A DNA stretch of 64,000 bases from Pseudomonadota bacterium. Its GTDB lineage: Bacteria; Pseudomonadota; Gammaproteobacteria; Acidiferrobacterales; UBA6901. Below are positions 1-64,000 of this stretch, one piece after another (the first letter of the stretch is position 1; the number at the start of each line of letters is the position of its first letter). Under the pieces are notes generated by a model, which ran no database searches, was not told the origin of the DNA, and was given only the letters and a program-made list of their open reading frames with translations. Location of the stretch: assembly GCA_021819085.1 (NCBI GenBank), contig JAKASJ010000009.1:1-64000 (forward strand), read 5' to 3'. The translations under genes and the position numbers were made by a program.

Positions 1-2
1 TG

Positions 3-222
3 ACCGGCGAAGAGATGGCTCGCCAACTCGGCATCTGCGTATCACAGGTCCATATCCTCGGTCGCGACGGCGTGCTACCGCGACAGTATTACGGCAACGA
101 GCAACGCTGTCTCTACCAACCGCTCAATGGCGCGGTCCTTGTCACCGGTCGCGGCGGACGCTATCGTTCGAGGCGCCCAACTTTAATCCCTGCTCCATCC
201 TCAACACAGGAGGCAATATGAA
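3..222 (+). pseudogene. C-terminal fragment of a recombinase-like protein
   Basis: Reading starts in-frame at the window edge, so the 5' part is missing. The first 40 residues contain a small helix-turn-helix (GEEMARQLGICVSQVHIL) followed by a block like NEQRCLYQPLNG. This resembles the C-terminal HTH of large serine-recombinase or IS-associated DNA-binding proteins. The sequence after residue 45 looks like degenerate read-through. It directly abuts an IS630 transposase fragment, so this is probably a junction of two broken mobile genes. The family call is from memory of the pattern and is tentative. Confidence 0.35.
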
Positions 223-468
223 GCATTCGCCTTGAACATGGTCGAGCGTTTCTTCCGTGATATCACCACCGCGCGGCTTTGTCGGGGCGTGTTCACCAGC
301 GTACCGAATCTGGTTGCCGCCATCGATGACTACGTCGCTCATCACAACACCAAACCCAAACCTTTCATCTGGACCAAGAGTGCTCGCGATATTCTGGAAA
401 AGGTCATCCGCGCTAACAGCCGCTTAAGTTCCAAACAGAATGCAACACTAGTTATTGCGCGAGAATAA
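223..468 (+). pseudogene. IS630-family transposase, C-terminal fragment
   Basis: The translation from about 232 (MVERFFRDITTARLCRG) shows the end of an IS630/Tc1-mariner-like DDE transposase. It has the conserved NxVERFF block that carries the final catalytic Glu and then the typical AIDDYVAHHNTKPKPFIWT tail. Only about 78 of roughly 340 residues remain, so it is not functional. The N-terminal two thirds are missing and the sequence joins the recombinase-like fragment at about 222. It is the left-most identifiable piece of the mobile-element graveyard that fills the first 12 kb. Confidence 0.75.
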
Positions 469-475
469 TCTTCAT

Positions 476-505
476 ATATGGCGCAATACAACTATTGCGC
501 CATAT
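476..505. repeat. perfect 13-bp inverted repeat with 4-nt loop
   Basis: ATATGGCGCAATA at 476-488 and its exact reverse complement at 493-505 flank the loop CAAC. It lies 8 bp after the IS630 fragment stop. It could be an operator, a terminator without a T tract, or an IS end. The remaining bases 506-702 show no recognisable gene. Confidence 0.6.
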
Positions 506-702
506 TATGTGGCGCGTAATGGAATTGGAACGCGTAGGACTGGAAGGTTGAAGTGGTGGGTGCGCCTTGGGTCCCATCTCCAGTTATGCTGGCGGCACTC
601 CCACCGCCACACGACAAAGCGCTGGAATCCACAAGCGTGGTCCAATAGTAATAGTCGATGTGGTATATCCCGGACAGACCCCGATACCAAGAGATCATCG
701 GA

Positions 703-1578
703 TCACATTCCTGCTGCCCCTTTGCTCTGCCGCGCGAGACGCAAAGGTTCCGCAACGAAGCGGCGCACTTCCGCAATGACCTCGTCCAGCGCCGGCGCGT
801 CAAGCCGGTTCTTGCTGAGAAAGGCCTTCCACTGGGCTCGCTTCGCTGCATCCTGCGCAAACTCATCACTCAGTCCAAGCGGCATACCCTCAGGCAGCGT
901 CGTTCGGCGGCGCGCAAACGTCGCCGCGATCGCCTTTCCCAACAACTGCACATCCAGCACCCCTTCGCGTGCCAGGGCGCGCAGATCGAAGTAGTCCTTC
1001 ATCCGGCTGTTGGCCATGCCAAGGCTCACCATTGCCTCCAGCTTTTCGGCCACGACTGCTGCACGAGGATAGACGCGCAAGCGTGGCGGCGGCTGATCCT
1101 CCAGCAATGTCGGATAGACCGCCTCCTCCGGTCCCGGCGTGACCGCGTCGCCGTAGCCCACGTCGAACTGCACTGTGCAGCGCGCCTTCCCAAGTCTCCC
1201 TATCAACCGCACGCGCAGACCGCCATAGCGGGCATCCTCGCGGATTTCCTTGATGGAGATCGATGCCGGGTCATACTCCATGCCGTCGTCCACGGCAACA
1301 CCGCAGATTTCGTGTATCGTGGCCGCCAATGCCTCGATGTCCACCGGCCCGAAGCCGAGAAAGTCCGCATCGTGCGTGGGCCGATGCGGCACGTCGAACC
1401 ACAAATCGAACAGCAATGCGCCTTTCAGCCAGTAGATATCACGCGCCGGTACCAGAGACAGGCGATAGAGAAAGCGCTCAATCGCATAGCGCATCAGGAT
1501 CAGGTTAAAGTCCTCGCCGCGCGCCTTGGCACGGTTCAAGAGCCGCGCATGAATCGACGCGGCCCGGCCCGTGGTCAC
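703..1578 (-). CDS. abiEii: AbiEii-type nucleotidyltransferase toxin
   Basis: This is the toxin of the type IV AbiE toxin-antitoxin and phage-abortive-infection system, a DNA polymerase-beta-like nucleotidyltransferase. The 291-aa product has the fold's first motif (KGALLFDLWFDVPHRPTHDADFLG region, residues about 70-90, with the acidic DAD pair) and the later KDYFDLRAL block near residue 210. I chose the GTG at 1578 because it overlaps the abiEi stop as GTGA, typical of translational coupling. A longer reading to 1641 would lie inside abiEi. The gene appears intact. It is co-transcribed with and downstream of the antitoxin, as in characterised abiE operons. Confidence 0.88.
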   Translation of the reverse strand: MTTGRAASIHARLLNRAKARGEDFNLILMRYAIERFLYRLSLVPARDIYWLKGALLFDLWFDVPHRPTHDADFLGFGPVDIEALAATIHEICGVAVDDGMEYDPASISIKEIREDARYGGLRVRLIGRLGKARCTVQFDVGYGDAVTPGPEEAVYPTLLEDQPPPRLRVYPRAAVVAEKLEAMVSLGMANSRMKDYFDLRALAREGVLDVQLLGKAIAATFARRRTTLPEGMPLGLSDEFAQDAAKRAQWKAFLSKNRLDAPALDEVIAEVRRFVAEPLRLARQSKGAAGM

Positions 1579-2174
1579 GCCACCGCCTCCAGATACGGCC
1601 GCATCACGTTGGCCACGCGGTTGATTTTCGCATAGCGCCACAGCTCCTCGGCGCTCGCCTTCTTCGCACGGCGCGCCTCACGCAGCGCCTCCAGTGCTAC
1701 ATCCAGCCCAATCTTGTTGCGGAACTTGAAGCAGTCGGCCACCGTCTTGGCCACGCTGGTGACACGAACCTTCGTCCCATCGACTGGGTGGGTCTCCACG
1801 CCGGCCGTCAGCGCGGCATCGGAGAAACGCACCGTGCGCAGCGGCGGGTAATCCAGCCGTGGCGGGTGTTCCTTGTTACCGATGGCGATCCAGACTTCGA
1901 ACGGTGCCTGGGTGGTCAACTCGTGAAAGCGCAGTGCCGAAAGCAGGCAGAACAGCACGCCGGGTGCACGCTTTGCCACCGTCACCAGTGCGCCATGCTC
2001 GCCGCTCTGGTAGCCGGGCATGGCATACAGGCCGCGCCCCACCCGCACCAGCTGGCCGGCGGCCACCATGCGCGAGAGTTGGCTACGGGTGATACCGGCC
2101 GCGACCAGTTCCCGTGACCGGGCCGGGCCGGCACGGCGAAGCAGAGTTTGGACGCGGCGTTCAGTAGGGGTCAT
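1575..2174 (-). CDS. abiEi: AbiEi-type antitoxin / transcriptional repressor
   Basis: This 199-aa protein has an N-terminal winged HTH (residues 1-60, RSRELVAAGITRSQLSRMV, then VRVGRGLYAMPGY) and a C-terminal antitoxin domain (VTSVAKTVADCFKFRNKIG). That is the AbiEi architecture. AbiEi proteins neutralise AbiEii and repress their own promoter by binding inverted repeats. A perfect 13-bp inverted repeat lies immediately upstream (2184-2229). The gene overlaps abiEii by 4 bp. Both members look intact, in contrast to three neighbouring toxin genes that carry frameshifts. Confidence 0.88.
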   Translation of the reverse strand: MTPTERRVQTLLRRAGPARSRELVAAGITRSQLSRMVAAGQLVRVGRGLYAMPGYQSGEHGALVTVAKRAPGVLFCLLSALRFHELTTQAPFEVWIAIGNKEHPPRLDYPPLRTVRFSDAALTAGVETHPVDGTKVRVTSVAKTVADCFKFRNKIGLDVALEALREARRAKKASAEELWRYAKINRVANVMRPYLEAVA

Positions 2175-2183
2175 GCCGGCATT

Positions 2184-2229
2184 GTTCCATAGTTTCGGTA
2201 GTTATGTGCATATACTGAAACTATGGAAC
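2184..2229 (-). promoter_or_regulatory. AbiEi operator: 13-bp inverted repeat
   Basis: GTTCCATAGTTTC at 2184-2196 is repeated in exact inverted orientation at 2217-2229, with 20 bp between. The near arm starts 10 bp upstream of the abiEi ATG. Binding of AbiEi to inverted repeats in its own promoter is established for the family; assignment of this repeat as that operator is inference. Confidence 0.7.
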
Positions 2230-2443
2230 GCGTCCCGGCAAACTAAACTGTTAAACAAACCAATGCCTTGCAGCGCCCCACGGTTTGCCAAACCTGCAGA
2301 AAACTGCGGAGATCTGCGTTGACCGAGAATTAGCTGGCAAGAATCTGGCAAAATGCGTAACTACCAAAAACGTTGTGCCACGCGCCGCCACGCATGGAAA
2401 TCGGCGCATCGGGTTCGGCTCGATCCTCTGCTATAATTTGCAC

Positions 2444-2635
2444 ATGGATCAGAAACCGCTCATTGAGACCAACCCGTATCTACGCGACCCGGTAAGATTC
2501 CGGAAGGCACTGATTAGGAGCGTCGCCAGCTCCACTGCCATCGAGACCGGCGCTCCAGTTGGATCAATCGCCCGCATGCTGGGTGAAGATCAGAAAACCG
2601 CGCCGCTCACGAATCAGAAAGGCTCCGCTCGATAA
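2444..2635 (+). CDS. small hypothetical protein with Fic-like SSxAIE motif
   Basis: The 63-aa product starts MDQKPLIETNPYLRDP and contains SVASSTAIETGAPVGSI, which resembles the short (S/T)SxIEG-type segments seen before Fic domains. A perfect TATAAT sits at 2432-2437, only 6 bp before the ATG, so the message may be nearly leaderless. The 3' end overlaps the convergent fic gene by 29 bp, so transcription of one reads antisense into the other. I do not recognise a named family. It could be a small Fic partner or antitoxin. Confidence 0.5.
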   Translation: MDQKPLIETNPYLRDPVRFRKALIRSVASSTAIETGAPVGSIARMLGEDQKTAPLTNQKGSAR

Positions 2636-3301
2636 CCTCGGCAAATAGTCGCTCCATCGGCTTGTAGTTCTTGTCCAGACCCATCTGCACCGCGGCGAAA
2701 TACTCTGGCTTCCTTTTCTCTGCAATCAAGCTAAAGTCCAGCAGTGGCAATCCTGCTTGCAGCGCCATCAGAATCGACAGAATACGCGCGACCCGACCGT
2801 TTCCTTCGCGAAAAGGATGGATAAGGACGAGCTCCACGTGTGTTTCCGCGAGCGCTCGAACCACGTGCGCGCGATCCTTGAAATTGCACGGTGTGTTCCG
2901 CTGCAATACGTCACGCTCGAACTGCGCCATGAGCGGCGGCACCTGCGCCGCCGGGCAAATGGGAAGTCGCCCTTGCTGACGTTCAGCCGCCGATATTCAC
3001 CGGCCCACTCATAAATCCCGCCAAGCCAGGCCTTGTGTACCGCGCAGATATCAGTTTCCGTAAACCGATGGCGCTCGTCATAGTGACCGACGAGCCCCAC
3101 TAACGCCCTTTCTAGCGCACGGGTCTCGGTATCGTCCATCACCTTCGAAGATTTGATGCCAAGCCGATTCTTGAGTACCTGTTCATCCGAACCCGGCTCG
3201 AACTGGGCTTCCGTCAGACCCGAGACATCGTATCGACCGTCTTTTTTCAATCTGTCACCTGGGCCTGGCGAATTTCTACTTTGTACCATAATCCAAAACA
3301 A
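2607..3301 (-). pseudogene. fic: Fic/DOC-family protein, frameshifted
   Basis: Two overlapping frames together encode one Fic protein of about 230 aa. The first part (3301 to about 2955) reads to NVSKGDFPFA. The second (about 2955 to 2607) resumes with QVPPLMAQFE and holds the complete Fic motif HPFREGNGRVAR, including the catalytic His. A one-base deletion in a C run (plus-strand GGG at 2953-2955) explains the shift: restoring one C gives FPFAPAAQVPPLM. Fic proteins transfer AMP or related groups onto target proteins. An internal ATG at 3289 is an alternative start. The gene is either inactivated or carries a sequencing error. Confidence 0.82.
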
Positions 3302-3629
3302 ATTCGCAGTCTTGCCACGTCGCGCGCACCCGCTCGACTGAAGTGACCCACGCTATAAGACGAATTTTCCTGGTCAGTCAGACCTTTCTCTGACAAACCG
3401 GTTTCCGCGTTCTGACTGCACGACGATGCAATCTAGCAGCTCCCGGGCATGCCGCCGCCTGGGGGTGTGGTGGTGATCGCAAAGCCGGGAGCACTTTCAC
3501 CTGCGTGCGGTGCGCGGTAGGTATTGGGCACGATCGTGGCAAGATCGGCCAGCGGCGTTGCGACGCTGTGCACCGGAGTGCCCTCTTCCCGTTGATGTCG
3601 CACACCGTTCGAGGACCGGCAGGATCACC
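3302..3629. other. no recognisable gene
   Basis: Short overlapping reading frames occur on both strands but none has a recognisable motif or convincing ribosome binding site. This is probably the upstream region of fic plus degraded island sequence. Confidence 0.5.
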
Positions 3630-3824
3630 ATGCGCTTCTCAGCAGCGGAGTTAGAGAGCTTGATCGCTGCGACTGAGAAGGCATGCGGAGCTGACTCCGG
3701 CAAAAGTCCCGCACTGGTACTGTTGAAACAACAAGCGGTTAAGGCTGTCGCACTAACTGCTTGCGCGTACTGCGAGAAATGGCGCGCCCGGAGAGATTCG
3801 GGCTCCCGACCACCTGGTTCGTAG
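3630..3824 (+). CDS. short doubtful ORF running into the tRNA-Arg fragment
   Basis: ATG at 3630 opens a 64-aa frame beginning MRFSAAELESLIAATEKACG. Its last 15 residues (WRARRDSGSRPPGS) are simply translation of the tRNA-Arg 3' fragment, a common artefact next to integration sites. The first 45 residues are Ala/Leu-rich and helical and could be the tail of a real gene whose end was replaced by integration. No family is recognised. Confidence 0.25.
   Translation: MRFSAAELESLIAATEKACGADSGKSPALVLLKQQAVKAVALTACAYCEKWRARRDSGSRPPGS
3780..3824 (-). repeat. att-like 3' half of tRNA-Arg(ACG), copy 1
   Basis: On the minus strand these 45 bases run from the anticodon loop (CTACGAACC, anticodon ACG) through the T arm (GTTCGAATC-like, here changed at two positions) to the 3' end GGGCGCGCCA. 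The 5' half of the tRNA is absent: what follows on the plus strand does not match a tRNA-Arg D arm. Tyrosine recombinases often use tRNA 3' halves as attachment sites, so this is read as an att remnant. Confidence 0.8.
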
Positions 3825-4023
3825 TTTGTATCTTGAATTTAACGGTTTGTTTTACTGGCACAACGGGAGCTGCCCGTTCCGCCTTGCTGTACCGTTTTGT
3901 GCTGATTCGCCGGGTTGAGTCCCCGAAAAGTCCCCGAAGCAATTGGACTGATCGTCACGATTGGAAAAGAATTTTTGCGAGCATGTTTGGACACGATCGC
4001 CCCAATTCGCCCGTGACGCTGAA

Positions 4024-4419
4024 TCACTTTGCCCCAGCCACGCCCACTCGCGCGATATATCCCGAGCGCGACTCACCGGCGCGCTTGGCTGCGTCATCGA
4101 TCACGCGCAGGACGCGCCGCGGCAACGTAATGTTGATCCGCTCAATCTTGTCATCAATCTCGCTCAGATCTGCCTCAACGAGCGCCCAAGTCCATCCTTT
4201 CCACTGACGCTTCTTCACGTGCTCTTCAAGCGGATGCGGCGCCGGTATCGCTTCCTTTTCGTCCAATAATCCCTCTAGATGCAGAAGAATCGCCTCTTTG
4301 GCATTAACCAGTGCATCATCCAGCGTATCGCCGGCCGAGAAGCATCCCGGAAGATCTGGAACCACGACACCATAGGCATGTCTCTTGTCGCCTTTCTCGA
4401 TCGCCACTGCGTAACGCAT
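4024..4419 (-). CDS. hicB: HicB-family antitoxin
   Basis: The 131-aa product shows the HicB fold: N-terminal partial RNase H-like domain (MRYAVAIEKGD, then YGVVVPDLPGCFSAGDT, NAKEAILLHLE) and a C-terminal ribbon-helix-helix-like segment (INITLPRRVLRVIDDAAKRAGESRSGYIARV). A strong ribosome binding site (AGGAGAT) precedes the ATG. It lies 9 bp downstream of hicA. HicB normally neutralises the HicA mRNA interferase and autorepresses through its DNA-binding tail. It is intact, while its toxin partner is frameshifted. Confidence 0.9.
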   Translation of the reverse strand: MRYAVAIEKGDKRHAYGVVVPDLPGCFSAGDTLDDALVNAKEAILLHLEGLLDEKEAIPAPHPLEEHVKKRQWKGWTWALVEADLSEIDDKIERINITLPRRVLRVIDDAAKRAGESRSGYIARVGVAGAK

Positions 4420-4428
4420 AATTATCTC

Positions 4429-4621
4429 CTACCTCAGCCCTGCCTGCGCACGTATTGCCTTTACCAGACCGATCCCCAGATCCTTTTTTTCGCGGTATCG
4501 TTACTGTTCCGGGTTTCTGGGGGTGCTTGAACTGATGGCGACTACCGCGGACGCGGACGCGTTGCCAACCATACTTTTCCAATTCCCGGATGAGTTCCGG
4601 GCTATTCAAAGTGTGTATCAT
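4429..4621 (-). pseudogene. hicA: HicA-family mRNA interferase toxin, frameshifted
   Basis: The N-terminal part reads NSPELIRELEKYGWQRVRV then RGSRHQFKHP, with the catalytic His of the HicA dsRNA-binding-like fold. After TVTIPRKK the frame is lost. One base removed from a run of seven A (minus strand, just after the CCGCG at about 4495) restores KKDLGIGLVKAIRAQAGLR and a stop at 4429. The total length of 193 nt equals 3n+1, consistent with one inserted base. Start may be the ATG at 4621 or an in-frame TTG four codons later. The gene precedes hicB by 9 bp. Confidence 0.82.
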
Positions 4622-4627
4622 ACACAC
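4611..4627 (-). promoter_or_regulatory. hicAB operator palindrome
   Basis: GTGTGTATCATACACAC is a perfect 17-bp palindrome centred on 4619. It overlaps the ATG candidate of hicA, which favours the downstream TTG start and an autoregulatory operator in the leader. HicB autoregulation is known for the family; the site assignment is inference. Confidence 0.6.
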
Positions 4628-4658
4628 GCATAGCCTCAGGGAGCCAAAAGTTCCTGAC

Positions 4659-4718
4659 AAGCTCGGTGGCCGGGAGTCATCGGAGATGATGCGCCAGTAC
4701 GCACATCTCTTGGCCTAA
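4659..4718 (+). pseudogene. tyrosine-integrase C-terminal remnant
   Basis: The frame KLGGRESSEMMRQYAHLLA followed by TAA matches the end of phage-type integrases (LGGW-S-EMVRRYAHL) and contains the nucleophile Tyr. Reading through the TAA gives HLARHVEMI, a further match to the usual ending, so the stop looks like a decay mutation. The rest of the integrase is absent because hicA lies immediately to the left. An att-like fragment follows about 130 bp later, the normal integrase-att layout. Confidence 0.65.
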
Positions 4719-4841
4719 CATCTGGCCAGGCACGTGGAGATGATTGTCCTACCGCACACCGTCAGCGTACCGGTGGTGCCACTGAGACAAGGCGTGTGAC
4801 ACAGATCCGGCACAACCGCCTGGTTTTTGCGTCACGGAAGA

Positions 4842-4873
4842 CACGTAACTGCTTGAAAAATCTGGCGCGCCCG
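4842..4873 (-). repeat. partial att-like tRNA-Arg end, copy 2
   Basis: The plus strand reads CGTAACTGCTTGAAAAA then TCTGGCGCGCCCG, matching the flank and the first 11 tRNA bases of copy 4 (10040-10072). The rest of the tRNA half has been lost. The shared upstream flank shows it derives from the same attachment-site family rather than chance. Confidence 0.6.
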
Positions 4874-5006
4874 CAAGAGACGCTGTGCACCCCTGCTCCG
4901 GATGTGATGGGGTCAACCGGGGACGGGTGCAGGACGGGCCGACGAGGCTCATCGCCACATACCGCACACGCCTTTTGCATCGGCGGTAGACACGACCCGC
5001 GGACGT

Positions 5007-5021
5007 AGCTACAATGTAGCT
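5007..5021 (+). promoter_or_regulatory. relB operator palindrome
   Basis: AGCTACA at 5007-5013 and TGTAGCT at 5015-5021 form a perfect palindrome about the central A, 25 bp upstream of the antitoxin ATG. Position and symmetry fit the autoregulatory operator of a RelB/DinJ-type module. Confidence 0.6.
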
Positions 5022-5046
5022 TAATCTTTACCGCAGGAGCCTGACC

Positions 5047-5304
5047 ATGGCTACTGATAGTGTTGTTCGCGCCCGGATTGATGCCGCCACCAAAGACCAA
5101 GCCACGGAGGCACTGGCGGCGATGGGTCTGTCGGTCTCGGACGCGATTCGCCTGCTGCTGACGCGCGTGGCGGCCGACAAGGCGCTCCCGTTTTCCGTGA
5201 AAGTACCGAATGCCCGGACCCGTAAGGCGATCCAAGAGTTGAAACAGGGCAAGGGGAAACGATCCAAGTCTGCGCATGCACTCCTGAAGGATCTGGGTCT
5301 CTAA
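5047..5304 (+). CDS. relB: RelB/DinJ-family antitoxin
   Basis: The 85-aa product has the N-terminal ribbon-helix-helix of RelB/DinJ antitoxins (DSVVRARIDAATKDQATEAL, then MGLSVSDAIRLLLTRVA), which dimerises and binds the operator. A basic C-terminal tail would wrap the toxin. A good ribosome binding site (CAGGAG) lies 9 bp before the ATG. The stop is 1 bp before the toxin GTG. The antitoxin is intact although the toxin reading frame is not. Confidence 0.9.
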   Translation: MATDSVVRARIDAATKDQATEALAAMGLSVSDAIRLLLTRVAADKALPFSVKVPNARTRKAIQELKQGKGKRSKSAHALLKDLGL

Positions 5305-5305
5305 G

Positions 5306-5579
5306 GTGCGGACAGCCGTCTACTCCGGGGCATTCCGGCGGGACGTCAAACGCGCCCAGAAACGGGGCAAGGAGATGATGAAGCTGCGCGAACTCCTCAG
5401 GCTGCTGCTGGCCGGTGCTCCACTCCCGGACCGCTACTAAGGACCATCCGCTTAAGGGGGATTGGCACGGATACCGGGACGCCCACATTGAGCCTGATTG
5501 GCTGCTCATCTACCGCATCGTAGGTAACGAAGTCCGCTTGGCTCGAACCGGCACGCATGCCGATTTGTTCGATCAGTAA
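5306..5579 (+). pseudogene. yafQ: YafQ-family mRNA interferase toxin, frameshifted
   Basis: The first frame reads MRTAVYSGAFRRDVKRAQKR and ends PLPDRY followed by TAA. The next frame resumes KDHPLKGDWHGYRDAHIEPDW and continues LLIYRIVGNEVRLARTGTHADLFD, the complete YafQ C-terminus with the His and Asp residues used in RNA cleavage. One extra T at about 5438 (TACTAAG for TACAAG) explains the shift, and the total length of 274 nt is 3n+1. The gene starts 1 bp after relB and would be translationally coupled to it. Confidence 0.82.
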
Positions 5580-5912
5580 GAAAACATCTCCTTCTGGGCT
5601 TCCTGTCTAACGCCTCGACTTGCCTCGGGAGGCCCTACCCTTGCCGCGCGATTTGGCCGGCGTTCGATCCGCGACCGCCGCCAGACCGCTCAACACTACT
5701 GGGCACAGATCAGGAGTTTCAATCCGCGTCCGCTCAATCGAGCGGGCGATACAAAGAGCCACAAGATCCCTGATGGGGATCAGACTCGAACCATCACGAA
5801 ACTTGGCCACCAGAGATGGAATCACCATCAAGAAAGGTAGTCATGCTCATCCGTAATCATAACTGCTGAAAAAAATGTAGTCTTATCAAGGGACCCGCTC
5901 GCTACCACGGAC
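5580..5912. other. degraded intergenic region
   Basis: There is no convincing gene. A minus-strand frame (5607-5831) encoding an Arg/Lys-rich 74-aa peptide is possible but has no recognised domain. The only structured feature is the 37-bp repeat at 5716-5752. Confidence 0.45.
5716..5752. repeat. 37-bp element with internal hairpin, copy 1
   Basis: It begins GTTTCAATCCGCG, contains the dyad CCGCTC-AATC-GAGCGG and ends GGGCGATAC. A second copy at 63860-63896 matches 33 of 37 positions. The start GTTTCAATCC, length and central dyad resemble a CRISPR repeat, but there is no array and no cas gene. On the minus strand it can also be read as protein (IARSIExxRIET), and two of four differences are synonymous, so a shared coding remnant is equally possible. 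Confidence 0.5.
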
Positions 5913-5915
5913 GCC

Positions 5916-6009
5916 TTGCGATCGCTTCTGTTTCTGTTGATTCATACCTTCACCACACTCACCCGACTGCCCGGCCCGGGTGGGATCCGGTTGGTTGTGG
6001 CCGAGAACC
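5916..6009 (+). pseudogene. N-terminal fragment of an rve-type IS transposase
   Basis: The translation RSLLFLLIHTFTTLTRLPGP then GGIRLVVAENL matches the first 30 residues of the intact transposase at 8930 (KELFVLMAHLLTTLVKL, QPGGARAVAAES). Similarity stops exactly at the long inverted repeat starting at 6010. Confidence 0.6.
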
Positions 6010-6068
6010 TGTGTATGTCGAATTCACAATCATGCCGGTGGGGCATGATTGTGAATTCGACATACACA
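6010..6068. repeat. perfect 27-bp inverted repeat (59-bp hairpin)
   Basis: The arm at 6010-6036 (TGTGTATGTCGAATTC... ATGCC) is repeated without mismatch in inverted orientation at 6042-6068 around the loop GGTGG. It interrupts the IS fragment on its left and lies 22 bp from the higA-like stop on its right. There is no T tract. It could be two fused IS ends, a MITE, or a structured RNA. Confidence 0.75.
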
Positions 6069-6089
6069 ACTCAGCAGCGCCGCAAACGA

Positions 6090-6419
6090 TCACGCCGCCC
6101 GGCGGCTGCCGCGAGCCGAGCGAATACGGCCTTGGGCGGTCGTGGCGTGAAGCTTAAGCCCCAGCGCCCGCACAACCTTGAGCACCGTCCCAAGTTCCGG
6201 GTTACCCTTGGATGAGAGGGCCTTGTACAGGCTCTCGCGCCCCATCCCGGTTTTGCGGGCGATAGCGCTCATACCTTTGGCGCGGGCGATGTCGCCCAAG
6301 GCCGCCGCAACGAGCGCCGGGTCGCCATCTTCGAGCACGGCCTCCAGGTACGCGGCCATGTCGGCCTCGGTCTCCAGATGTTCAGTCACGTCCCAAGAAC
6401 GGGTTTTGGTCTTCGCCAT
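6090..6419 (-). CDS. HigA-like addiction-module antidote (XRE family)
   Basis: The 109-aa product carries a Cro/C1-type HTH (IARAKGMSAIARKTGMGRESLYKALS) within the layout of COG3636-type addiction-module antidotes: N-terminal YLEAVLEDGDPALVAAALGD, then the HTH, then NPELGTVLKVVRALGLKL. It is the second gene of the pair, 9 bp after the toxin, as usual for this toxin-first arrangement. It should neutralise the toxin and repress the operon through the palindrome at 6730-6751. Confidence 0.87.
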   Translation of the reverse strand: MAKTKTRSWDVTEHLETEADMAAYLEAVLEDGDPALVAAALGDIARAKGMSAIARKTGMGRESLYKALSSKGNPELGTVLKVVRALGLKLHATTAQGRIRSARGSRRAA

Positions 6420-6428
6420 GACAACCTC

Positions 6429-6719
6429 CTACAATTCGCGCGCCAACGCTTGGGCGAGCTTGATGTCCCGGTTCTGCGTGCGTTTGTCGCCGCCGGCGAG
6501 CAGGACCACGAGGGCCTGGCCGCGTTGCACGAAGTACACCCGATAGCCGGGGCCGTAATCGATCCGCAGTTCCGACACACCTTCTCTCACCGACTTCACA
6601 TCACCGGGGTTGCCCAAGGACAACCGGCGGAGGCGCGCGTCGATGCGAGCCCGCGCCTGTCGATCGCGCAGGGCTGTGAACCATCGCGCATACTCATCGG
6701 TCTGGCGGATTTCGATCAC
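6429..6719 (-). CDS. RelE/ParE-superfamily toxin (COG3657 type)
   Basis: The intact 96-aa product reads EIRQTDEYARWFTALRDRQA, then ARIDARLRRL, GNPGDVKSVREGVSELRID, YGPGYRVYFVQRG and LLAGGDKRTQNRDI. These are the blocks of COG3657 HigB/RelE-like toxins. Such toxins are usually ribosome-dependent mRNA endonucleases. The partner antidote follows 9 bp downstream. The operon starts behind an 8-bp-arm palindrome. Confidence 0.88.
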   Translation of the reverse strand: MIEIRQTDEYARWFTALRDRQARARIDARLRRLSLGNPGDVKSVREGVSELRIDYGPGYRVYFVQRGQALVVLLAGGDKRTQNRDIKLAQALAREL

Positions 6720-6729
6720 GGTTTTTAAA

Positions 6730-6751
6730 ACTGTATCTCATACGATACAGT
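6730..6751 (-). promoter_or_regulatory. operator of the COG3657/COG3636 TA pair
   Basis: ACTGTATC (6730-6737) and GATACAGT (6744-6751) are exact inverted repeats with a 6-bp spacer, starting 11 bp upstream of the toxin ATG. Confidence 0.6.
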
Positions 6752-6771
6752 CAGTCAAGCGGCCTATGTTG

Positions 6772-7062
6772 TTAAGGACATCGACACAGATGGTTGCGGT
6801 CCACGGCTACTTCTTCATAAACTGCGGCTGCGCGCGACGGTGTCTGTGTGCGCAGCGGGGCTCTCCAGTCGATGCCTTCGAGCAGCATCGAGAGCTGCGC
6901 GGCGCTCAAGGATACGGTCCCGCTCTCGGCGCGCGGCCACACGAAGCGGCCCCGCTCCAGGCGCTTGGCGAACAGGCACAGGCCATCGCCGTCCCACCAG
7001 AGGATCTTCACCCGGTCACCGCGCCGGCCCCGGAAGACGAAAAGCTGTCCCGAGAAGGGCTC
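6772..7062 (-). pseudogene. tnpB: IS66-family TnpB (Orf2) fragment
   Basis: The reading EPFSGQLFVFRGRRGDRVKI, then LWWDGDGLCLFAKRLERGRF and LLEGIDWRAP is the conserved core of the IS66 accessory protein TnpB. The N-terminal third is missing and is replaced at about 7062 by antisense of the integrase. No IS66 TnpA or TnpC is present nearby. Confidence 0.85.
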
Positions 7063-7801
7063 CGATTTCAAACCCATTGATGCATACCAGTATCGCGACA
7101 AACGCGGCAAGATATCGCCCACCGGAGCCAACCGCGAGCTTGAAGTCTTGTCCCACGCTTTTACCAAGGCGATTGAGTGGGGTTACCGCGAAGCTCACCC
7201 AATGATTGAGGGCAAGTTCCGCAAACTCCTGACGCCACCGCGAACTCGCTATGTGGAAGACTGGGAGATTGTCGAGGCGTTATCGCTCACCCCACAGCGC
7301 AGGCACGGCAGCCTCCATGCGATACGGGCCTACATCAAGATCAAGATTCTCACGGGCCTGCGGCGTGGTGATTTGTTACGGCTGCGTATGACGGATATCA
7401 CAAGCGATGGTATCCATGTTCAGCCACGCAAGACCGCCAAGACGACCGGCAAGCGGATTGTCATCGAATGGTCGGACTCCCTACGGCAGGCGGTCGAGGA
7501 AGCGAAAACCGCTCGCCCCGTGGACATTGCTCCCTGGCTGTTCTGTACCCGGCGCGGCGACTGCTACACCAGGGAGGACGGGACGGCCAACGCCTGGGAA
7601 TCGATGTGGGGTCGTTTCATGGAGCGGCTGCTTGCCGAAACCAAAGTGCAGGAACGCTTCACGGAACATGACCTGCGTGCGAAGTGCGCGTCCGATGCTG
7701 ACAGTCTGGTGCATGCCCAGCAACTGCTGGCGCATGCCGACAGCACGACCACAAACCGGATTTATCGACGGAAGCCAGAGCGCGTCAAGCCCCTTAGGTG
7801 A
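7059..7801 (+). pseudogene. int: tyrosine-recombinase integrase, N-terminally truncated
   Basis: The 247-residue remainder includes part of the core-binding domain (ANRELEVLSHAFTKAIEWGY) and the whole catalytic domain: first Arg in LTGLRRGDLLRLR, HDLRAK for the His-x-x-Arg motif, LLAHADSTTTNRIY with the late His and the nucleophile Tyr. Roughly the first 100 residues are replaced by an IS66 fragment, with the junction at about 7059. It ends 76 bp before the tRNA-Arg fragment at 7878, the usual position of an integrase beside its own att site. It is probably the former integrase of this island and inactive without its arm-binding domain. Confidence 0.83.
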
Positions 7802-7816
7802 GCAAGACTGGCGTCG

Positions 7817-7845
7817 ATATCGGACAACCGCGAATATATCGGACA
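7817..7845 (+). repeat. direct repeat of ATATCGGACA
   Basis: ATATCGGACA occurs at 7817-7826 and 7836-7845. The same decamer forms the ends of the MITE-like element at 10161-10237. It sits between the integrase stop and the att fragment, and may be an integrase arm-type site or an IS end. Confidence 0.45.
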
Positions 7846-7877
7846 GTGCCTATTTATTGGGCAGCGTAAGTGAAAAA

Positions 7878-7922
7878 TGGCGCGCCCGGAGAGATTCGAA
7901 CTCCCGACCACCTGGTTCGTAG
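7878..7922 (-). repeat. att-like 3' half of tRNA-Arg(ACG), copy 3
   Basis: This 45-base block matches the anticodon-loop-to-3'-end half of tRNA-Arg(ACG), ending GGGCGCGCCA on the minus strand, with an intact T loop (GTTCGAATC). The sequence to its right does not complete the tRNA. It is the best preserved att remnant and lies next to the truncated integrase. Confidence 0.85.
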
Positions 7923-8115
7923 TTAGTCCGTGAATGGGTAAACAATTGTTTTTACTCAACCAACACCGGACGCCCGTTGCGCAGTTTGCAGGACCTTGCG
8001 GGACAATGCACAACTGATCCCCGCAAAAGCCCCGCAGCACAATCGGAATACGTGATTTGACGAAAAATTCGCCCAGGACACCCTTAATTAATTACCGCCA
8101 CGATGATCGGCAGCA

Positions 8116-8427
8116 CTAAGCCGCTTTCGCCTTAATGGGTTTGATGGACAGGTATTGCTTTCGTTTCTTCGGATCGTGAGCAATCAGCCAAAGGTTATAG
8201 CGTTGCTGCAGATTCAGCCATAATTCGGGCGACACGCGAAACGCCTTTGACAGGCGTAGGGCCGTATCGGGCGTGATCTCCCGATGTCCGCGGATGACCT
8301 CATTGATCCGCCGCCGCGAGATGCCCAGACGCTTGGCAAGCTCTTCCTGTGTCAGACCCAAGGGTTCCATGAATTCTTCCTTGAGGATTTCTCCGGGGGA
8401 AAAGGGTTTGCGCTCCTGGTTAGCCAT
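8116..8427 (-). CDS. higA: HigA-family antitoxin
   Basis: The product of 103 aa begins MANQERKPFSPGEILKEEFM and has the classic HigA HTH (GLTQEELAKRLGISRRRINE, VIRGHREITPDTALRLSKAF). Longer readings to 8523 add unrelated residues. It follows higB by about 49 bp. HigA binds HigB and represses the pair. Confidence 0.9.
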   Translation of the reverse strand: MANQERKPFSPGEILKEEFMEPLGLTQEELAKRLGISRRRINEVIRGHREITPDTALRLSKAFRVSPELWLNLQQRYNLWLIAHDPKKRKQYLSIKPIKAKAA

Positions 8428-8476
8428 GGTGTTTGTCCTTACATGTCCACAAAGCCAATAAATGCCAGATAACGAC

Positions 8477-8758
8477 TCAATGATACTGCTCGAGACGAAT
8501 ACGGGTAAATCCACCCTGCTCAAAACGGAAAACCAGCCGCCACGGACCGTTCACCGACAATGCGTATTCCCCCGTGCGTTCGCCTTTAAGGGGATGAAGA
8601 TATCCGCCGGGGATATTCGCCGCATCTTCCAGGCCTTTTGCGGCGTCCAGAAAATCCAACCTCATCAACACGCGGCGATGCAGGTCGGGCTTGATTTTGG
8701 CGCATCGTGCGTATTTCCAGCATCTTTCAAGCTCCTTGTCTGCAAAGGACTTTATCAA
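8477..8758 (-). CDS. higB: HigB-family mRNA interferase toxin
   Basis: I chose the TTG at 8758 (LIKSFADKELERCW) because a strong ribosome binding site (AAGGGAGAGG) precedes it and HigB proteins normally start at this motif. The ATG at 8803 lies in the operator. The 93-aa product shows HRRVLMRLDFLDAAKGLEDA, then YLHPLKGERTGEYALSVNGP and WRLVFRF, the HigB/RelE fold. HigB cleaves mRNA on the ribosome. The pair seems intact. Confidence 0.88.
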   Translation of the reverse strand: MIKSFADKELERCWKYARCAKIKPDLHRRVLMRLDFLDAAKGLEDAANIPGGYLHPLKGERTGEYALSVNGPWRLVFRFEQGGFTRIRLEQYH

Positions 8759-8793
8759 GCCCCTCTCCCTTCGGCCCGGCCAGTCGTCAGCAC

Positions 8794-8816
8794 TATGTAA
8801 CATATCTAGTTACATA
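8794..8816 (-). promoter_or_regulatory. higBA operator
   Basis: TATGTAAC (8794-8801) and GTTACATA (8809-8816) are exact inverted repeats with a 7-bp spacer, 36 bp upstream of the higB start. Confidence 0.6.
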
Positions 8817-8842
8817 TCGCAAGCCCTTTCAAACATGAACTA

Positions 8843-10032
8843 GGCGAATTCCAAAATGGTGCCACAATTTCCCATGGACGGGCAGCCTTAGCCTTGCCGG
8901 CCAGCGACGGACTGGTAAGGTAGCCGCCGATGAAAGAGTTATTCGTTCTTATGGCCCATCTGCTCACGACCCTGGTCAAGCTGGCACAGCCGGGTGGAGC
9001 GCGCGCCGTAGCGGCGGAGTCGATAGCGCTGAAACACCAGTTGCTGATGATGCAACGGACCCGGAAGCGGGCGCCTTCCATGACGCCGTGGGACGGGCTG
9101 TTCGTGGGTCTTTGTTCGTTGTGGATTGCGCCGGGCCGTTGGAAAAAGCTCGCCGTAGTGTTTCGGCCTTCAACCATCCGGCGCTTTCACGAAGTGCTCG
9201 TGCGGCGCAAGTACCGTTTCCTTTATACCGCGAAGCGCCGCGGCAAACCTGGGCCCAAGGGGCCATCCATGGAACTGATAGCCGCGGTCATGGAGATGAA
9301 GCGCCGCAACCTACGGTTTGGTTGCCTCAAGATCGCCCAACAGATTTCCTATGCCTTCGGCATCGAGATCGATAAAGACGTCGTTCGACGGATCCTCGAG
9401 AAGCATCATCTGCCCGCTTCCGGTGATGACGGTCCCTCGTGGCTGACCGCAATCGCTCACGCGAAGGGCAGTCTGTGGAGCCTGGATTTGTTCAAGTGCG
9501 AATCGATCGTGCTGCAAAGCTACTGGGTGATGGTCATCATCGATGTGTTCACCCGCCGCTGCATGGGGTATGCCGTCGCGCGCGGCGATATCGGCGGGGC
9601 CGCAGTCTGCCGGATGTTTAACGCGGCGATGGCACAGCAGAACCCGCCCAAATATCTATCGAGTGACAACGACCCGCTGTTCCGATTCCATCGCTGGCTT
9701 GCCCACTTGCGCGTTCTGGATATCGAGGAGGTCAAGAGCCTGCCCTGCGTGCCTCGTTCGCACCCCTTCGTCGAGCGAATGATCAGAACGGTTCGGGAGG
9801 AATTGCTCGACCGCGTACTGTTCTGGAATCGACTCGATCTAGAGCGCACGCTTTCCGCCTTCCGCAGCTATTACAATCAGAATCGTGTTCACAGTGGGAT
9901 CAACGGAATTCCACCGGAGAAACTCAGCGGCCAGAGTCAACGAGCGATGCTGCCGTTGAGCGATTTCGGGTGGAGGTCTCACTGCCATGGGTTATTCCAG
10001 TTGCCCGCAGCAGCATGAAGTTGCAATTCGCC
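8843..10032 (+). mobile_element. complete rve-type insertion sequence, about 1190 bp
   Basis: The element has one transposase gene and imperfect inverted ends: GGCGAATTCCAA at the left (8843) and the complement of GGCGAATTGCAA at the right (ending 10032). A degenerate relative occupies 19190-20192 with the same end sequences, an N-terminal piece lies at 5916-6009, and an isolated right end at 10415-10426. Target duplication is unclear (possibly CTA). The IS family is not certain: an IS3/IS481-like integrase-core element. Confidence 0.7.
8930..10018 (+). CDS. integrase-core (rve) DDE transposase
   Basis: The 362-aa product has an N-terminal helical region with HTH-like segments (residues 1-140) and a C-terminal RNase H-like rve domain. 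The catalytic triad can be placed at D in WSLDLFKCES (about 186), D in YLSSDNDPLFRFH (about 242) and E in HPFVERMIRTVREE (about 282). The end QNRVHSGINGIPPEKL is typical of IS481/IS3-type transposases. The reading frame is open throughout, so it may be active. It is inserted between the higBA module and the fourth tRNA-Arg fragment. Confidence 0.85.
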   Translation: MKELFVLMAHLLTTLVKLAQPGGARAVAAESIALKHQLLMMQRTRKRAPSMTPWDGLFVGLCSLWIAPGRWKKLAVVFRPSTIRRFHEVLVRRKYRFLYTAKRRGKPGPKGPSMELIAAVMEMKRRNLRFGCLKIAQQISYAFGIEIDKDVVRRILEKHHLPASGDDGPSWLTAIAHAKGSLWSLDLFKCESIVLQSYWVMVIIDVFTRRCMGYAVARGDIGGAAVCRMFNAAMAQQNPPKYLSSDNDPLFRFHRWLAHLRVLDIEEVKSLPCVPRSHPFVERMIRTVREELLDRVLFWNRLDLERTLSAFRSYYNQNRVHSGINGIPPEKLSGQSQRAMLPLSDFGWRSHCHGLFQLPAAA

Positions 10033-10060
10033 TACTACACGCGTAAATGCTTGAAAAAAC

Positions 10061-10105
10061 TGGCGCGCCCGGAGAGATTCGAACTCCCGACCGCCTGGTT
10101 CGTAG
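10061..10105 (-). repeat. att-like 3' half of tRNA-Arg(ACG), copy 4
   Basis: This is the same 45-base tRNA half as copies 1 and 3, with one change (GACCGCC for GACCACC). Its left flank CGTAAATGCTTGAAAAAAC is shared with copy 2. The right side does not restore a tRNA. Confidence 0.82.
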
Positions 10106-10160
10106 CGGGTTTCCTGGAAGGCTCCCTTAAATTGCTGCATCAATGACATACGCAATGGGT

Positions 10161-10237
10161 CCTGTCCGATATTTTTCCGGGATCTGCGCCTCTATCACCG
10201 TGAAAACACCTGATCCGTGCCTAGGATATCGGACAGG
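10161..10237. mobile_element. MITE-like element with 12-bp terminal inverted repeats
   Basis: CCTGTCCGATAT at 10161-10172 is the exact reverse complement of ATATCGGACAGG at 10226-10237, bounding a 77-bp non-coding segment. The decamer ATATCGGACA also occurs twice at 7817-7845. No transposase using these ends is recognised in the window. Confidence 0.5.
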
Positions 10238-10438
10238 GGAACCTCATAGGCCGGAATCCGCTCGCGTTGGCATCATGCTCAGTGCTCGGTCTACAGAGCT
10301 TGTCCGATTCGCGGGATGACCCCTATTTGGGTGGACTCGCTTCGGTCTGGCTTGGGTCTGACTCGCGTCTGGCTCCCAATGACATGAGATTCACCATGGG
10401 CCAGGTGGCGTGGTTTGTAATTCGCCAGGCACACCTTG

Positions 10439-10518
10439 CGCGCCACATCAAGTGGCGCGATACTATGAATGCGTCATATAAAGCCGCCTTTATGACCCAA
10501 ATATGAAAATCGCGCCAC
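10439..10518 (+). promoter_or_regulatory. operator cluster upstream of the HTH-Fic gene
   Basis: CGCGCCAC occurs at 10439-10446, inverted at 10452-10459 (GTGGCGCG) with a 5-bp spacer, and again direct at 10511-10518, 13 bp before the Fic ATG. Between them lies GTCATA...TATGAC. The encoded protein has an N-terminal winged helix that could bind these sites. Confidence 0.45.
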
Positions 10519-10530
10519 AACGAGGACAAG

Positions 10531-11922
10531 ATGCCTAAACAGGTACCTGAGGCCGAACTCAATGCTGTTCTAGAGGCGGTTGGCCGGTATCCGGCGGAGG
10601 CATCTATCAAGGATATCAGCAAGGTGCTGGAAATTCAGTTGCCGCACCGTACCTTGCAGCGCCGCCTGGCATTGCTTGTCGAGCAGAAGCGCCTGACCGT
10701 CGAAGGTCGCGCGCGCGGTAGCCGCTATCGGCGGTCTCCTGTCGAGCTTGCCGGCAAGATAGCTGGGGGTGCCCAGGCCACTGCCAATTTGACGATCTAT
10801 GTTCCAGTCTCCCCAGAAGGGAACACCGTCAAGCAGGCTGTTCGTGCGCCGATCCAAGACCGCCATCCCGTCGGATACAACCGTGCGTTCCTCGATGCGT
10901 ACCGTCCCAACGATACCTACTACCTTCCACCGGAAACGCGGCAACGTCTCCTTGAGATGGGTCGCGCGCCGGATAGACAACGCCCGGCCGGAACGTATGC
11001 GCTGCAGATTCTTGATCGCTTGTTGATAGACCTGTCCTGGAACTCCAGCCGTCTGGAGGGTAATACCTACTCGCTGCTCGAAACGGAACGCCTGCTGGAA
11101 CTGGGAGAGGTTGCCGAAGGCAAGGACGCCTGGGAAGCGCAGATGATTCTGAACCACAAGGCGGCGATTGAGCTGTTAGTCGAGCAGGCCGCCGAGGTCG
11201 GTTTCAACCGTTACACCATTCTCAATCTGCATGCCTTGCTGGCGGATAACCTGCTTGCCGATCCACAGGCATACGGGCGTTTGCGCACCATCCCGGTAGC
11301 GATTGCCGGAACGGTCTATCATCCGCTGGAAGTGCCGCAATTGATTGGTGAGTGCTTTGATCAGATTCTTGCAACCGCCGCGGCGGTTGCCGACCCGTTC
11401 GAGCAAGCCTTCTTCACCATGGTGCATCTGCCGTACTTGCAACCGTTCGAGGATGTGAACAAGCGCGTGTCGCGTCTGGCCGCGAATCTGCCGCTGATAC
11501 GAGAGAACCTGAGTCCATTGTCGTTCGTGGACATGCCCGGGCGGGCCTATGTCGATGGAACGCTCGGCGTGTATGAACTGAATCGTATCGAACTGCTACG
11601 CGACGTGTTCGTTTGGGCCTACGAGCGTTCGTGTGCGCGCTATGCGGCGGTGCGACAGTCCTTGGGGGAACCGGACTCCTTCCGCCTTCGCTATCGTCCA
11701 TTGATAGCCGATGTTGTCTCCGAGATCGTTGGCGGCGGCATGGACAAGAAGACCGCCACCGCCTTCATCAGGCGTCGTGCAGCCGAGGACTTGCCGCTTG
11801 AGGATCAAGCACGGTTCTTGGAGGTGGTGGAAACGGCAGTGATGAGTCTTCATGAAGGAAACATCGCCCGCTACCGATTGCGGCCATCGCAATATCAAAA
11901 GTGGAAGGAGACATGGCGTTGA
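10531..11922 (+). CDS. Fic-family protein with N-terminal HTH and altered Fic motif
   Basis: The 463-aa protein has an N-terminal winged-helix region (ISKVLEIQLPHRTLQRRLAL, then RGSRYRR, residues 20-70), an inhibitory-helix-like motif SSRLEGNTYS near residue 172, and a Fic core near residues 280-330. The expected HPFxxGNGR is replaced by LQPFEDVNKRVSR, so the catalytic His becomes Gln and the GNGR Gly residues are missing. A strong ribosome binding site (GAGGACAAG) precedes the ATG. The inhibitory motif on the same chain is the class II Fic arrangement. With the altered core it may not catalyse AMP transfer, or may use other chemistry. The HTH suggests autoregulation through the CGCGCCAC sites. 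Confidence 0.82.
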   Translation: MPKQVPEAELNAVLEAVGRYPAEASIKDISKVLEIQLPHRTLQRRLALLVEQKRLTVEGRARGSRYRRSPVELAGKIAGGAQATANLTIYVPVSPEGNTVKQAVRAPIQDRHPVGYNRAFLDAYRPNDTYYLPPETRQRLLEMGRAPDRQRPAGTYALQILDRLLIDLSWNSSRLEGNTYSLLETERLLELGEVAEGKDAWEAQMILNHKAAIELLVEQAAEVGFNRYTILNLHALLADNLLADPQAYGRLRTIPVAIAGTVYHPLEVPQLIGECFDQILATAAAVADPFEQAFFTMVHLPYLQPFEDVNKRVSRLAANLPLIRENLSPLSFVDMPGRAYVDGTLGVYELNRIELLRDVFVWAYERSCARYAAVRQSLGEPDSFRLRYRPLIADVVSEIVGGGMDKKTATAFIRRRAAEDLPLEDQARFLEVVETAVMSLHEGNIARYRLRPSQYQKWKETWR

Positions 11923-11930
11923 CTTGTATT

Positions 11931-12205
11931 TGTGGCTTGCGGAATGATTGCGCACAGCCCTCAATGCGCGAAGACAGCACCGCCTCGCGGCGAACGTAAG
12001 GGGCGATCAGCAGGCGTGGGTTGGGCAGCAACCGCCCGGGGCCGGATAGCTCACTCAATGCGGAATCGGCCCGAGAGAGGGCCAGGGCCAGCTCGGCATC
12101 GTAGGCGAACTTCGGCGGCAGCGGCGCCGGGATAAAGACGTAGTAACCCTCGGGGGCAAGAATGACTTTTCCGTTTTCCGAGGCCCTGAATTCCGCAGGA
12201 TTCAT
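11931..12205 (-). pseudogene. N-terminal fragment of a second Fic-family protein
   Basis: The fragment starts MNPAEFRASENG and reads YYVFIPAPLPPKFAYDAELA, then ALSRADSALSELSG and IAPYVRREAVLSSRIEG, the Fic_N domain with its SSRIEG inhibitory motif. Homology stops at about 11931, where the convergent HTH-Fic gene ends. The catalytic domain is lost. Its start lies 20 bp from the truncated cobU, so this fragment marks the island edge. Confidence 0.75.
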
Positions 12206-12224
12206 GCCACCGCCCTTTCCGGAT

Positions 12225-12263
12225 CTTGCCGGAGCGCACACCGCCCAGAATCAGTTCTTTCAT
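12225..12263 (-). pseudogene. cobU: 5' stub of cobU (adenosylcobinamide kinase)
   Basis: ATG at 12263 overlaps the cobQ stop as ATGA. The 13 codons [13 protein letters not shown] are the start and P-loop of CobU/CobP, the adenosylcobinamide kinase/guanylyltransferase. After the P-loop Lys the sequence switches to the leader of the Fic fragment, so the cob operon is broken here. Confidence 0.75.
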
Positions 12264-13738
12264 GTCTGTGCGTTCCCCCAACGCGACTGCAGCAGCGCAT
12301 CGATGCGATTCATGTCGAGATGCCGTTCCACAGCGTCGGCCAGGCGCTCGATGCTCCGTTCACGCTGGTCCAGGTAATCGAAAGCTGCGACTTCCGAAAG
12401 GCCCGCCCAGCGCAGGAGTACCGTGCACGCAGCCGGTGTATCGAACAGGCCATGCAGATAGGTTCCGAGAATCCGGCCATCCGCGGAGATCGCGCCATCG
12501 AGGCCGTCCACCAGGCACACGGCAGGGCGAGACAGGGCCGGGCCATGAGTCACGCCATGATGGATTTCGTAACCGCTGACTTGCGCGTTTTCCAGCGTGA
12601 GCATGCCGTCCACGCGCCGCAACTGTTTATCTCTTTCGAGGGTGGTTGCGACGTCGAGCCATTGCAGCCCCATGCTCGTTCCTGGCTCGCCTTCCAGCCC
12701 GAGCGGGTCGTGGATCGTCTGCCCCAGCATCTGGAAGCCGCCACATAGCCCGATTACCTTGCCGCCGTAACGCAAATGCCGCGCCATCGCCTCCTCCCAG
12801 CCATGGGTGCGCAGCCAGGCCAGATCGGCGCGCACGCTTTTGCTGCCCGGCAGGATAATGAGATCCGCACCCGGAATATCTTCGCCCGGCCCCACGTAGC
12901 GGAAGTCGACCTGCGGGTGGAGTCGCAATGGATCAAAATCGGTGTGATTGCTGATGCGCGGAAGTGCCGGGACCAGGACACGCAATGAGTGGTGCGATGC
13001 TGCGCCGCTCGGCGCGCGCGGCAGCGCGTCTTCGGCTTCGAGATGGAGGCCGTGCAGATAGGGAAGGATCCCCAGCACCGGCTTGCCGGTGTGTGCCTCG
13101 AGCCACCCTACGCCGGGCATCAGCAGGCCGACATCACCGCGAAAACGGTTGATGACAAATCCGGCCACGCGCGCCTGCCCGGATGCGGAGAGCAGCGCCA
13201 GCGTGCCCACGAGATGCGCGAATACGCCGCCGCGGTCGATATCGGCGATAAGCAGCACCGGGCAATCCACGGCCTCGGCGAAGCCCATGTTGGCAATATC
13301 CCGGTCACGCAGGTTGATTTCGGCCGGGCTACCCGCGCCTTCGACAATCAGCACGTCGTACTGCCGGCAAAGCCGTTCGTACGATTCCATTACGGCGCGA
13401 AACGCCACGGTCTTGTAATCGTGATAGGCGCGTGCCTCCATTGATGCCAGCGCGTGCCCGTGGATGATCACCTGCGCACCCATGTCGGTGTTGGGCTTGA
13501 GCAGCACCGGATTCATGTCGGTATGCGGCTCAAGGCCGCAAGCCTGGGCCTGTACGGCCTGGGCACGTCCGATTTCGCCACCGTCGATGGTCACAGCACT
13601 GTTGAGCGCCATGTTCTGCGGCTTGAACGGTGCGACCCGTTGACCACGGCGCGCGAGCACGCGGCAAAGCCCTGTGACCAGTGCGCTCTTGCCGGCATCC
13701 GAGGTCGTGCCCTGGATCATCAGTGTGCGCGCGCTCAT
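12260..13738 (-). CDS. cobQ: cobyric acid synthase CobQ
   Basis: CobQ amidates four side chains of adenosylcobyrinate a,c-diamide using glutamine and ATP in the cytoplasm. The 492-aa length is normal for the family. The N-terminal synthetase P-loop is GTTSDAGKS (residues 10-18), followed by [10 protein letters not shown]. The C-terminal glutamine amidotransferase triad is visible with Cys332 in [10 protein letters not shown] and His429 in GTYLHGLFD. It is separated from cobO by 70 bp and overlaps the cobU stub. The whole operon should be repressed by adenosylcobalamin through the riboswitch at 17636-17822. Confidence 0.95.
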
Positions 13739-13808
13739 GCCCCGATCTCCGGGTTGTCGACCGACGTCGCCAGCGCCGCTGCGGCAACCGTGGGCGCATG
13801 CAAGCCGA

Positions 13809-14423
13809 TCACAGCTCGATCCCCTTCTGTGCGCGGATGCCGGCAGCGAATGCGTGCTTCACGACTTTCATTTCGGTGACGGTGTCGGCAATCCCGATCA
13901 ACGCCGCCGGCGCGCCGCGGCCAGTCACGATCACGTGCTGCATCGGCGGACGGTCCACCAGGGCGGCGATGACCTGGTTCGTGTCGATGTAGTGGTACTT
14001 GAGCGCGATGTTGAGTTCGTCCAGCAACACTACCTCATAAGCCGGGTTTGTCAGCATGCCCGCTGCGGTCCGCCACGCGGCCTCGGCTGCGGCAATGTCG
14101 CGTGTGCGGTCCTGCGTCTCCCAGGTAAAGCCTTCTCCCATGACGTGATAGTCCACCTCCGGAAAGCGGCGGAAGAACGCCTCTTCGCCGGTGCTGAAGG
14201 CACCTTTGATGAACTGCACCACGCCAACGCGCATGCCATGCCCGAGGGCGCGCGCCAGCATGCCGAAACCGGCGCTGCTCTTGCCTTTGCCGTTCCCGGT
14301 GTGTACCAGTAAGACGCCCTGGTCGCGGGTCGCCCCGGCGATCCTGGCGTCGACCACGGCCTTCTTGCGTGTCATGCGTGCCCGGTGGCGTTCGTTGCGT
14401 GTTTCGTCGTCACTCGCGGTCAT
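13809..14423 (-). CDS. cobO: cob(I)yrinic acid a,c-diamide adenosyltransferase
   Basis: The 204-aa protein is a CobO/BtuR (CobA-type) corrinoid adenosyltransferase, which adds the 5'-deoxyadenosyl group to reduced corrinoid. The P-loop is [14 protein letters not shown] (residues 41-54). Further family blocks are [33 protein letters not shown] and [10 protein letters not shown]. The ATG overlaps the bluB stop by 4 bp, indicating coupling. The 70 bp before cobQ contain no recognisable extra gene. Confidence 0.95.
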
Positions 14424-14993
14424 GGCCGTTCTTCATGGTTTTGGCGCCAGCTGCCTGGCCCCGGTGGTTTTGGTATAAAAATTCGCGCAAGGGGAAACCC
14501 CTGGCACCAGCCCGCCTGTTCCGGCATCGGCCGCGGATAGAAGGCCTCGACATCGCCGGGACGAAGGACCGCCACGGGCCTGCCGGCGGCGGGAATTCGC
14601 CGCAGCTGCGCCAGCGCCGTTGGATCGAACAGCGACACCCATCCCATGCCCATTCCCTCGGCGCGTGCCGCAAGCCAGATGTTCTGGATGGCGCAGGCCA
14701 CCGCGGCGAGATCCATCTCCGGCAAGGTGCGGCGGCCGGAGATGGGTTCGTCGCGCCGGTCCATGAGGGCCGTGACCGGAAGTTCGCCGCAGTCGCGGAT
14801 GCCTTCGACCTTGAGGCGCATGAATTCGTCACCGGGTTCGTCGAACGCCTCGGCCGTGCGCACCCTCAAGCAGTCGAGACAGGACCTCGGGATCAACTTG
14901 GTCAGTCCGGAAATGACGCATGTCACGCCGCTCGCGGATTGCTAGATAGACGGCGGCGAGACCGGAGCCGGGGTAGCGATGCGGGTTGGTCAT
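14420..14993 (-). pseudogene. bluB: bluB (5,6-dimethylbenzimidazole synthase) with internal deletion
   Basis: BluB fragments FMN to make the lower ligand of B12. The first frame starts at the ATG 14993 (MTNPHRYPGSGLAAVYLAIR, ERRDMRHFRTDQVDPEVLSR, LLEG). A second frame resumes with VRTAEAFDEPGDEFMRLKVE and continues through WLAARAEGMGMGWVSLFDP to the end at 14420. The segment normally between them, containing the HRAPSVGxMQPWxF flavin-binding core (about 35-40 residues), is missing and the frames do not match. The break is at about 14860. Without that core no BluB activity is expected. The gene keeps its operon overlaps on both sides. Confidence 0.8.
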
Positions 14994-14999
14994 GGCCGA

Positions 15000-15851
15000 T
15001 CAGTCTGCGCCGGGCACGCTTGCGGACCAACGCACGATGATGTCGTGCAGCTGTTGCAGCCCGTCCGTCACCGCCGCCGGTCCGGGCTGCAAAATGTCGG
15101 GTGACCTGATTTCATAGACGTGCCCGTGACGGACGGCCGGAATGGCGCTCCAGCCCTGACGCTGCCTGAGACGTTCGGGCTGGAATTTCTTGCCGCACCA
15201 GGAACCAATGACAATATCGGGTGCGCGCCTCACGACCTCACGGGGGTCAGCGATGATGCGCTGTTTCGCGCTGGGCGCGGCGGCGAGTTCCGGAAAGCAA
15301 TCATCGCCACCGGCAATGCCGATGAGTTCCGAAACCCAGCGAATGCCGGAAATCATCGGATCATCCCATTCCTCAAAATAGATTCTCGGGCGCCGCGCCA
15401 GCGCCGCGCCGCTGCACCGGATATGGTTCATGCGCGTCTCAAAATCTGTGATCAAGGCCGTGGCCTTCGCTGTCGCGCCGACCATCGCACCCAGCATCGC
15501 GATCATGGCGAGAATTTCCTCCACGGAACGCTGGTTGAAAATGTGCACCGGCACGCCGCTGCGGATCAGCTGTGCGGCAATGTCGGCCTGCAGGTTGGAA
15601 AACCCGAGCACGAGATCGGGCCCGAGCCCGAGAATCCGGTCGATCTTCGCCGACGTGAACGCCGAAACCTTTGGTTTTTCCCTGCGTGCCTGCGGTGGGC
15701 GCACGGTGAACCCTGAAATACCGACGATCCGGTCCTGCTCGCCGAGAAGATAGAGTGTCTCGGTGGTTTCCGCGGTAAGACACACGATGCGCGCCGGCAG
15801 GCGCGAAAGCGTGCCGCTCGCAGTGGCGGGTTTTGGGCGATGGATGCTCAT
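15000..15851 (-). CDS. btuF: BtuF-like cobalamin-binding protein
   Basis: The 283-aa protein is a periplasmic-binding-protein fold of the BtuF/FecB type: RIVCLTAETTETLYLLGEQD, then VGISGFTVRPPQ, ILGLGPDLVLGFSNLQADIA, and IYFEEWDDPMISGI, the cobalamin-binding-like block. There is no clear signal peptide at the N-terminus (MSIHRPKPATASG), so it may stay in the cytoplasm as many cob-operon versions appear to do, or the true start lies elsewhere. It overlaps cobB by 4 bp and ends 6 bp before bluB. Likely role: corrinoid binding or salvage. Confidence 0.82.
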   Translation of the reverse strand: MSIHRPKPATASGTLSRLPARIVCLTAETTETLYLLGEQDRIVGISGFTVRPPQARREKPKVSAFTSAKIDRILGLGPDLVLGFSNLQADIAAQLIRSGVPVHIFNQRSVEEILAMIAMLGAMVGATAKATALITDFETRMNHIRCSGAALARRPRIYFEEWDDPMISGIRWVSELIGIAGGDDCFPELAAAPSAKQRIIADPREVVRRAPDIVIGSWCGKKFQPERLRQRQGWSAIPAVRHGHVYEIRSPDILQPGPAAVTDGLQQLHDIIVRWSASVPGAD

Positions 15852-17158
15852 GGCTGGAAGAGTCTCGCGACGGCCTCCGGGTTCGAAGGAAAATATGCAT
15901 GCACATAGGAGGCATGCACGCGGCCGTGGCGGTACACAGGCTCACCGTGCCCGGCGGCACGGGTATCGTTCGCGCGCGTGAGCGGCGCCATGCGGGTTTC
16001 GATGTGCGAGTGGTGAAACGTATGGCCGCGCAGCCGGCCCTCGGGCAGGGACATTTCCTGCAGGCCCAGGTTGGCGAGCCGTGCTTGCATGCGTGCGTGG
16101 CCGGGAAGCACGCCCGCCATGGGAGCGCTCTGGCCGCTGGCGTCGGTCAGCGACTCGAGAAGATACAACATGCCGCCGCACTCGGCGACGATCGGTTTGC
16201 CCTGTGCATGATGTTTGCCGATGGCTGTTTTCATTGCGTCGTTGCGCGCCAGCGTTTCGAGATGGAGTTCGGGGTAGCCGCCGGGCAGATAGAGACTGTC
16301 GGCGGCCGGCAGTGCGCTGTCGGCCAGCGGCGAGAAGAACGCGATCTCGGCACCCATCGCCTCGAGCAGCTCAAGGTTTGCGCGGTAGATGAAGGAAAAG
16401 GCTGCATCGTGCGCCACCGCGATTCGCCGGCCCTGCAGCCAGGGTTGCGGCAGATTCTCCGGTTGCGGCCAGAAGCCCGCGGCCGGCGGCAGGCCGGCCG
16501 CCGCGGTTTGTGCGAGCAGTTCGGCTGCACGGTCGAGTCGTGCGTCGAGATCGGCAATCTCAGCCGCCTGCACCAGTCCGAGATGACGATCCGGAAGCGC
16601 AAGATCGTTCGCGCGTGGCAAAGCGCCGAAAAAAGCGAGCGATGGAGACAGGCTGTCGGCGAGCATCCGCGCGTGCGTGGCACTGCCGGTCCGGTTGGCA
16701 ATCACGCCGGCAAATGACAGCCCCGGGCGGTAAGTCGCAAGCCCGTGCGCGACAGCGCCGAAGGTTTCGGCCATGGCCGAGCCGTCGATCACAGCCAGTA
16801 TCGATATGCCAAAGCGGTGGGCGAGATCGGCGCTAGACGGATCGCCGTCGAACAAGCCCATCACACCCTCGACCAGGATCAGATCGGCGTTCCCGGCAGC
16901 CTCGTACAGCAGCTGCCGGCAATGCGCTTCTCCGCCCATCCACAAGTCGAGCTGGTACACGGGGTTGCCGGAGGCGCGCCCTAGGATCATCGGATCGAGA
17001 AAATCCGGTCCGGTCTTGAACGCGCGCACCCGCCGGCCCTGGCGGCGATGCAGGCGCGCCAGCGCCGCGGTTACCGTTGTCTTGCCCGACCCGGAGGCCG
17101 GCGCGCTCACGAGGAACGCAGGACAGTGTCGCACCGTGTCCGTCGTGCTGGCCGGCAT
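15848..17158 (-). CDS. cobB: cobyrinic acid a,c-diamide synthase
   Basis: The 436-aa enzyme (CobB/CbiA) amidates the a and c side chains of cobyrinate with glutamine and ATP. The P-loop VSAPASGSGKTT (residues 17-28) is followed by FKTGPDFLDP. The C-terminal amidotransferase carries the nucleophile Cys327 in VAECGGMLYL and a terminal HASYVHAYF block with the His. A ribosome binding site (AGGAAG) precedes the ATG. It follows the two-TM gene by 3 bp. Cob enzymes for later steps (CobU onward) are truncated or absent in the window. Confidence 0.95.
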   Translation of the reverse strand: MPASTTDTVRHCPAFLVSAPASGSGKTTVTAALARLHRRQGRRVRAFKTGPDFLDPMILGRASGNPVYQLDLWMGGEAHCRQLLYEAAGNADLILVEGVMGLFDGDPSSADLAHRFGISILAVIDGSAMAETFGAVAHGLATYRPGLSFAGVIANRTGSATHARMLADSLSPSLAFFGALPRANDLALPDRHLGLVQAAEIADLDARLDRAAELLAQTAAAGLPPAAGFWPQPENLPQPWLQGRRIAVAHDAAFSFIYRANLELLEAMGAEIAFFSPLADSALPAADSLYLPGGYPELHLETLARNDAMKTAIGKHHAQGKPIVAECGGMLYLLESLTDASGQSAPMAGVLPGHARMQARLANLGLQEMSLPEGRLRGHTFHHSHIETRMAPLTRANDTRAAGHGEPVYRHGRVHASYVHAYFPSNPEAVARLFQP

Positions 17159-17161
17159 CGG

Positions 17162-17497
17162 TTACTTCCTGCCTTCGACCGAGTGGTCGGTACGCAATCC
17201 CGTCAGTGCGACAGTGGTTGCATGCGCCACGGCGGCGAGCAGGACGTAGATGAACGTGTAGCCCACATACGGAGGAAGGTGGCGGGTCACGCGTGCAGCG
17301 TAAGCGGCGATGGTGACATCCTGAAAGTGTCCGGAGAACGGGTAGAAACTGCCGTTCGAGATGAGGAATGCGACAGCCGTGCCAAGCGCAAGCACACCGG
17401 CGAGCCGCGTCAGTGTGCGCCAGTTGTCACGATGGCGTGGCGCATACCAGCGTCCGGCATACCAGATGGCCGCTGCCGGAAACCGGCGTTCCTGCAT
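17162..17497 (-). CDS. two-TM protein, first gene of the cobalamin operon
   Basis: The 111-aa product starts at ATG 17497 behind a perfect ribosome binding site (GGAGGAAGG). It has two membrane segments, about residues 31-50 (LAGVLALGTAVAFLISNG) and 72-96 (LPPYVGYTFIYVLLAAVAHA). No family is recognised. Because it is the first gene after the cobalamin riboswitch and 3 bp from cobB, a role in cobalt or corrinoid uptake is plausible. It is not an obvious CbtB or CbiN, having no His-rich tail. An upstream in-frame ATG at 17791 lies within the riboswitch and is rejected. Confidence 0.7.
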   Translation of the reverse strand: MQERRFPAAAIWYAGRWYAPRHRDNWRTLTRLAGVLALGTAVAFLISNGSFYPFSGHFQDVTIAAYAARVTRHLPPYVGYTFIYVLLAAVAHATTVALTGLRTDHSVEGRK

Positions 17498-17635
17498 TGA
17501 CCTTCCTCCGCGCACACCCGCGCGATCGCGTGTTGAAGAAATAAACGGGTGCAGAGGGGGATAAGGAAAAGCAACGGGCACGGGCTGCAAGGCCCTGCGC
17601 GTCGTGTATCGCCCTCCGCAATACCGTCGTACTAC

Positions 17636-17822
17636 TTCGGGCCGGTCTCCGGGCTCACGAGCGGGTATTTCCCCAACCTGCGCCTTCCCGTGCTGGAGCA
17701 CAGTGGCATTGAGCAGGCCCTTGACTCGTTTACCGTTGCGGGGGCAGCGCCGGGATGGTTCTTGAGAGAACGCACCGGCTTCCCGTTTCACCCCCCGGAA
17801 GAAATATCCGCGGGGAACCTGA
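17636..17822 (-). ncRNA. cobalamin riboswitch
   Basis: On the minus strand the conserved order is present: GGTGAAACGGGAAGCCGGTG near 17780, GCTGCCCCCGCAACGGTAA near 17740, GCCACTGTG near 17705, GGGAAGGCG near 17687, and a perfect B12 box AGCCCGGAGACCGGCC at 17655-17640. It lies 140 bp before the two-TM gene. Adenosylcobalamin binding should reduce expression of the whole cob operon. A possible GGGC/GCCC stem between 17580 and 17600 could be the expression platform. Confidence 0.95.
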
Positions 17823-17880
17823 AGTAGCTTGGCGACTCTAGCGGCTGGGTGATTACGCTGTCAAGCGCAGAGTGAATACC

Positions 17881-18168
17881 ATGGTTCGTGAACTCGCTCT
17901 ACCGGTGCGTCAGGCGTGTCGGGCGGGCGGCCTGACACGATCGTTGTTTGAGGCGCCCACGCTGCTGCGGGATGATCAGTCGGTCGTTGCGGCGTTAGAA
18001 GCGTATGTGCGGGACAATCCACGCCATAGCTTCGACAAACTTCATCCGGCGCTGCGAGCGCCGGGATTCGGCAAGTGCCGCGCGTATCGCGTATATAAAG
18101 CGCTGGGGCTCAATGTGAAGCACCGCGGCAAGGATACCTATGGACTCCACCCGGTTTGCAAGGCGTGA
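17881..18168 (+). pseudogene. IS3-family transposase OrfB, N-terminal fragment
   Basis: The frame MVRELALPVRQACRAGGLTR, then AALEAYVRDNPRHSFDKLHP and KCRAYRVYKALGLNVKHRGK matches the N-terminal HTH_21-type region of IS3-family (IS407-like) OrfB. It ends before the DDE core. No OrfA is found. Confidence 0.72.
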
Positions 18169-18278
18169 AACGCCGCTAGGCATGAAGATAAGACTGCACG
18201 TATCTATCCGGCCTGTCGGTGAGCGTGAGTAACCGCTCGGGCCATGACGGAGCGACCTGAAACCAGCCTCTCCCACCT

Positions 18279-18590
18279 TCAGGCCAACACCCGCAACCCT
18301 TTTGAATCGACCAGGCTCAGCAACTTGAGGGACGGCCCGTGCGGCTTCTTCTCGCCGCGTTCCCATTTCTGGATGGTTGACGTGCTGGTATTGAGATAGG
18401 CCGCAAAGACGGCTTGGCTCGCCTTGTTGCGCTGGCGAATACGCTTGATCTGCATCGCGCTATATTCGCGCACCTTTGGCAGGCACAATAGATCGAACTC
18501 CCGCATCGTTTGGGTTTGCATGAGTCCCGCTTTGTGCAGCCCGCGGGCCGTTGCATGTACCGCTTCCAGCACTGTTTTACGCTTTGCCAT
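18279..18590 (-). CDS. XRE-family antitoxin of a RelE-type pair
   Basis: The 103-aa product carries an XRE HTH near its C-terminus (KASQAVFAAYLNTSTSTIQK, WERGEKKPHGPSLKLLSLVD). This matches the HigA-like regulators that pair with COG4737-type RelE toxins. The start codon overlaps the end of the toxin gene by 14 bp. Intact. Confidence 0.87.
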   Translation of the reverse strand: MAKRKTVLEAVHATARGLHKAGLMQTQTMREFDLLCLPKVREYSAMQIKRIRQRNKASQAVFAAYLNTSTSTIQKWERGEKKPHGPSLKLLSLVDSKGLRVLA

Positions 18591-18954
18591 CGTCGTTCAT
18601 CTCAAATAATTCACCGGCCTGGATAGCCGTTGCGAGCTGCTGCTCGCTGTACCGCAATAACTCCTTGGCCAATAGCCGCAGTGCCCCAATCTCGCGATCC
18701 GTCACGTTGGCCCGTTCATTCTTCGGATAGCCATAAATGAAGAACGCCGAACTCCCCCGCCGGAAGGCAACCAACGTGCGCGCCCCTCCCCGCTTGCCGC
18801 GTCCAGGAATGGCTATGCGTTTCTTGTACAGGTAGCCGCCGAGCGCATCGGCCAACCCCTGCTCCATTTCCACTATAGCTGCGCGCAATACCGCCGCATT
18901 GAGCCCTTCCTTGGCCGCCCAGCGGTGGAACCATTTGGTTTTGTAGATTTTCAT
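18577..18954 (-). CDS. RelE/HigB2-like toxin (COG4737 type)
   Basis: The product of 125 aa starts MKIYKTKWFHRWAAKEGLN (an earlier ATG at 18966 is possible) and shows ALGGYLYKKRIAIPGRGKRG, then GARTLVAFRRGSSAFFIYGY and KNERANVTDREI. These are the hallmark blocks of COG4737 RelE-like toxins, which are usually ribosome-dependent mRNA cleavers. The palindrome at 18976-18990 sits just upstream with a TATAGT-like -10 overlapping it. Both genes look intact. Confidence 0.87.
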   Translation of the reverse strand: MKIYKTKWFHRWAAKEGLNAAVLRAAIVEMEQGLADALGGYLYKKRIAIPGRGKRGGARTLVAFRRGSSAFFIYGYPKNERANVTDREIGALRLLAKELLRYSEQQLATAIQAGELFEMNDDGKA

Positions 18955-18975
18955 CGGGTTCGACAAGTTTTACTA

Positions 18976-18990
18976 TAGCACCTAGTGCTA
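18976..18990 (-). promoter_or_regulatory. operator of the RelE/XRE pair
   Basis: TAGCAC (18976-18981), CTA, GTGCTA (18985-18990) is a perfect palindrome 22 bp upstream of the toxin ATG and overlaps a TATAGT -10 candidate. Confidence 0.6.
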
Positions 18991-19189
18991 CATCGTTCAA
19001 CTGATTGTAAGCCGACCATCGTGATGCGCGACACCCGGTCCCTCTCCCGCCATCCGTTAGAACCGGCGCAACAAAGACCTGTGTGGGCGGCATGAATTCC
19101 CGGACCCTATTGCGGGATTACTTACAGAGAGCTGCTTCAGTAACGTAGCACCTCGTTCGGCAGTCAGCGGTTTCCAGCGTTGCCTGAAC

Positions 19190-20192
19190 TAAACGAATTA
19201 CAGATATTGCTACAAGTGCCCGTTCGCGGACAGTCTTGTCGGTAAGCTGCCAGTTGGTAAAGTGGCCAGTCATGAAAGAGCTGTTCATCCTGATCGCCCA
19301 TCAGCTCGCGACCCGGGTCAAATTGGCCCAGCCGGGGGGAGCGCACGCCGTGGCGGTGGAATCAATGGTGCTGAAACACCCGTTGCGGGTCATGCAACGA
19401 ACACGAAAACGTGCGCCCCGGCTGACACCGTGAGATCGTCTGTTCTTCGGTCCATGTTGACTGTGGCTGTCCCCAAATCGCCAAAGGAAGATTTCAATGG
19501 TCCTGCGGCCGTCAACCTTCCGGCGCTTCGAGGTCAATAAGGATGGGTCCGACGAATCCTCGCGAAGCATCACCCGCCCAGTTCCGGTAACGACGGTCCG
19601 TCGTAGCCAATGGCTATCGCTCACGCGAGGGAGTGCCTGTGGTCCGTTGATTTCTTCAAGAAAAATCGACTGTGCTGCAATCGCTTTGGGTGATGGTTGT
19701 CATCGATGTGTTTGCCCGACGCTGCATCGGGTTTGCCGCCGAGCGCGGCGATATCGATGGACCGGCGGTCTGCCGGATGGCAAACACGGTGATGGCACAG
19801 CAGGACCCACCCCAATATCTGTCGACCGACAATGACCCACTGTTCGGATTTCATCATTAGCTCGCCAATCTGCGCGTTCTGGACATTAAGGAGATCAAAA
19901 GTCTGCCATTCGTGCCTCGCTCGCATCTTTATGGAACGGCTTGTCGGAACGGTCCGGCGGGAGTATCTCGACCGCGTCCTGTTCCGGAACGCCTCGGACT
20001 TGAAGAGAAAACTTCAGGAGTACCGGAATTACTGCAACGGACAGCGCGTTCACGCATCGCTGGATGGCAGAACACCGGATCAAATCAGCACCGGCGCGTC
20101 GCATATTCCGGCCCAGCCTGATCGGTTCGCCTGGATTTCATACTGTCGCGGGCTGTTACATGCACCGGTGGCGACGTGATTTGTAATTCGCC
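19190..20192 (+). mobile_element. degenerate second copy of the rve-type IS
   Basis: It begins near AACGAATTACAG and ends TTGTAATTCGCC, like the ends of the complete element at 8843-10032, and encodes pieces of the same transposase. From the ATG 19274 the frame stops at 19433. An internal deletion of about 190 bp joins the TFRRFE block to the VNKDG block. The catalytic region 19672-19860 keeps YLSTDNDPLFGFH but is followed by a stop and a frameshift before FMERLVGTVRREYLDRV. It cannot encode an active transposase. Confidence 0.75.
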
Positions 20193-20253
20193 AGCCACAG
20201 GTCCAAAGCCGTGAGCACGCTCGATACCACTTGTCATGATTACCAGCGCTGAA

Positions 20254-20637
20254 TCACAACATCCTGAACCCCGCGACACCCTTTGTGCGCTTATCGAAAG
20301 ACCCGGTTTCGTTGCAACCGTGAGCGGCATTGCGGTGTCCGGTCAGGCAATCCGCAAATCCGGCAGTTGAGCGGCGGTAATCGTGCAAAGCCGCCAACGC
20401 CACGTCGGCGTCCTCCACCTGCACCTCGTGGGTGGACAACAGCCGTTCAAGCGCCGTGATTATAGACTCTTTATCGTATCCGTATGCCGACTCCAGCACC
20501 CAGACGACTTCACTCAGCACAATGCAATTGACATAGCTGGGGCCGAATTCGATATAGCGTTTGGCCTTGATGGCCTGGGCCTCGTCATCGACCACCAGAT
20601 ACCGGACAAGCACGTTGGTATCAAGCCCGTTCATCAT
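20254..20637 (-). CDS. vapC: VapC-family PIN-domain toxin
   Basis: The 127-aa product (start ATG 20637, or the next codon) has the PIN fold: GLDTNVLVRYLVVDDEAQA with the first Asp, IVLSEVVWVLESAYGYDKE with the Glu, STAGFADCLTG with the Asp, and GSFDKRTKGVAGFRML at the end. PIN toxins of the VapC type are RNases, often against tRNA or rRNA. Its ATG overlaps the stop of the AbrB-type antitoxin. Intact. Confidence 0.88.
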   Translation of the reverse strand: MMNGLDTNVLVRYLVVDDEAQAIKAKRYIEFGPSYVNCIVLSEVVWVLESAYGYDKESIITALERLLSTHEVQVEDADVALAALHDYRRSTAGFADCLTGHRNAAHGCNETGSFDKRTKGVAGFRML

Positions 20638-20876
20638 GGAGCCTTGAAGCGGTGACGGATTGCCTCGTCCATGGCCTCGGGCGATATGGGTTTCTGGCCT
20701 TTGCGGCGGAGCAGACCGTACAGCTCTCCGATGTGATACCGGGCAGCCTCCACGACCACCTGGCCGCTATCGGCAATCCGGAACCGCACCTTATCTCCAA
20801 GTTTGAGCTTCAACCGTTCGCGAATATCGCGCGGGACCGTGATTTGTCCTTTGGAACTCAACCGGGCTTCCGACAT
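20634..20876 (-). CDS. vapB: VapB/AbrB-family antitoxin
   Basis: The 80-aa product is a SpoVT/AbrB swapped-hairpin DNA-binding protein (ARLSSKGQITVPRDIRERLK, LKLGDKVRFRI) followed by a C-terminal toxin-binding tail. A good ribosome binding site (AGGAGT) overlaps the operator at 20888-20912. It is the first gene of the vapBC pair. Confidence 0.9.
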   Translation of the reverse strand: MSEARLSSKGQITVPRDIRERLKLKLGDKVRFRIADSGQVVVEAARYHIGELYGLLRRKGQKPISPEAMDEAIRHRFKAP

Positions 20877-20887
20877 GACGTACTCCT

Positions 20888-20912
20888 ATAGGTAAGAACA
20901 TTCCTTACCTAT
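20888..20912 (-). promoter_or_regulatory. vapBC operator
   Basis: ATAGGTAAG (20888-20896) and CTTACCTAT (20904-20912) form exact inverted repeats around a 7-bp spacer, 11 bp upstream of the antitoxin ATG. A further half-site GTAAGGAT follows at about 20915. Confidence 0.65.
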
Positions 20913-20934
20913 CGTAAGGATACGCACGTTCGTT

Positions 20935-21142
20935 GCCAACAGGCAGGTCCACCCTGCTCGAAACGAAAAGCCAGCCGCCACGGACCGTTCACCGACAAGC
21001 GGTGTCTGCGATCGCCAGGCAACCTCGACGGCAATCTTCTCCTGAGCGGGCAGTCGGCGCGAGCGGGCGCAATGTTCACCGCGCTCACCTCCCACGGGGC
21101 CGTCAGACCCGGAAGCATTTGGTTAAGTTCGGTATCGCGCAT
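20935..21142 (-). pseudogene. fused remnants: HigB C-terminus and ISL3-type transposase N-terminus
   Basis: From 21142 the frame MRDTELNQMLPGLTAPWEVS matches the start of ISL3-family transposases. It then shifts frame and decays. At about 21000-20935 it runs into RLSVNGPWRLAFRFEQGG, which is nearly identical to part of the intact higB at 8477. So a second HigB once lay here and was joined to an ISL3 fragment. Neither piece is functional. Confidence 0.6.
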
Positions 21143-21230
21143 GGGTCACGGTTCCTGCAGGAAGAAGCGCGATACCCACCCGCAGGACGGGGATTAGGCA
21201 AGATCACCCCGACCCACAGAACCCTGAAGA

Positions 21231-21266
21231 ACCTAAAAAAAAGGGGCTGCGATATCCTGCAGCCCC
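21231..21266 (-). terminator. Rho-independent terminator of the fadL-like gene
   Basis: On the minus strand GGGGCTGC (21266-21259), loop, GCAGCCCC (21250-21243) is followed by a run of eight T. It lies 40 bp after the stop of the porin gene. Confidence 0.85.
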
Positions 21267-21305
21267 GATTACCACTTGCTTCCGGCTCAACCGCGCCGGG
21301 TCTTG

Positions 21306-22511
21306 TCAGAACGCATAATTGACGCCGAGACCGAAAGCAGTTTGGGACATGCTGATCTTGACGCCAGGAGTGTGCGAAGTGGCCGAGGCCGTCTCCGTGA
21401 CCGATGGCGCATATAGATAGTAGGCATTCAATGTCGCCTTGCTATCCAGCTTGTAGCCAACACCCAACGTGACATGACTCTGGGAAATCGCCGGGAACGG
21501 ATAGTTGGCGAAGGCCGCATCCATAGAACCGTTCACGGCCGCGGCGCCACCCTGAATGGGCGACTTGCCATAATTGTAGCCGATGCGCAGTGCCAGACTG
21601 TCGGTCGGACGGTATTCGGCGCCGATCTTGTAGACCGGCTCGCTCTTCCAGCCGAAGAACTTGAACACATCGACACCTGCCCAGTCGTAATACAGGGCAT
21701 CCGCCAAAATGTCCACGTTGGGACCGACAGCGAACTTCGCACCCACGCCGTACTCGGTGGGCAGATCCAGACCGCTGTTGCCCGTGAACCCGAACCCGCT
21801 TAGAAGCTGTTTGAAGTAATCGTTGTGGTCCTTCATGCTGAGCTTGGGCTGGAACATGGCGCCGAGCTCAATGCCGTCGGCAACCTTGGCGTCCAGACCA
21901 AGCTTGACGCCCACGCCGGTGGCAGTACGCTGGCCGGTGCCAGATGCGCCTTCTCCGAAAAGATTGCGCGTGGTCAGGGTCTCATAACCGAGCAGGACCG
22001 AGATGCCTCCCGCAAAGTCCGGCGTGAAATTGTAGCTCATCGTCGGGGCCAGAATCAGGCCTTGGAGGTTGACACTCTGCGGCCCGGCGGTTTGTCCAAA
22101 TGCGGACGGAAAAGGATCGGAACCATAGTCGGTATTCATGCCGCCCATGGCATAGGCCATGATGCCCCAGTTCATGTCGCTGTCGATCCGTGACGTGAAC
22201 GCCGCCTGCGGAATGGCGAACATGGTGCTGTCGCTCTTGACCACGGAGCCGCCCACGCTGGTGGAATCGACCTTGCGTTGCGGGCTGAAAATGGTCCAGC
22301 CTGCGCTGATGGCGTTACCGGTCTGGCTGATCAGGGCCGGATTGTCCATGCCGGCCGCGGCCTCACCCGCATTGGCCAGCCCCGCTCCGCCCATACCCTG
22401 GGATACCATGCCGTTGCCGGCCGGCAGAATGCCGTTTGTGGCGAAGGCGCTCGCCGGCAGCGCGAACACCGCAGCGACGGCCAGGGCCAATCTGGTTTTT
22501 CTGATGAACAT
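21306..22511 (-). CDS. FadL/OmpP1-family outer-membrane protein
   Basis: The 401-aa product starts at ATG 22511 behind GGAGGAAC. It has a signal peptide (FIRKTRLALAVAAVFALPAS, then AFA) with cleavage before ATNGILPAGNG, the characteristic FadL-family mature start (ATNGxxxxGxG). The rest alternates in beta-strand fashion and ends in aromatic-terminated NYAF. FadL proteins import hydrophobic compounds across the outer membrane. An inverted repeat at 22560-22595 sits 49 bp upstream and a terminator follows. A distant relative is at 51034-52401. Confidence 0.9.
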   Translation of the reverse strand: MFIRKTRLALAVAAVFALPASAFATNGILPAGNGMVSQGMGGAGLANAGEAAAGMDNPALISQTGNAISAGWTIFSPQRKVDSTSVGGSVVKSDSTMFAIPQAAFTSRIDSDMNWGIMAYAMGGMNTDYGSDPFPSAFGQTAGPQSVNLQGLILAPTMSYNFTPDFAGGISVLLGYETLTTRNLFGEGASGTGQRTATGVGVKLGLDAKVADGIELGAMFQPKLSMKDHNDYFKQLLSGFGFTGNSGLDLPTEYGVGAKFAVGPNVDILADALYYDWAGVDVFKFFGWKSEPVYKIGAEYRPTDSLALRIGYNYGKSPIQGGAAAVNGSMDAAFANYPFPAISQSHVTLGVGYKLDSKATLNAYYLYAPSVTETASATSHTPGVKISMSQTAFGLGVNYAF

Positions 22512-22559
22512 GTGTCTGGTTCCTCCACGGATTGAAGTGTGTTGTTCCAATTCTTGACC

Positions 22560-22595
22560 GGTGACTTATGCATTCCTGCGTCCGCATAAGTCACC
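22560..22595 (-). promoter_or_regulatory. 12-bp inverted repeat upstream of the fadL-like gene
   Basis: GGTGACTTATGC (22560-22571) and GCATAAGTCACC (22584-22595) are exact inverted repeats separated by 12 bp. The position suits a transcription-factor operator or an mRNA-leader hairpin; the regulator is unknown. Confidence 0.6.
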
Positions 22596-23217
22596 TTAAC
22601 CAGAGGTATAGCAGATCTGGCGACAAGCGTTGGTTTTTCGCCGACCAGGCTGTTTTCCGCCATCCCCCTGCCCGGGATACCCCCGGTGACCGCCCGGAAT
22701 GATCCGCGCGCGCGGCGCGGCTGTCAACGTGACGTTATCAAGCGCCGAAACTCCAGACATCCCGTTGATTGATAACGACTTTTATCCGGATCGCTGCGAC
22801 GACGATCCGCGATAAGGGATCATTGCCGCCGATACTATAATAGGAGCGGGATCCCGCGCCCGAAAAATGCCCTCCTTCCGCATGCCGTCCGGCGGCGCCG
22901 TCGCTGGCCCAATACGGGTCGGATTCCGGCTGCAGCCGCGCCGGCGGCACCTCGAATCGCCTGGGCTCCCGCCGAACGATTTGGATAACCTCTAGAAACG
23001 CAGCATGCGCCGTGCTCCGCAACGGGTCGCTGCCACCGCCGCGACCGACCGGGCCCTGCCATCGGCGCTGCACGTCGCGGCGCCTGGCGTTCGCCGCACA
23101 GCGGCGTGCTGCCCCGGACCCGCGCAGCCGCCAACGCGAACCACTGCCGGTGGCAACGCTCCACCAGCGAATGCGCAGCCGCATCAGGCGCCAGGCATCG
23201 GATCGGGACACACGGGG
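22596..23217. other. no recognisable gene
   Basis: Open frames exist on both strands because of high GC, for example a 157-aa minus-strand frame, but composition is Arg-rich and no domain is recognised. A GCGGGATCCCGC palindrome lies near 22850. Confidence 0.45.
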
Positions 23218-23598
23218 CTACGGCGCGCCGGGCATGAAGGCCGTTCGCACGGCAGTGACGAACGTCTCCGCTGGTTCAACCATCGCGCGCGCATCAGTGA
23301 GTTCGACCGCGTTGTCGCTGTAGTCAGCGACATGCCGGAAGGCTTCGGCATGCTTGAGCAGTCGTCCTGCTTCCTTGGGCATTGGACCGCCCTTTACCAG
23401 ATGGTCGTTGAAGGCGTTGAGCACACCACGGCGGGTCTTGCCAACGTCGTGCCCGGCAGCCAACAGCGCAGCGCGGGCGGCGTCAAACATCGCGTAGCAG
23501 GCCCGGTTGCAGGAGCCATCGGCATCGCCGCGGTCCAGCAGCGCTCGGGCCGACTCGGCGGCCTGCACGGCCTTGGCCATCAGGTCCTCCGCTTTCAC
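23218..23598 (-). CDS. HEPN-domain protein of a nucleotidyltransferase/HEPN pair
   Basis: The GTG at 23598 overlaps the upstream gene stop as GTGA. The 126-aa helical product shows the HEPN pattern SCNRACYAMFDAARAALLAA and a later FRHVADYSD block. No canonical RX4HXY RNase motif is visible, so it may not be a HepT-type toxin. HEPN proteins encoded with a minimal nucleotidyltransferase usually act as a TA or stress module in which one partner modifies or inhibits the other. Confidence 0.78.
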   Translation of the reverse strand: MKAEDLMAKAVQAAESARALLDRGDADGSCNRACYAMFDAARAALLAAGHDVGKTRRGVLNAFNDHLVKGGPMPKEAGRLLKHAEAFRHVADYSDNAVELTDARAMVEPAETFVTAVRTAFMPGAP

Positions 23599-23939
23599 AG
23601 GCGCACGCCCTCCCGGGCGATGTTGCGCAACAGGGCCGGGTTCGAGTACGTCTCGGGGTGCTCCCACTCGTCCATCCAGATCGGCAGCGGGGCGATGTTG
23701 ATGCCGGTTTCCAGCAGCACGTCGTAGGCCACATCGGCCATCGCCAGGGCGGTGGGCAGCAGTCGCTGGTGTTCGCCGCGCAGCAACACCGCAACATCGG
23801 CGTCGCTGTCGGGCCGGTGCGTTCCGCGCGCCCGGCTGCCGTACAGAAGCGCACCAGCCATGTCGTAGCGGCCGGCAATCCGGCCTAGAAACCGCTTCAC
23901 TGCGTCCTCGGTGCCAGGATCGATTGCGTTCGCACCCAT
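23595..23939 (-). CDS. minimal nucleotidyltransferase (MNT) antitoxin-like protein
   Basis: The 114-aa product starts MGANAIDPG (ATG 23939) and contains GALLYGSRARGTHRPDSDAD, the GSx10DxD active-site signature of MNT-type nucleotidyltransferases. It overlaps the HEPN gene by 4 bp. In studied MntA/HepT systems the MNT protein adds AMP to HEPN and silences it; here the HEPN family differs, so function is inferred only. Confidence 0.82.
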   Translation of the reverse strand: MGANAIDPGTEDAVKRFLGRIAGRYDMAGALLYGSRARGTHRPDSDADVAVLLRGEHQRLLPTALAMADVAYDVLLETGINIAPLPIWMDEWEHPETYSNPALLRNIAREGVRL

Positions 23940-24510
23940 GCTCAACGCCTCCCCATCCAAGTCCGGGCTAAGCCTAGCAACGCGTCCGGAGGGACGCAAC
24001 GCGTGAATCCGGTTTCTGGATTCGTGGTGTGCGCTCGGCGCTACCGCCCCGAACACACCCCTAATCCGGATACCCCTTTTCCCACGACGGGCGAATGTCG
24101 GCCCCTGCCCCATGCGCCATGGCTGCTGACGACTGACTTCCCCGGCAGCCAATACCAGGACCGTCCGGATCCTGTCCTGCCGGCACAGCCCGCACGATGA
24201 ATTCCATTCGGCTCTGCCACGGCCGGGAAGAAGAACGTCGCCTTACAGAACGAGGGCATCTTTGAACATCGAACCGTGTGCACCGGGATGGCGCGATCCA
24301 CACCGGCCGCACCCGCTGCCGCAGGCGGCTACGCCGTCAAGAAGCGGGACGCCCGGCAACGTCCCGTGGACCGGCACTCCCGGCGCAACTCCCGCGAGCG
24401 CTTCCCCAGGGCTCGCCGGATAACACGGGCGGGTGAAGCCAGGGGTGCAGGCCACCCTGACACCTGCCCAAAAGCGAAAGGGGGCGGCACTCCCCGGCAC
24501 GCCCCGAACC
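23940..24510. other. no recognisable gene
   Basis: High-GC spacer between the MNT gene and the lipoprotein gene. A small GCGTCC-GGAG-GGACGC hairpin near 23983 is the only structure noted. Open frames here have no recognised motif. Confidence 0.45.
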
Positions 24511-26079
24511 TCAGTACCACCCGTTGAGACACGCCGGTCCCGCGAAAGGATTATTGACTTGGCTGTAGGTGAAGTGATCGACATTGCCGGCCGCGTCGGT
24601 GACGGTGATGTCGAAGTCCGGAAGCACGAGCGCACTGCTGTCCGGAAGGACCCAGGTACCGGTGTTGTCGGCGCCCGGGGTGAGCACCGGCGTGGCGCCG
24701 TTGATCGTCATCGCCACGACCCCCGACAGATTGTCGCGGTACGACCCGCTCCAGTTGGCGCTGCCCTGGGGCAGCGGGTAGAAGCCGCTGCTGGTGGCCC
24801 AGTAGCTGTTGACGCAGAACTGCGGCGGGGTGTGGTCGACGTTGAGCGGAAAGCTCGCGGTGGCTACAGTGCCGATATAATCGGTCGCCGCCACCGCGAG
24901 CGTGTGGCGTCCGTCGGGAATGGCCGCGGTATCGAGTGTGGCGGTGAACGCGTAGCCGCCCCCCATCGCCGGAGGCGGCACCGGATTGCCCAGGGCCAGC
25001 GGCTTTCCGTCGAGCGTGACCGCCGGCGGCGATGCGAAACCGAAGGCGTCCTCGAGGTCGAGCGCGAGCACCGGCGAGGTTGCCGCCGGACCGCCCACCC
25101 AGCCGGTGGGACTGCGCAGGACGATGGCCGGTCCCTGCTCGGTGAACGGGATGACTGCCCGGGTGCCGAAAACGGGACTGGTGCTGTCGTTATAGGCCTG
25201 GGCTGCCGCGGCGACGGCTGCGGGACCCACGGACGTGCGGTTTTCCGCGCCCTGCGCCACGCGGACCATCTGCACCGCGAGTGCGTGCCGGTAGACGTCC
25301 GCGTCGAGTGCAAACGTGCCGAGGGAGAGCGGCACCGGGTTGCCGTTCGGATCGGCGGCATTGCCGTCGAGCACGCCATCGGCGGCGATATCGTCGTGCA
25401 TGCGCTGCGCCAGCGACACCGCGTTGAACGGCGCCTGTCCCAGGGTCGCCTGGTCGATGGCTGCGGCGTAGTCGGTCCAACCCGAGAGCGCCGCGGCGGC
25501 AAAGGCGTACTGCAGTCCCGGCGTCAGGAACGGCGAGGCGTTGGCCGGATTGGTGATGTCGACCGGGAGGGTCTTGATGATGTCCACGCCGATGAGCTGC
25601 GAAATCATCTGGTTGGCCTGATCGATCGCGGCGCCGACCGCCATGCCCTGCTTGCCGATGTAGTACTGGGCGAGCCCGGCGGCGACACCGGTGAACGCGG
25701 TGACCGCGACGGTCAGGGGCGTTCCGGAATGATAGTTCGCGAGCGCCGTGAGCGCGGCACCCTCGGCGAGCGGTACCTGCTGGCCGCTCGTCTCGTCGAC
25801 GTAATAGCCGCCGCCCACCTGCACGAGGAGGGGCACATCGGCGCTGCTTATCGTGACGGCATAGCGGCCCTGGTCATCGGTCACGGCGCTGCCGAGCAGA
25901 CTGCCCGCCACGCCGTTGGCGAAGCTGTACACGGAAACGGTCGCGTGCACGATGGGTCCATCGAAGGCCACCCCGGAAACCACCGCGTCCGGGCGTGCCG
26001 GCGGCAGCGCACCGGAGCCGGCGCCGCCGCAGGCAGCGAGCAGCACGGCACAGAACACCGCAGCGAAGCAGGTACGCAT
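24511..26079 (-). CDS. 522-aa lipoprotein, last gene of the VirB-like cluster
   Basis: The N-terminus is a lipoprotein signal (MRTCFAAVFCAVLLAACGG) with lipobox LAAC, so the mature protein would start at Cys17 and be membrane anchored. Residues about 33-90 (VSGVAFDGPIVHATVSVYSF, VTDDQGRYAVTI) look like a carboxypeptidase-regulatory-like or SdrD_B-type beta domain. Residues 350-500 contain further Ig-like strands (SFPLNVDHTPPQFC, ITVTDAAGNVDHF). The middle is Ala-rich and helical. No specific family is recognised. It lies 22 bp after the beta-barrel-like gene in the same direction and may be a surface or outer-membrane component. Confidence 0.7.
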   Translation of the reverse strand: MRTCFAAVFCAVLLAACGGAGSGALPPARPDAVVSGVAFDGPIVHATVSVYSFANGVAGSLLGSAVTDDQGRYAVTISSADVPLLVQVGGGYYVDETSGQQVPLAEGAALTALANYHSGTPLTVAVTAFTGVAAGLAQYYIGKQGMAVGAAIDQANQMISQLIGVDIIKTLPVDITNPANASPFLTPGLQYAFAAAALSGWTDYAAAIDQATLGQAPFNAVSLAQRMHDDIAADGVLDGNAADPNGNPVPLSLGTFALDADVYRHALAVQMVRVAQGAENRTSVGPAAVAAAAQAYNDSTSPVFGTRAVIPFTEQGPAIVLRSPTGWVGGPAATSPVLALDLEDAFGFASPPAVTLDGKPLALGNPVPPPAMGGGYAFTATLDTAAIPDGRHTLAVAATDYIGTVATASFPLNVDHTPPQFCVNSYWATSSGFYPLPQGSANWSGSYRDNLSGVVAMTINGATPVLTPGADNTGTWVLPDSSALVLPDFDITVTDAAGNVDHFTYSQVNNPFAGPACLNGWY

Positions 26080-26101
26080 GGTGCGAATCCCCCGTCAGTG
26101 G

Positions 26102-26683
26102 TCAGCGTATCCGGTGGGTCAGCAATGCGCCGGCGGCGAGCACGGTCGCGGCGTGCGGATCGAGCGGCGCGTCGTAACGCAGGTCCACGCCGATTTTCCA
26201 GCCGTGCGTCCAGCGCCACTCGGAATCCGCCGTGAGCACGGCATCGAGCACGCCAACCGTGCGGTCCGGATAGACCGTCGCCAGAAATCCGCCGCTGTCG
26301 ATCGTGTGGCGCAGCGTCTCGTCCTCGCGCGCATACCCCAGGCCGAACCCGAGCCACGGCTTCCACCGATAGCTCAGGCGCCAGCGCTCCTGGTACGACA
26401 GGCTGGCGCTGGTGCGCTCGATGCGCTGCCCGACATCGGCGGTGCTGGCGGCCAGCGTGACGGTTTCCCGTCCCGCCGCGAGCCGCAGGCGCGTGTCGCG
26501 GCCCCAGCCGAGGATCGCGACCGCGGCGAGGTCGGGCGCCGCGGCGGCCGCGGTCGGTCCATCGGGGTCGGAGACCGAAAGGCGGGCCACGCCGCCGGTA
26601 AGGCCGAGGCTCAGCGGTTCGCCGGCCGCCGCAGCGCATGCCCAGAGCCCGAGCCCGATCGCCAGCATCCATCTCCAATCCAT
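26102..26683 (-). CDS. small outer-membrane beta-barrel-like protein
   Basis: The 193-aa product has a signal peptide (DWRWMLAIGLGLWACAAAAG) and alternating strands rich in aromatic and polar residues (RWRLSYRWKPWLGFGLGYAR, WRWTHGWKIGVDLRYDAPLD). The end is LLTHRIR. It resembles OmpA-like or uncharacterised 8-strand barrels but no family is certain. Its place between virB10 and the lipoprotein suggests a cluster-specific outer-membrane part. Confidence 0.6.
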   Translation of the reverse strand: MDWRWMLAIGLGLWACAAAAGEPLSLGLTGGVARLSVSDPDGPTAAAAAPDLAAVAILGWGRDTRLRLAAGRETVTLAASTADVGQRIERTSASLSYQERWRLSYRWKPWLGFGLGYAREDETLRHTIDSGGFLATVYPDRTVGVLDAVLTADSEWRWTHGWKIGVDLRYDAPLDPHAATVLAAGALLTHRIR

Positions 26684-26722
26684 GATCCCTCCCCGAAAAA
26701 CCGCGAACCGCGCAGCGGCCGG

Positions 26723-27574
26723 TCAGAATGTCGCCGCCACGCGGATGAGCACCGGCTGCGGCGCAACATCGATGATGGGCACCCGCCGCGTGGAACCGCC
26801 GATCGCCCGCCCGGCGTCGCTGAGCAGCGAACCGGTCGCCGCCCCGGCCGCGGCCGCGGCCGCCCCGGTTCCGCCCAGCAGGCTGCCGACCGCGGTGCTG
26901 CCCGCCGCCAGCACGCCCTGGCCGGCGCTGCGCCGCAGCATGCGGACCGCATCGACCGTGACGACGCCGGCAAGGCCCGGAACCCGGGCGGTATCGAACA
27001 CCCGCCCGCGCAGCCGGAATTCGCGCCCGCCGGGGGTGATGCCCTGGACGGCGACCATCTCCATGCGCTGGGTTGCGCCACTCAGGCGCTTCACGCAAAA
27101 CAGCAGCGTTCCGGCCGGCAGCCGCCGGTGGCGTCCGTGCACCGTGCGGCTCAGCACCAGCTCGACCCGCCCCGGGTCGGCGCTCGAGGCCCGCGCCGGC
27201 AGACGCGCATGCATCCAGGTCCCGAGCCGGATGCCGAACCGATGACGGCGACCGGACACCACCGCATCCGAGTAGATGACCGGCTGCGGGGAGGCCGCCC
27301 ACGGCGGACCCCCCGGAACGTCGCGCACGCGCAAGACCGAAGGGAGTGTTTTTGCGCGGCGGCGCGCGGCGACCGGCGCGCGCGGCGCACGCCGCGGCCT
27401 GGGTGCCGGCGGCGCCAGGGCCGCAAGATCCCCCGGCCGCACCAGCCGGGCGCGCACGCGCTCGGCCTGCTCGTCCCGGCGCACCAGCGCATGCAACGCC
27501 GCCGGGGTAATGGCCGCCGCCGCAGGCACCAGCGCCGTGAGCGCCAGCGCGGCGAGTCCGGCGCGCGCTACCAC
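26723..27574 (-). CDS. virB10: VirB10/TrbI-like protein
   Basis: The 283-aa product has an N-terminal hydrophobic segment (VARAGLAALALTALVPAAAA), a Pro/Arg-rich linker (residues 55-75) and a C-terminal domain with FGIRLGTWMHARLPARASSA, RLPAGTLLFCVKRLSG and MEMVAVQGITPGGREF. These are the landmarks of VirB10/TrbI channel proteins that span the periplasm. It overlaps the virB9-like gene by 7 bp. It is shorter than typical VirB10 (about 380 aa). Confidence 0.72.
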   Translation of the reverse strand: MVARAGLAALALTALVPAAAAITPAALHALVRRDEQAERVRARLVRPGDLAALAPPAPRPRRAPRAPVAARRRAKTLPSVLRVRDVPGGPPWAASPQPVIYSDAVVSGRRHRFGIRLGTWMHARLPARASSADPGRVELVLSRTVHGRHRRLPAGTLLFCVKRLSGATQRMEMVAVQGITPGGREFRLRGRVFDTARVPGLAGVVTVDAVRMLRRSAGQGVLAAGSTAVGSLLGGTGAAAAAAGAATGSLLSDAGRAIGGSTRRVPIIDVAPQPVLIRVAATF

Positions 27575-28464
27575 TGCGCCTCCAGGTTGGCCCGGTCGGT
27601 CAGCACCTCCAGGCGCAGCCGGTCGCGGGCATCGAGACGCGCCCGCATGACGGTGAGGACGCCGCGCCCCTGCCCGCCCGGCGCGATGCGCCGCGGCAGG
27701 CTGCGGGCGGCCGGAAGCGGCTGCGCCTGTCCGCTGCCGGCATCGATCTCGAACAGCTGTGCATTCTCGACGCGCAGGCTGCGGGCAGCGCTGCCGTTGC
27801 TCAGCCGGAAAACGAAAACGGTGTACGGGCCGAAGCTCAGCGACTCGCGGACGTACAGCGCCACGCGGCCGCCGTCGGGAAGCGGCGAACGCGCCTCCTG
27901 TTCGATGCGCCGGCGCCGCGGCCGGTCCAGGGCGAGCACGCCGATGCGCGCCTGCGTGCGCGCTGCCACCTCGCGATCGAGACGTGCGACCTGCCGGCGA
28001 TAGCGTGCCTGCAGCGCGCGCGTGCGGCGCGCGACCGCCCTGCGGATGGCGCCGGCCCGCGCGCGCGGCCCGAGTTCGAAGATCACGTCGCTGTAGTCCG
28101 CGGCCCGCTCCACGCTGGTGCGCAGTTCGATGCTCAGCTCATAGCCCGCGACCGTCACGTACAGATTGCCGAAGCAGCGCCGCCGCGCGGCGCCCGGCCG
28201 CGCAGTGACGATGAAGAAGTTGCGGCCCGGATCGCGGTGTGCGGCGAACGCGGCCGGATTCGTCAGGTCGAGCGTGAACGGAACATGCCGCCCTGCGTGG
28301 TCCAGCACGAACGGAAAGATGAAGCGCGTGCCCAGCCCGGGGACGATGCGCACGGTGAGGGTGGTGTAGCGGGTCAGCACCACGCGCTGCTGCCGCAGGG
28401 CGGCACACGCCGGTGATGCCAGAGCCAGCACCAGCAGGACGGTCGGCAGCGCCGGCGCGCGCAT
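27568..28464 (-). CDS. virB9: VirB9/TraK-like secretin-type protein
   Basis: The 298-aa product starts MRAPALPTVLLVLALASPAC, a signal peptide ending ACA or nearby. The N-terminal beta domain (VVLTRYTTLTVRIVPGLGTR, FIFPFVLD) and the C-terminal beta domain (VALYVRESLSFGPYTVFVFR, LSNGSAARSLRVENAQLFEI) with a helical Arg-rich linker fit VirB9/TraK core-complex proteins. Its start is 1 bp from the virB8-like stop. Assignment rests on order and architecture more than on exact motifs. Confidence 0.62.
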   Translation of the reverse strand: MRAPALPTVLLVLALASPACAALRQQRVVLTRYTTLTVRIVPGLGTRFIFPFVLDHAGRHVPFTLDLTNPAAFAAHRDPGRNFFIVTARPGAARRRCFGNLYVTVAGYELSIELRTSVERAADYSDVIFELGPRARAGAIRRAVARRTRALQARYRRQVARLDREVAARTQARIGVLALDRPRRRRIEQEARSPLPDGGRVALYVRESLSFGPYTVFVFRLSNGSAARSLRVENAQLFEIDAGSGQAQPLPAARSLPRRIAPGGQGRGVLTVMRARLDARDRLRLEVLTDRANLEAQW

Positions 28465-28465
28465 C

Positions 28466-29119
28466 TCAGCGCTCCCGGATGCCGGTGACTTGGAGTCCGG
28501 CGGTGTCGGCCATCGTGCGCGCCACGATCGCGACATTCAGGGTCATGTCGAAGGGGCGCACGGTGACGCGATCACGGTGGTCGCGGATGTGGATCTCGCC
28601 GCGCGCCCGGACCCGCGCCGCAAGGCCGCGGCGCTCGAGGATGCGCACGCCGCCGGGCGGCGCGTCGAACGTCAGCCGCGAACGCGAGCGGGCGGCGCGC
28701 ACGCGCATGAGATAATCCCCGCCCGCGGCGCGGTCGCGGCGCAGTGCCTGGAGTGCCGCGCGGCGCAGCGCCGGAGACATCATGTTGAGCGCGGCGGCGT
28801 AGTCGTCGAAGATCGTCGTGCTGTTGAGGCTCAGGTAATCGTCCAGAAAGCGCTTGACGGCGGCGCGGATCTCGGCGTCCGACCGGCTGTCGGGACCGAG
28901 GTATTCCATGCGTCCCAGCACCTGCCCGGCGGCGTTCACCGCCACCACCGGCTTGGGAGCCAGCGTGCTCACGAACACCAGCAGCACGAACAGCGCGAGC
29001 AGCACGAAAAACGCGATCCAGCCGGCCAGCGCGTAGCGCTGCAGCCGCACGATGAGCCAGCCGCCCGGCCCGTGCCGGCCGAGCAGCTCGTTAGGATCGA
29101 GGCGCTGCGGGGCGGCCAT
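28466..29119 (-). CDS. virB8: VirB8/TraE-like inner-membrane protein
   Basis: The ATG at 29119 gives 217 aa: a cytoplasmic tail, one TM (residues about 34-56, GWIAFFVLLALFVLLVFVST) and a periplasmic domain with FLDDYLSLNSTTIFDDYAAA and LNMMSPALRRAALQALR, the LSP-L/R pattern of VirB8/TraE. It overlaps the virB6-like gene by 29 bp. Bitopic VirB8 proteins help assemble the inner-membrane complex. Confidence 0.68.
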   Translation of the reverse strand: MAAPQRLDPNELLGRHGPGGWLIVRLQRYALAGWIAFFVLLALFVLLVFVSTLAPKPVVAVNAAGQVLGRMEYLGPDSRSDAEIRAAVKRFLDDYLSLNSTTIFDDYAAALNMMSPALRRAALQALRRDRAAGGDYLMRVRAARSRSRLTFDAPPGGVRILERRGLAARVRARGEIHIRDHRDRVTVRPFDMTLNVAIVARTMADTAGLQVTGIRER

Positions 29120-30203
29120 GGGATTGTCTCGGACGTCGCGGCGCTGGCCGGCGGCGGCGCGGGCCGGCGGCATCGCCGGCGGGCGCCGGAATAGGCGAAT
29201 CGGCCGCCTGCGCGGACGGGGGCGCCGTCCCCGGCGGGCGCGGACGCGGAACGACGGCCGCACCGCCCGCCGGGACATCGGCACCCGGGCCGGAGTGCCC
29301 GCGCGCGAATGCCGCTGCCCCGGAGGTGAGTTCCAGGCGCCGCGCGAGGCCCGACCCGGCCGCCACGGCGGCCGCAGTAAACGGACCCACCAGTCCGCCG
29401 ACCGCGCCGCTTGCCACCAGGGTATGCGCCACGAACGGTGCGGCCACGAGCAGCGCCGACACGATGAGATTGAGGATGCTGTAGAGCATGTAGACCATGC
29501 CGCCGCTGTCGGCCGCGGTCACCGCCGGGTCCGCGACGAGCGCATTGGCCGCATGCTGGAAGACCGGCGCGAACAGCGCCAGCATCAGCGCCTGCACGAC
29601 CGGCCACAGCAGCACCGTGCCGAGGAGCTGCCCCCAGGGGCGCAGCAGCCGCAGGCCGTTTGCGATCGACAGCGGAATGGCGATGAGCCCCCACAGAAAG
29701 GCGACGCCATAGGCAATCGCCTGCGCGACCCTCAGAAACGCGGCCAGGAACGCAACCACGAGCAGCGTCAGGTAGTAGAAGACGAACATCACCGCCTTGA
29801 CCAGGTTGGCGGCCAGATCGTCGACCAGACCCGCGATGCTCCCGGCGCCGCTGCGCTTGGCCGAGGCGGCCGCAATGAGGCGGGCAAGCTGGCCGGTGAT
29901 GAGATCGAGCGACCCGATCCGGTCCACACTGTGGTAGACCGCGTTCATGAATCCGGCGAGCACGGTCGCCACGCCGAAGTACACGGCCAGCACCGTTCCC
30001 CACAGCGCGATATCGCGCAGCGCCTGCGCCCAGCGGCCCGCGCCGCCGAGCGCGTCGAGCTGCGTCTGCAGCGTGCGCAGATAGATGGCGATGATGAGCA
30101 GCACCGGCGTGAAGGTGGCGGCGACATAGCGGGCGGCGGCGGCCGAGGCATCGTAGACCGGCTGCGGATTGAGACTGCCGATGAGCCGCACGACAGCACT
30201 CAT
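29091..30203 (-). CDS. virB6: VirB6/TrbL-like polytopic membrane protein
   Basis: The 370-aa product has about six to seven TM segments between residues 25 and 270 (FTPVLLIIAIYL; AVYFGVATVLAGFM; FVFYYLTLLVVAFLAAFL; LGTVLLWPVVQALMLALFAP; LNLIVSALLVAAPFVAHTLV) and a Pro/Arg-rich C-terminal tail. This is the VirB6/TrbL layout. It overlaps both neighbours (4 bp with virB5-like, 29 bp with virB8-like), indicating tight co-translation. Confidence 0.75.
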   Translation of the reverse strand: MSAVVRLIGSLNPQPVYDASAAAARYVAATFTPVLLIIAIYLRTLQTQLDALGGAGRWAQALRDIALWGTVLAVYFGVATVLAGFMNAVYHSVDRIGSLDLITGQLARLIAAASAKRSGAGSIAGLVDDLAANLVKAVMFVFYYLTLLVVAFLAAFLRVAQAIAYGVAFLWGLIAIPLSIANGLRLLRPWGQLLGTVLLWPVVQALMLALFAPVFQHAANALVADPAVTAADSGGMVYMLYSILNLIVSALLVAAPFVAHTLVASGAVGGLVGPFTAAAVAAGSGLARRLELTSGAAAFARGHSGPGADVPAGGAAVVPRPRPPGTAPPSAQAADSPIPAPAGDAAGPRRRRPAPRRPRQSHGRPAAPRS

Positions 30204-30832
30204 GGTCCCGACCCGAGCGACCGGACGATGCGTGCGGACGTAGCGACCAGGCCGCGCGCATCGATGCGCGCCTGGGCATGCTGCAGCGCCAGCGCCCGCC
30301 GGCGCTGCTGGGCCATGGCCGCGAGTGCCGCCAGCGTCGCCGTCGATTCGGCCGTGACCCGGGCACTGGCGCGTCCGTTGAGATCGGTGGCGGACCGGGC
30401 CACGTTGTGCGCCGCAGCCTGCTGCAGCGCCTGCAGCTGCTGCAGCCCGGCGAGCTGCTGCAGCTCGACCCGGTAGGCAGCGGCGTCGGCCGGATCGCCT
30501 GAACTCAACGCCTCGATGCGCGCCCGCTCGGCCTGCAGCCCTCCGGCCGCCTGCGCCGGAAGTGAAGCCAGACCGCCGGCGAGCGCGTGGTAGTGCGTGT
30601 CGCGGATGCGCGGATAGGTCTGCTGCGCGCGCTCGGCCATCGCCTTGAGCCGCTGCAGTGTCTGCAGCTGACTGTCGAGCGTGACCGACGACTGCTGCAG
30701 TTGCTCGTAGATCGATACGAGCTCGCCGTAGCTTTGCGGATCGAAGCTCACGTCACCGATGCCGAGAAAGGCGCGCGCCGGGGCGGACGCGCCGATCAGC
30801 GCCGCCGCCAGCAGGATTGACGCCGCCTTCAT
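30200..30832 (-). CDS. virB5: VirB5/TrbJ-like protein
   Basis: The ATG at 30832 overlaps the virB4 stop as ATGA. The 210-aa product has a signal peptide (KAASILLAAALIGASAPARA) and then a long helical, Gln/Ala-rich body (FDPQSYGELVSIYEQLQQSS, LDSQLQTLQRLKAM), as in TrbJ/VirB5 pilus-tip proteins. Its position between virB4 and virB6 agrees. Confidence 0.75.
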   Translation of the reverse strand: MKAASILLAAALIGASAPARAFLGIGDVSFDPQSYGELVSIYEQLQQSSVTLDSQLQTLQRLKAMAERAQQTYPRIRDTHYHALAGGLASLPAQAAGGLQAERARIEALSSGDPADAAAYRVELQQLAGLQQLQALQQAAAHNVARSATDLNGRASARVTAESTATLAALAAMAQQRRRALALQHAQARIDARGLVATSARIVRSLGSGP

Positions 30833-33219
30833 GCGCGCGGCTCCGGGCGGGCGGCGCACTGCGCGCGAAACCGCCGCAGCCGCTCGAGCGGATCGCGGGT
30901 TTTCGCGCCGATCGCCTCTTTCAGGTCCAGGTCCTCGGGCGAGGTCGAGGCGAGATCCAGGATCAGATCCGGGAAGCTCAGGTGCAGCTGGTAGTAGTCC
31001 GGGCCGACCGAACGGATCGCCGGACGCCACGGCTCACCGAGCGGGTAGCGGAAGCGGCGCCAGGCGGCGAGCGCGCCGGGCGGCATGTTGATGCGCCGCG
31101 CGATCTCCTCCCATTCATCGCCGCGGTAGAGCAGCGCGCGCAGCGGCATGCTGTTGATAATCTCTTTCTCCAGGCAGTCGATTTCGCCGATCCCCTGGGT
31201 CACGAGGTCGATGGCCGCACGGTCCTTGCGTCCCATGCGGGCGAGTTCCGAGACCAGGCGCCCCACGATCTGCGGAGCGTCGGCCACGAACTTGTGCATC
31301 TCGTCGAGCAGCACACGCGCGTCATTGCGGCGCGCGAACGCCAGATGCTTGAAGCGCAGCGCGATGAACACCAGGTAGAAGCGCAGCAGCTTGGGACTGG
31401 CGCGGTCGACCTCCTTCAGATCGCAGCCGGTGATGCCAGTGCTCAGCTGCAGGTTGTCGCGCTGCGCGAAGATGCGCCCGGCGGCGGTGCCGAGGAAGCT
31501 GTGCAGGTTGGCGGCGATGCGGCGTGCGGCGGTGCGCTGTTCGCGTGTCTCGTAGTCGCTGTGCTCCAGCCAGTAGAGGTAATCGGTCAGGACCGGTGCC
31601 TCGGCGGTCGGGTCGGGTCCCGCATAGAGCTGCTGCAGGGCATACTCCGCGGCGGCACCCTCGTGCACATCGAACTCGGTGCGCCCGTCGGTCAGCAGGA
31701 AGGCGAGCGCATTGAGCGTGCCTCCGGCAATCACCGCATCGAGCGGCACGGCCGTGTGCGGAACGGCGACCGCGTAGGGCGGCAGCGGATTGACCGCCGT
31801 CGCGCGCGGATCGATGGTGGTATAGCTGCCGCCGAAGCCCTCGACCACCCACTTGTAGGAGCCGCCGATCTCGAGGATGTACCAGTCGGTGCCGAACGGA
31901 TAGGTCTCGGCGATGGTGGCCACCTTGTCGACTCCTTTTCCGCCCCCGGTCATGGCGACGGTGAAACTGTGCGCGACCGGCTGGTTCGCGAGGCTGAAGC
32001 CGATGAGCGCACCCGAGGCGCCGAGGCGCAGCGACTCGGGCACGGCCTCGCCGCTGCGGTAAACCTGGACCGGCAGCATGTGGGCGATCTGGCGCGCGTG
32101 ATCGGCCCGGAACAGCGGTGCCCGGTACCCCTGCCCCGGCTGCGCCGTGCGGAAATACGGCAGCTGCACGTAATCGGCCATGCGCACCTGGCCGCCGGCG
32201 GTCATGATGCAGTCACTCACGAAGCGGCCGTGCTCGGCAAGCTCGGCACGCGTCCCGTGCAGATGGATGACATAGCTGTTGTGGTAGACCACCAGGTTGT
32301 GCTCGGCGACGTAGGCGCGAAAGCCCGCGAGATCCCGGACCGCCTGCAGCTGGCGATCGCGCCCGCGCCGTCCGAGTGCGCCTTCGGCGAGGTCGCTCTG
32401 GCGCTCGGCGGCACGCATTGCAGCGCGCGCGTCCAGCGGGCGCAGGATGGCCACCACGTGCATCGGCACGGGCCGGGCCGCGAGCGGCAGGAACCAGGCC
32501 GGTCCGGCGTCCGGGTACAGGTGCACGAGCAGCACCTGGGTCAGCCGTTCGCCCATCCGCACCACGGAGTCCTCGACACGCGGAGCAGTGCGCAGCAGCT
32601 GTTCGCACAGCAGCAGCTGCGGGTCATAGGCGAGGCGCGCGCCGTGCTCGAACGCGTCCCGGTCGACACTCTGCACGATGCGCTGCAGATAATCGTGCGC
32701 CGGCGCGATGCGTGCCCCCGGCAGATGCGGCAGCAGACGCTGCGCCTGGGCGCGCAGCGTCTCGGCTTCCTCGGCCTGCCGCCGCAGGGCACGGCGGGCG
32801 CCGAAGAACGGCAGCGAAACAGGCACCCGGGTGAGGACGACGGCCACGCTGTTGGCGATGCCGTAGCGGCGCAGGTGCTCGGCCTGGGCGGCGCGCACGG
32901 CGGCGGCGAGCGCACCGCCACGCTGCATCGTCTGTCCGCGTTCCAGATAGGCCTCGGCCAGGCCCGCGTCCCATTCGCGCCACCAGTGGAACTCGGCGCA
33001 GCAGCCGGTCTCGAGGGTCGCCAGCGCACTGTGCAGCGCCGTCCAGGCCTGCGCGCGCTCGGACTCGGTGAGCAGCTCGGCGTCGATGCCGGACCATTCG
33101 ATCAGCAGCGACACCGCGCCGTCTCCGTGCGCAATCACCTCCTCGCCCAGCAGATGCGACCAGGTATAGAGCGCCGGATACTGGCGCGATCGGGGGAGCA
33201 GGCGCGGCGCGCGCAGCAT
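30829..33219 (-). CDS. virB4: VirB4/TraC-like T4SS ATPase with variant Walker A
   Basis: The 796-aa protein has the VirB4 N-terminal domain (ALYTWSHLLGEEVIAHGDGA) and a C-terminal AAA-type ATPase. The Walker A region near residue 423 reads AMTGGGKGVDK: the usual Ser/Thr after GK is Gly, and the first P-loop Gly is missing. Later blocks are DWYILEIGGSYKWVVEGFGG, NPLPPYA, and a Walker B ARVLLDEMHKFV near residue 640. VirB4 powers pilus assembly and secretion. It overlaps virB5 (4 bp) and touches virB3 (1 bp). Confidence 0.82.
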   Translation of the reverse strand: MLRAPRLLPRSRQYPALYTWSHLLGEEVIAHGDGAVSLLIEWSGIDAELLTESERAQAWTALHSALATLETGCCAEFHWWREWDAGLAEAYLERGQTMQRGGALAAAVRAAQAEHLRRYGIANSVAVVLTRVPVSLPFFGARRALRRQAEEAETLRAQAQRLLPHLPGARIAPAHDYLQRIVQSVDRDAFEHGARLAYDPQLLLCEQLLRTAPRVEDSVVRMGERLTQVLLVHLYPDAGPAWFLPLAARPVPMHVVAILRPLDARAAMRAAERQSDLAEGALGRRGRDRQLQAVRDLAGFRAYVAEHNLVVYHNSYVIHLHGTRAELAEHGRFVSDCIMTAGGQVRMADYVQLPYFRTAQPGQGYRAPLFRADHARQIAHMLPVQVYRSGEAVPESLRLGASGALIGFSLANQPVAHSFTVAMTGGGKGVDKVATIAETYPFGTDWYILEIGGSYKWVVEGFGGSYTTIDPRATAVNPLPPYAVAVPHTAVPLDAVIAGGTLNALAFLLTDGRTEFDVHEGAAAEYALQQLYAGPDPTAEAPVLTDYLYWLEHSDYETREQRTAARRIAANLHSFLGTAAGRIFAQRDNLQLSTGITGCDLKEVDRASPKLLRFYLVFIALRFKHLAFARRNDARVLLDEMHKFVADAPQIVGRLVSELARMGRKDRAAIDLVTQGIGEIDCLEKEIINSMPLRALLYRGDEWEEIARRINMPPGALAAWRRFRYPLGEPWRPAIRSVGPDYYQLHLSFPDLILDLASTSPEDLDLKEAIGAKTRDPLERLRRFRAQCAARPEPRA

Positions 33220-33491
33220 CAGGCATCCGTCCGCGTTTCGCCCGTGACCCGGCCGCGCTCGCGGCGCGCGGCCAGCAGGACCGGCAGAAACGGACGTTCA
33301 TCGCCCAGCCACAGGCCGCCCGCGGCTGCGGCCAGCGCCGCAAGCGCGGCCGCGGCAGTGAAGGGCTTCAGTACCGCCGGCAGCAGCAGCGTGAACAGGA
33401 GCAGCGGCAGCGCCACCACCGCGCCCACGGCAGTCAGCGCGGGCACGCCGAAGAACTCGCGCGGTTCGTACCGGCGATTGAAGGCGCTCAT
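33219..33491 (-). CDS. virB3: VirB3-like protein
   Basis: The 90-aa product starts MSAFNRRYEPREFFGVPAL and has two hydrophobic segments (residues about 20-42 and 44-62), then a soluble tail with DERPFLPVLLAARRERG. Size, PxxxFGVP-like start and position between virB2 and virB4 identify it as VirB3/TraL-like. Confidence 0.75.
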   Translation of the reverse strand: MSAFNRRYEPREFFGVPALTAVGAVVALPLLLFTLLLPAVLKPFTAAAALAALAAAAGGLWLGDERPFLPVLLAARRERGRVTGETRTDA

Positions 33492-33808
33492 TGGCCGGCG
33501 ACCAGGGCGGCGATGCCGTAGGCGAGCGCGGCAATGAGGATGCCGAGCGACCCCCAGATCACCTGGCGCTTGCCGCCTTCCGGATCGCCGGCGCCCATCT
33601 TGATGGCCCCGACGATGATGCCGATGATGCCGACGATCCCGGCGACGAATGCCAGCACGTCGCTGATCGCCTTGCCGCGCGACTCGAGGGCGCCGCGCAG
33701 GTCCGAGCCCTGGGCATAGCTCGGCAGGGTGATGCGATCGGCCTGGGCGGGCGGGACGGCAAGCAGAATGCCGAGTACGGCCAGGGTGGCGAGTAGGAGC
33801 TGTTTCAT
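33488..33808 (-). CDS. virB2: VirB2-like pilin subunit
   Basis: The ATG at 33808 follows a perfect GGAGG site. The 106-aa product has a signal peptide (KQLLLATLAVLGILLAVPPA, cleavage after QA) and two hydrophobic helices (ISDVLAFVAGIVGIIGIIVG and WGSLGILIAALAYGIAALVA) joined by a short polar loop KMGAGDPEGGKRQ. This is the VirB2/TrbC pilin pattern. It is the first gene of the cluster. Confidence 0.82.
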   Translation of the reverse strand: MKQLLLATLAVLGILLAVPPAQADRITLPSYAQGSDLRGALESRGKAISDVLAFVAGIVGIIGIIVGAIKMGAGDPEGGKRQVIWGSLGILIAALAYGIAALVAGQ

Positions 33809-34618
33809 ATCGGTTCCCTCCGGATCAAGGCGCGGTACGACCGGCACGAAGCTGCCGATCGCCCTGCGCCGAACTGTTCCCTCAGTTTCTTGCGTCGCAC
33901 GCACCCTTCCCGGTGCGTACGGCAACGCTACAGCGGTTCTCTGTCGCTGGCGGCCGCCGGTGCAGCCACGAAGGAATGGTCCGTCGCGCTCATCAACGGA
34001 CATCCCTTCGCTTCCACGCCGCGATCCGGTCCATCCCTGGTCCGGCTGCACGCGACTTCCGATGTCGCAGGATCGCCGCGGTGGCCGTACTGCGCGCCGG
34101 GGCCGGGCGACAGAGAGAGGAAATAGGTATTGGCAGCAGGCAATACGGCGCCTCGCTGCGGCGCGGGACGGGGATCCCCGGACCGGGCCAGTGTCAGTGG
34201 CGGACTGCACGCCGTGCGGGGTGCGTGTCCGCAGCAGGGCACGCGCCGCGGCCTGCGGGGCACGCGCGGGGCGCCCACGGGAATTGCTGCAGTTTCTTCG
34301 TGCGGGACCGGGTGAACCGGAAAGGGAAAAACGGGGATACCGCTGCCGGCACTCCCTGCCCGCATTCCTGTGCGAGGAACATTCCTCAGCATGGCCGTCG
34401 CTCCGTGACGGTGATGGAATCTATATACCGCGTTTAAAGGGAAATGTCACTATCCCCGTCTGTCATCGAATTGCCTCTGAATAACGCTATTGCAAGGAGG
34501 GCGGAAAGTAAGGACAGTGACTGCAGCTTGCAGGTCAACAGCTGGATCGCCGGCGAGTCGTCCCTGTTCACAAAGGTACGATATCCGCAGACCTTGTGAA
34601 ACAAAAGGTCTCGGCACC
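33809..34618. other. spacer upstream of the VirB-like cluster
   Basis: There are 810 bp without a recognisable gene, between the virB2 start and the TumA stop. It should contain the promoter of the secretion cluster on the minus strand. Long open frames on both strands are Arg/Pro-rich and without known domains. Confidence 0.5.
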
Positions 34619-34960
34619 TTACGCGGCTCTCAGCGTGAAATCCACGCGGACCGCATCAAACGGAAAGATGATCTTTCTGTCTTCGGTCTTTTGCAGAATA
34701 CCCGCATTGAGCAAGGCATGGACATCGCTATGGACCGCCTTGACGTCGCGTGCGACACGCCGGGCGGCTCCCCGGATGGTCACGGGCCCCGCCCCTGCCA
34801 GGCTCGCTAACAGCTCCCAGCGCTTCTGGGTGAGGACCTTGAACAGCAGCGCCGGGGTGTCAAAGCTGATCACCGCACCCTGCGCCTTTCCCTCAAAGGC
34901 ACGCAGGACGCGCCTATGAGTTTCATCGCGGGAGCACACTTCCAAAGAAACAGTACGCAT
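34619..34960 (-). CDS. tumA: TumA-like HTH antitoxin (HVO_A0114 type)
   Basis: The 113-aa product has a winged helix (FKVLTQKRWELLASLAGAGP, VTIRGAARRVARDVKAVHSD, VHALLNAGILQKTEDRKIIF) typical of COG4190/HVO_A0114 DNA-binding proteins. These pair with TumE (formerly DUF6516) toxins. The ATG is 1 bp after the toxin stop. Confidence 0.85.
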   Translation of the reverse strand: MRTVSLEVCSRDETHRRVLRAFEGKAQGAVISFDTPALLFKVLTQKRWELLASLAGAGPVTIRGAARRVARDVKAVHSDVHALLNAGILQKTEDRKIIFPFDAVRVDFTLRAA

Positions 34961-34961
34961 A

Positions 34962-35243
34962 TCAGAGCCTCCGATGGTCCACGTCGTGCCAGAAATCGGT
35001 GAGCAGCGAATCGATCGTCGTGAACCGATAACTCATTTCCCGCTTCCCAACATGTCGATGATCACCTTTTCCCGCCTCGTTGTCGTAACGCACGACACAT
35101 TGACCGTTCACTACAAGTGCCAGCCGGTATTTGAATCGGTGCGCACAGCCCGGCAGCGTTTTGGGGAGTTGCCAGATCACTAACTCAACAAACGCGTTCT
35201 CCGCAATCACCCGGCGTTCATCAAGCATGAGCCTGGCCTTCAT
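34962..35243 (-). CDS. tumE: TumE-family toxin (formerly DUF6516)
   Basis: From ATG 35243 the 93-aa product reads ARLMLDERRVIAENAFVELV, then FKYRLALVVNGQCVVRYDNE, AGKGDHRHVGKREMSYRFTT and LLTDFWHDVDHRR. The YDNExGKGDHRH block is the family hallmark and holds the probable catalytic His residues. An ATG at 35255 is an alternative start. It forms an operon with tumA, an intact pair. Confidence 0.88.
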   Translation of the reverse strand: MKARLMLDERRVIAENAFVELVIWQLPKTLPGCAHRFKYRLALVVNGQCVVRYDNEAGKGDHRHVGKREMSYRFTTIDSLLTDFWHDVDHRRL

Positions 35244-35254
35244 GTTGGGCAGCA

Positions 35255-35278
35255 TGACAACACTCTGGTCTGTTGTCA
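35255..35278 (-). promoter_or_regulatory. tumE-tumA operator
   Basis: TGACAACA (35255-35262) and TGTTGTCA (35271-35278) form exact inverted repeats with an 8-bp spacer directly upstream of tumE. Confidence 0.6.
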
Positions 35279-36275
35279 ATAAATCCAACAGAAGCCCGCC
35301 AAGGCCATGCTACCGCGTACGCAAAGCAGGCGAGGGATGCTGCCGGATCACAGGAGGCGCCGCTCATAAGGCGCGCTTTCGGCTATCCCCACGGTCGCTT
35401 TGCGTCCCCGCTCTTGCCGGGGTGTTTCTGCCTGAGCTCCCGTCGAAATCCTGCGCAGGATCGGCTCTGCTCGGCAATCGCGATCATAATGGGTTACGCA
35501 GGTCGGATGGCGGAATGAAAAAAAGAGGGTCTTGGGGCAACTCCGGCGAAACCGGTAGGCACGTCGTGCCGCTTTTGTCCCTGCGCCAGGCGATGATTGA
35601 GGCAAGAATTCCTGGCCGGACCGCAGCCGGAATCGAATCGGTTCTGCCATGGGTCTGGCACAAAGACTCCGGCTGCCGGCGCTATTCCGGATGCAGCCGT
35701 CGATCGGGATTCAGCAGAAAAAAAAGGGGGGATGTCACTACCCCGTCATCGACAACGTCATCCCGCGATGCGGTGCCGCAGGTCCTTCGTGATGAGCCTC
35801 ACAGGGTACGGATCGCGTCGGACCCGACGCACACGTGACGCGTTCATGGAAGGCCTTGGCATCTTTAGTCTTTGGCAGGTACAAGCGGTACCCGGGTACC
35901 GATCGTCTGGGCACGCTTGTAGCGTGCGTATCCGCGCATCCTTGGGCAACGCCGATCCCGCACCGTGGCCACGGACGGAAACGTCGACGGCCAGACGCGC
36001 ACGCAGGAGCACCGGGATCGGACCAGCCATTCGGGCGCCAGCCAGAGTTTCAATGCGCGATCCACCGCATGGAGTTCGACCGGCCTGGAGACGTCCGCCC
36101 GCCGCGTCGACGCCAATCCGTCTGGCGGATCCGCGCCTGACGGCAGACGCGGACCGTGGCGGGAACCGGACGGGGTCACGCCGCACGCCCTCACGCATCT
36201 GACGATCGTTCGCCTACCAGGCAGGGACTGGCTGCAGAAACAGGCCGGGCTGAATCATGCGGGCGTGGACTGGAA
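35279..36275. other. about 1 kb without a supported gene
   Basis: Several Arg-rich frames exist on both strands, such as a minus-strand frame at 35758-36198, but none shows a recognised domain or good ribosome binding site. It may be decayed coding sequence between the TA pair and the PEP-CTERM genes. Confidence 0.4.
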
Positions 36276-36313
36276 ATAAAAAAGGCGGAACCGGAGCGAA
36301 CCCCGGCCCCGCC
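36276..36313 (-). terminator. Rho-independent terminator
   Basis: On the minus strand GGCGGGGCCGGGG, loop TTCG, CTCCGGTTCCGCC is followed by six T. The nearest upstream gene on this strand ends at 36829, so the transcript would have a 500-nt 3' region or a separate RNA. Confidence 0.75.
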
Positions 36314-36760
36314 ATCCCTCGCTTCCCTGATCGATTGTTGGTTCTTCCCCGCCCGTCGGGTGAACGAATACACGGTTCTCCCCGCAGGCTTTGAATCTGA
36401 CAGGCAAGGTCCGCCGAAATCCGGTCCCTGCCGTTCCTCCCAGGCACTCGCGCACCCGTTGCTGCGGGGTTTCCTTCCGCGCCGTCGCAGTCTTGCCGGC
36501 CCCCAAGGTCACCGGCGCCCCGCAGTGATTGGCGCGCCTCTTGGCTGGGCCCCCTTGGCCGGCTTCTGCCTTGGATGGGAGATTACGGGCGGACAATGCC
36601 GCCCGTTTCTCCGCTTTTGTAGTGACTGCCTATCCTCTTTACAGCTTCTCATCCGGGGCAGTATCACCCCGGCGCTCCTCTCCCAATCCTCTCGTCCCGT
36701 TCACAAACAGCCGCGACGACTTCACTCCTCCAGCCAAAACTCCGCATTCCGCATTACGAT
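36314..36760. other. spacer between a terminator and a surface-protein gene
   Basis: No supported gene. It could belong to a long 3' region or a small RNA on the minus strand ending at the terminator 36276-36313. Confidence 0.4.
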
Positions 36761-36807
36761 GATCACTCGCCTGATCACTCGCCTGATCACTCGCCTGATC
36801 ACTCGCC
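36761..36807. repeat. 12-bp tandem repeat, four units
   Basis: GATCACTCGCCT is repeated three times at 36761-36796 followed by GATCACTCGCC at 36797-36807. It starts 22 bp after the stop of the VPxPA-CTERM gene on its right. Each unit contains a GATC site. Confidence 0.9.
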
Positions 36808-36828
36808 AAATCTCGGTGTACGCACTTA

Positions 36829-37515
36829 TCAGGCGGCGGACTGGCCGCGCCGCGCCGATCTGCTGCGGCATGCAAAGACTGCAATTCCGATCAGCCCGGA
36901 ACCGAAAAGCCACAATGCCGCGGGCACCGGCACCGGCGTGAGCGTGCCGCCCAGGGTCACCTGGACGTTGCCACTGATGGGTGTGGATACGTTATTGATG
37001 TCGGCATTCACGCTGAAACTGTTGTTCCAGCCGAGTGTATACGCGTTGGTGAGCGCATCAAAGGTGCTGCTGCTGTTGGGCGGGTTGACGATCCAGGCCG
37101 GCGCGTCGAACGAAATCGGACCTAAACTCGTACTGAGATTCACATTCAGACGGAAGCTGCTGAAATTCACGTTCACGGGATTCGAATTGCCGGTATCCAC
37201 ATATCCGCTCGGGGCAGGCTCGCTGTAGGCGCCCGTCGAGTAGATCGTTGCCGTGCCGGTTGCTCCGGACGTGTTGACATTGGCCGTATAGATGGGATCC
37301 TGGTACTGGCCCATGAGAATTTCCGCCGGCGGCACCACCGGTCCGGAGAACGAATAGGTTCCGTCCCCGGTAATGCTGACGGTCAACGACGCAGTGTTGA
37401 CCAGCATGCTGCTGATGTTCACCGTCGACGCCCAGGCCGCCGATAGCGGCGCCAGGCAGCCAAGCAGTACCATTCCCAGCCAGAACTTCAGTTTTTTTCC
37501 TTGTGCGTTGTTCAT
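36829..37515 (-). CDS. VPxPA/PEP-CTERM surface protein
   Basis: The 228-aa product has a signal peptide (LKFWLGMVLLGCLAPLSAAW, then AS), a Ser/Thr/Asn-rich beta body with SFRLNVNLSTSLGPISFDAP, and a C-terminal sorting tail LTPVPVPAALWLFGSGLIGI ending in an Arg cluster (CRSRSARR). This VPxPAALWLFGSG tail is the VPxPA variant of PEP-CTERM, cut by an exosortase. A good ribosome binding site (GGAGGAGC) precedes the ATG. The function of the body is unknown. It is likely secreted and processed at the cell surface. Confidence 0.85.
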   Translation of the reverse strand: MNNAQGKKLKFWLGMVLLGCLAPLSAAWASTVNISSMLVNTASLTVSITGDGTYSFSGPVVPPAEILMGQYQDPIYTANVNTSGATGTATIYSTGAYSEPAPSGYVDTGNSNPVNVNFSSFRLNVNLSTSLGPISFDAPAWIVNPPNSSSTFDALTNAYTLGWNNSFSVNADINNVSTPISGNVQVTLGGTLTPVPVPAALWLFGSGLIGIAVFACRSRSARRGQSAA

Positions 37516-37671
37516 GTTCTGCTCCTCCGTCCCGAATCCTGCTGCAACGCGCCAATCCGACGCGGTGTCTCCTTCGTTGAGTATTCCGGACCAGCCCTGG
37601 TCCTCGGGCTTCTTTTAACGAGTACTTCGCGGCCTTGTCCCGACGACGAGAGCGCCAGGGGAGGCCTTTGG

Positions 37672-37707
37672 AAAAAAACAGGGCGGGGCAAAACATCGCC
37701 CCGCCCT
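37672..37707 (-). terminator. Rho-independent terminator of the 298-aa surface-protein gene
   Basis: On the minus strand AGGGCGGGGC (37707-37698), an 8-nt loop, GCCCCGCCCT (37689-37680) is followed by a T-rich run (37678-37672), 50 bp after the stop at 37758. Confidence 0.9.
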
Positions 37708-37757
37708 GGCTATTGCTACTGCTGGAACACAGATTCAACCTCCCGCTAAGGGCGAGA

Positions 37758-38654
37758 TTAACTCTGGTCCGAACGCTTACGCCGGGCGACACCCACCAGA
37801 CCCAGCAGGCCCGAGCCCAGCAGCCAGACGGCGGCTGGTACCGGCACCGCACTGACGCTCGTTACAGTCATGCTGGTGATGTCGAAGTTGGCGTTATACC
37901 CGACGAAGGGTCCTGCGATCATCGGATTGCCGCCGATGCCCACTTGCGTGGGCGAGTAACCCGTCGGTATGGCAGTATCCGCAATCAGCGGCAGGCCACC
38001 GCTCGGGTTCCGACCCATGCAGCTCGCGCCGTTGGTGCCCGTGCAGGCCGGCCCAACGAGGGTCGTATTCCAAGTTGTGGTAGCGACGGGTACTACACCG
38101 ATTTGGTATTTGCCACCCTTCATGTAGTTGCTGGCCGGCAACACATCCCCCGCGCTCGACTGGTTGATGGTTTGACCGACCGTATAAGTTGAATTCGCGC
38201 CTCCGGCCGCAAACAGGCCCGATGCATCCAGCACGATCGACACCGGGATACCGTTGTTGCCACCCCAGTTGAACAGCATATTGCCGAGAACTAGGGTCCC
38301 CGGCCCACCCTGACCATTGCCGATGGCCTGGAAACTGATCGATTGAGCTACCGCCGGCTTCAAATTATTGGGAGTACCAAAGAAACCGAACGGGGTGACC
38401 GTACCGGTGCCGGTGCCGGCCGTCGTATTGAAACTCATCGTGCCGGTAATGTCTGTACGATTGCCGCTCCAGGAATTGTAGGCGTAGCTTGTGTTGCCAA
38501 GCGGAGTGCCACCTGACGTCAGCATCGTGAACAGCCCATTGAAATTGAAGTTGACAGTGCTGGCCGAAGCCACCGCCGACGTGCCCAAAGCTGCCGTGAC
38601 TGCGAGACATAACGCAGTCTTTTTCATCGCGGCTTTCATTGTTGCTTTCTTCAT
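37758..38654 (-). CDS. VPxPA-CTERM protein with FTMLTSGGTP domain
   Basis: The 298-aa product has a signal peptide (TALCLAVTAALGTSAVASAS) and one domain of about 240 residues that includes FTMLTSGGTPL, SWSGNRTDITGTMSF, LVLGNMLFNWGGNNGIPVSI, CTGTNGASCMGRNPSGGLPL and PTQVGIGGNPMIAGPFVGYN. It ends in the sorting tail VPVPAAVWLLGSGLLGLVGV followed by ARRKRS. The domain is closely similar to residues 25-270 of the protein at 52477. Function unknown. A perfect sigma-54 promoter lies at 38773-38787, 119 bp upstream of the ATG, and a terminator follows, so it is a single-gene transcript. Confidence 0.88.
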   Translation of the reverse strand: MKKATMKAAMKKTALCLAVTAALGTSAVASASTVNFNFNGLFTMLTSGGTPLGNTSYAYNSWSGNRTDITGTMSFNTTAGTGTGTVTPFGFFGTPNNLKPAVAQSISFQAIGNGQGGPGTLVLGNMLFNWGGNNGIPVSIVLDASGLFAAGGANSTYTVGQTINQSSAGDVLPASNYMKGGKYQIGVVPVATTTWNTTLVGPACTGTNGASCMGRNPSGGLPLIADTAIPTGYSPTQVGIGGNPMIAGPFVGYNANFDITSMTVTSVSAVPVPAAVWLLGSGLLGLVGVARRKRSDQS

Positions 38655-38772
38655 TTTGCTCCTCCACGTAAAAAATATTTGAGGTAATAAATCACTCGAG
38701 AGATTTACTTCTCTATCGCTACTGCACCGCCAGTGGAATATCCCGTTTCCGATGCGGCGCTACCTGTCAAAA

Positions 38773-38787
38773 GCAATCTACGTGCCA
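38773..38787 (-). promoter_or_regulatory. sigma-54 (RpoN) promoter
   Basis: The minus strand reads TGGCACGTAGATTGCTT, matching the -24/-12 consensus TGGCAC-N5-TTGC exactly. It lies 119 bp upstream of the VPxPA-CTERM gene. RpoN together with the PrsK/PrsR two-component pair is known to drive PEP-CTERM genes in some proteobacteria; that link here is inference. Confidence 0.85.
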
Positions 38788-39164
38788 GGATATATATTAT
38801 TATTGTATATCAATAAGTTACATACATTCTGGATGATCTAGAGTGCAGATAACAGCGCTGACTGTAAAGACTATCGACAATCGTGAACTAGGGATTAAAT
38901 TCTTTCGAGGAACAAAATACTCATTGATCAGCATGTTATTACCAGATGTTCATATTCCCAGCCCAATGAATGGGATGACGGTTAGTCAGGAGAATTACAA
39001 CCCAAGCATTGCTAACTCGTGGTCTGGATTTATGGATCAATAACTTAAGTTAATTGATCTTTGTAAAGAATCTCGACAAATCTATGAGACATAAACCTTG
39101 GGATATAAGTTGTTTGCGGCCCGGGGCTACACTTGCCGAAGTGAGGCCATGGCGAAAAAATCAG
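38788..39164. other. AT-rich spacer
   Basis: This stretch is much richer in A+T than its surroundings. A plus-strand 66-aa frame (38843-39043, MQITALTVKTIDNRELGI) is open but has no recognised family or ribosome binding site. It probably holds the activator-binding region of the sigma-54 promoter. Confidence 0.5.
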
Positions 39165-41480
39165 TCAGACGAGGCCACCTGGCTCAACGGCGGTACCGCC
39201 TCCTGGCGTGCCTTCCCTGCCTTCGCACCAGCGGTGCCACATCCACCGGTAACGCTCTTCGAGGGACGTCACACAGCGTTCGTGGTCCATAAGCATCGAC
39301 TTCTGCATACGCGGGCGCAGACCGGCGCGCAGCTGCTGCAACCGATCCCAATCCCCGGCCAGTTCCACGGCTTTTGTCCGATAGACCTCGCGGGAATCCG
39401 CGACCAGTTCCGGCAGACCGATTGCCGACAGGATGCTGACCCCGGTACGCGCAAACCCCATGCGTCCAGCCAGCGTAATCACTGGTACACCCATCCATAA
39501 AGCATGACAGGTGACCGTGCCGCCCGCGTAGGGAAAGGGATCAAGCGCGATGTCGATCCGGTGATAGCTCTCGAGATAGTCGCGCCACGTGCTGTTGCCT
39601 GCCATATCCACGCGCGCGGGTTCTATGCCATTTCGTTGGAACCCGTCGCGGTAATACCGCTGCGTACCAATATCGGCAAACTGCTTCGATTTGAGCAGCA
39701 GACGCGAACCCGGTACAGACCTGAGAATCTCGCTCCACAGCGCGATGACCTCTGGCGTAATCTTGGCACTGTTGTTGAAACAGCCGAAAGTGACGCATCC
39801 GGCACTCAATGCTGGGGGCTCCCCGACCGCCGGACTGTCCGGTGGGGTGCTAAAGCACAGCAGTCCGCTAGGCAAGCGTACCAGCGTCTCGGTATGCAGG
39901 TTGTCACTCACGCCAACGGGGTCGCACCACGCATCCGTGAGCCGATAATCCATCGCCTCCATACCCGTCGTATTCAGATACCCCAGATAGGTGACCTGCA
40001 CCGGTGCCGGTCGCCGCGCGAACACAAGCAGGCGATTGCCCGCAGTGTGGCCCGCCAGATCTACGAGTATGTCGATGCCATCCTGCCGAATGAACTCGGC
40101 AACCTGGGCATCCGTAAACGGAGTAATATCGCGCCAGTGGTCGACCAAGCCCCGCAGGCGTGCGGTCAGCGCGTCACGGCGCATGACGCTCGCATAGCCA
40201 TAGACTTCTACCTGCCGGCGGTCATGCGTGGCCAGTATCGGCTCGATGAAAAATGCAACGGAATGCTGATAGAAATCCGGCGACAAATATCCGACCCGCA
40301 GACGACGGCCGGGGTCGGGATCATTCCGATGTGCGCGCAAAGGCCCCACCACGCCCGCAACGTGCTGCTCCGCCCAATTCATGTGCTCCGCCAGCAGCGC
40401 GGGCCCGTCCAGACGGTCGAGGTAGTTCAGGGTAAACAGCAGATTCGAGTGAGCGCGCGCGAAAGAGGGCTCTAGCGCCAATGCTTCACGGTAATGAGCA
40501 ACGGCTTCGTCCAGACGACCCTGGTCTTTCAGGACCGTCGCAAGCGTGTTGTGCACCTCGGCAAAGGACGGATCGCCTGCGATTGCCGCCCGGCAATGCT
40601 CCGCGGCTTCCTCCAGCTTCCCGGTCTCCAGCAACACCAATGCCATGACATTGTGCGCGGGCGCGAGTCCGGACCGGAGCGCGATGGCCTTGATGCAGCT
40701 TTCGGCCGCTTCCTCGGGCCGGCCTGCCTGCCACAAGGTGAGCCCCAGGTTGACGTATGCCTCCACATAATCCGGCTTCAGGCCCAACACCCTCCGGTAA
40801 CTTGCGATCGATTCCTCGAAACGACACAACAGCTGCAATGCCGCTCCGAGATTCTGATGCGCCTCTACGAAATCTGGCGTGATACGAATCGCCTCCCGGT
40901 AGGACTGCGCAGCGGCTTCGACGGATCCCTGTTCCCAAAGGGCTGTGCCGAGATTGAAATGCATCAGGGCATTCTTTGGCTGGGCACGCACGGCTGCGCG
41001 GTAGCTCTCTATCGCCGCAACAAGTTCACGCCGTTGCTGCAGAATACGTCCCAGGTTGTGATGGGCCTCAGCCAGGGACGGGTTGAGTACGATCGCCTTC
41101 CGGTAGTTCTCCACTGCCGCATCCAGCAATCCCAGCATTTGCTGGGCATTACCCAGATCATGAAACGCCTCGGCAAACGCCGGATTCAGTTCGGCTGCCC
41201 GGGAAAATTGAGCTACCGCCTCCTGGGGCCTGCCCTGCCGCAACAGGGCTACACCCAGATTGTAGTATGCCGCAGGCATGCGAGGTTCAAGTTCTATAAC
41301 ACGACGACAGCAGTTTTCCGCGTCTTCGAACGCACCCAACTGGCCATGAATGGCACCGAGCACGAACCACGCCTGGGCATTGCGCGGTTCCCGGCAACAT
41401 ACCTGATCGCCCAAGATCCGGGCATCGTGCCAGAGGCCGGTTTGGACCAGCTCAATAACGCGCTGCAGGGATTCACTCAT
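39165..41480 (-). CDS. TPR protein with O-GlcNAc-transferase-like (GT41) domain
   Basis: The 771-aa protein has about 10 tetratricopeptide repeats (residues 1-370; typical unit AEAHHNLGRILQQRRELVAA) and a C-terminal GT41/SPINDLY-type glycosyltransferase. Visible landmarks are RLRVGYLSPDFYQHSVAFFI, ILVDLAGHTAGNRLLVFARR, QVTYLGYLNTTGMEAMDYRL, VTFGCFNNSAKITPEVIALW and DIALDPFPYAGGTVTCHALW. Such enzymes transfer GlcNAc or other sugars to Ser/Thr or act on polysaccharide-linked proteins. It is 1 bp downstream of a TPR-sulfotransferase gene. Confidence 0.9.
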   Translation of the reverse strand: MSESLQRVIELVQTGLWHDARILGDQVCCREPRNAQAWFVLGAIHGQLGAFEDAENCCRRVIELEPRMPAAYYNLGVALLRQGRPQEAVAQFSRAAELNPAFAEAFHDLGNAQQMLGLLDAAVENYRKAIVLNPSLAEAHHNLGRILQQRRELVAAIESYRAAVRAQPKNALMHFNLGTALWEQGSVEAAAQSYREAIRITPDFVEAHQNLGAALQLLCRFEESIASYRRVLGLKPDYVEAYVNLGLTLWQAGRPEEAAESCIKAIALRSGLAPAHNVMALVLLETGKLEEAAEHCRAAIAGDPSFAEVHNTLATVLKDQGRLDEAVAHYREALALEPSFARAHSNLLFTLNYLDRLDGPALLAEHMNWAEQHVAGVVGPLRAHRNDPDPGRRLRVGYLSPDFYQHSVAFFIEPILATHDRRQVEVYGYASVMRRDALTARLRGLVDHWRDITPFTDAQVAEFIRQDGIDILVDLAGHTAGNRLLVFARRPAPVQVTYLGYLNTTGMEAMDYRLTDAWCDPVGVSDNLHTETLVRLPSGLLCFSTPPDSPAVGEPPALSAGCVTFGCFNNSAKITPEVIALWSEILRSVPGSRLLLKSKQFADIGTQRYYRDGFQRNGIEPARVDMAGNSTWRDYLESYHRIDIALDPFPYAGGTVTCHALWMGVPVITLAGRMGFARTGVSILSAIGLPELVADSREVYRTKAVELAGDWDRLQQLRAGLRPRMQKSMLMDHERCVTSLEERYRWMWHRWCEGREGTPGGGTAVEPGGLV

Positions 41481-41481
41481 T

Positions 41482-43644
41482 CTAGTCTTTCAATGCACTC
41501 ACGAGCGGTTCGAGAAACCGCTCGTAGTTCTTCCAGCGAGCCACGGATTTCTTGTACATGGGACGACGCACCTGGTCGTAACTTATCGTCATCACAAGAC
41601 GGCCTGACTCGTGAAAACGCAGGCAGCGGTCGTCCCACTCCAGCTCGCAGAACTCGACCAGCTTACGACTGACCTCCTCCTGATTCTCCACCAGCTCTTC
41701 GTATTGAACATCCATCAGCGGAATACGCAGAACCGTCTTCCAGTGCGCCATCAGCCGTTGGTATTGCCGGTAATACTGGCCCAGCGAGCTCAAATCGCGC
41801 GCATAACCGTGAAAGTCGTTGAAACGCTGAAAATAAATCGACAGACAGGTATCGATCGGATCGCGCACGCAGTGGATAACCCGGGCGCCCGGGAACAGCA
41901 GGTCTATCAGACCCAAAGCCATGAAGTTGTGCGGCATCTTGTCCGTGACGCGCACGGCATCACGCGAGAATCGGGCGAGGCGATCGAGGTGACGCCGTGC
42001 GATCGGGTCGATGTTTCTGCGAGTCAGGTCGTCCAGACACTGCGGATAAGGATTGGACGTGCCCAGCAGCGCCGGAAGCTGGGACGCAATCTCGTGGATA
42101 TCGACCAATTCCCCGGCACCATGCACCAGCGGATGGCTCGCAAGAATCTGCTCCACCAGGCTGGTGCCCGAGCGCGGCATGCCAACGATGAACACCGGCA
42201 GCTTCGAGCGGTTGGACGCGCGCGGCCTCTGGCCGATCCGTTGCGGCGCAAAGGCAGCCACAAACGCATCAAATTGCCGCACCACTTTCTGCACATCGAA
42301 TTCCTTGGCGTCGAGGATGTTCGCCTGCTGATAGTGATGGAACGCCCTGTCGTACTGTCGCAATTCGTCATGGAGCCTGCCCAAAGCAAAATGCACATCG
42401 ACCCGCCGCTTATTATCCATCGGCTGTTGTAGACACTGCTCCAGCACCGCCACGGCATCCTCTCGGCGATCCTGATGTCGTAACAAGTCGGCATGACTCA
42501 GCAACAACTGAACATCGTTCGCCCCTGCATCAACCATCGGCGCCACCAGCGCATAGGCGACATCGAATTCCCCCCTTCTTTCCAGCAGCATGGCTACGCC
42601 TGCGGTGGCAGTTAGATGACCCGGTTTGAGTTCAAGCACCCGGCGATAACTTGCCTCCGCCTCCTGATTGCAACCCATATCGGCCAGTGCGGTCGCCAGA
42701 TAGAGAAGGATCTCCGGGTCATCGGGCCGAAAGCGTAAGGCCTGCCGGAAGCACACCGCCGCCTCCTCGCCGAATTTCGGACCCTGGTCCTTGTCCATGA
42801 GGGCATTGCCGAGATTGATATACGCTTCCGCGAAGTCGGGTTTGAGTTTGATGGCAAGGCGGTAGTGGGAAATCGCCTGATCCCATTTGCACTGCGATGC
42901 CAGAACAGCACCAAGCGCCCTGTGTACCTCCGCCGAGTCGGGTTTGAGTTCAAGGGCACGGCGGAAACTAGCCACGGCGTCGTCCAGTCTGCCTGTCGAC
43001 GCCAGGAGACTCCCAAGGGCACCATGGACTTCGGCATAACCCGGTCGCAACTGGATTACGTGCCGAAAGCACGCTTCCGCCGCAGCCGGATCATGGCGAT
43101 CCTGGCCGCAGAGACCCAGATTGAAATAGGCTTCCACGTAGTCTGGACGCAGCGTGACGGCACGCTGAAAGTTTGCTGCCGCGTCATCGATGCTGCCCTG
43201 ATCTTTGAACAGCAGTCCAATCGTATTGTGAACCTCCGCCAGATCAGGCTGAAGTCGCGCGGCCTGTTGACAACATTTCATGGCCTCCTCGCGCTTGCCC
43301 AACCCCCGTAGCGCCAAGCCCAGGTTCGCCAGCGCTGGCGCATTGTCGGGCTGGATCCTGAGCACCTGTCGATAGGACTCGGTTGCCTCGTCGAGGCGGC
43401 TGCAGGACTGCAATGCCACACCGAGGTTATAATGAGCAGCGACGTTCATCGGTTCCAGGACGACGACCTGCTGGCAACAGCGGATGACGTCGTCCAGTTC
43501 GCCCATCTGAGCGTGAACCCCAGCGAGCAGGAACCACGCCTCGGCATCATTCGGGTTTCGTGCACAGAAACCAGAAGACAGCGTCTTGGCCTCGCGTAAC
43601 CGGTTACTTTGTAGGAGCGAAAAAACCTGCTGCTTATCGGTCAT
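41482..43644 (-). CDS. TPR-containing sulfotransferase (first copy)
   Basis: The product starts MTDKQQVFSLLQSNRLREAK (an upstream ATG at 43656 is possible). About 13 TPR units (residues 1-440) precede a sulfotransferase domain with the PAPS 5'-phosphosulfate loop FIVGMPRSGTSLVEQILASH and the 3'-phosphate block VIHCVRDPIDTCLSIYFQ, then a C-terminal VRRPMYKKSVARWKNYE. Sulfotransferases of this architecture are frequent in exosortase-type polysaccharide loci. It is co-transcribed with the GT41 gene. It shares a 62-bp identical stretch with the second copy at 45556. Confidence 0.88.
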   Translation of the reverse strand: MTDKQQVFSLLQSNRLREAKTLSSGFCARNPNDAEAWFLLAGVHAQMGELDDVIRCCQQVVVLEPMNVAAHYNLGVALQSCSRLDEATESYRQVLRIQPDNAPALANLGLALRGLGKREEAMKCCQQAARLQPDLAEVHNTIGLLFKDQGSIDDAAANFQRAVTLRPDYVEAYFNLGLCGQDRHDPAAAEACFRHVIQLRPGYAEVHGALGSLLASTGRLDDAVASFRRALELKPDSAEVHRALGAVLASQCKWDQAISHYRLAIKLKPDFAEAYINLGNALMDKDQGPKFGEEAAVCFRQALRFRPDDPEILLYLATALADMGCNQEAEASYRRVLELKPGHLTATAGVAMLLERRGEFDVAYALVAPMVDAGANDVQLLLSHADLLRHQDRREDAVAVLEQCLQQPMDNKRRVDVHFALGRLHDELRQYDRAFHHYQQANILDAKEFDVQKVVRQFDAFVAAFAPQRIGQRPRASNRSKLPVFIVGMPRSGTSLVEQILASHPLVHGAGELVDIHEIASQLPALLGTSNPYPQCLDDLTRRNIDPIARRHLDRLARFSRDAVRVTDKMPHNFMALGLIDLLFPGARVIHCVRDPIDTCLSIYFQRFNDFHGYARDLSSLGQYYRQYQRLMAHWKTVLRIPLMDVQYEELVENQEEVSRKLVEFCELEWDDRCLRFHESGRLVMTISYDQVRRPMYKKSVARWKNYERFLEPLVSALKD

Positions 43645-43937
43645 ACCCGGAAACACCTCACCACAGATAACCCATTTCCCGAACGCAGGCTCTTTTCGTC
43701 GCCGACGATTCCTTCATATCGGCCGTATCGGCCTGAACCGAGTCAACCTCTATATTGCCCGATCCTGCACCCGGAAATCTATCATGATTGCACTCGCCCG
43801 GCGTAACGGTTATAGATATCCGTCGTGAACAAGCGGGGCCAGCCATGCCTGAAAGACCTCTCACGTCCGGATGCGGCAGATCGGCGAAATGCAGCGATCC
43901 CTGGCCCGCTCTCAAACCGCGCTGCGGGTATAAATGG
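43645..43937. other. divergent intergenic region
   Basis: This separates the minus-strand TPR-sulfotransferase operon from the plus-strand TPR-methyltransferase gene and should contain both promoters. No repeats or conserved sites were recognised. Confidence 0.5.
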
Positions 43938-45350
43938 ATGAACGATTCAATCCAATCCAGGAGAGATCACGCGCTCGCCCTTCTGCGCAGCAACCGCCTA
44001 GTGGAAGCCAAGACGCTTTACAGTCATATCTGTCAGACGGACCCGCGCGACGCGGAATCCTGGAACCTGCTGGGCGCGGTCCACGGTATGCTGGGTGAAT
44101 TCCAGGAGGCGGAAGCGTGTTGCCGCAAAGTCATCGCCTTGCAGCCGGATGCCGTAGGCACCTACAACAATCTCGGCAATACGCTCAAGTTCCAGGGCAA
44201 GATTAGAGAAGCTGAGCAATGTTACCGCCAGGCCCTCAAACTCATACCCGGATACGCCGAGGCCCATAACAACCTGGGCAATCTGCTCAAGGGGCGAGGT
44301 GAGCTTCAGGAGGCCGAGATCCATTACCGCCAGGCCATTGCTTCTGCGCCGAATTACGGCGATGCTCACAGTAACCTGGGTATTATTCTACGAGACCAAG
44401 GCAAACTCGATGACGCTGTCGCTAGTTACCGACGCGCCCTGCAACAGGATCCAAGTCATCGAGACGCACTATACAACCTCGGGCTCGCGTTATTCGAGAA
44501 AGATGAACCCGTAGCGGCCGCAGGAGTCTTCGAACAGCTGCTCGGGATAAATCCGCAGGACCCCGGGGCAATGGAGTTTCTGGGGATTGCCTATACCCAA
44601 CTCGGGGAAATTGACAAGGCAATAGAGATGTACGAGCGCACACTAGAGCTCGCCCCCGATAGGGTGGATGCACGCTATTTTCTTTCTGCCCTTGGTAAGG
44701 AGCCGGTTCCGGCACAGTCACCCGCCGAATATGTGACGAGAGTCTTCGATACATACGCACATAAATTCGATCGACATCTGTTGGGGAAACTCAGCTATCA
44801 GGCACCGCAACTCCTCTGCCAGGCAGTGATGGGCGTTATCCGCGGCGAGAGAAACGACCTTGAGATTCTTGATCTAGGCTGCGGAACCGGTCTGTGCGGT
44901 GCCTCATTCCGTAACATCGCCAGGCATCTAACAGGCGTGGACCTGTCGCCGAAGATGATTCAAAAAACACGCGAGCGCGGAATATACGATGAGCTTATTG
45001 TAGGCGACCTGTTGACGCCCCTGCGCGAGTCCAATTCGCGCTATGACCTGATCACCGCAGCCGATGTCTTCATCTACGTCGGCGACCTGTCTCAGGTACT
45101 TGCGGGTTGTCAGGTCGCCCTGCGGCCTGGTGGTCTTTTCGCGTTTTCGACGGAACGCGAAGAAAGTACGGCGTCGTACGCGCTGCGGCGCTCCGGACGC
45201 TATGCGCACGCGGTGGATTACATCAGAACACTTGCCAACTCCTCAGGCTTCAAGGAGATCAGTGCAGAGCAGGCGATCATAAGGCAGGAGCAACGCACAC
45301 CGATTGATGGCAACATCTTCGTCTTTCAAAAGCCTCGACATGCAGGCTAA
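43938..45350 (+). CDS. TPR protein with class I SAM-dependent methyltransferase domain
   Basis: From ATG 43938 the 470-aa product has about 7 TPR units (residues 1-240) and a methyltransferase domain: SPAEYVTRVFDTYAHKFDRH, then the SAM-binding motif ILDLGCGTGLCGASF, VDLSPKMIQKTRERGIYDEL, DLITAADVFIYVGDLSQVLA and ALRPGGLFAFSTE. The pattern is that of a UbiG/TPR-type methyltransferase. It transfers a methyl group to an unknown acceptor, possibly the same surface glycan or protein as its neighbours. No ribosome binding site is obvious at this ATG; other in-frame starts exist upstream. Confidence 0.85.
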   Translation: MNDSIQSRRDHALALLRSNRLVEAKTLYSHICQTDPRDAESWNLLGAVHGMLGEFQEAEACCRKVIALQPDAVGTYNNLGNTLKFQGKIREAEQCYRQALKLIPGYAEAHNNLGNLLKGRGELQEAEIHYRQAIASAPNYGDAHSNLGIILRDQGKLDDAVASYRRALQQDPSHRDALYNLGLALFEKDEPVAAAGVFEQLLGINPQDPGAMEFLGIAYTQLGEIDKAIEMYERTLELAPDRVDARYFLSALGKEPVPAQSPAEYVTRVFDTYAHKFDRHLLGKLSYQAPQLLCQAVMGVIRGERNDLEILDLGCGTGLCGASFRNIARHLTGVDLSPKMIQKTRERGIYDELIVGDLLTPLRESNSRYDLITAADVFIYVGDLSQVLAGCQVALRPGGLFAFSTEREESTASYALRRSGRYAHAVDYIRTLANSSGFKEISAEQAIIRQEQRTPIDGNIFVFQKPRHAG

Positions 45351-45555
45351 AGGACGGGGTTTGATTGAGTGTTTAGTCTTCGGTCATCAGGTCGCGCCCG
45401 GACATCACCGTTGCCGAAGATGCCAATGCTTGGCTGCGCACACTGAACGGATCCGACCTCCTCACCTCGATCAACCTGCGAGGCCATCCGCATAACCGCC
45501 GATCTCCAGAATCAGTCCGAAGTGCGCAAGCGATCTGGCGCACCGCACTTAACTG
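45351..45555. other. convergent spacer
   Basis: No gene and no clear terminator with a T tract between two convergent genes. Confidence 0.4.
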
Positions 45556-47742
45556 TTACGGGGAATCCCGATCCTCCAGCGCATCGATCAGCGGCCCGAG
45601 AAATTCCTCGTATCTCTTCCAACGCGCCACCGATTTCTTGTACATGGGACGACGCACCTGATCGTGACTCGCCGTCTTCACCACGCGGGCAGCTTCATGG
45701 AAATGTAGGCAGCGGTCGTCCCAGTCGAGTTCGCAGAACTCTACCAGTCGCCGGCTCATCGCTTCCTGGTTGTCCACAAGCTCCTCATACTGAAACTCCA
45801 TCAGGGGAATGCGCAGGATGCCCTTCCAGTGCGCCATTAACCGCTGGTAAAGCCGATAGTACCTGCCGAGATTCCTCAGGTCACGGGCGTACGGGTGAAG
45901 AGCGTTGAAGTGGCCATTGAAAGGCTGGAAGTAGATCGACAGGCAGGTGTCAACCGGATCGCGCCGGCAGTGAATAACGCGCGCTCCGGGAAACATAAGA
46001 TCGATCAGCCCCAGATACAGGAAATTATGCGGCATCTTGTCCGTGACACGCACGGCATCGCGCGAGAATCGGGCGAGACGATCTAGGTGGTGCTGAGCGA
46101 TCGGATCGATGCTCCGGATAGTAAGCATATCGAGGCACTGCGGGTAGGGGTTGGAGCTGCCCAGATCGGTCTGGAGCCGCCTTACGATATCAGTGAGATC
46201 AGGCAACTCCCCCGCACCATACACCTGCGGATGACTGGCGAGAATCTGCTCCGTCAGGCTGGTTCCCGAGCGCGGCATGCCAACGATGAACACCGGCAGC
46301 TTCGAGCGGTTGGACGCGCGCGGCCTGCGGCGGACACGCTCCGGACTGAAGAGCCCAATCAACGTGTCGAAGTCCCGCTGGTACTGCTGCTCGTCGAATT
46401 TCCTGGAGTCGAGAGAGTTTGCGCGCTGGAAGTGCTCAAAGGCCTTGGGATAATCCTGTAACTCGTCGTACAGTTTTCCCAGTGCGAAATGCCCGTCGAT
46501 CTGCTGCTTTTCGTCCCTCGGCTGCCGCAACATTTTCTCCAGAAGCGCCACCGCTTGCGCGCGACAATCGAAACGTCCCGCCAGAGCGGCGTAACTCAGC
46601 GCCACATAAATATTTTCCGTCCCGGCATCCACCAGGGATTTGACTAACGCATAGCTGGCTTCGAAATCTCCTTTGCGTTCCAGCAGCATTGCCAGAGCGG
46701 CCGTAGCGAGCGGAAAATCCGGCTTGAGACGAAGCGCACGGCGGTAGCTTGCGTCCGCCTCGTCATAGCGATACAGATCGTACAACGCCATTCCCAATCT
46801 CAGATGGATCTCCGGAACCTCCGGGCTGTGGTGCAGGGCCTCCCGGAAACATTCCGCTGCCTGTTCGATATTCTTGGGATCGGGGCTTGCGTCCATATAG
46901 GCGTTGCCAAGGTCATTGTACGCATCCGCGTAGTCAGGCTTGAGCTCGATGGCACGCCGGAAATGGGATATTGCCTCCTCCCAACGGCGCAGTGACGCGA
47001 GCAGAACACCGAGGTCTCTATGGGCCTGCGCCGCATCGGGCCTGAGCTGCACCAGACACTGGTAGCTGCGCACGGCCTCCTGCACCTTGCCGAGCGAGGC
47101 CAGGACACCGGCGAGGCTGGCATGGGCCTCGGCATAATCGGGCCGCCAGCGGACGGCGTGCCGGAAACTTTGCTCCGCTGCGGCGGGCGAACCGAGCTTC
47201 TGGTGGCACAGGCCGAGGTTGTAATGGGCTTCCGCGTACTGCGGACGCAGCGCCGTCGCCTGACGGAAGCACCCCAGCGCCTGGGTAATGCTGCCCTGGT
47301 CCATGAACAGCAGGCCAAGCGTATTGTGCGCCTCGGCCAGACCGGGCTGCAGCGTCAGGGCACGCTGGCAATGCGGTATCGCCACCTCGGATCTGCCCAG
47401 CTCGCGCAATGCCAGTGCCAGGTTGGCAAGCACCGGCGCCGCATCGGGTTGGACTTCGATCAACTTGCCGTAGGTCTCAACGGCTTCCTGGTACCGCCCC
47501 CGCATCTGCAGCGCCACGCCGAGGTTGTAGCGAGCTGCGACATTACCCGGTTCCAGGGCTATCACCCGCCCGCAACATCGAATCACCTCGTCCATGACAC
47601 CGAGTTGGGCATAAACTCCCGCGAGCAGAAACCAAGCTTCGGGGTCGTCCCGGTTGTTCTCACAGAGCGCCGTACCCAGCTCCCTGGCCTCGTTCAATCG
47701 GTTGCCCTGCAATAGGGCGAGTACTTGCTGCTTATCGGCCAT
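45556..47742 (-). CDS. TPR-containing sulfotransferase (second copy)
   Basis: The 728-aa product is a paralogue of the 41482 gene with the same N-terminus (MADKQQVLALLQGNRLNEAR), about 13 TPR units and the same sulfotransferase core (FIVGMPRSGTSLTEQILASH, CRRDPVDTCLSIYFQ, VRRPMYKKSVARWKRYEEFL). It probably sulfates a cell-surface acceptor. The conserved 62-bp block at 46265-46326 is identical to 42167-42228, pointing to recent exchange between the copies. Confidence 0.88.
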   Translation of the reverse strand: MADKQQVLALLQGNRLNEARELGTALCENNRDDPEAWFLLAGVYAQLGVMDEVIRCCGRVIALEPGNVAARYNLGVALQMRGRYQEAVETYGKLIEVQPDAAPVLANLALALRELGRSEVAIPHCQRALTLQPGLAEAHNTLGLLFMDQGSITQALGCFRQATALRPQYAEAHYNLGLCHQKLGSPAAAEQSFRHAVRWRPDYAEAHASLAGVLASLGKVQEAVRSYQCLVQLRPDAAQAHRDLGVLLASLRRWEEAISHFRRAIELKPDYADAYNDLGNAYMDASPDPKNIEQAAECFREALHHSPEVPEIHLRLGMALYDLYRYDEADASYRRALRLKPDFPLATAALAMLLERKGDFEASYALVKSLVDAGTENIYVALSYAALAGRFDCRAQAVALLEKMLRQPRDEKQQIDGHFALGKLYDELQDYPKAFEHFQRANSLDSRKFDEQQYQRDFDTLIGLFSPERVRRRPRASNRSKLPVFIVGMPRSGTSLTEQILASHPQVYGAGELPDLTDIVRRLQTDLGSSNPYPQCLDMLTIRSIDPIAQHHLDRLARFSRDAVRVTDKMPHNFLYLGLIDLMFPGARVIHCRRDPVDTCLSIYFQPFNGHFNALHPYARDLRNLGRYYRLYQRLMAHWKGILRIPLMEFQYEELVDNQEAMSRRLVEFCELDWDDRCLHFHEAARVVKTASHDQVRRPMYKKSVARWKRYEEFLGPLIDALEDRDSP

Positions 47743-48206
47743 ACCTTAAGGAATACCGTGCTGCAGATGAACCTGCTCTTTCATGAAAATGCAAATCTAC
47801 CCGCCCCGCCGGACATTGAGGCGATCCGAATCATTATGCGAATTAGATATTGCCCCATAATCCAACCCGAATCCACGGTGATTACTCTCCGCCATGAACG
47901 ATGGCATGGGTATCCTGACGCAGGCGATGCGTTGGTGGCAGAATCGCGGTGCGCTCCCGCTGAGCAATCTTTGTGCTTTTTTTCCCGAAATACTGGTAGA
48001 GAACACCGAATTGTCCCTGCTGCGCCACTCCGGCCGCTGTGCGCACTCCTTTTGCTTACCGCCAGGCGCGTGCGACCACCGGGGTTCGTGGCAGCCGCCA
48101 TCAAACGGTTGATCCTGTGACATAGTTATAGAGGCGTGCCATCGACGACCAGCCATGCGTCGTCTAGCAGCGGAACGACGCAACAGACCGCATCGCCGAA
48201 CCGAGA
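47743..48206. other. spacer, no supported gene
   Basis: This holds the presumed promoter of the TPR-sulfotransferase gene and the 3' side of the TPR-GT41 gene. Open frames of up to 128 aa have no known domain. Confidence 0.45.
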
Positions 48207-50120
48207 TCAGGACTCATTCACAGACCGAAGGAAGTCCTCCAGTGACCGAACCGCACACTCATCGGCAAAAATGCTGCCGGGCGCGCGTTCCGTTATTCGT
48301 GCCGACAAACCGTCCCGCAGAGCGCGGTCGCTGGCGATCGACACCGCACGCGCTGCATATTCTTCGTTGTCGTGCGCGATCAGTTCGCTCATGTCCATTT
48401 CGTGCAACATCCCATAAGTCTGACGCCCGCGGCTGAATTCACCTGATAATGTTACTACGGGCAGGCCGGCAGCGAAGGCATCCAGCGAGGTCCGTCCTCC
48501 CGACCAGTGCGGCGTATCGAGCATCACGTCGGCCAGAAGGTTCACGCGCAGGTAATCGGCATGCCCCAAGCGCGGCAGGAAACGCAGGCTCGCGTCCGCA
48601 TCCAGGCCGCATGCACTGAAAGCACTCCGCATGCGCTGCCGGAACGCTTCATTGACGGGCGCCTTGTAATCTTCGAAGAACAGGATCAAGGCGTGCGCAT
48701 CACGCACCGTTATCCCAACAAAAAGTTCGTCGGTATCAACATGGATCTTGAACAGCGACTGCGGGCACAGGTACAGCCTGCGATCATCCGGCAGACCGAA
48801 TTGCGCGCGTGTCGCGTCGCGTGCCGGTTCCGGCCGCTCGCAGTGCACGCCGATGCCGTCGAGACGGACCAGATTTTCGCGATAGTGCGCCTCACCGCCA
48901 ACGGGTTCCATGGCATCGGCGGACAGGAAATAATCGATGTTTGGCAAACCGGTTGTCACGGGATGCCCCCAGGCCGCACATTGGACCGGCGCAAGGCGCA
49001 GGGCGGCCAGCCACAGCTCTTTCGGATACATGCCGATCGCCGGATAGACCAGAACATCCAGCTGGTCGCTGCGGATGATGTTGGCGATAGCGGCGATCGA
49101 GCCGGTCGCCGGCCGGTATAGGTCGCAACTCGCCGCGAGCGATCGACTTTCCCCGTCGATGATCGGGTCGATATGGTAGACAAAGGTCTCGAACCGGTCC
49201 CGATCGGCGTGCTTTATCCACCCGCTGAAATAATACGAAACCGTATGCGTGTGAAAAAAGTGCGACGCGTAGCCGACACGCAGGCGCCGCCCGCCTGTCG
49301 CGCGTCTCGGGGTGTCCTGGAAAAACTGCGGCAACGCGGTCCGGGCCATGTCGGTGAAGAAATCCCCGAAACGCCTTTGGAGATCCTTGTCGTTCATACC
49401 CTGATACGCGAGATAGAATCCGTTGCTCCATTGCAGCTCGTCGATCAGGGTCGGCCGTGTCCTGTATCCCGCGCTTCGTGCAATGATCTCATCGAGTCCC
49501 TCGTGGTAGCGTTGCCGGGACTGCCGCAGATGATTCATATCCCGGTAGATCAGCGGCAGCGACAGGTGGAAGCCGAGCGCTGCCTTCAGGCTCAGCGGAT
49601 CAGCGGCGAGCGCCCGTCCGTAATCAGCGACCGCTTCGTCGTATTCGCCGAGGAAATATCTCAGGTTGCCGAGACCGGCGTGAGCGGCGGCATTGGAAGG
49701 AGCAATTTCAGCAGCACGCTGGTAAGACACCAGCGCTTCAGCGTGTTTCCCTGCCGCCTCCTGCGCCTGGCCGAGCTTAAGCCAGATATCGGTACCCTGC
49801 GGCAACACCGCACACAGGCGGCTGAAAACCTCTATCGCCTCGCTGAGTTTGCCGAGGTAAGCAAGGGTCTCGCCCAGACGGAAGGCCGCCTCGTGGAATC
49901 CCGGATCGAGGCGAATCGCCTGGCGCAGGCAAGACTCCACCTGGTCCACGCGTCCGAGCCGACCGTTCGCAATCCCGAGGGTGTACCAGATTAGGGCATC
50001 GGCGTGGCCAGCCACGCAGAGTTCGGTCAGGAGCCTTTGGGCCTCGGGAAGCCGTCCGGCCTGAAACAGGGCAAGGGCCTGCTGCTTCCTGGCCAGAACT
50101 ATCGGATCGGTATTGGACAT
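48207..50120 (-). CDS. second TPR protein with GT41-like glycosyltransferase domain
   Basis: The 637-aa protein has about five TPR units (residues 1-190) and a C-terminal GT41-type region with RLRVGYASHFFHTHTVSYYF, LDVLVYPAIGMYPKELWLAA, CAAWGHPVTTGLPNIDYFLS, and MLDTPHWSGGRTSLDAFAAG. The N-terminus (KQQALALFQAGRLPEAQRLL) matches the sulfotransferase paralogues, so the TPR start has been shared among enzymes with different catalytic ends. Acceptor unknown. Confidence 0.87.
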   Translation of the reverse strand: MSNTDPIVLARKQQALALFQAGRLPEAQRLLTELCVAGHADALIWYTLGIANGRLGRVDQVESCLRQAIRLDPGFHEAAFRLGETLAYLGKLSEAIEVFSRLCAVLPQGTDIWLKLGQAQEAAGKHAEALVSYQRAAEIAPSNAAAHAGLGNLRYFLGEYDEAVADYGRALAADPLSLKAALGFHLSLPLIYRDMNHLRQSRQRYHEGLDEIIARSAGYRTRPTLIDELQWSNGFYLAYQGMNDKDLQRRFGDFFTDMARTALPQFFQDTPRRATGGRRLRVGYASHFFHTHTVSYYFSGWIKHADRDRFETFVYHIDPIIDGESRSLAASCDLYRPATGSIAAIANIIRSDQLDVLVYPAIGMYPKELWLAALRLAPVQCAAWGHPVTTGLPNIDYFLSADAMEPVGGEAHYRENLVRLDGIGVHCERPEPARDATRAQFGLPDDRRLYLCPQSLFKIHVDTDELFVGITVRDAHALILFFEDYKAPVNEAFRQRMRSAFSACGLDADASLRFLPRLGHADYLRVNLLADVMLDTPHWSGGRTSLDAFAAGLPVVTLSGEFSRGRQTYGMLHEMDMSELIAHDNEEYAARAVSIASDRALRDGLSARITERAPGSIFADECAVRSLEDFLRSVNES

Positions 50121-51033
50121 GGCGGAATCAGAAAATCAGGCGGCGTTGCCTGGACCCTGGCCTGGGACCCCGGATGTCCCGTACGTGGACGAGCCATTGC
50201 GCACCGCGCTGCACGGGCAGGACGTCGGTCACGTTTGCTCTCAAGTGCCCTCGCGCCGCATTTCCGGTTCTCATCAACCGGAACCTATGCAGATCATGCA
50301 TATTTACTCGTGCCTCATTCGCCAGTGGTCGGACGCTTTTCCCGCTCTGCATAGCCCATCGACATACCACACCATAGCGAGTGGCATGACCTTCGATCAA
50401 GTCTGAAATAATACTGTTTCGATCAATTTCATGCCGTGATGAGTGGCTGCCATCCTGCAAAACATCGGCCAACAATCGGAATTGCCAAATCTTACCCTTG
50501 CTTCACTAACACGGTTCAACATATCAGGTGCAAAACTTACCGAAAATCAGGCTCGATAGCTCTTGACAACGACAATGTCGCTGTTCACCATGCTTACACT
50601 GTTTTACATTTTAATAACAGAACAGGGATTCGGAGGATGCAGGCAGAACAGGTTTGCTGAGGGAACTCGGAATAATAAAAATCAAGAGCACGGTAGGGAT
50701 CTTCGGAGTCTCCATCCGAAATGATCCCGGCAGCCAGAACAGAAGCCGGACGTACGACGCGCGAAAACTCCCTCAGGCGAATGCAGGCCTGGACCAGCAC
50801 GGCAGATATCCTCCGAATGTCCTCGATAACCACACGGGTGGATTGCGATGAAAGTCTCGTTGCAATCCGGGTGGCGATGGGATGTCTGCAATTCTGCGCT
50901 GAAGCAGCATACCCTCCTGCCAGGGAATCTCTATGGTTCACATGCGCAGGCACATGGCGCAATCAAGCTTAGGATAATGACATACGACTTCAAATAACTA
51001 AGATACTGGCTCATCGCTAGAGAGGAGAGAAAA
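50121..51033. other. 913-bp spacer
   Basis: No supported gene. It separates the minus-strand TPR genes from the plus-strand FadL operon and contains the promoters of both. A minus-strand 115-aa frame (50128-50475) is open but not recognised. Confidence 0.45.
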
Positions 51034-52401
51034 ATGAAAGTGGGTTTCAGAGGACTGCTGCTTGCAGCGGTTGCGATCTGGCTCGTTGTGCCTGCAAGAG
51101 CCTTCGCAACCAACGGGTTTTTCCTGATCGGTTACGGCGAGAAGGCGAACGGCATGGGCGGCGTCGGTGTCGCCTTTCCCCAGGACGGACTCGCTCCGGC
51201 ATACAATCCGGCGGGCATGTCCTGGGTCGGCACCCGCTTTGATATGGGTGCCGAACTGTTCCGTCCGGTCCGCTGCATCTATCACGACAGTGCCACGCTG
51301 CCCGTCGATGAGTGCAGCCATGGCCAGATCTTTCTGATCCCCAACATGGGTGGCGTGTACCGGGCGAGCCCACGGCTTGCCTACGGCTTCGCGGTCGTCG
51401 GCGCCGGTCTCGGCACGAACTACACGCAGCAGCAGCCCAACTATTTTTTCAACTTTCAGGGCCGGGCGAGCAATCCGGCCGGCGTGTCGCTGACCCAGAT
51501 GCAGATTCTCCCGAGCATCGCTTATAAGTGGAACCGCCATAACAGTTTTGGCGCTTCGCTCGCGCTCGCCGCCCAGGTGTTCCGTGCCTACGGCCTGCAG
51601 GCCTTCGGACCAGCACCGACCGGTCTCGGCTTCACCTCGAATCCCAATGCGTCGAATCTCACGAACAAAGGTCCCGACTGGTCCTACGGCCTCGGGTTCC
51701 GTCTTGGCTGGCTGGGAAAGTACTTCCACAACAGACTGAGCCTGGGCGTCAACTATTCGTCGAAGGTGTACATGACGCGCTTCAAGAGGTACTCGGATCT
51801 GTTTGCCCAGAATGGCAGCTTCGATATTCCGGAGAACTATTCCGCGGGCTTCGCCTACAAGGTGACACCGAAAGTTGACGTCGCCATGGATGTGGAGGAG
51901 ATCCGCTACCACGACATCGCGGCAATCGGCGATCCGGGACCAAATGCGGCGAACCCGTCGAACTTCTTCTCGCTCTGTCCGGGGACCGACAAGACCCCCT
52001 GCGAGCTCGGCGGTCCTCAGGGGCTTGGATTCGGATGGACCAACCAGACCGTCTACAAATTCGGCATGGATTACAAGTGGAATCCCCGACTCACACTGCG
52101 CTGGGGCGTGAACTACGGCAAGAATCCCATACCGGCTGACCAGATCCTGTTCAATATGCTGGCGCCGGGCGTCACGGAGTATCACCTGACTTTCGGCTTC
52201 ACGCGGGTCACACACGATGCTCTCACCAAGTACCTGGGCGGCAAGGAGGGCGAGGTTACCGTGAGCTACCAGCATGCCTTTACGTACACCCTCAAGGGCC
52301 CCACGGCGTTCGGACCTTCGGGCGGAATCGTCAACGGCACCAATGCGTCCATAGCCATGAAACAGGACGCGCTTGGCATGAGCTACGGCATCAAATTCTA
52401 A
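51034..52401 (+). CDS. FadL/OmpP1-family outer-membrane protein
   Basis: The 455-aa product has a signal peptide (GLLLAAVAIWLVVPARAF) and the FadL mature start ATNGFFLIGYGEKANGMGGV with the conserved AYNPAGM. Beta strands follow and the end is SYGIKF with a terminal Phe. A ribosome binding site (GAGAGGAGAG) precedes the ATG. It lies 75 bp upstream of the 648-aa surface protein and is probably co-transcribed. Role: uptake of hydrophobic substrates across the outer membrane. Confidence 0.9.
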   Translation: MKVGFRGLLLAAVAIWLVVPARAFATNGFFLIGYGEKANGMGGVGVAFPQDGLAPAYNPAGMSWVGTRFDMGAELFRPVRCIYHDSATLPVDECSHGQIFLIPNMGGVYRASPRLAYGFAVVGAGLGTNYTQQQPNYFFNFQGRASNPAGVSLTQMQILPSIAYKWNRHNSFGASLALAAQVFRAYGLQAFGPAPTGLGFTSNPNASNLTNKGPDWSYGLGFRLGWLGKYFHNRLSLGVNYSSKVYMTRFKRYSDLFAQNGSFDIPENYSAGFAYKVTPKVDVAMDVEEIRYHDIAAIGDPGPNAANPSNFFSLCPGTDKTPCELGGPQGLGFGWTNQTVYKFGMDYKWNPRLTLRWGVNYGKNPIPADQILFNMLAPGVTEYHLTFGFTRVTHDALTKYLGGKEGEVTVSYQHAFTYTLKGPTAFGPSGGIVNGTNASIAMKQDALGMSYGIKF

Positions 52402-52476
52402 CGGCGAACCCGATCACCATTAGCCGCCCGGGCGGATTTCCGCTCGGAGACGGATGAGGAGAGGAGAGACAGAACC

Positions 52477-54423
52477 ATGCGTACCTTGAAACACACCAAA
52501 CTGAAAAAGAGTGCATTGGCGGCGGCGCTGGCCGTGTCGCTGGGAGTCGGTTCCATGATGGACCGCGCCTATGCAGATACCTATACGTTCAGCTTCTCTG
52601 GCGAGTTCACGATGCTGACGTCGGGCGGCACTCCGCTTGACAACACAAGTTATTCGAGCAATTCCTGGAGTGGCTATCGTACTGACATCACTGGGACGAT
52701 GACGTACGACACCGTCGCTGGAACCGGCAGCGGCACGATCACTCCCTTCAACTTCTTTAGCGGATCAAGTCCCGCCGAGGCTCAGGCGATCACGTTTCAG
52801 GCTATCGGGAACGGAACCTGCACGACCAGTAGTCCGACAAGCTGTAGCCCAGGAAATCTGCTGCTGGGCAATATGCTATTCAACTGGAGCGGCAACAACG
52901 GCATCCCGGTGTCGATCGTGATGGATGCGAGCGGTCTCTTCGGAGCCATGGGGTCCTCCCTCGTACCGGGATCCGTCGTACAGAATGTCGGTGCGCTTCC
53001 GGCCAGCAACTATATGAGGAATGGAGGTATGCCGATCGGCCCTGCGCCGGTAGCAACCCTCACGCAGAACACGACCCTGATCGGAGCGGCCTGCACCGGC
53101 ACCAACGGGGCAAGCTGCATGGGCAGAAACCCCAGTGGTGGGCTACCGCTGGTGTCGGATTCGGCTACGCCGACCAACTACAACCCGACCCAGGTCGGCA
53201 TTGGCGGCAATCCGATGGTCGCGGGGCCCTTTGTCGGGTTCAATGCGAACTTTGATTTTGTAAAGATGACGGTAACGAGTAAAAACGGCGTTTCGGGACC
53301 ACCGTCCGTAAACTCGACATCACCGATAAACGGATCGACCACGGCTAATCCCCTTTCGACCCCACCAATCACGGTCACCTTCACCGAGCCGATGGAGGAT
53401 AATACCGTCGCTGCGGCGCTGACCGTAAACCTGACGGGCGGAGCGGCCGTCCCTGGTACCGTGAGCCCCAGTGCGGCGGGACAGACAGCTAGCACCTTTA
53501 CGTTTACACCCACAAACACGCTGGCCTATAGCACGGGATACACAGCCAACATTTCGACCGCCGCATTGAACGCCGGCGGCCAGGCGCTAACGTCCGCGTA
53601 TACCTGGAGTTTCACGACCAAAGCAGCGCCGGTATCTACAAGCTGTACGGGTGGTGGCCCGGCTCCTGCGACAGGCACTGCCGGCAACTTCACCATGCTG
53701 ACCCCGACCGGAACGCCGTTCGGTGGCACGAACGACGTGGTTTATACCTATACGGGGCAACCCGATACCACGATCAACAGTAACGTTTTCAACATGACCC
53801 TGGCCTCGGCCACGCCGGAGCCGTTTTTCGGCTTTGACTGGTCTGCCCACAACATCCGCGTATTCGGTACCGGAACTTGGACTTTCAACACCGGTTGTAC
53901 AGTCGCCGAACTGCAAGCGGGCGTCATGCCCAGCGCCTGCGCAGTGCAGGGAGCACCCCTCACCATGACCGTGGGCTCAGGACAGCTGGGCGCCCTCATG
54001 CTGTTCGACTGGCACGGCAACGACAACATCTATGTGGCGGATGTGTGGAACCAGCACGCTCAATGGCAATCGGGTCCTGGAACGGAGAACGGCCTGTGGA
54101 CCGGCCCGGCATGGGGCGGACCGGCCGGGTATATGGTCGACCCCTTGACCACCTGGTCCTATGCCTCTACCCCCGACACCAATAACGGCATCAACGGAGT
54201 CCCCATGGTGAACGGTCCGTTCATCGGCTTCAGCGCCAATTTCAATCTGGACGCCACCGACACCTGCACGGCAGCCGCCTCGGTACCGATCCAGGCCCAC
54301 GACACCCAGGTCTCCGGCTGCACGATCAGCCCCACGCCAGTGAACCTCTTCAAGCGCAGCGACTGGCTGATCCTGCTGGGCTTTGTCGGCTGGATGGGCT
54401 GGTGGCGCAAGCGCAGGGCTTGA
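52477..54423 (+). CDS. 648-aa surface protein, duplicated FTMLT domains, Ig-like domain and TM/Arg tail
   Basis: After a signal peptide the protein has three parts. Residues about 30-270 closely match the domain of the 37758 protein (FTMLTSGGTPLDNTSYSSNS, RTDITGTMTYDTVAGTGSG, LLLGNMLFNWSGNNGIPVSI). Residues about 275-390 form an SbsA/Big_5-type Ig-like domain (STSPINGSTTANPLSTPPIT, ITVTFTEPMEDNTV). Residues about 400-605 repeat the first domain in divergent form (FTMLTPTGTPFGG, GALMLFDWHGNDNIYVADVW, GPFIGFSANFNLD). The tail is SGCTISPTPVNLFKRSDW, a hydrophobic helix and RKRRA: a sorting-type signal unlike VPxPA. The next gene is a CPBP protease, consistent with a JDVT-CTERM/MrtJ-type pair. 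Confidence 0.82.
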   Translation: MRTLKHTKLKKSALAAALAVSLGVGSMMDRAYADTYTFSFSGEFTMLTSGGTPLDNTSYSSNSWSGYRTDITGTMTYDTVAGTGSGTITPFNFFSGSSPAEAQAITFQAIGNGTCTTSSPTSCSPGNLLLGNMLFNWSGNNGIPVSIVMDASGLFGAMGSSLVPGSVVQNVGALPASNYMRNGGMPIGPAPVATLTQNTTLIGAACTGTNGASCMGRNPSGGLPLVSDSATPTNYNPTQVGIGGNPMVAGPFVGFNANFDFVKMTVTSKNGVSGPPSVNSTSPINGSTTANPLSTPPITVTFTEPMEDNTVAAALTVNLTGGAAVPGTVSPSAAGQTASTFTFTPTNTLAYSTGYTANISTAALNAGGQALTSAYTWSFTTKAAPVSTSCTGGGPAPATGTAGNFTMLTPTGTPFGGTNDVVYTYTGQPDTTINSNVFNMTLASATPEPFFGFDWSAHNIRVFGTGTWTFNTGCTVAELQAGVMPSACAVQGAPLTMTVGSGQLGALMLFDWHGNDNIYVADVWNQHAQWQSGPGTENGLWTGPAWGGPAGYMVDPLTTWSYASTPDTNNGINGVPMVNGPFIGFSANFNLDATDTCTAAASVPIQAHDTQVSGCTISPTPVNLFKRSDWLILLGFVGWMGWWRKRRA

Positions 54424-54474
54424 GAAAATCCGGAATACAAAGTCCATCCCGCGCGGTCAGCTCGTCACCGCGCA

Positions 54475-54506
54475 GGACCCGGCCGGCAGTACTGCCGGCC
54501 GGGTCC
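54475..54506. terminator. perfect 32-bp palindrome between substrate and protease genes
   Basis: GGACCCGGCCGGCA, GTAC, TGCCGGCCGGGTCC is fully self-complementary and very GC rich. It lies 51 bp after the surface-protein stop. There is no long T tract, so it may terminate partially or protect the upstream mRNA end. Confidence 0.7.
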
Positions 54507-54565
54507 CTCACCACCTTCCCTGAACATCACCCTCCGAGCTAGCGCCGGGGGAGTGATTTTTCCAC

Positions 54566-55117
54566 TTGCGCATTTCCTGCAGGAATCAACTTCCCTGGCT
54601 CGGCGCTGCGGCCCTGGCCGTGAACGCCGCTACCAACCATGCCACGCGCGTCTACGTCCTCGGCGGCATCATGCTGTTCTTTCCGCTCGCAGACCCGTTC
54701 TGGAAGCCCCCGGCATTACTGCGGTCACGGCGCCATGTCCTGGGCTGGATCGCCATCGCACTGCCGGCTGCGGCGCTGCTGAGTTGGCGACCGGCCTATG
54801 CCGGCTATACGGCCGCCATGGTCCTGACTGCGGCGTTGCCGGAGGAATGGTTTTTCCGCGCCTATTTCATGACCCGGATGGGTAGCGGCTGGAGCGCGAA
54901 CGTCCTCGCCTCACTCCTCTTCGCCTGCATGCATGGGCTGACCTGGGGATGGATGGCGGCGGTGCTGGTATTTCTCCCTTCCCTGTTCTACGGATGGCTG
55001 TACCAGCGCAGCCGCGACGTGGTGCTGCTGGTTCTGGTCCACGGCCTGTCGAATCTCGTGTTCATGATGCTTCTGTTTCATCCGGTCAACCGTTGGCTGA
55101 CGCGGCACAGCCTGTAA
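54566..55117 (+). CDS. CPBP-type glutamic intramembrane protease (MrtJ-like)
   Basis: The 183-aa product has several TM segments and the three CPBP motifs: EEWFFRAY (residues about 92-99) with the Glu-Glu and Arg, FACMHG (about 118-123), and HGLSN (about 160-164). These give the metal-free glutamic protease active site of the CaaX-protease/Rce1 superfamily. A subset called MrtJ sits beside one target with a JDVT-CTERM sorting tail, which fits the gene just upstream. The start codon is uncertain: TTG at 54566 has only a distant purine-rich site, and later GTG codons are possible. Confidence 0.8.
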   Translation: MRISCRNQLPWLGAAALAVNAATNHATRVYVLGGIMLFFPLADPFWKPPALLRSRRHVLGWIAIALPAAALLSWRPAYAGYTAAMVLTAALPEEWFFRAYFMTRMGSGWSANVLASLLFACMHGLTWGWMAAVLVFLPSLFYGWLYQRSRDVVLLVLVHGLSNLVFMMLLFHPVNRWLTRHSL

Positions 55118-55206
55118 GATCCGGGGATACCCTGGGCGTGTTATTCGGCCCTGCACCCGGATAAATCCAAAAGTTCCGGGTGCAATCTCCGCCAACCGGT
55201 AGCGCA

Positions 55207-55965
55207 TCACCCTGCACGCGGAGCTGTAAAGGGCGGGCGCTTCAATCGGGGTAATGGGGACAGGGTGCGACCAGCAATCCTAAGGTAGCTCGTATCGCCA
55301 ATCGTAGCCGCATAGCGGAGCCAATATTGCATGGCGAAAATCTCCGCTGGTGAATACGATACTGAATCATCGGCACGATCGCCGGAAACATCCGGGGTAA
55401 AAACAGCACTTGCGTCGAAGGCATCTTCATGGATTTGCCAGTCATTGTTATATTGCATCATTGGACTGCCAAGCTTTATTCGGGCATATTTTGGGAAGGC
55501 GAGTCCATATTCTGAGCAACCTCGCTTCAAAGTGATGCGGACTTTCGGCGAAATGCCCTCCGCAATCGCGTCCCGCACGATATTGCGTACTTCTTTCCCC
55601 TCCTCCATGCCCCGGTTATAGATAAACCCCTTGTAGGTGCCCGTACAATCGACTCGTGCTTCACACATGCATTTTCGGCTGTTGTCGTTGGGAAGATCGA
55701 GATGCTCAAATATCATCAAAAGCTTGAACAGATCCATGACGATACGAGGTTCAACGAGAATCTTGTAACAATCAAAACAATACTTCGGAATGACGTGATA
55801 CTTATCAAATACAGCAAGGTGACGGACACATCCCCCCGGATGGGCATCTTTCCACCTGTTTGCGGGCATCCCCCTATATATTTCGAGTGAACCAAAACCT
55901 CCGAAAACGCCTGGATTCTGCAGTTTTTCCTGGAATAATTGCCTGACATCTTCGTCTGTGATCAT
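55207..55965 (-). CDS. hypothetical protein with two Cys clusters
   Basis: From ATG 55965 (an ATG at 55980 is possible) the 252-aa product starts ITDEDVRQLFQEKLQNPGVF. It has GCVRHLAVFDKYHVIPKYCF then DCYKILVEP, and NSRKCMCEARVDCTGTYKGF. The spaced Cys residues may bind metal. Further on are KVRITLKRGCSEYGLAFPKY and a YWLRYAATIGDTSYLRIAG end. I do not recognise a family. It is transcribed against the protease gene and toward it. Codon use looks less GC-biased than its neighbours, hinting at transfer. Confidence 0.65.
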   Translation of the reverse strand: MITDEDVRQLFQEKLQNPGVFGGFGSLEIYRGMPANRWKDAHPGGCVRHLAVFDKYHVIPKYCFDCYKILVEPRIVMDLFKLLMIFEHLDLPNDNSRKCMCEARVDCTGTYKGFIYNRGMEEGKEVRNIVRDAIAEGISPKVRITLKRGCSEYGLAFPKYARIKLGSPMMQYNNDWQIHEDAFDASAVFTPDVSGDRADDSVSYSPAEIFAMQYWLRYAATIGDTSYLRIAGRTLSPLPRLKRPPFTAPRAG

Positions 55966-55980
55966 GATCAGTAAATCCAC

Positions 55981-56659
55981 ATAACCAGTTGGATAGCTAC
56001 CTCGAGGCTCCCCTCGCGGCGCCCTGTTTGTCCTCTAATCCATATGCGCGTCTGTGATTCTTGGTGGTCAGCACACGCACAAGATCACAACCACTGCGTC
56101 AACCCCGTTACCACATTCCCCAACATTCGCGAATTCGAGCGTAGGCCAGCCACACCCAGCCTGATTTCAATTATTGACTGAGTAGGGGAAAGCAGAGGTT
56201 CGTCTTGCTGGATCCGCTGTTCGAGTTATCCTGACAGCAAATAAACCGGCAGGAAGGGGGATGCGGCCGTTTCCTAATTGTACACCCCGTATTTTGAGAT
56301 TTCGGACAACAAGCACCCACGCGATACTCCACACTCACAGCCCGCAGTCGAACCCATACTACATCGGGTTCTTGCCGTTGATCCAGCGAAACACCTGGCG
56401 CTCTTTCGCGCCGGTGAATCCGTGAGGGTGACCTGCCGCCTTGCACGCGGACAGGGCCCTGATGCCGTTTCCGCGCCCATTACAATGCGAGAGGCACGGG
56501 AAACGAGTCGCGTGCAGCGACAGCGTGCAGCGCAGCGCTTGACGGTCCGTGACACATCTGGTCCAATGAAAAAATAACTCATAGCGATAACAGCATGGTT
56601 GGCTGTCTTTAGTGCTGCCTATCCAGCAAATCCAACTTTTATCTTTAAAGACCACTAGC
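55981..56659. other. spacer before the polysaccharide-export operon
   Basis: No supported gene in 679 bp. It should contain the promoter of the exopolysaccharide genes. Frames up to 115 aa on the minus strand have no recognised domain. Confidence 0.45.
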
Positions 56660-57274
56660 ATGTTGAAAATCATGAAATCCCTTTCCTTTGTCGTACTGCT
56701 GTTCATGGCGCTGGGCGCGCTGGTACCAGTCTTTGCACAGGAACCCCGGCATCCGGCAGCAGCGAATTCGTCACCTGCCGTGGCAGCGCAGCCAGGCTAC
56801 CTCATCCAGCCAGGCGACATTCTGACCATCGCCGTGTGGAAAGAGAAGGACCTTGAGGCTGATGTACTGGTGCTCCCCGATGGAACGCTGTCGTTCCCTC
56901 TGGTCGGGGATATCCAGGCCGCCGGCAGAACCGTGCCACAAATCAGGCAGGAGGTCGTTGCCCGCCTCGCCAAATACATGCCCAACCCGGTGGTGACGGT
57001 GGCCGTCAAGCAGATCCAAGGCAACGTGATCTACGTGATCGGCGACGTAAACAAGCCCGGTGCGTTCGTCGCCAACTCCTATCTGGACGTGATGCAGGCA
57101 CTGAGCCTGGCAGGCGGCATGACGCCGTTCGCCGCGGACAACAGCATCAAGATCCTGCGCCGCGTCAACGGGAGAGAGACTGCCATCCGGTTCAAGTACG
57201 GCCAGGTCGAGGACGGTGAACATCTCGCGCAGGACATCATCCTGCAGGCCGGCGACGTGGTGGTCGTACCCTAA
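56660..57274 (+). CDS. epsE: polysaccharide export protein (Wza/EpsE type)
   Basis: The 204-aa product has a signal peptide (KSLSFVVLLFMALGALVPVF, AQ) and a Poly_export domain starting GYLIQPGDILTIAVWKEKDL, then VLPDGTLSFPLVGDIQAAGR, followed by a SLBB domain (VIYVIGDVNKPGAFVANSYL, DVMQALSLAGG). It matches the short exosortase-associated (XrtA/PEP-CTERM) export family. It forms the periplasmic or outer-membrane exit of the polysaccharide. It is the first gene of the set with the barrel, Wzz-like, kinase-like and ATPase genes. Confidence 0.92.
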   Translation: MLKIMKSLSFVVLLFMALGALVPVFAQEPRHPAAANSSPAVAAQPGYLIQPGDILTIAVWKEKDLEADVLVLPDGTLSFPLVGDIQAAGRTVPQIRQEVVARLAKYMPNPVVTVAVKQIQGNVIYVIGDVNKPGAFVANSYLDVMQALSLAGGMTPFAADNSIKILRRVNGRETAIRFKYGQVEDGEHLAQDIILQAGDVVVVP

Positions 57275-57310
57275 GCCTGCCACACTGCCTCTTCCGGGCA
57301 CTCGGAATCC

Positions 57311-58777
57311 ATGGTTCCAGTGCACCCAAGCGGCAGTTACAGGAATTCCGACCGACACGTCCCATGCCGACCGAGCAACCACGCCCTGAACCCCGGCGCT
57401 GACCCTGTGACTGGGATATCCCCGCTCCGGGTCCGGCCCAGCATCGCGCTGGCGCTTTGCTGTGCCGGCCTGCTCACACCGACCCTGTCCTCAGCTACTG
57501 AGTGGTCCGCCAAGCCGTCGATGTCGCTCACGGTACAGCACGACGATAACCTGCTGTTGACAACCGCACCCCACCACAGCGTCACGGGACTTACCCTCGC
57601 ACCGCGCGTCGACCTCAGCGCACAACAGGCGAACTGGGACGTCACCGGCAGTGCCGAGCTGCGCGGCCACCGCTACTGGGGGCAGAGTGGCCTCAGTGGC
57701 AACGATCAGATATATAACCTGTCCTCCCTCTACCGAACGCAGCGCAGCACGTGGCAGCTGGGTGGCGGTTACTCCAAGGAGTCAGTAACGGCAAGCACCA
57801 CTTTCAGTCCAGACATTGGCCTGGTATCTACCGAGACGCAACGGATCATGCGCACGGCCAATCCTTCCTGGACCTGGCAGATGACCCAACGCACGCAACT
57901 TCAGCTCAACTACCAGTCCAGTCTGGTCTCCTATCAAAACGTCATCCATACGAACCTGGTCAACTATTCCTCGCGTGACGGGACCGCCACCCTCCTCTAC
58001 CAGTGGTCCCCGCAGGACCAGCTGACGGCGCAGATCGACCGCAGCTATTTCAAGGTTCCGCAGATCGGGTCGTCGCAGCTGGGACAACCGGCATACTCGA
58101 TTCAGACCACCAACGGCCTGCTCACCTTGCAACCCAACCCGAAGGCGCTGAGCAATACCTCCATCACTGACAGCCTAGTACTGGGATGGTCCCATTCCTT
58201 TTCGCAGACTTTGAGCGCCAATCTTGCTGTCGGCGCAAGGCAGACCAACTCAGACATGGTTGTGCAGACCTGTAGCGGAAGCACGCAGCCCACGGTCTAT
58301 TTCATCAATGGTCAGCTTATCGGCATCGGAACCTGCATCCAGACCGCGAGCACTGGCTATCCGGAGAAAAGCAGCGGGTATCTTTTCAAAGCAGGACTCA
58401 ATAAGCAATTCGAACTGACCAACGTCAACCTGACCCTGGGCCAGCAGATCACTCCCAGCGGTATTGGTGCCCAGGTCGTGATGGATTCGGCAATTCTTAG
58501 CGTAAGCCGCAAGATCTCCGCCCGCCTAAACGCAAATCTGTCTGCATCCGGCTACAGGATCAGGACAATCGGCAACACGGGGTCGAATCTGGCGGATGAA
58601 AACTATGCTTTGGCCTCTGCCGACCTGAACTGGCAATGGACCCGGCAACTCACCGTCGATGCTGGATATCGGTACATAACTTTGAAATTCCTAGATAGCG
58701 GCATAAGGGCTCATGGAGATAACACAGTGTATCTGAAGCTCGATTATGCATGGCACCGCTTCGCGGTTTCACGATAA
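57311..58777 (+). CDS. outer-membrane beta-barrel of the PEP-CTERM EPS system
   Basis: The 488-aa frame, or about 456 aa from the GTG at 57407, begins with a signal peptide (RPSIALALCCAGLLTPTLSS, ATEW). The body has many antiparallel strands ending in aromatic residues (QSSLVSYQNVIHTNLVNYSS, WQWTRQLTVDAGYRYITLKF) and ends WHRFAVSR. It fits the TIGR03016-type PEP-CTERM-system-associated outer-membrane protein. It should form an outer-membrane pore for the polymer. Start codon is the least certain part. Confidence 0.82.
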   Translation: MVPVHPSGSYRNSDRHVPCRPSNHALNPGADPVTGISPLRVRPSIALALCCAGLLTPTLSSATEWSAKPSMSLTVQHDDNLLLTTAPHHSVTGLTLAPRVDLSAQQANWDVTGSAELRGHRYWGQSGLSGNDQIYNLSSLYRTQRSTWQLGGGYSKESVTASTTFSPDIGLVSTETQRIMRTANPSWTWQMTQRTQLQLNYQSSLVSYQNVIHTNLVNYSSRDGTATLLYQWSPQDQLTAQIDRSYFKVPQIGSSQLGQPAYSIQTTNGLLTLQPNPKALSNTSITDSLVLGWSHSFSQTLSANLAVGARQTNSDMVVQTCSGSTQPTVYFINGQLIGIGTCIQTASTGYPEKSSGYLFKAGLNKQFELTNVNLTLGQQITPSGIGAQVVMDSAILSVSRKISARLNANLSASGYRIRTIGNTGSNLADENYALASADLNWQWTRQLTVDAGYRYITLKFLDSGIRAHGDNTVYLKLDYAWHRFAVSR

Positions 58778-59392
58778 ATATCAGTGTCTTGCAGACTTCA
58801 GTGCCGCCGCAGAGGCATCATTCGAGAAAAGGAGGAGGGCCTGATAGAATGAGTGGACCGGCCAAAGAGTTCGGAATGCCTATCGACAGAAGTAGATGGA
58901 AATGAGTTATTATAAAATAAAGTAAATAAAATAGCCGGAATGATGGTGCGCCCGGACCCGATCTCGGCGCAGGAAAAACCAGAGGAGGCGAGGAGCATCC
59001 CGTCTTTTAAGCCAGACCCGCGCCATATACAGGCCTGTGTCGCCCTTTCCGGCGCGAATGGGTTTGCTTGTCGCTAGATCCAAGAATGGCGAGAGAAATA
59101 GCGCTCCTGTGCACAGTATGGCACCGGATGCGACAAATCGAGGCGGAGCACTGCTGTGCTCCCCAGGGGACTCCCCGAGAAACAGATCCGAACTGGTGTC
59201 ACAATGTTCGCCTCGGCCAAACAGAAAACCCACGGGGACGGATCCGCGCAGAGGTTGTGGGCGACGCCACCCGGAGTCCCGAACCTTCTTTAAAACAAGG
59301 CGCGGGGAAGCGAAGAGCTGCACTGGACGCCCCACCCCTGACATGGGGCAACCGGCTACGGCGATGTCTGAAACGATGAACGAGTCAACGGC
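58778..59392. other. spacer in the EPS cluster
   Basis: This 615-bp stretch holds no supported gene. Part of it (58890-58930) is A+T rich and could hold a promoter for the chain-length gene. Frames here on both strands have no known domain. Confidence 0.45.
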
Positions 59393-61147
59393 ATGAACGA
59401 AGAAGCAATTGAACCGACCAAAGACCTGGCGGATTATCTGGATTCCCTGCGTCGGCGACGCAAGGGGATAATACTGGTCACTGCGGCCCTGTTCGTCATC
59501 AGCATTCTGGTGGCGTTTCTGATCCCGCCAGTCTATCGCTCTTCGGCCACGATCCTGATCGAGGAGCAGGAGATTCCGAAAGACCTGATCCGCTCCACCA
59601 TTACCTCCTATGCCTGGCAGCGCATTCAAACTATCAGCCAGCGCGTAATGACCCGTTCCAACCTGCTCCACCTCATCAGCGAGTATGGCCTCTATCCGAA
59701 CAAGATCCGCAGCGATACGACCGAAGAACTTATCAAGCGCATGCGACATGACATAACGCTCGAGGCCATCACCGCCAAGGTGATCGATCCGGCCACCGGG
59801 CAACCCCGTCCCGCAACCATCGCCTTCAAACTGTCGTACGACGGTCAGACGCCCATCGTTGCGCAAAAGGTCGACAACGAGCTGACAACCCTGTTCCTGA
59901 ACGAGAACCTCAAGACCCGCAACCAGCAGGCAACGAATGCCTACCAGTTTCTTACAAGTGAGGCACAGAAGCTGCAGAACCATATCACCCATCTTGAGGC
60001 CAAGATCGCCACCTTCAAGGAGAAGCACCTCAACAGCCTGCCGGACCTGCAACAGCTCAATCTTCAGCTCCTAGATCGAAACCAGAACGACCTGCTCGAA
60101 GCTGACAATGAGCTGCGTTCATTGCAGGACCGTAAAACATATCTCCAGGGTCAGCTCGCCCAGATCGATCCGAATGCCCCGGTGATCGGATCCGATGGGC
60201 GCCCCATCCTTGATCCGCAGAGCCGGCTCGAGGCACTCGAGACCGAATATGCCACCAAGCGCGCCGAATATTATCCAAACTACCCCGACGTCGTACGGCT
60301 CAAAAGCGAAATCGATGGGCTGAAAAAACAGATCGGGGGCGTCTCCGACGTGCAGGCACAGGCCAAAGAGGCGGCGCGCCTGAAGGCAAAACTTGCGGCG
60401 GAACAGGCCAAATTCTCCGCCGACTACCCGGACGTGGTGAAACTCAAGACCGAGCTCGCTGCGCTGCAGACGCAGATGAGGAAGGAAGCAGCAGAACCTC
60501 AGGATCCATCCCTGAAACCGCAAAACCCTGCGTACCTCATGATCAACACCGAACTCGAGGGGATCAAGAGCCGGATTGCAGCCACACTGAAGCAGCGTGC
60601 CCAACTGCAGGCCAAGAACGCCGAGTTCGAGAAATACCTCGCTGAAACTCCTTCCGTGCAACGCAAATACCGCGACCTGCAGCGTGACTACAAGAATTCG
60701 CAGCGGCAGTACCTTAAACTCAAGAGCAAGCAGATGGATGCCCGGATCGGCGAGCAGATGGAGAAGGACCGCGAGGGCGAGCGTCTGTCGCTAATTGATC
60801 CTCCCAACCTGCCGCAGAAACCAACCAAACCCAACCGCCTTGCCATCATCATCCTCGGGTTCGTTCTTTCCGTTGGCGGTGGCCTGGGCTATGCTGCGCT
60901 TGCAGAAACCACGGACAAGTCGGTACACAGCGCCCGTGACCTGGCTGTCATCGTGGGCGAAGCTCCACTTTCAGTGATTCCTTATATCGAGAACAGCGCA
61001 GACCTCGCACGCCACCAGAAGAACAAGAAGCTGGTGGTGACATCGGCCCTGGTCAGCCTGATCGTGGTCGTGCTGCTAGTGCAGTTCCTATGGATTCCGT
61101 GGGATGTGTTGTGGTTCAAGGGAGCGCGCTTCATTTCAGGTTTGTAG
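59393..61147 (+). CDS. XrtA-type chain-length determinant (Wzz family)
   Basis: The 584-aa protein controls polysaccharide chain length as a polysaccharide co-polymerase in the inner membrane. TM1 is about residues 24-46 (KGIILVTAALFVISILVAFL), the periplasmic part is a long coiled coil (residues 180-450, EAQKLQNHITHLEAKIATFK), TM2 about 483-503 (LAIIILGFVLSVGGGLGYAA) and a further TM3 about 548-571. The PNRL segment before TM2 is the usual Wzz proline motif. The extra C-terminal TM and the length (about 500-600) fit the PEP-CTERM ChnLen family. The kinase-like gene follows 171 bp later. Confidence 0.92.
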   Translation: MNEEAIEPTKDLADYLDSLRRRRKGIILVTAALFVISILVAFLIPPVYRSSATILIEEQEIPKDLIRSTITSYAWQRIQTISQRVMTRSNLLHLISEYGLYPNKIRSDTTEELIKRMRHDITLEAITAKVIDPATGQPRPATIAFKLSYDGQTPIVAQKVDNELTTLFLNENLKTRNQQATNAYQFLTSEAQKLQNHITHLEAKIATFKEKHLNSLPDLQQLNLQLLDRNQNDLLEADNELRSLQDRKTYLQGQLAQIDPNAPVIGSDGRPILDPQSRLEALETEYATKRAEYYPNYPDVVRLKSEIDGLKKQIGGVSDVQAQAKEAARLKAKLAAEQAKFSADYPDVVKLKTELAALQTQMRKEAAEPQDPSLKPQNPAYLMINTELEGIKSRIAATLKQRAQLQAKNAEFEKYLAETPSVQRKYRDLQRDYKNSQRQYLKLKSKQMDARIGEQMEKDREGERLSLIDPPNLPQKPTKPNRLAIIILGFVLSVGGGLGYAALAETTDKSVHSARDLAVIVGEAPLSVIPYIENSADLARHQKNKKLVVTSALVSLIVVVLLVQFLWIPWDVLWFKGARFISGL

Positions 61148-61318
61148 GACGAAGAGACACGGGGCGGTGCGCATCGGCTACTGGGACTGGCCATCATGAA
61201 CAATGGTGACCGCAAAAAAATGGGAAAAGGCAATGAAAGCAGCTGCCCGGACCGCCGCCGCCGACATTTACGCTGCGCGGCATTCTCCAATTACTATGCA
61301 ATCCGGAGTTGATTAAGT

Positions 61319-62218
61319 ATGGAACGCATCAAACAGGCATTGGAAAAGGCGCGCGAAGAGCGGCTCAAGTCAGGCGGCTTGGCAACAGCCTCGGGGGAAT
61401 CTGGTGGTTCGGCAGCCGCCGTTGGGCAGATCATGTATACCCACACCCGCACTGAGGAAGTACCGGTGAGCTTCCTGCGTGATATGCGCGTCATAACTGC
61501 GGTCGAGTCGGGAGGGTTCACTGATGCCTATGGGATCCTGCGAACCCAGGTATTGCAGCGGCTCCGTGAGAAACAGTGGAATGCGCTGGCGGTGACAAGC
61601 CCCGGCATCAGCGAGGGCAAGACTCTCACTGCGATCAATCTGGCTATCAGTCTGGCAAGGGAAGTCGACTACACGGTACTGCTGGTCGACGCCGACCTGC
61701 GCAATCCGGGGGTGCATAAATATTTCGGTATTCATCCGGAGCGGGGTCTGAGCGACTACCTACTGGGCGATGTTCCGCTCGCGGAACTGCTCATTCATCC
61801 GTCCGGCATTGGGCGGTTCGTTATCCTACCTGGTGGCAAGCCGCTGGAGCACTCATCGGAGATGCTCAACTCGCCAAAAATGGCACGCCTAGTGGACGAA
61901 CTCAAAACCCGCTACAGTTCTCGCATTGTGCTGTTCGACCTGCCTCCGTTGCTGTCCACTGCTGATGCCTTGGCGTTCTCACCGTATGTTGACGCGGCAC
62001 TTCTCGTGATCGAGGAGAACCGGACTCCGGCACCTGAAATCGAACGTGCCACCGAGTTGCTGGCGCAGAACACCAACCTTATCGGTACAGTGCTGAACAA
62101 GGCGCACACAATAAAGCCGGGGGCCCGACAATCTGCGTCGTCGCCCTATCGTGTGCCCGGCAGCCGGTTCCTCGGTGCGGTCGGAACGAAACTCCTCTCA
62201 TGGAGGGAGAACCGATAA
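61319..62218 (+). CDS. tyrosine-kinase-like (BY-kinase) ATPase of the EPS system
   Basis: The 299-aa protein has the ATP-binding motifs of bacterial tyrosine kinases: Walker A TSPGISEGKTLTAINL (residues 93-108), Walker A' VLLVDADLRNPG (120-131) and Walker B IVLFDLPPLLS. There is no Tyr-rich C-terminal tail, so autophosphorylation of the usual kind is unlikely. It matches the TIGR03018-type PEP-CTERM TyrKin family. It works with the Wzz-like protein to regulate polymer length or export. A ribosome binding site (GGAG) lies 10 bp before the ATG. Confidence 0.92.
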   Translation: MERIKQALEKAREERLKSGGLATASGESGGSAAAVGQIMYTHTRTEEVPVSFLRDMRVITAVESGGFTDAYGILRTQVLQRLREKQWNALAVTSPGISEGKTLTAINLAISLAREVDYTVLLVDADLRNPGVHKYFGIHPERGLSDYLLGDVPLAELLIHPSGIGRFVILPGGKPLEHSSEMLNSPKMARLVDELKTRYSSRIVLFDLPPLLSTADALAFSPYVDAALLVIEENRTPAPEIERATELLAQNTNLIGTVLNKAHTIKPGARQSASSPYRVPGSRFLGAVGTKLLSWRENR

Positions 62219-62534
62219 GGAAAGGTACGCGACTGACGCACGGCGACTGCGACTGCATAACTTAGCTGCATTCCGCATATCGTCCGGGACGAGGTCGGGG
62301 ATGTGTTCGTGCTGATTCGGGTTGCCACCTACACGGCATGCCGCAACCGCGGCAGATACAGCATAGTTCGGGCGAGATAGATGAATACCTGCGGTCGATA
62401 CACGCTTGGACATCCTGGGACAGCGCCGGAACTGATCGGGCGGCTGTGGCCGGGGGGGACGTCATGATGGCTTGCCTGCCGTCGGAGTAAAGAGCCGCGG
62501 CACGAGGCAACCGATCCAGAGGCAACCGATAGAA
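62219..62534. other. intergenic spacer
   Basis: No supported gene in 316 bp; an in-frame extension of the ATPase to 62472 is possible but lacks family similarity. Confidence 0.5.
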
Positions 62535-63473
62535 ATGTACGAGAAATTTTACGGGCTGAGGGAACGACCGTTTTCCCTCCTGCCCGATCCGAGCTTTCTT
62601 TACCCCAGCCCCAAGCACCGCATGGCGCTTGTACTGCTCGAGTACAGCCTGATGAACCAGTCCGGATTCAGCGTGATCACTGGCGAAATCGGTACCGGCA
62701 AAACCACGCTCATCCGCCAGCTTCTGAACCAGATGGACCGCGATGTAACCGTAGGGCTGATTTCGAATACCCACCGCTCTTTCGGGGAACTGCTGCAATG
62801 GGTACTCATGGCCTTTAATCTGGAATACGCCGGCAAGGACAAGGTGGGCCTGTACCAGACGTTCATCGACTTTCTTATCAAGGAATACGCCCGCAACCGC
62901 CGCACCGTGCTCATCATCGACGAGGCGCAGAACATGGCTCCGGAAACGCTTGAGGAGCTGCGCATGCTGTCCAATGTGAATGCCGACAAGGATCAGGTAT
63001 TGCAGGTCTTCCTGGTCGGCCAGGCCGGCCTGCGCGACCTGCTGCGGAGGCCCGACCTCGAGCAGTTCGCCCAGCGCATTTCGGTGGATTACCACCTGGA
63101 ACCATTGAACGCCCAGGAGACCCGTGACTACATCCGCCACCGCCTCATGGTGGCGGGCGGCGACCCAGAGCTTTACGACGACGCTGCCAGCGAGGCTGTA
63201 TACCGCAACAGCGGCGGCGTTCCGCGAATCATCAACCTGCTGTGCGATACGACGCTCGTATTCGGATACGCCGAGCAGGCAGTGCGGATCACTGCGGAGA
63301 TTGTCGAAGAGGTGGCAAAGGAGAAGCGCAAGGGCGGCCTCTTTCCCCAGCCAATACTGTCCAGTGAGCATGATACCGCCGAAACCGGCTTGTCAGCGGA
63401 CAGCGCATCATCACAGTCGTCCACCCATAGCGAGACTGATCCCGGTGGTCAGAAAAATTCAGGGTCACGCTGA
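62535..63473 (+). CDS. XrtA/PEP-CTERM system ATPase (ExeA-like)
   Basis: The 312-aa product starts MYEKFYGLRERPFSLLPDPS, the family hallmark, with Walker A ITGEIGTGKTTL (residues 48-59) and Walker B TVLIIDEAQN (124-133). Later SGGVPRIINLLCD is the sensor-2-like block. It resembles the ExeA/GspA AAA ATPases and the TIGR03015-type PEP-CTERM ATPase. The C-terminal 35 residues are Ser/Thr-rich and of low complexity. It probably energises assembly of the polymer export or its gene regulation. It is the last gene in the window. Confidence 0.92.
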   Translation: MYEKFYGLRERPFSLLPDPSFLYPSPKHRMALVLLEYSLMNQSGFSVITGEIGTGKTTLIRQLLNQMDRDVTVGLISNTHRSFGELLQWVLMAFNLEYAGKDKVGLYQTFIDFLIKEYARNRRTVLIIDEAQNMAPETLEELRMLSNVNADKDQVLQVFLVGQAGLRDLLRRPDLEQFAQRISVDYHLEPLNAQETRDYIRHRLMVAGGDPELYDDAASEAVYRNSGGVPRIINLLCDTTLVFGYAEQAVRITAEIVEEVAKEKRKGGLFPQPILSSEHDTAETGLSADSASSQSSTHSETDPGGQKNSGSR

Positions 63474-63859
63474 TCGCCGGCGGCGAAGTGCAAACATCTT
63501 GTGATCTGCCTGGAAGTATACGCAGGCACTGTGGGACCGGTAGCAGTCTGAAACGTGCTGATAGGCGGCACCAAGGTCCACGGACCGCATTACAGTTCAC
63601 TGCGCTACTCCAACCTTTTTGGCGCCCACACGCCAATCGAATGTCACCACTCCAGTGCCGTGGTAGCAACCAGCAGACGCCCACATATCACAGGATGCTC
63701 GGCGCCGATTAACCGACTATGACCGGCTACACGATTACACCCAAATCTGGAAATGACTTTCAGACTATTTATGGCGGAAATATTACAGGCAAAGACTTCC
63801 AAGCAGTGCCGCGGTGAATGTCCGACAGCTGTGCGCTGTGCCTTAGCCCTGAATCCGTT

Positions 63860-63896
63860 GTTTCAATCCGCGCCTGCTCAATCGAACGGGCAATAC
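63860..63896. repeat. 37-bp element, copy 2
   Basis: It matches the element at 5716-5752 at 33 of 37 bases. Its dyad is weaker (CCTGCTC-AATCGAACGG). After it, CAGATCCC and CTGAT loosely match the flank of copy 1 (CAAGATCCC, TGAT), suggesting that homology extends a little beyond 37 bp. Confidence 0.5.
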
Positions 63897-64000
63897 CAGA
63901 TCCCGCTGATATCGTGAAGTAGGCCGCCCTTGGCCTGCTCGAGTTCCGGCGGGCGGCCGAGGATTAGATCGACCGGTTCCGCGACGTGCTGCACGACAAG
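63878..64000 (-). CDS. possible C-terminal end of an unknown protein
   Basis: Entering from the window edge, the frame reads LVVQHVAEPVDLILGRPPEL, EQAKGGLLHDISGIWYCPFD and stops at 63878. Forty residues without a recognised family; it may be a real 3' end or chance. Confidence 0.22.
   Translation of the reverse strand, partial: LVVQHVAEPVDLILGRPPELEQAKGGLLHDISGIWYCPFD

Follow-up and report, generated by a model that had tools for sequence, protein, structure and literature searches.

A divergent, chromosomal VirB-like gene cluster without linked VirB11, VirD4, or relaxase

The window analyzed here is a stretch of 64,000 nucleotides (G000:C20:1-64000, on contig C20) from a genome of 3.42 Mb in 78 contigs. 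An ORF map of the window contains a run of ten genes, all on the minus strand from 33808 down to 24511, with overlaps of no more than 29 bases and gaps of no more than 39 bases, in the order B2-B3-B4-B5-B6-B8-B9-B10-barrel-Ig-like lipoprotein. The run starts, as in all loci of the family, with B2 (33488..33808), a VirB2/TrbC-like pilin of 106 aa with a signal peptide and two hydrophobic segments. Between it and B4 lies B3 (33219..33491), a putative VirB3-like small membrane protein (90 aa) with membrane segments that belongs to a conserved family. B4 (30829..33219) encodes a VirB4/TraC-like ATPase of 796 aa (Walker A AMTGGGKG, Walker B LLDEMH) and is followed by a secreted helical protein in the VirB5 position (B5; 210 aa, with a signal peptide; 30200..30832), a putative VirB6-like polytopic membrane protein (B6; 370 aa; 29091..30203), and a putative VirB8-like bitopic protein with one N-terminal membrane segment (B8; 217 aa; 28466..29119). 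B9 (27568..28464) encodes a 298-aa VirB9 with a signal peptide, whose two beta domains a long helix connects; B10 (26723..27574), with a GTG start, encodes a VirB10-like protein of 283 aa. The last two genes encode a small predicted outer-membrane beta-barrel (193 aa, with a signal peptide; 26102..26683) and an Ig-like lipoprotein of 522 aa (24511..26079).

Standard domain libraries (Pfam and NCBIfam) barely detect the cluster, recognizing only B2, B4, B10, and the lipoprotein, all weakly. B4 matches TIGR02746 (TraC, F type) at 4e-18, with 65 bits that fall far under the cut-off of 567, and TIGR00929 at 3e-7, again under the cut-off; B2 matches PF04956 (TrbC/VirB2) at 3e-5, also under the cut-off. 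B10 matches PF12508 (conjugative TraM/VirB10) at 8e-4, and the profile of its family lies nearest the CagY/VirB10 C-terminal domain (E 0.06). Pfam gave no useful match for B9; its AlphaFold model (pLDDT 88) has TrwF/VirB9 (8e-10) and DotH as top Foldseek matches, also matches CagX and the Xanthomonas VirB9, and superimposes on TrwF/VirB9 with a VIA Z of 12.7 (2.6 Å over 101 residues), so that B9 is a VirB9 by its predicted fold. The outer-membrane core pair is thus assigned by fold for B9 and by weak profile matches for B10. The names of B3, B5, B6, and B8 are putative and follow gene order, size, and membrane or signal features, together with conservation; B5 had no database match, and B3, B6, and B8 had no sequence match in Pfam, NCBIfam, or the PDB. 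A PDB search with the single B4 protein and profile searches with B4, B8, and B6 returned nothing useful. The packed genes leave no ORF between them for a small lipoprotein of the VirB7 type, and the only lipoprotein of the cluster is the 522-aa Ig-like one. Through VirB4 and VirB9 the cluster belongs to the type IV secretion system (T4SS) superfamily, and it is almost certainly a divergent T4SS.

The Walker A motif of B4 reads A[MIKV]TGxGKG, with GKG replacing GK[ST]; only two members, L042 (GKS) and L038 (GKD), depart from this. GKG motifs occur in VirD4/TraG proteins and need not mean inactivity; because almost all intact loci conserve both GKG and Walker B, the idea of B4 as a dead ATPase was rejected. 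In the L038 copy of B4 (genome G036; L038:9083-11488) both motifs are altered, to GKD and to LLNEL. This is also the one long locus where neither barrel nor lipoprotein was found, and the copy is probably decaying or altered.

The lipoprotein comprises a lipobox cysteine (Cys17, invariant among relatives), an N-terminal beta domain, a helical domain, and two C-terminal Ig-like domains. It matches PF19077 (Big_13) at 5e-5, and its AlphaFold model (pLDDT 84) has Ig-type structural matches that include RTX adhesin and SiiE repeats; comparison of its fold returned generic Ig matches only. A barrel or lipoprotein gene is present in all long loci except L038, and the barrel directly follows B10 in nearly all of them. 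The trailing genes are displaced in two loci (in L041 the barrel precedes B2, and in L042 the lipoprotein lies upstream on the other strand), and in L032 the lipoprotein is duplicated. Both genes occur in plasmid and chromosomal forms of the cluster. They are conserved parts of it, and this survey of homologous loci bears out the suggestion of a preliminary description, made from the window alone, that its two last genes are cluster-specific. The conservation of a predicted secreted barrel together with an Ig-like lipoprotein suggests that the product is an outer-surface structure, and nominates both proteins as parts of the machine.

The operon of the window lies between a FadL-like gene and a set of PEP-CTERM and TPR genes. 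Three toxin-antitoxin-like pairs, all on the minus strand, lie around it (20254-20876, 23218-24080, and 34619-35288); their types are PIN with MazE/PrlF-type, HEPN with nucleotidyltransferase, and TumE with HVO_A0114-type HTH. The HVO_A0114-type HTH is without a match in the corresponding locus of G660, a genome of another species of the genus.

When the proteins of 274 genomes of the class were searched, seven other genomes gave strong full-length B4 matches, one of them with two copies, and further loci were taken from genome contigs and from one plasmid record, CP013100 (Candidatus Tenderia electrophaga). HMM scans of the ORFs at these loci recovered the whole gene set in the same order in relatives. 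No other carrier was found among 397 genomes sampled evenly across the phylum, so the family is rare outside its lineages; viral contigs and phage records held no relative of the cluster. We found no description of the cluster in the open-access literature.

In f3, a second family of the same order as the window genome, B4 was found in 17 of 18 sampled genomes (14/14 of genus g3 and 3/3 of genus g435), including a complete chromosome of 3,398,398 bases. Each of the 15 f3 loci that could be read from end to end has all ten genes in order. G701 has a split lipoprotein frame, and a contig end truncates a sixteenth locus. The flanks are common to 11-15 of these loci on both sides: a secretin gene and a TPR protein gene, along with genes for an aminotransferase, a hydrolase, and a methyltransferase (by their order, putatively bioF-bioH-bioC) precede the operon, and a hisZ-like gene follows it. 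Neighbors read by eye in G003 and G006 are ordinary chromosomal genes. A quick B4 tree places the window and G660 beside f3 (support 85), with the plasmid forms branching earlier; long branches leave the deeper order uncertain. The pattern of the locus is that of a stand-alone operon passed on vertically in the chromosome, not of a mobile element, and chromosomal domestication of the machine is very probable.

Within the genus of the window, G660 (L028) shares the full operon, its gene order, and its flanks with the window. Compared with G660, the ten genes of the window show dN/dS values of 0.15-0.36 and their neighbors values of 0.08-0.19, and the ten genes are under purifying selection. These ratios, together with the same order in independent genomes, exclude chance ORFs, and the arrangement that the preliminary description had read from the window, virB2 to virB10 and two trailing genes packed tightly on one strand, is confirmed. 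B4 finds no match in the three remaining genomes of the genus, two of which keep relics at the same site: in G658 (L127:2794-5595) the FadL gene is followed by a lipoprotein fragment (residues 402-499) and by 57 bases of B2, and in G659 (L128:1223-3085) a FadL-like gene is followed by lipoprotein residues 478-522. The operon was therefore present in the ancestor of the genus and later deleted, not recently acquired.

Five loci carry an additional block upstream of B2: L027 (the Tenderia plasmid), L034 and L036 (both G022), L037 (G206), and L038 (G036). Encoded in it are HTH-like (209 aa), ParB-type, and MarR-like proteins, a VirD4-like ATPase (about 531 aa), and a membrane protein of 88-118 aa, with ParA nearby. 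The cluster of the Tenderia plasmid (Tel_17025-Tel_17080, all annotated as hypothetical) contains all ten genes, arranged as in the window, and its B4 is 54% identical to that of the window; it differs in being plasmid-borne, in having the VirD4-like, ParB, and HTH genes just upstream, and in its longer lipoprotein (960 aa). CP013100 is a complete circular plasmid without a VirB11-family gene, despite its own VirD4-like and Par genes, and the absence of VirB11 is therefore a trait of the whole family, not a loss. Pfam scans of most of the large proteins of this plasmid found no relaxase; PLSDB nonetheless types the plasmid as MOBP. The plasmid also carries a ThiF/multiubiquitin pair and a set of DUF499, DNA methylase, SNF2 helicase, and FtsK-like genes (L054:4862-7309, 13114-23418, and 37047-47776); the ThiF/multiubiquitin and DUF499 sets are possibly involved in phage defense.

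A search of the window's own genome gave no match on C20 to the relaxase (PF03432), VirB11 (PF00437), or VirD4 (PF02534) profiles, and the mobilization genes reported missing from the window do not adjoin the cluster on its contig either; all matches lie on other contigs. Contig C57 carries canonical VirB4, VirB11, and VirD4 genes and C22 a relaxase (PF03432), none of them linked to the cluster, so the parts that, if nearby, would have made this an ordinary conjugative element lie elsewhere. C57 carries an ordinary conjugative element, separate from the window cluster. The idea that its set serves the window cluster was rejected, as its VirB4 is separate and canonical and marks an independent element; parts of it may be used in trans. 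More widely, no gene of the T2SSE family (VirB11) occurs on C20, beside any of the clusters, or on the complete Tenderia plasmid, and no PF03432 relaxase was found in the seven other carrier genomes. By these tests on relaxase and VirB11, the cluster is outside the conjugative and VirB/D4 classes.

The window genome does have a cognate VirD4-like gene on another contig (G000:C2:30079-31629), of the same family as those beside the plasmid clusters. Its product scores above the cut-offs of PF10412 and PF12696, the profile of its family matches DotL at 1e-6, and an adjoining gene is Replication-relaxation-like. The block in which it lies (L083:8690-12099) also holds Replication-relaxation-like, MarR-like, and small membrane protein genes. 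The claim that the cluster lacks VirD4 thus stands for the contig but not for the genome, where the cognate gene keeps plasmid-type accessory genes. Each of the five genomes of the genus has the block at the same chromosomal position, a long way from the VirB operon. Three of them have the VirD4-like gene but no match to B4; in G658, where the VirB operon is lost, the gene is broken by frameshifts, a double loss that gives a hint of functional linkage between the two. Through the distant VirD4-like gene, export or substrate transfer may still take place in this genus. Four carriers that are 96-99% complete (G668, G207, G003, and G006) have no match to PF02534 or to the cognate VirD4-like profile, and the PF02534 proteins of several other f3 genomes are unrelated.

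The f3 clusters have a further peculiarity. Their B9 and B10 (for example L085:14424-15179 and L085:15176-15907) have no signal peptide and begin just past the point where the signal peptides of other members end; the window and all other members have these signals, and in f3 itself signal peptides are retained on B5, the barrel, and the lipoprotein. Without signals, B9 and B10 of f3 do not fit a standard outer-membrane core. Stop-start overlaps are tight at the B8-B9-B10 junctions in f3; fusion of the three by frameshifting was considered as a reason for the missing signals and rejected, inspection by eye having found no conserved slippery site there.

The function that best accommodates these observations, tentatively and at somewhat under even odds, is that of a surface pilus or adhesin rather than of plasmid transfer, a reading that comes from the sequences. 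VirB4, as the single ATPase, would drive a B2 pilin filament tipped by B5, with B3, B6, and B8 forming the inner-membrane platform and B9 and B10 the outer-membrane core; the barrel and the Ig-like lipoprotein would tether the filament to the outer membrane or display it there, and the resulting structure could be used in attachment, comparable in principle to Bartonella Trw. The adhesin-type matches of the modeled Ig-like domains speak for such a role, but Ig-like folds are generic. Without VirB11 and, in some f3 genomes, without a recognized VirD4, one-step transfer of a substrate is unlikely there. Other T4SSs without VirD4 are known as adhesive pili (Bartonella Trw; PMC12857230, PMC2610397) or serve in DNA uptake (ComB) and two-step export (Ptl and Brucella VirB) (PMC12857230), and among these roles we rank an adhesive pilus first, followed by protein export, DNA uptake, and a remnant.

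Protein export or a contact-dependent effector system is an unlikely main role, though the best placed of the alternatives. It would employ the VirD4-like ATPase in trans in the window's genus, where that gene sits at the same place in every genome, and in carriers without one would proceed in two steps, through Sec and then the T4SS, as documented for Ptl and Brucella VirB (PMC12857230). However, three genomes of the genus have the VirD4-like gene without matching B4, f3 has the VirB operon without a close VirD4-like homolog, and no effector or immunity genes were recognized beside the operon. A DNA-uptake machine, improbable on present evidence, would resemble the ComB system of Helicobacter pylori, which imports DNA with nearly the same gene set (VirB2-4 and 6-10, without VirD4; PMC12857230). 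Yet ComB has no VirB5, whereas a gene in the VirB5 position is kept here; ComB needs a VirB11-type ATPase (PMC13395361), and none is linked to the cluster; and the genomes also have type IV pilus or type II-type ATPases, the usual route of uptake. We give little credence to the cluster as the remains of an integrated conjugative plasmid, either in decay or still transferable in trans on occasion: the plasmid relatives with Par and VirD4-like genes, the deletion of the operon in two species of the genus, and the toxin-antitoxin pairs around the window copy are in its favor, but all ten genes are intact and under purifying selection, the chromosomal locus is fixed across f3, and no relaxase is linked.

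The cluster preferred here as a pilus or adhesin locus is like Bartonella Trw in being conjugation-derived and chromosomal, in having no coupling protein in the locus, and in keeping a pilin and a VirB5-position gene (PMC12857230, PMC2610397). Trw, however, is a close copy of R388 with a VirB11 and duplicated pilin genes; the window cluster is sequence-divergent, VirB11-less, and single-copy, and has the barrel and Ig-like lipoprotein in addition. With ComB it shares B2-B3-B4-B6-B8-B9-B10 and the absence of VirD4 (PMC12857230); ComB differs in having no VirB5, and in its dependence on a distant VirB11-type ATPase (PMC13395361), and it is not known to have a barrel and Ig lipoprotein pair. The resemblance to F-type (MPF-F) systems lies in TraC of the F type, the best named profile for B4; the cluster has, unlike these systems, a VirB5-VirB6-VirB8-VirB9-VirB10 layout, and no F-specific Tra proteins were recognized by Pfam. 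F-type systems are not known to have a VirB11, a point of likeness to the cluster. It is doubtful, if conceivable, that the cluster represents a surface machine of a new class, VirB11-less and VirD4-independent, whose structural parts include the dedicated barrel and Ig-like lipoprotein, which in one family works with signal-less VirB9 and VirB10, and through which iron- or sulfur-oxidizing and electroautotrophic bacteria attach to, or make contact with, minerals or electrodes.

The proposal in the preliminary description of a stand-alone system rather than conjugation holds as regards the vertically inherited, fixed chromosomal operon; the absence of VirB11, shared with the Tenderia plasmid, is no sign of a changed function. 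Since the cluster is nearly invisible to standard domain libraries, surveys of secretion systems will probably overlook systems of this kind. One machine is found in three states, with the coupling protein adjacent (plasmid), distant (the window's genus), or absent (family f3), which makes the role of a T4SS without VirD4 and VirB11 testable in non-pathogenic environmental bacteria.

Elsewhere in the window, genes for TPR-glycosyltransferase-41 and TPR-sulfotransferase proteins lie beside those for PEP-CTERM proteins (39165-43656 and 36829-38654), a neighborhood that is kept beside the operon in G660, and a cobalamin riboswitch (RF00174, 116 bits) is present on the minus strand at 17623-17837.
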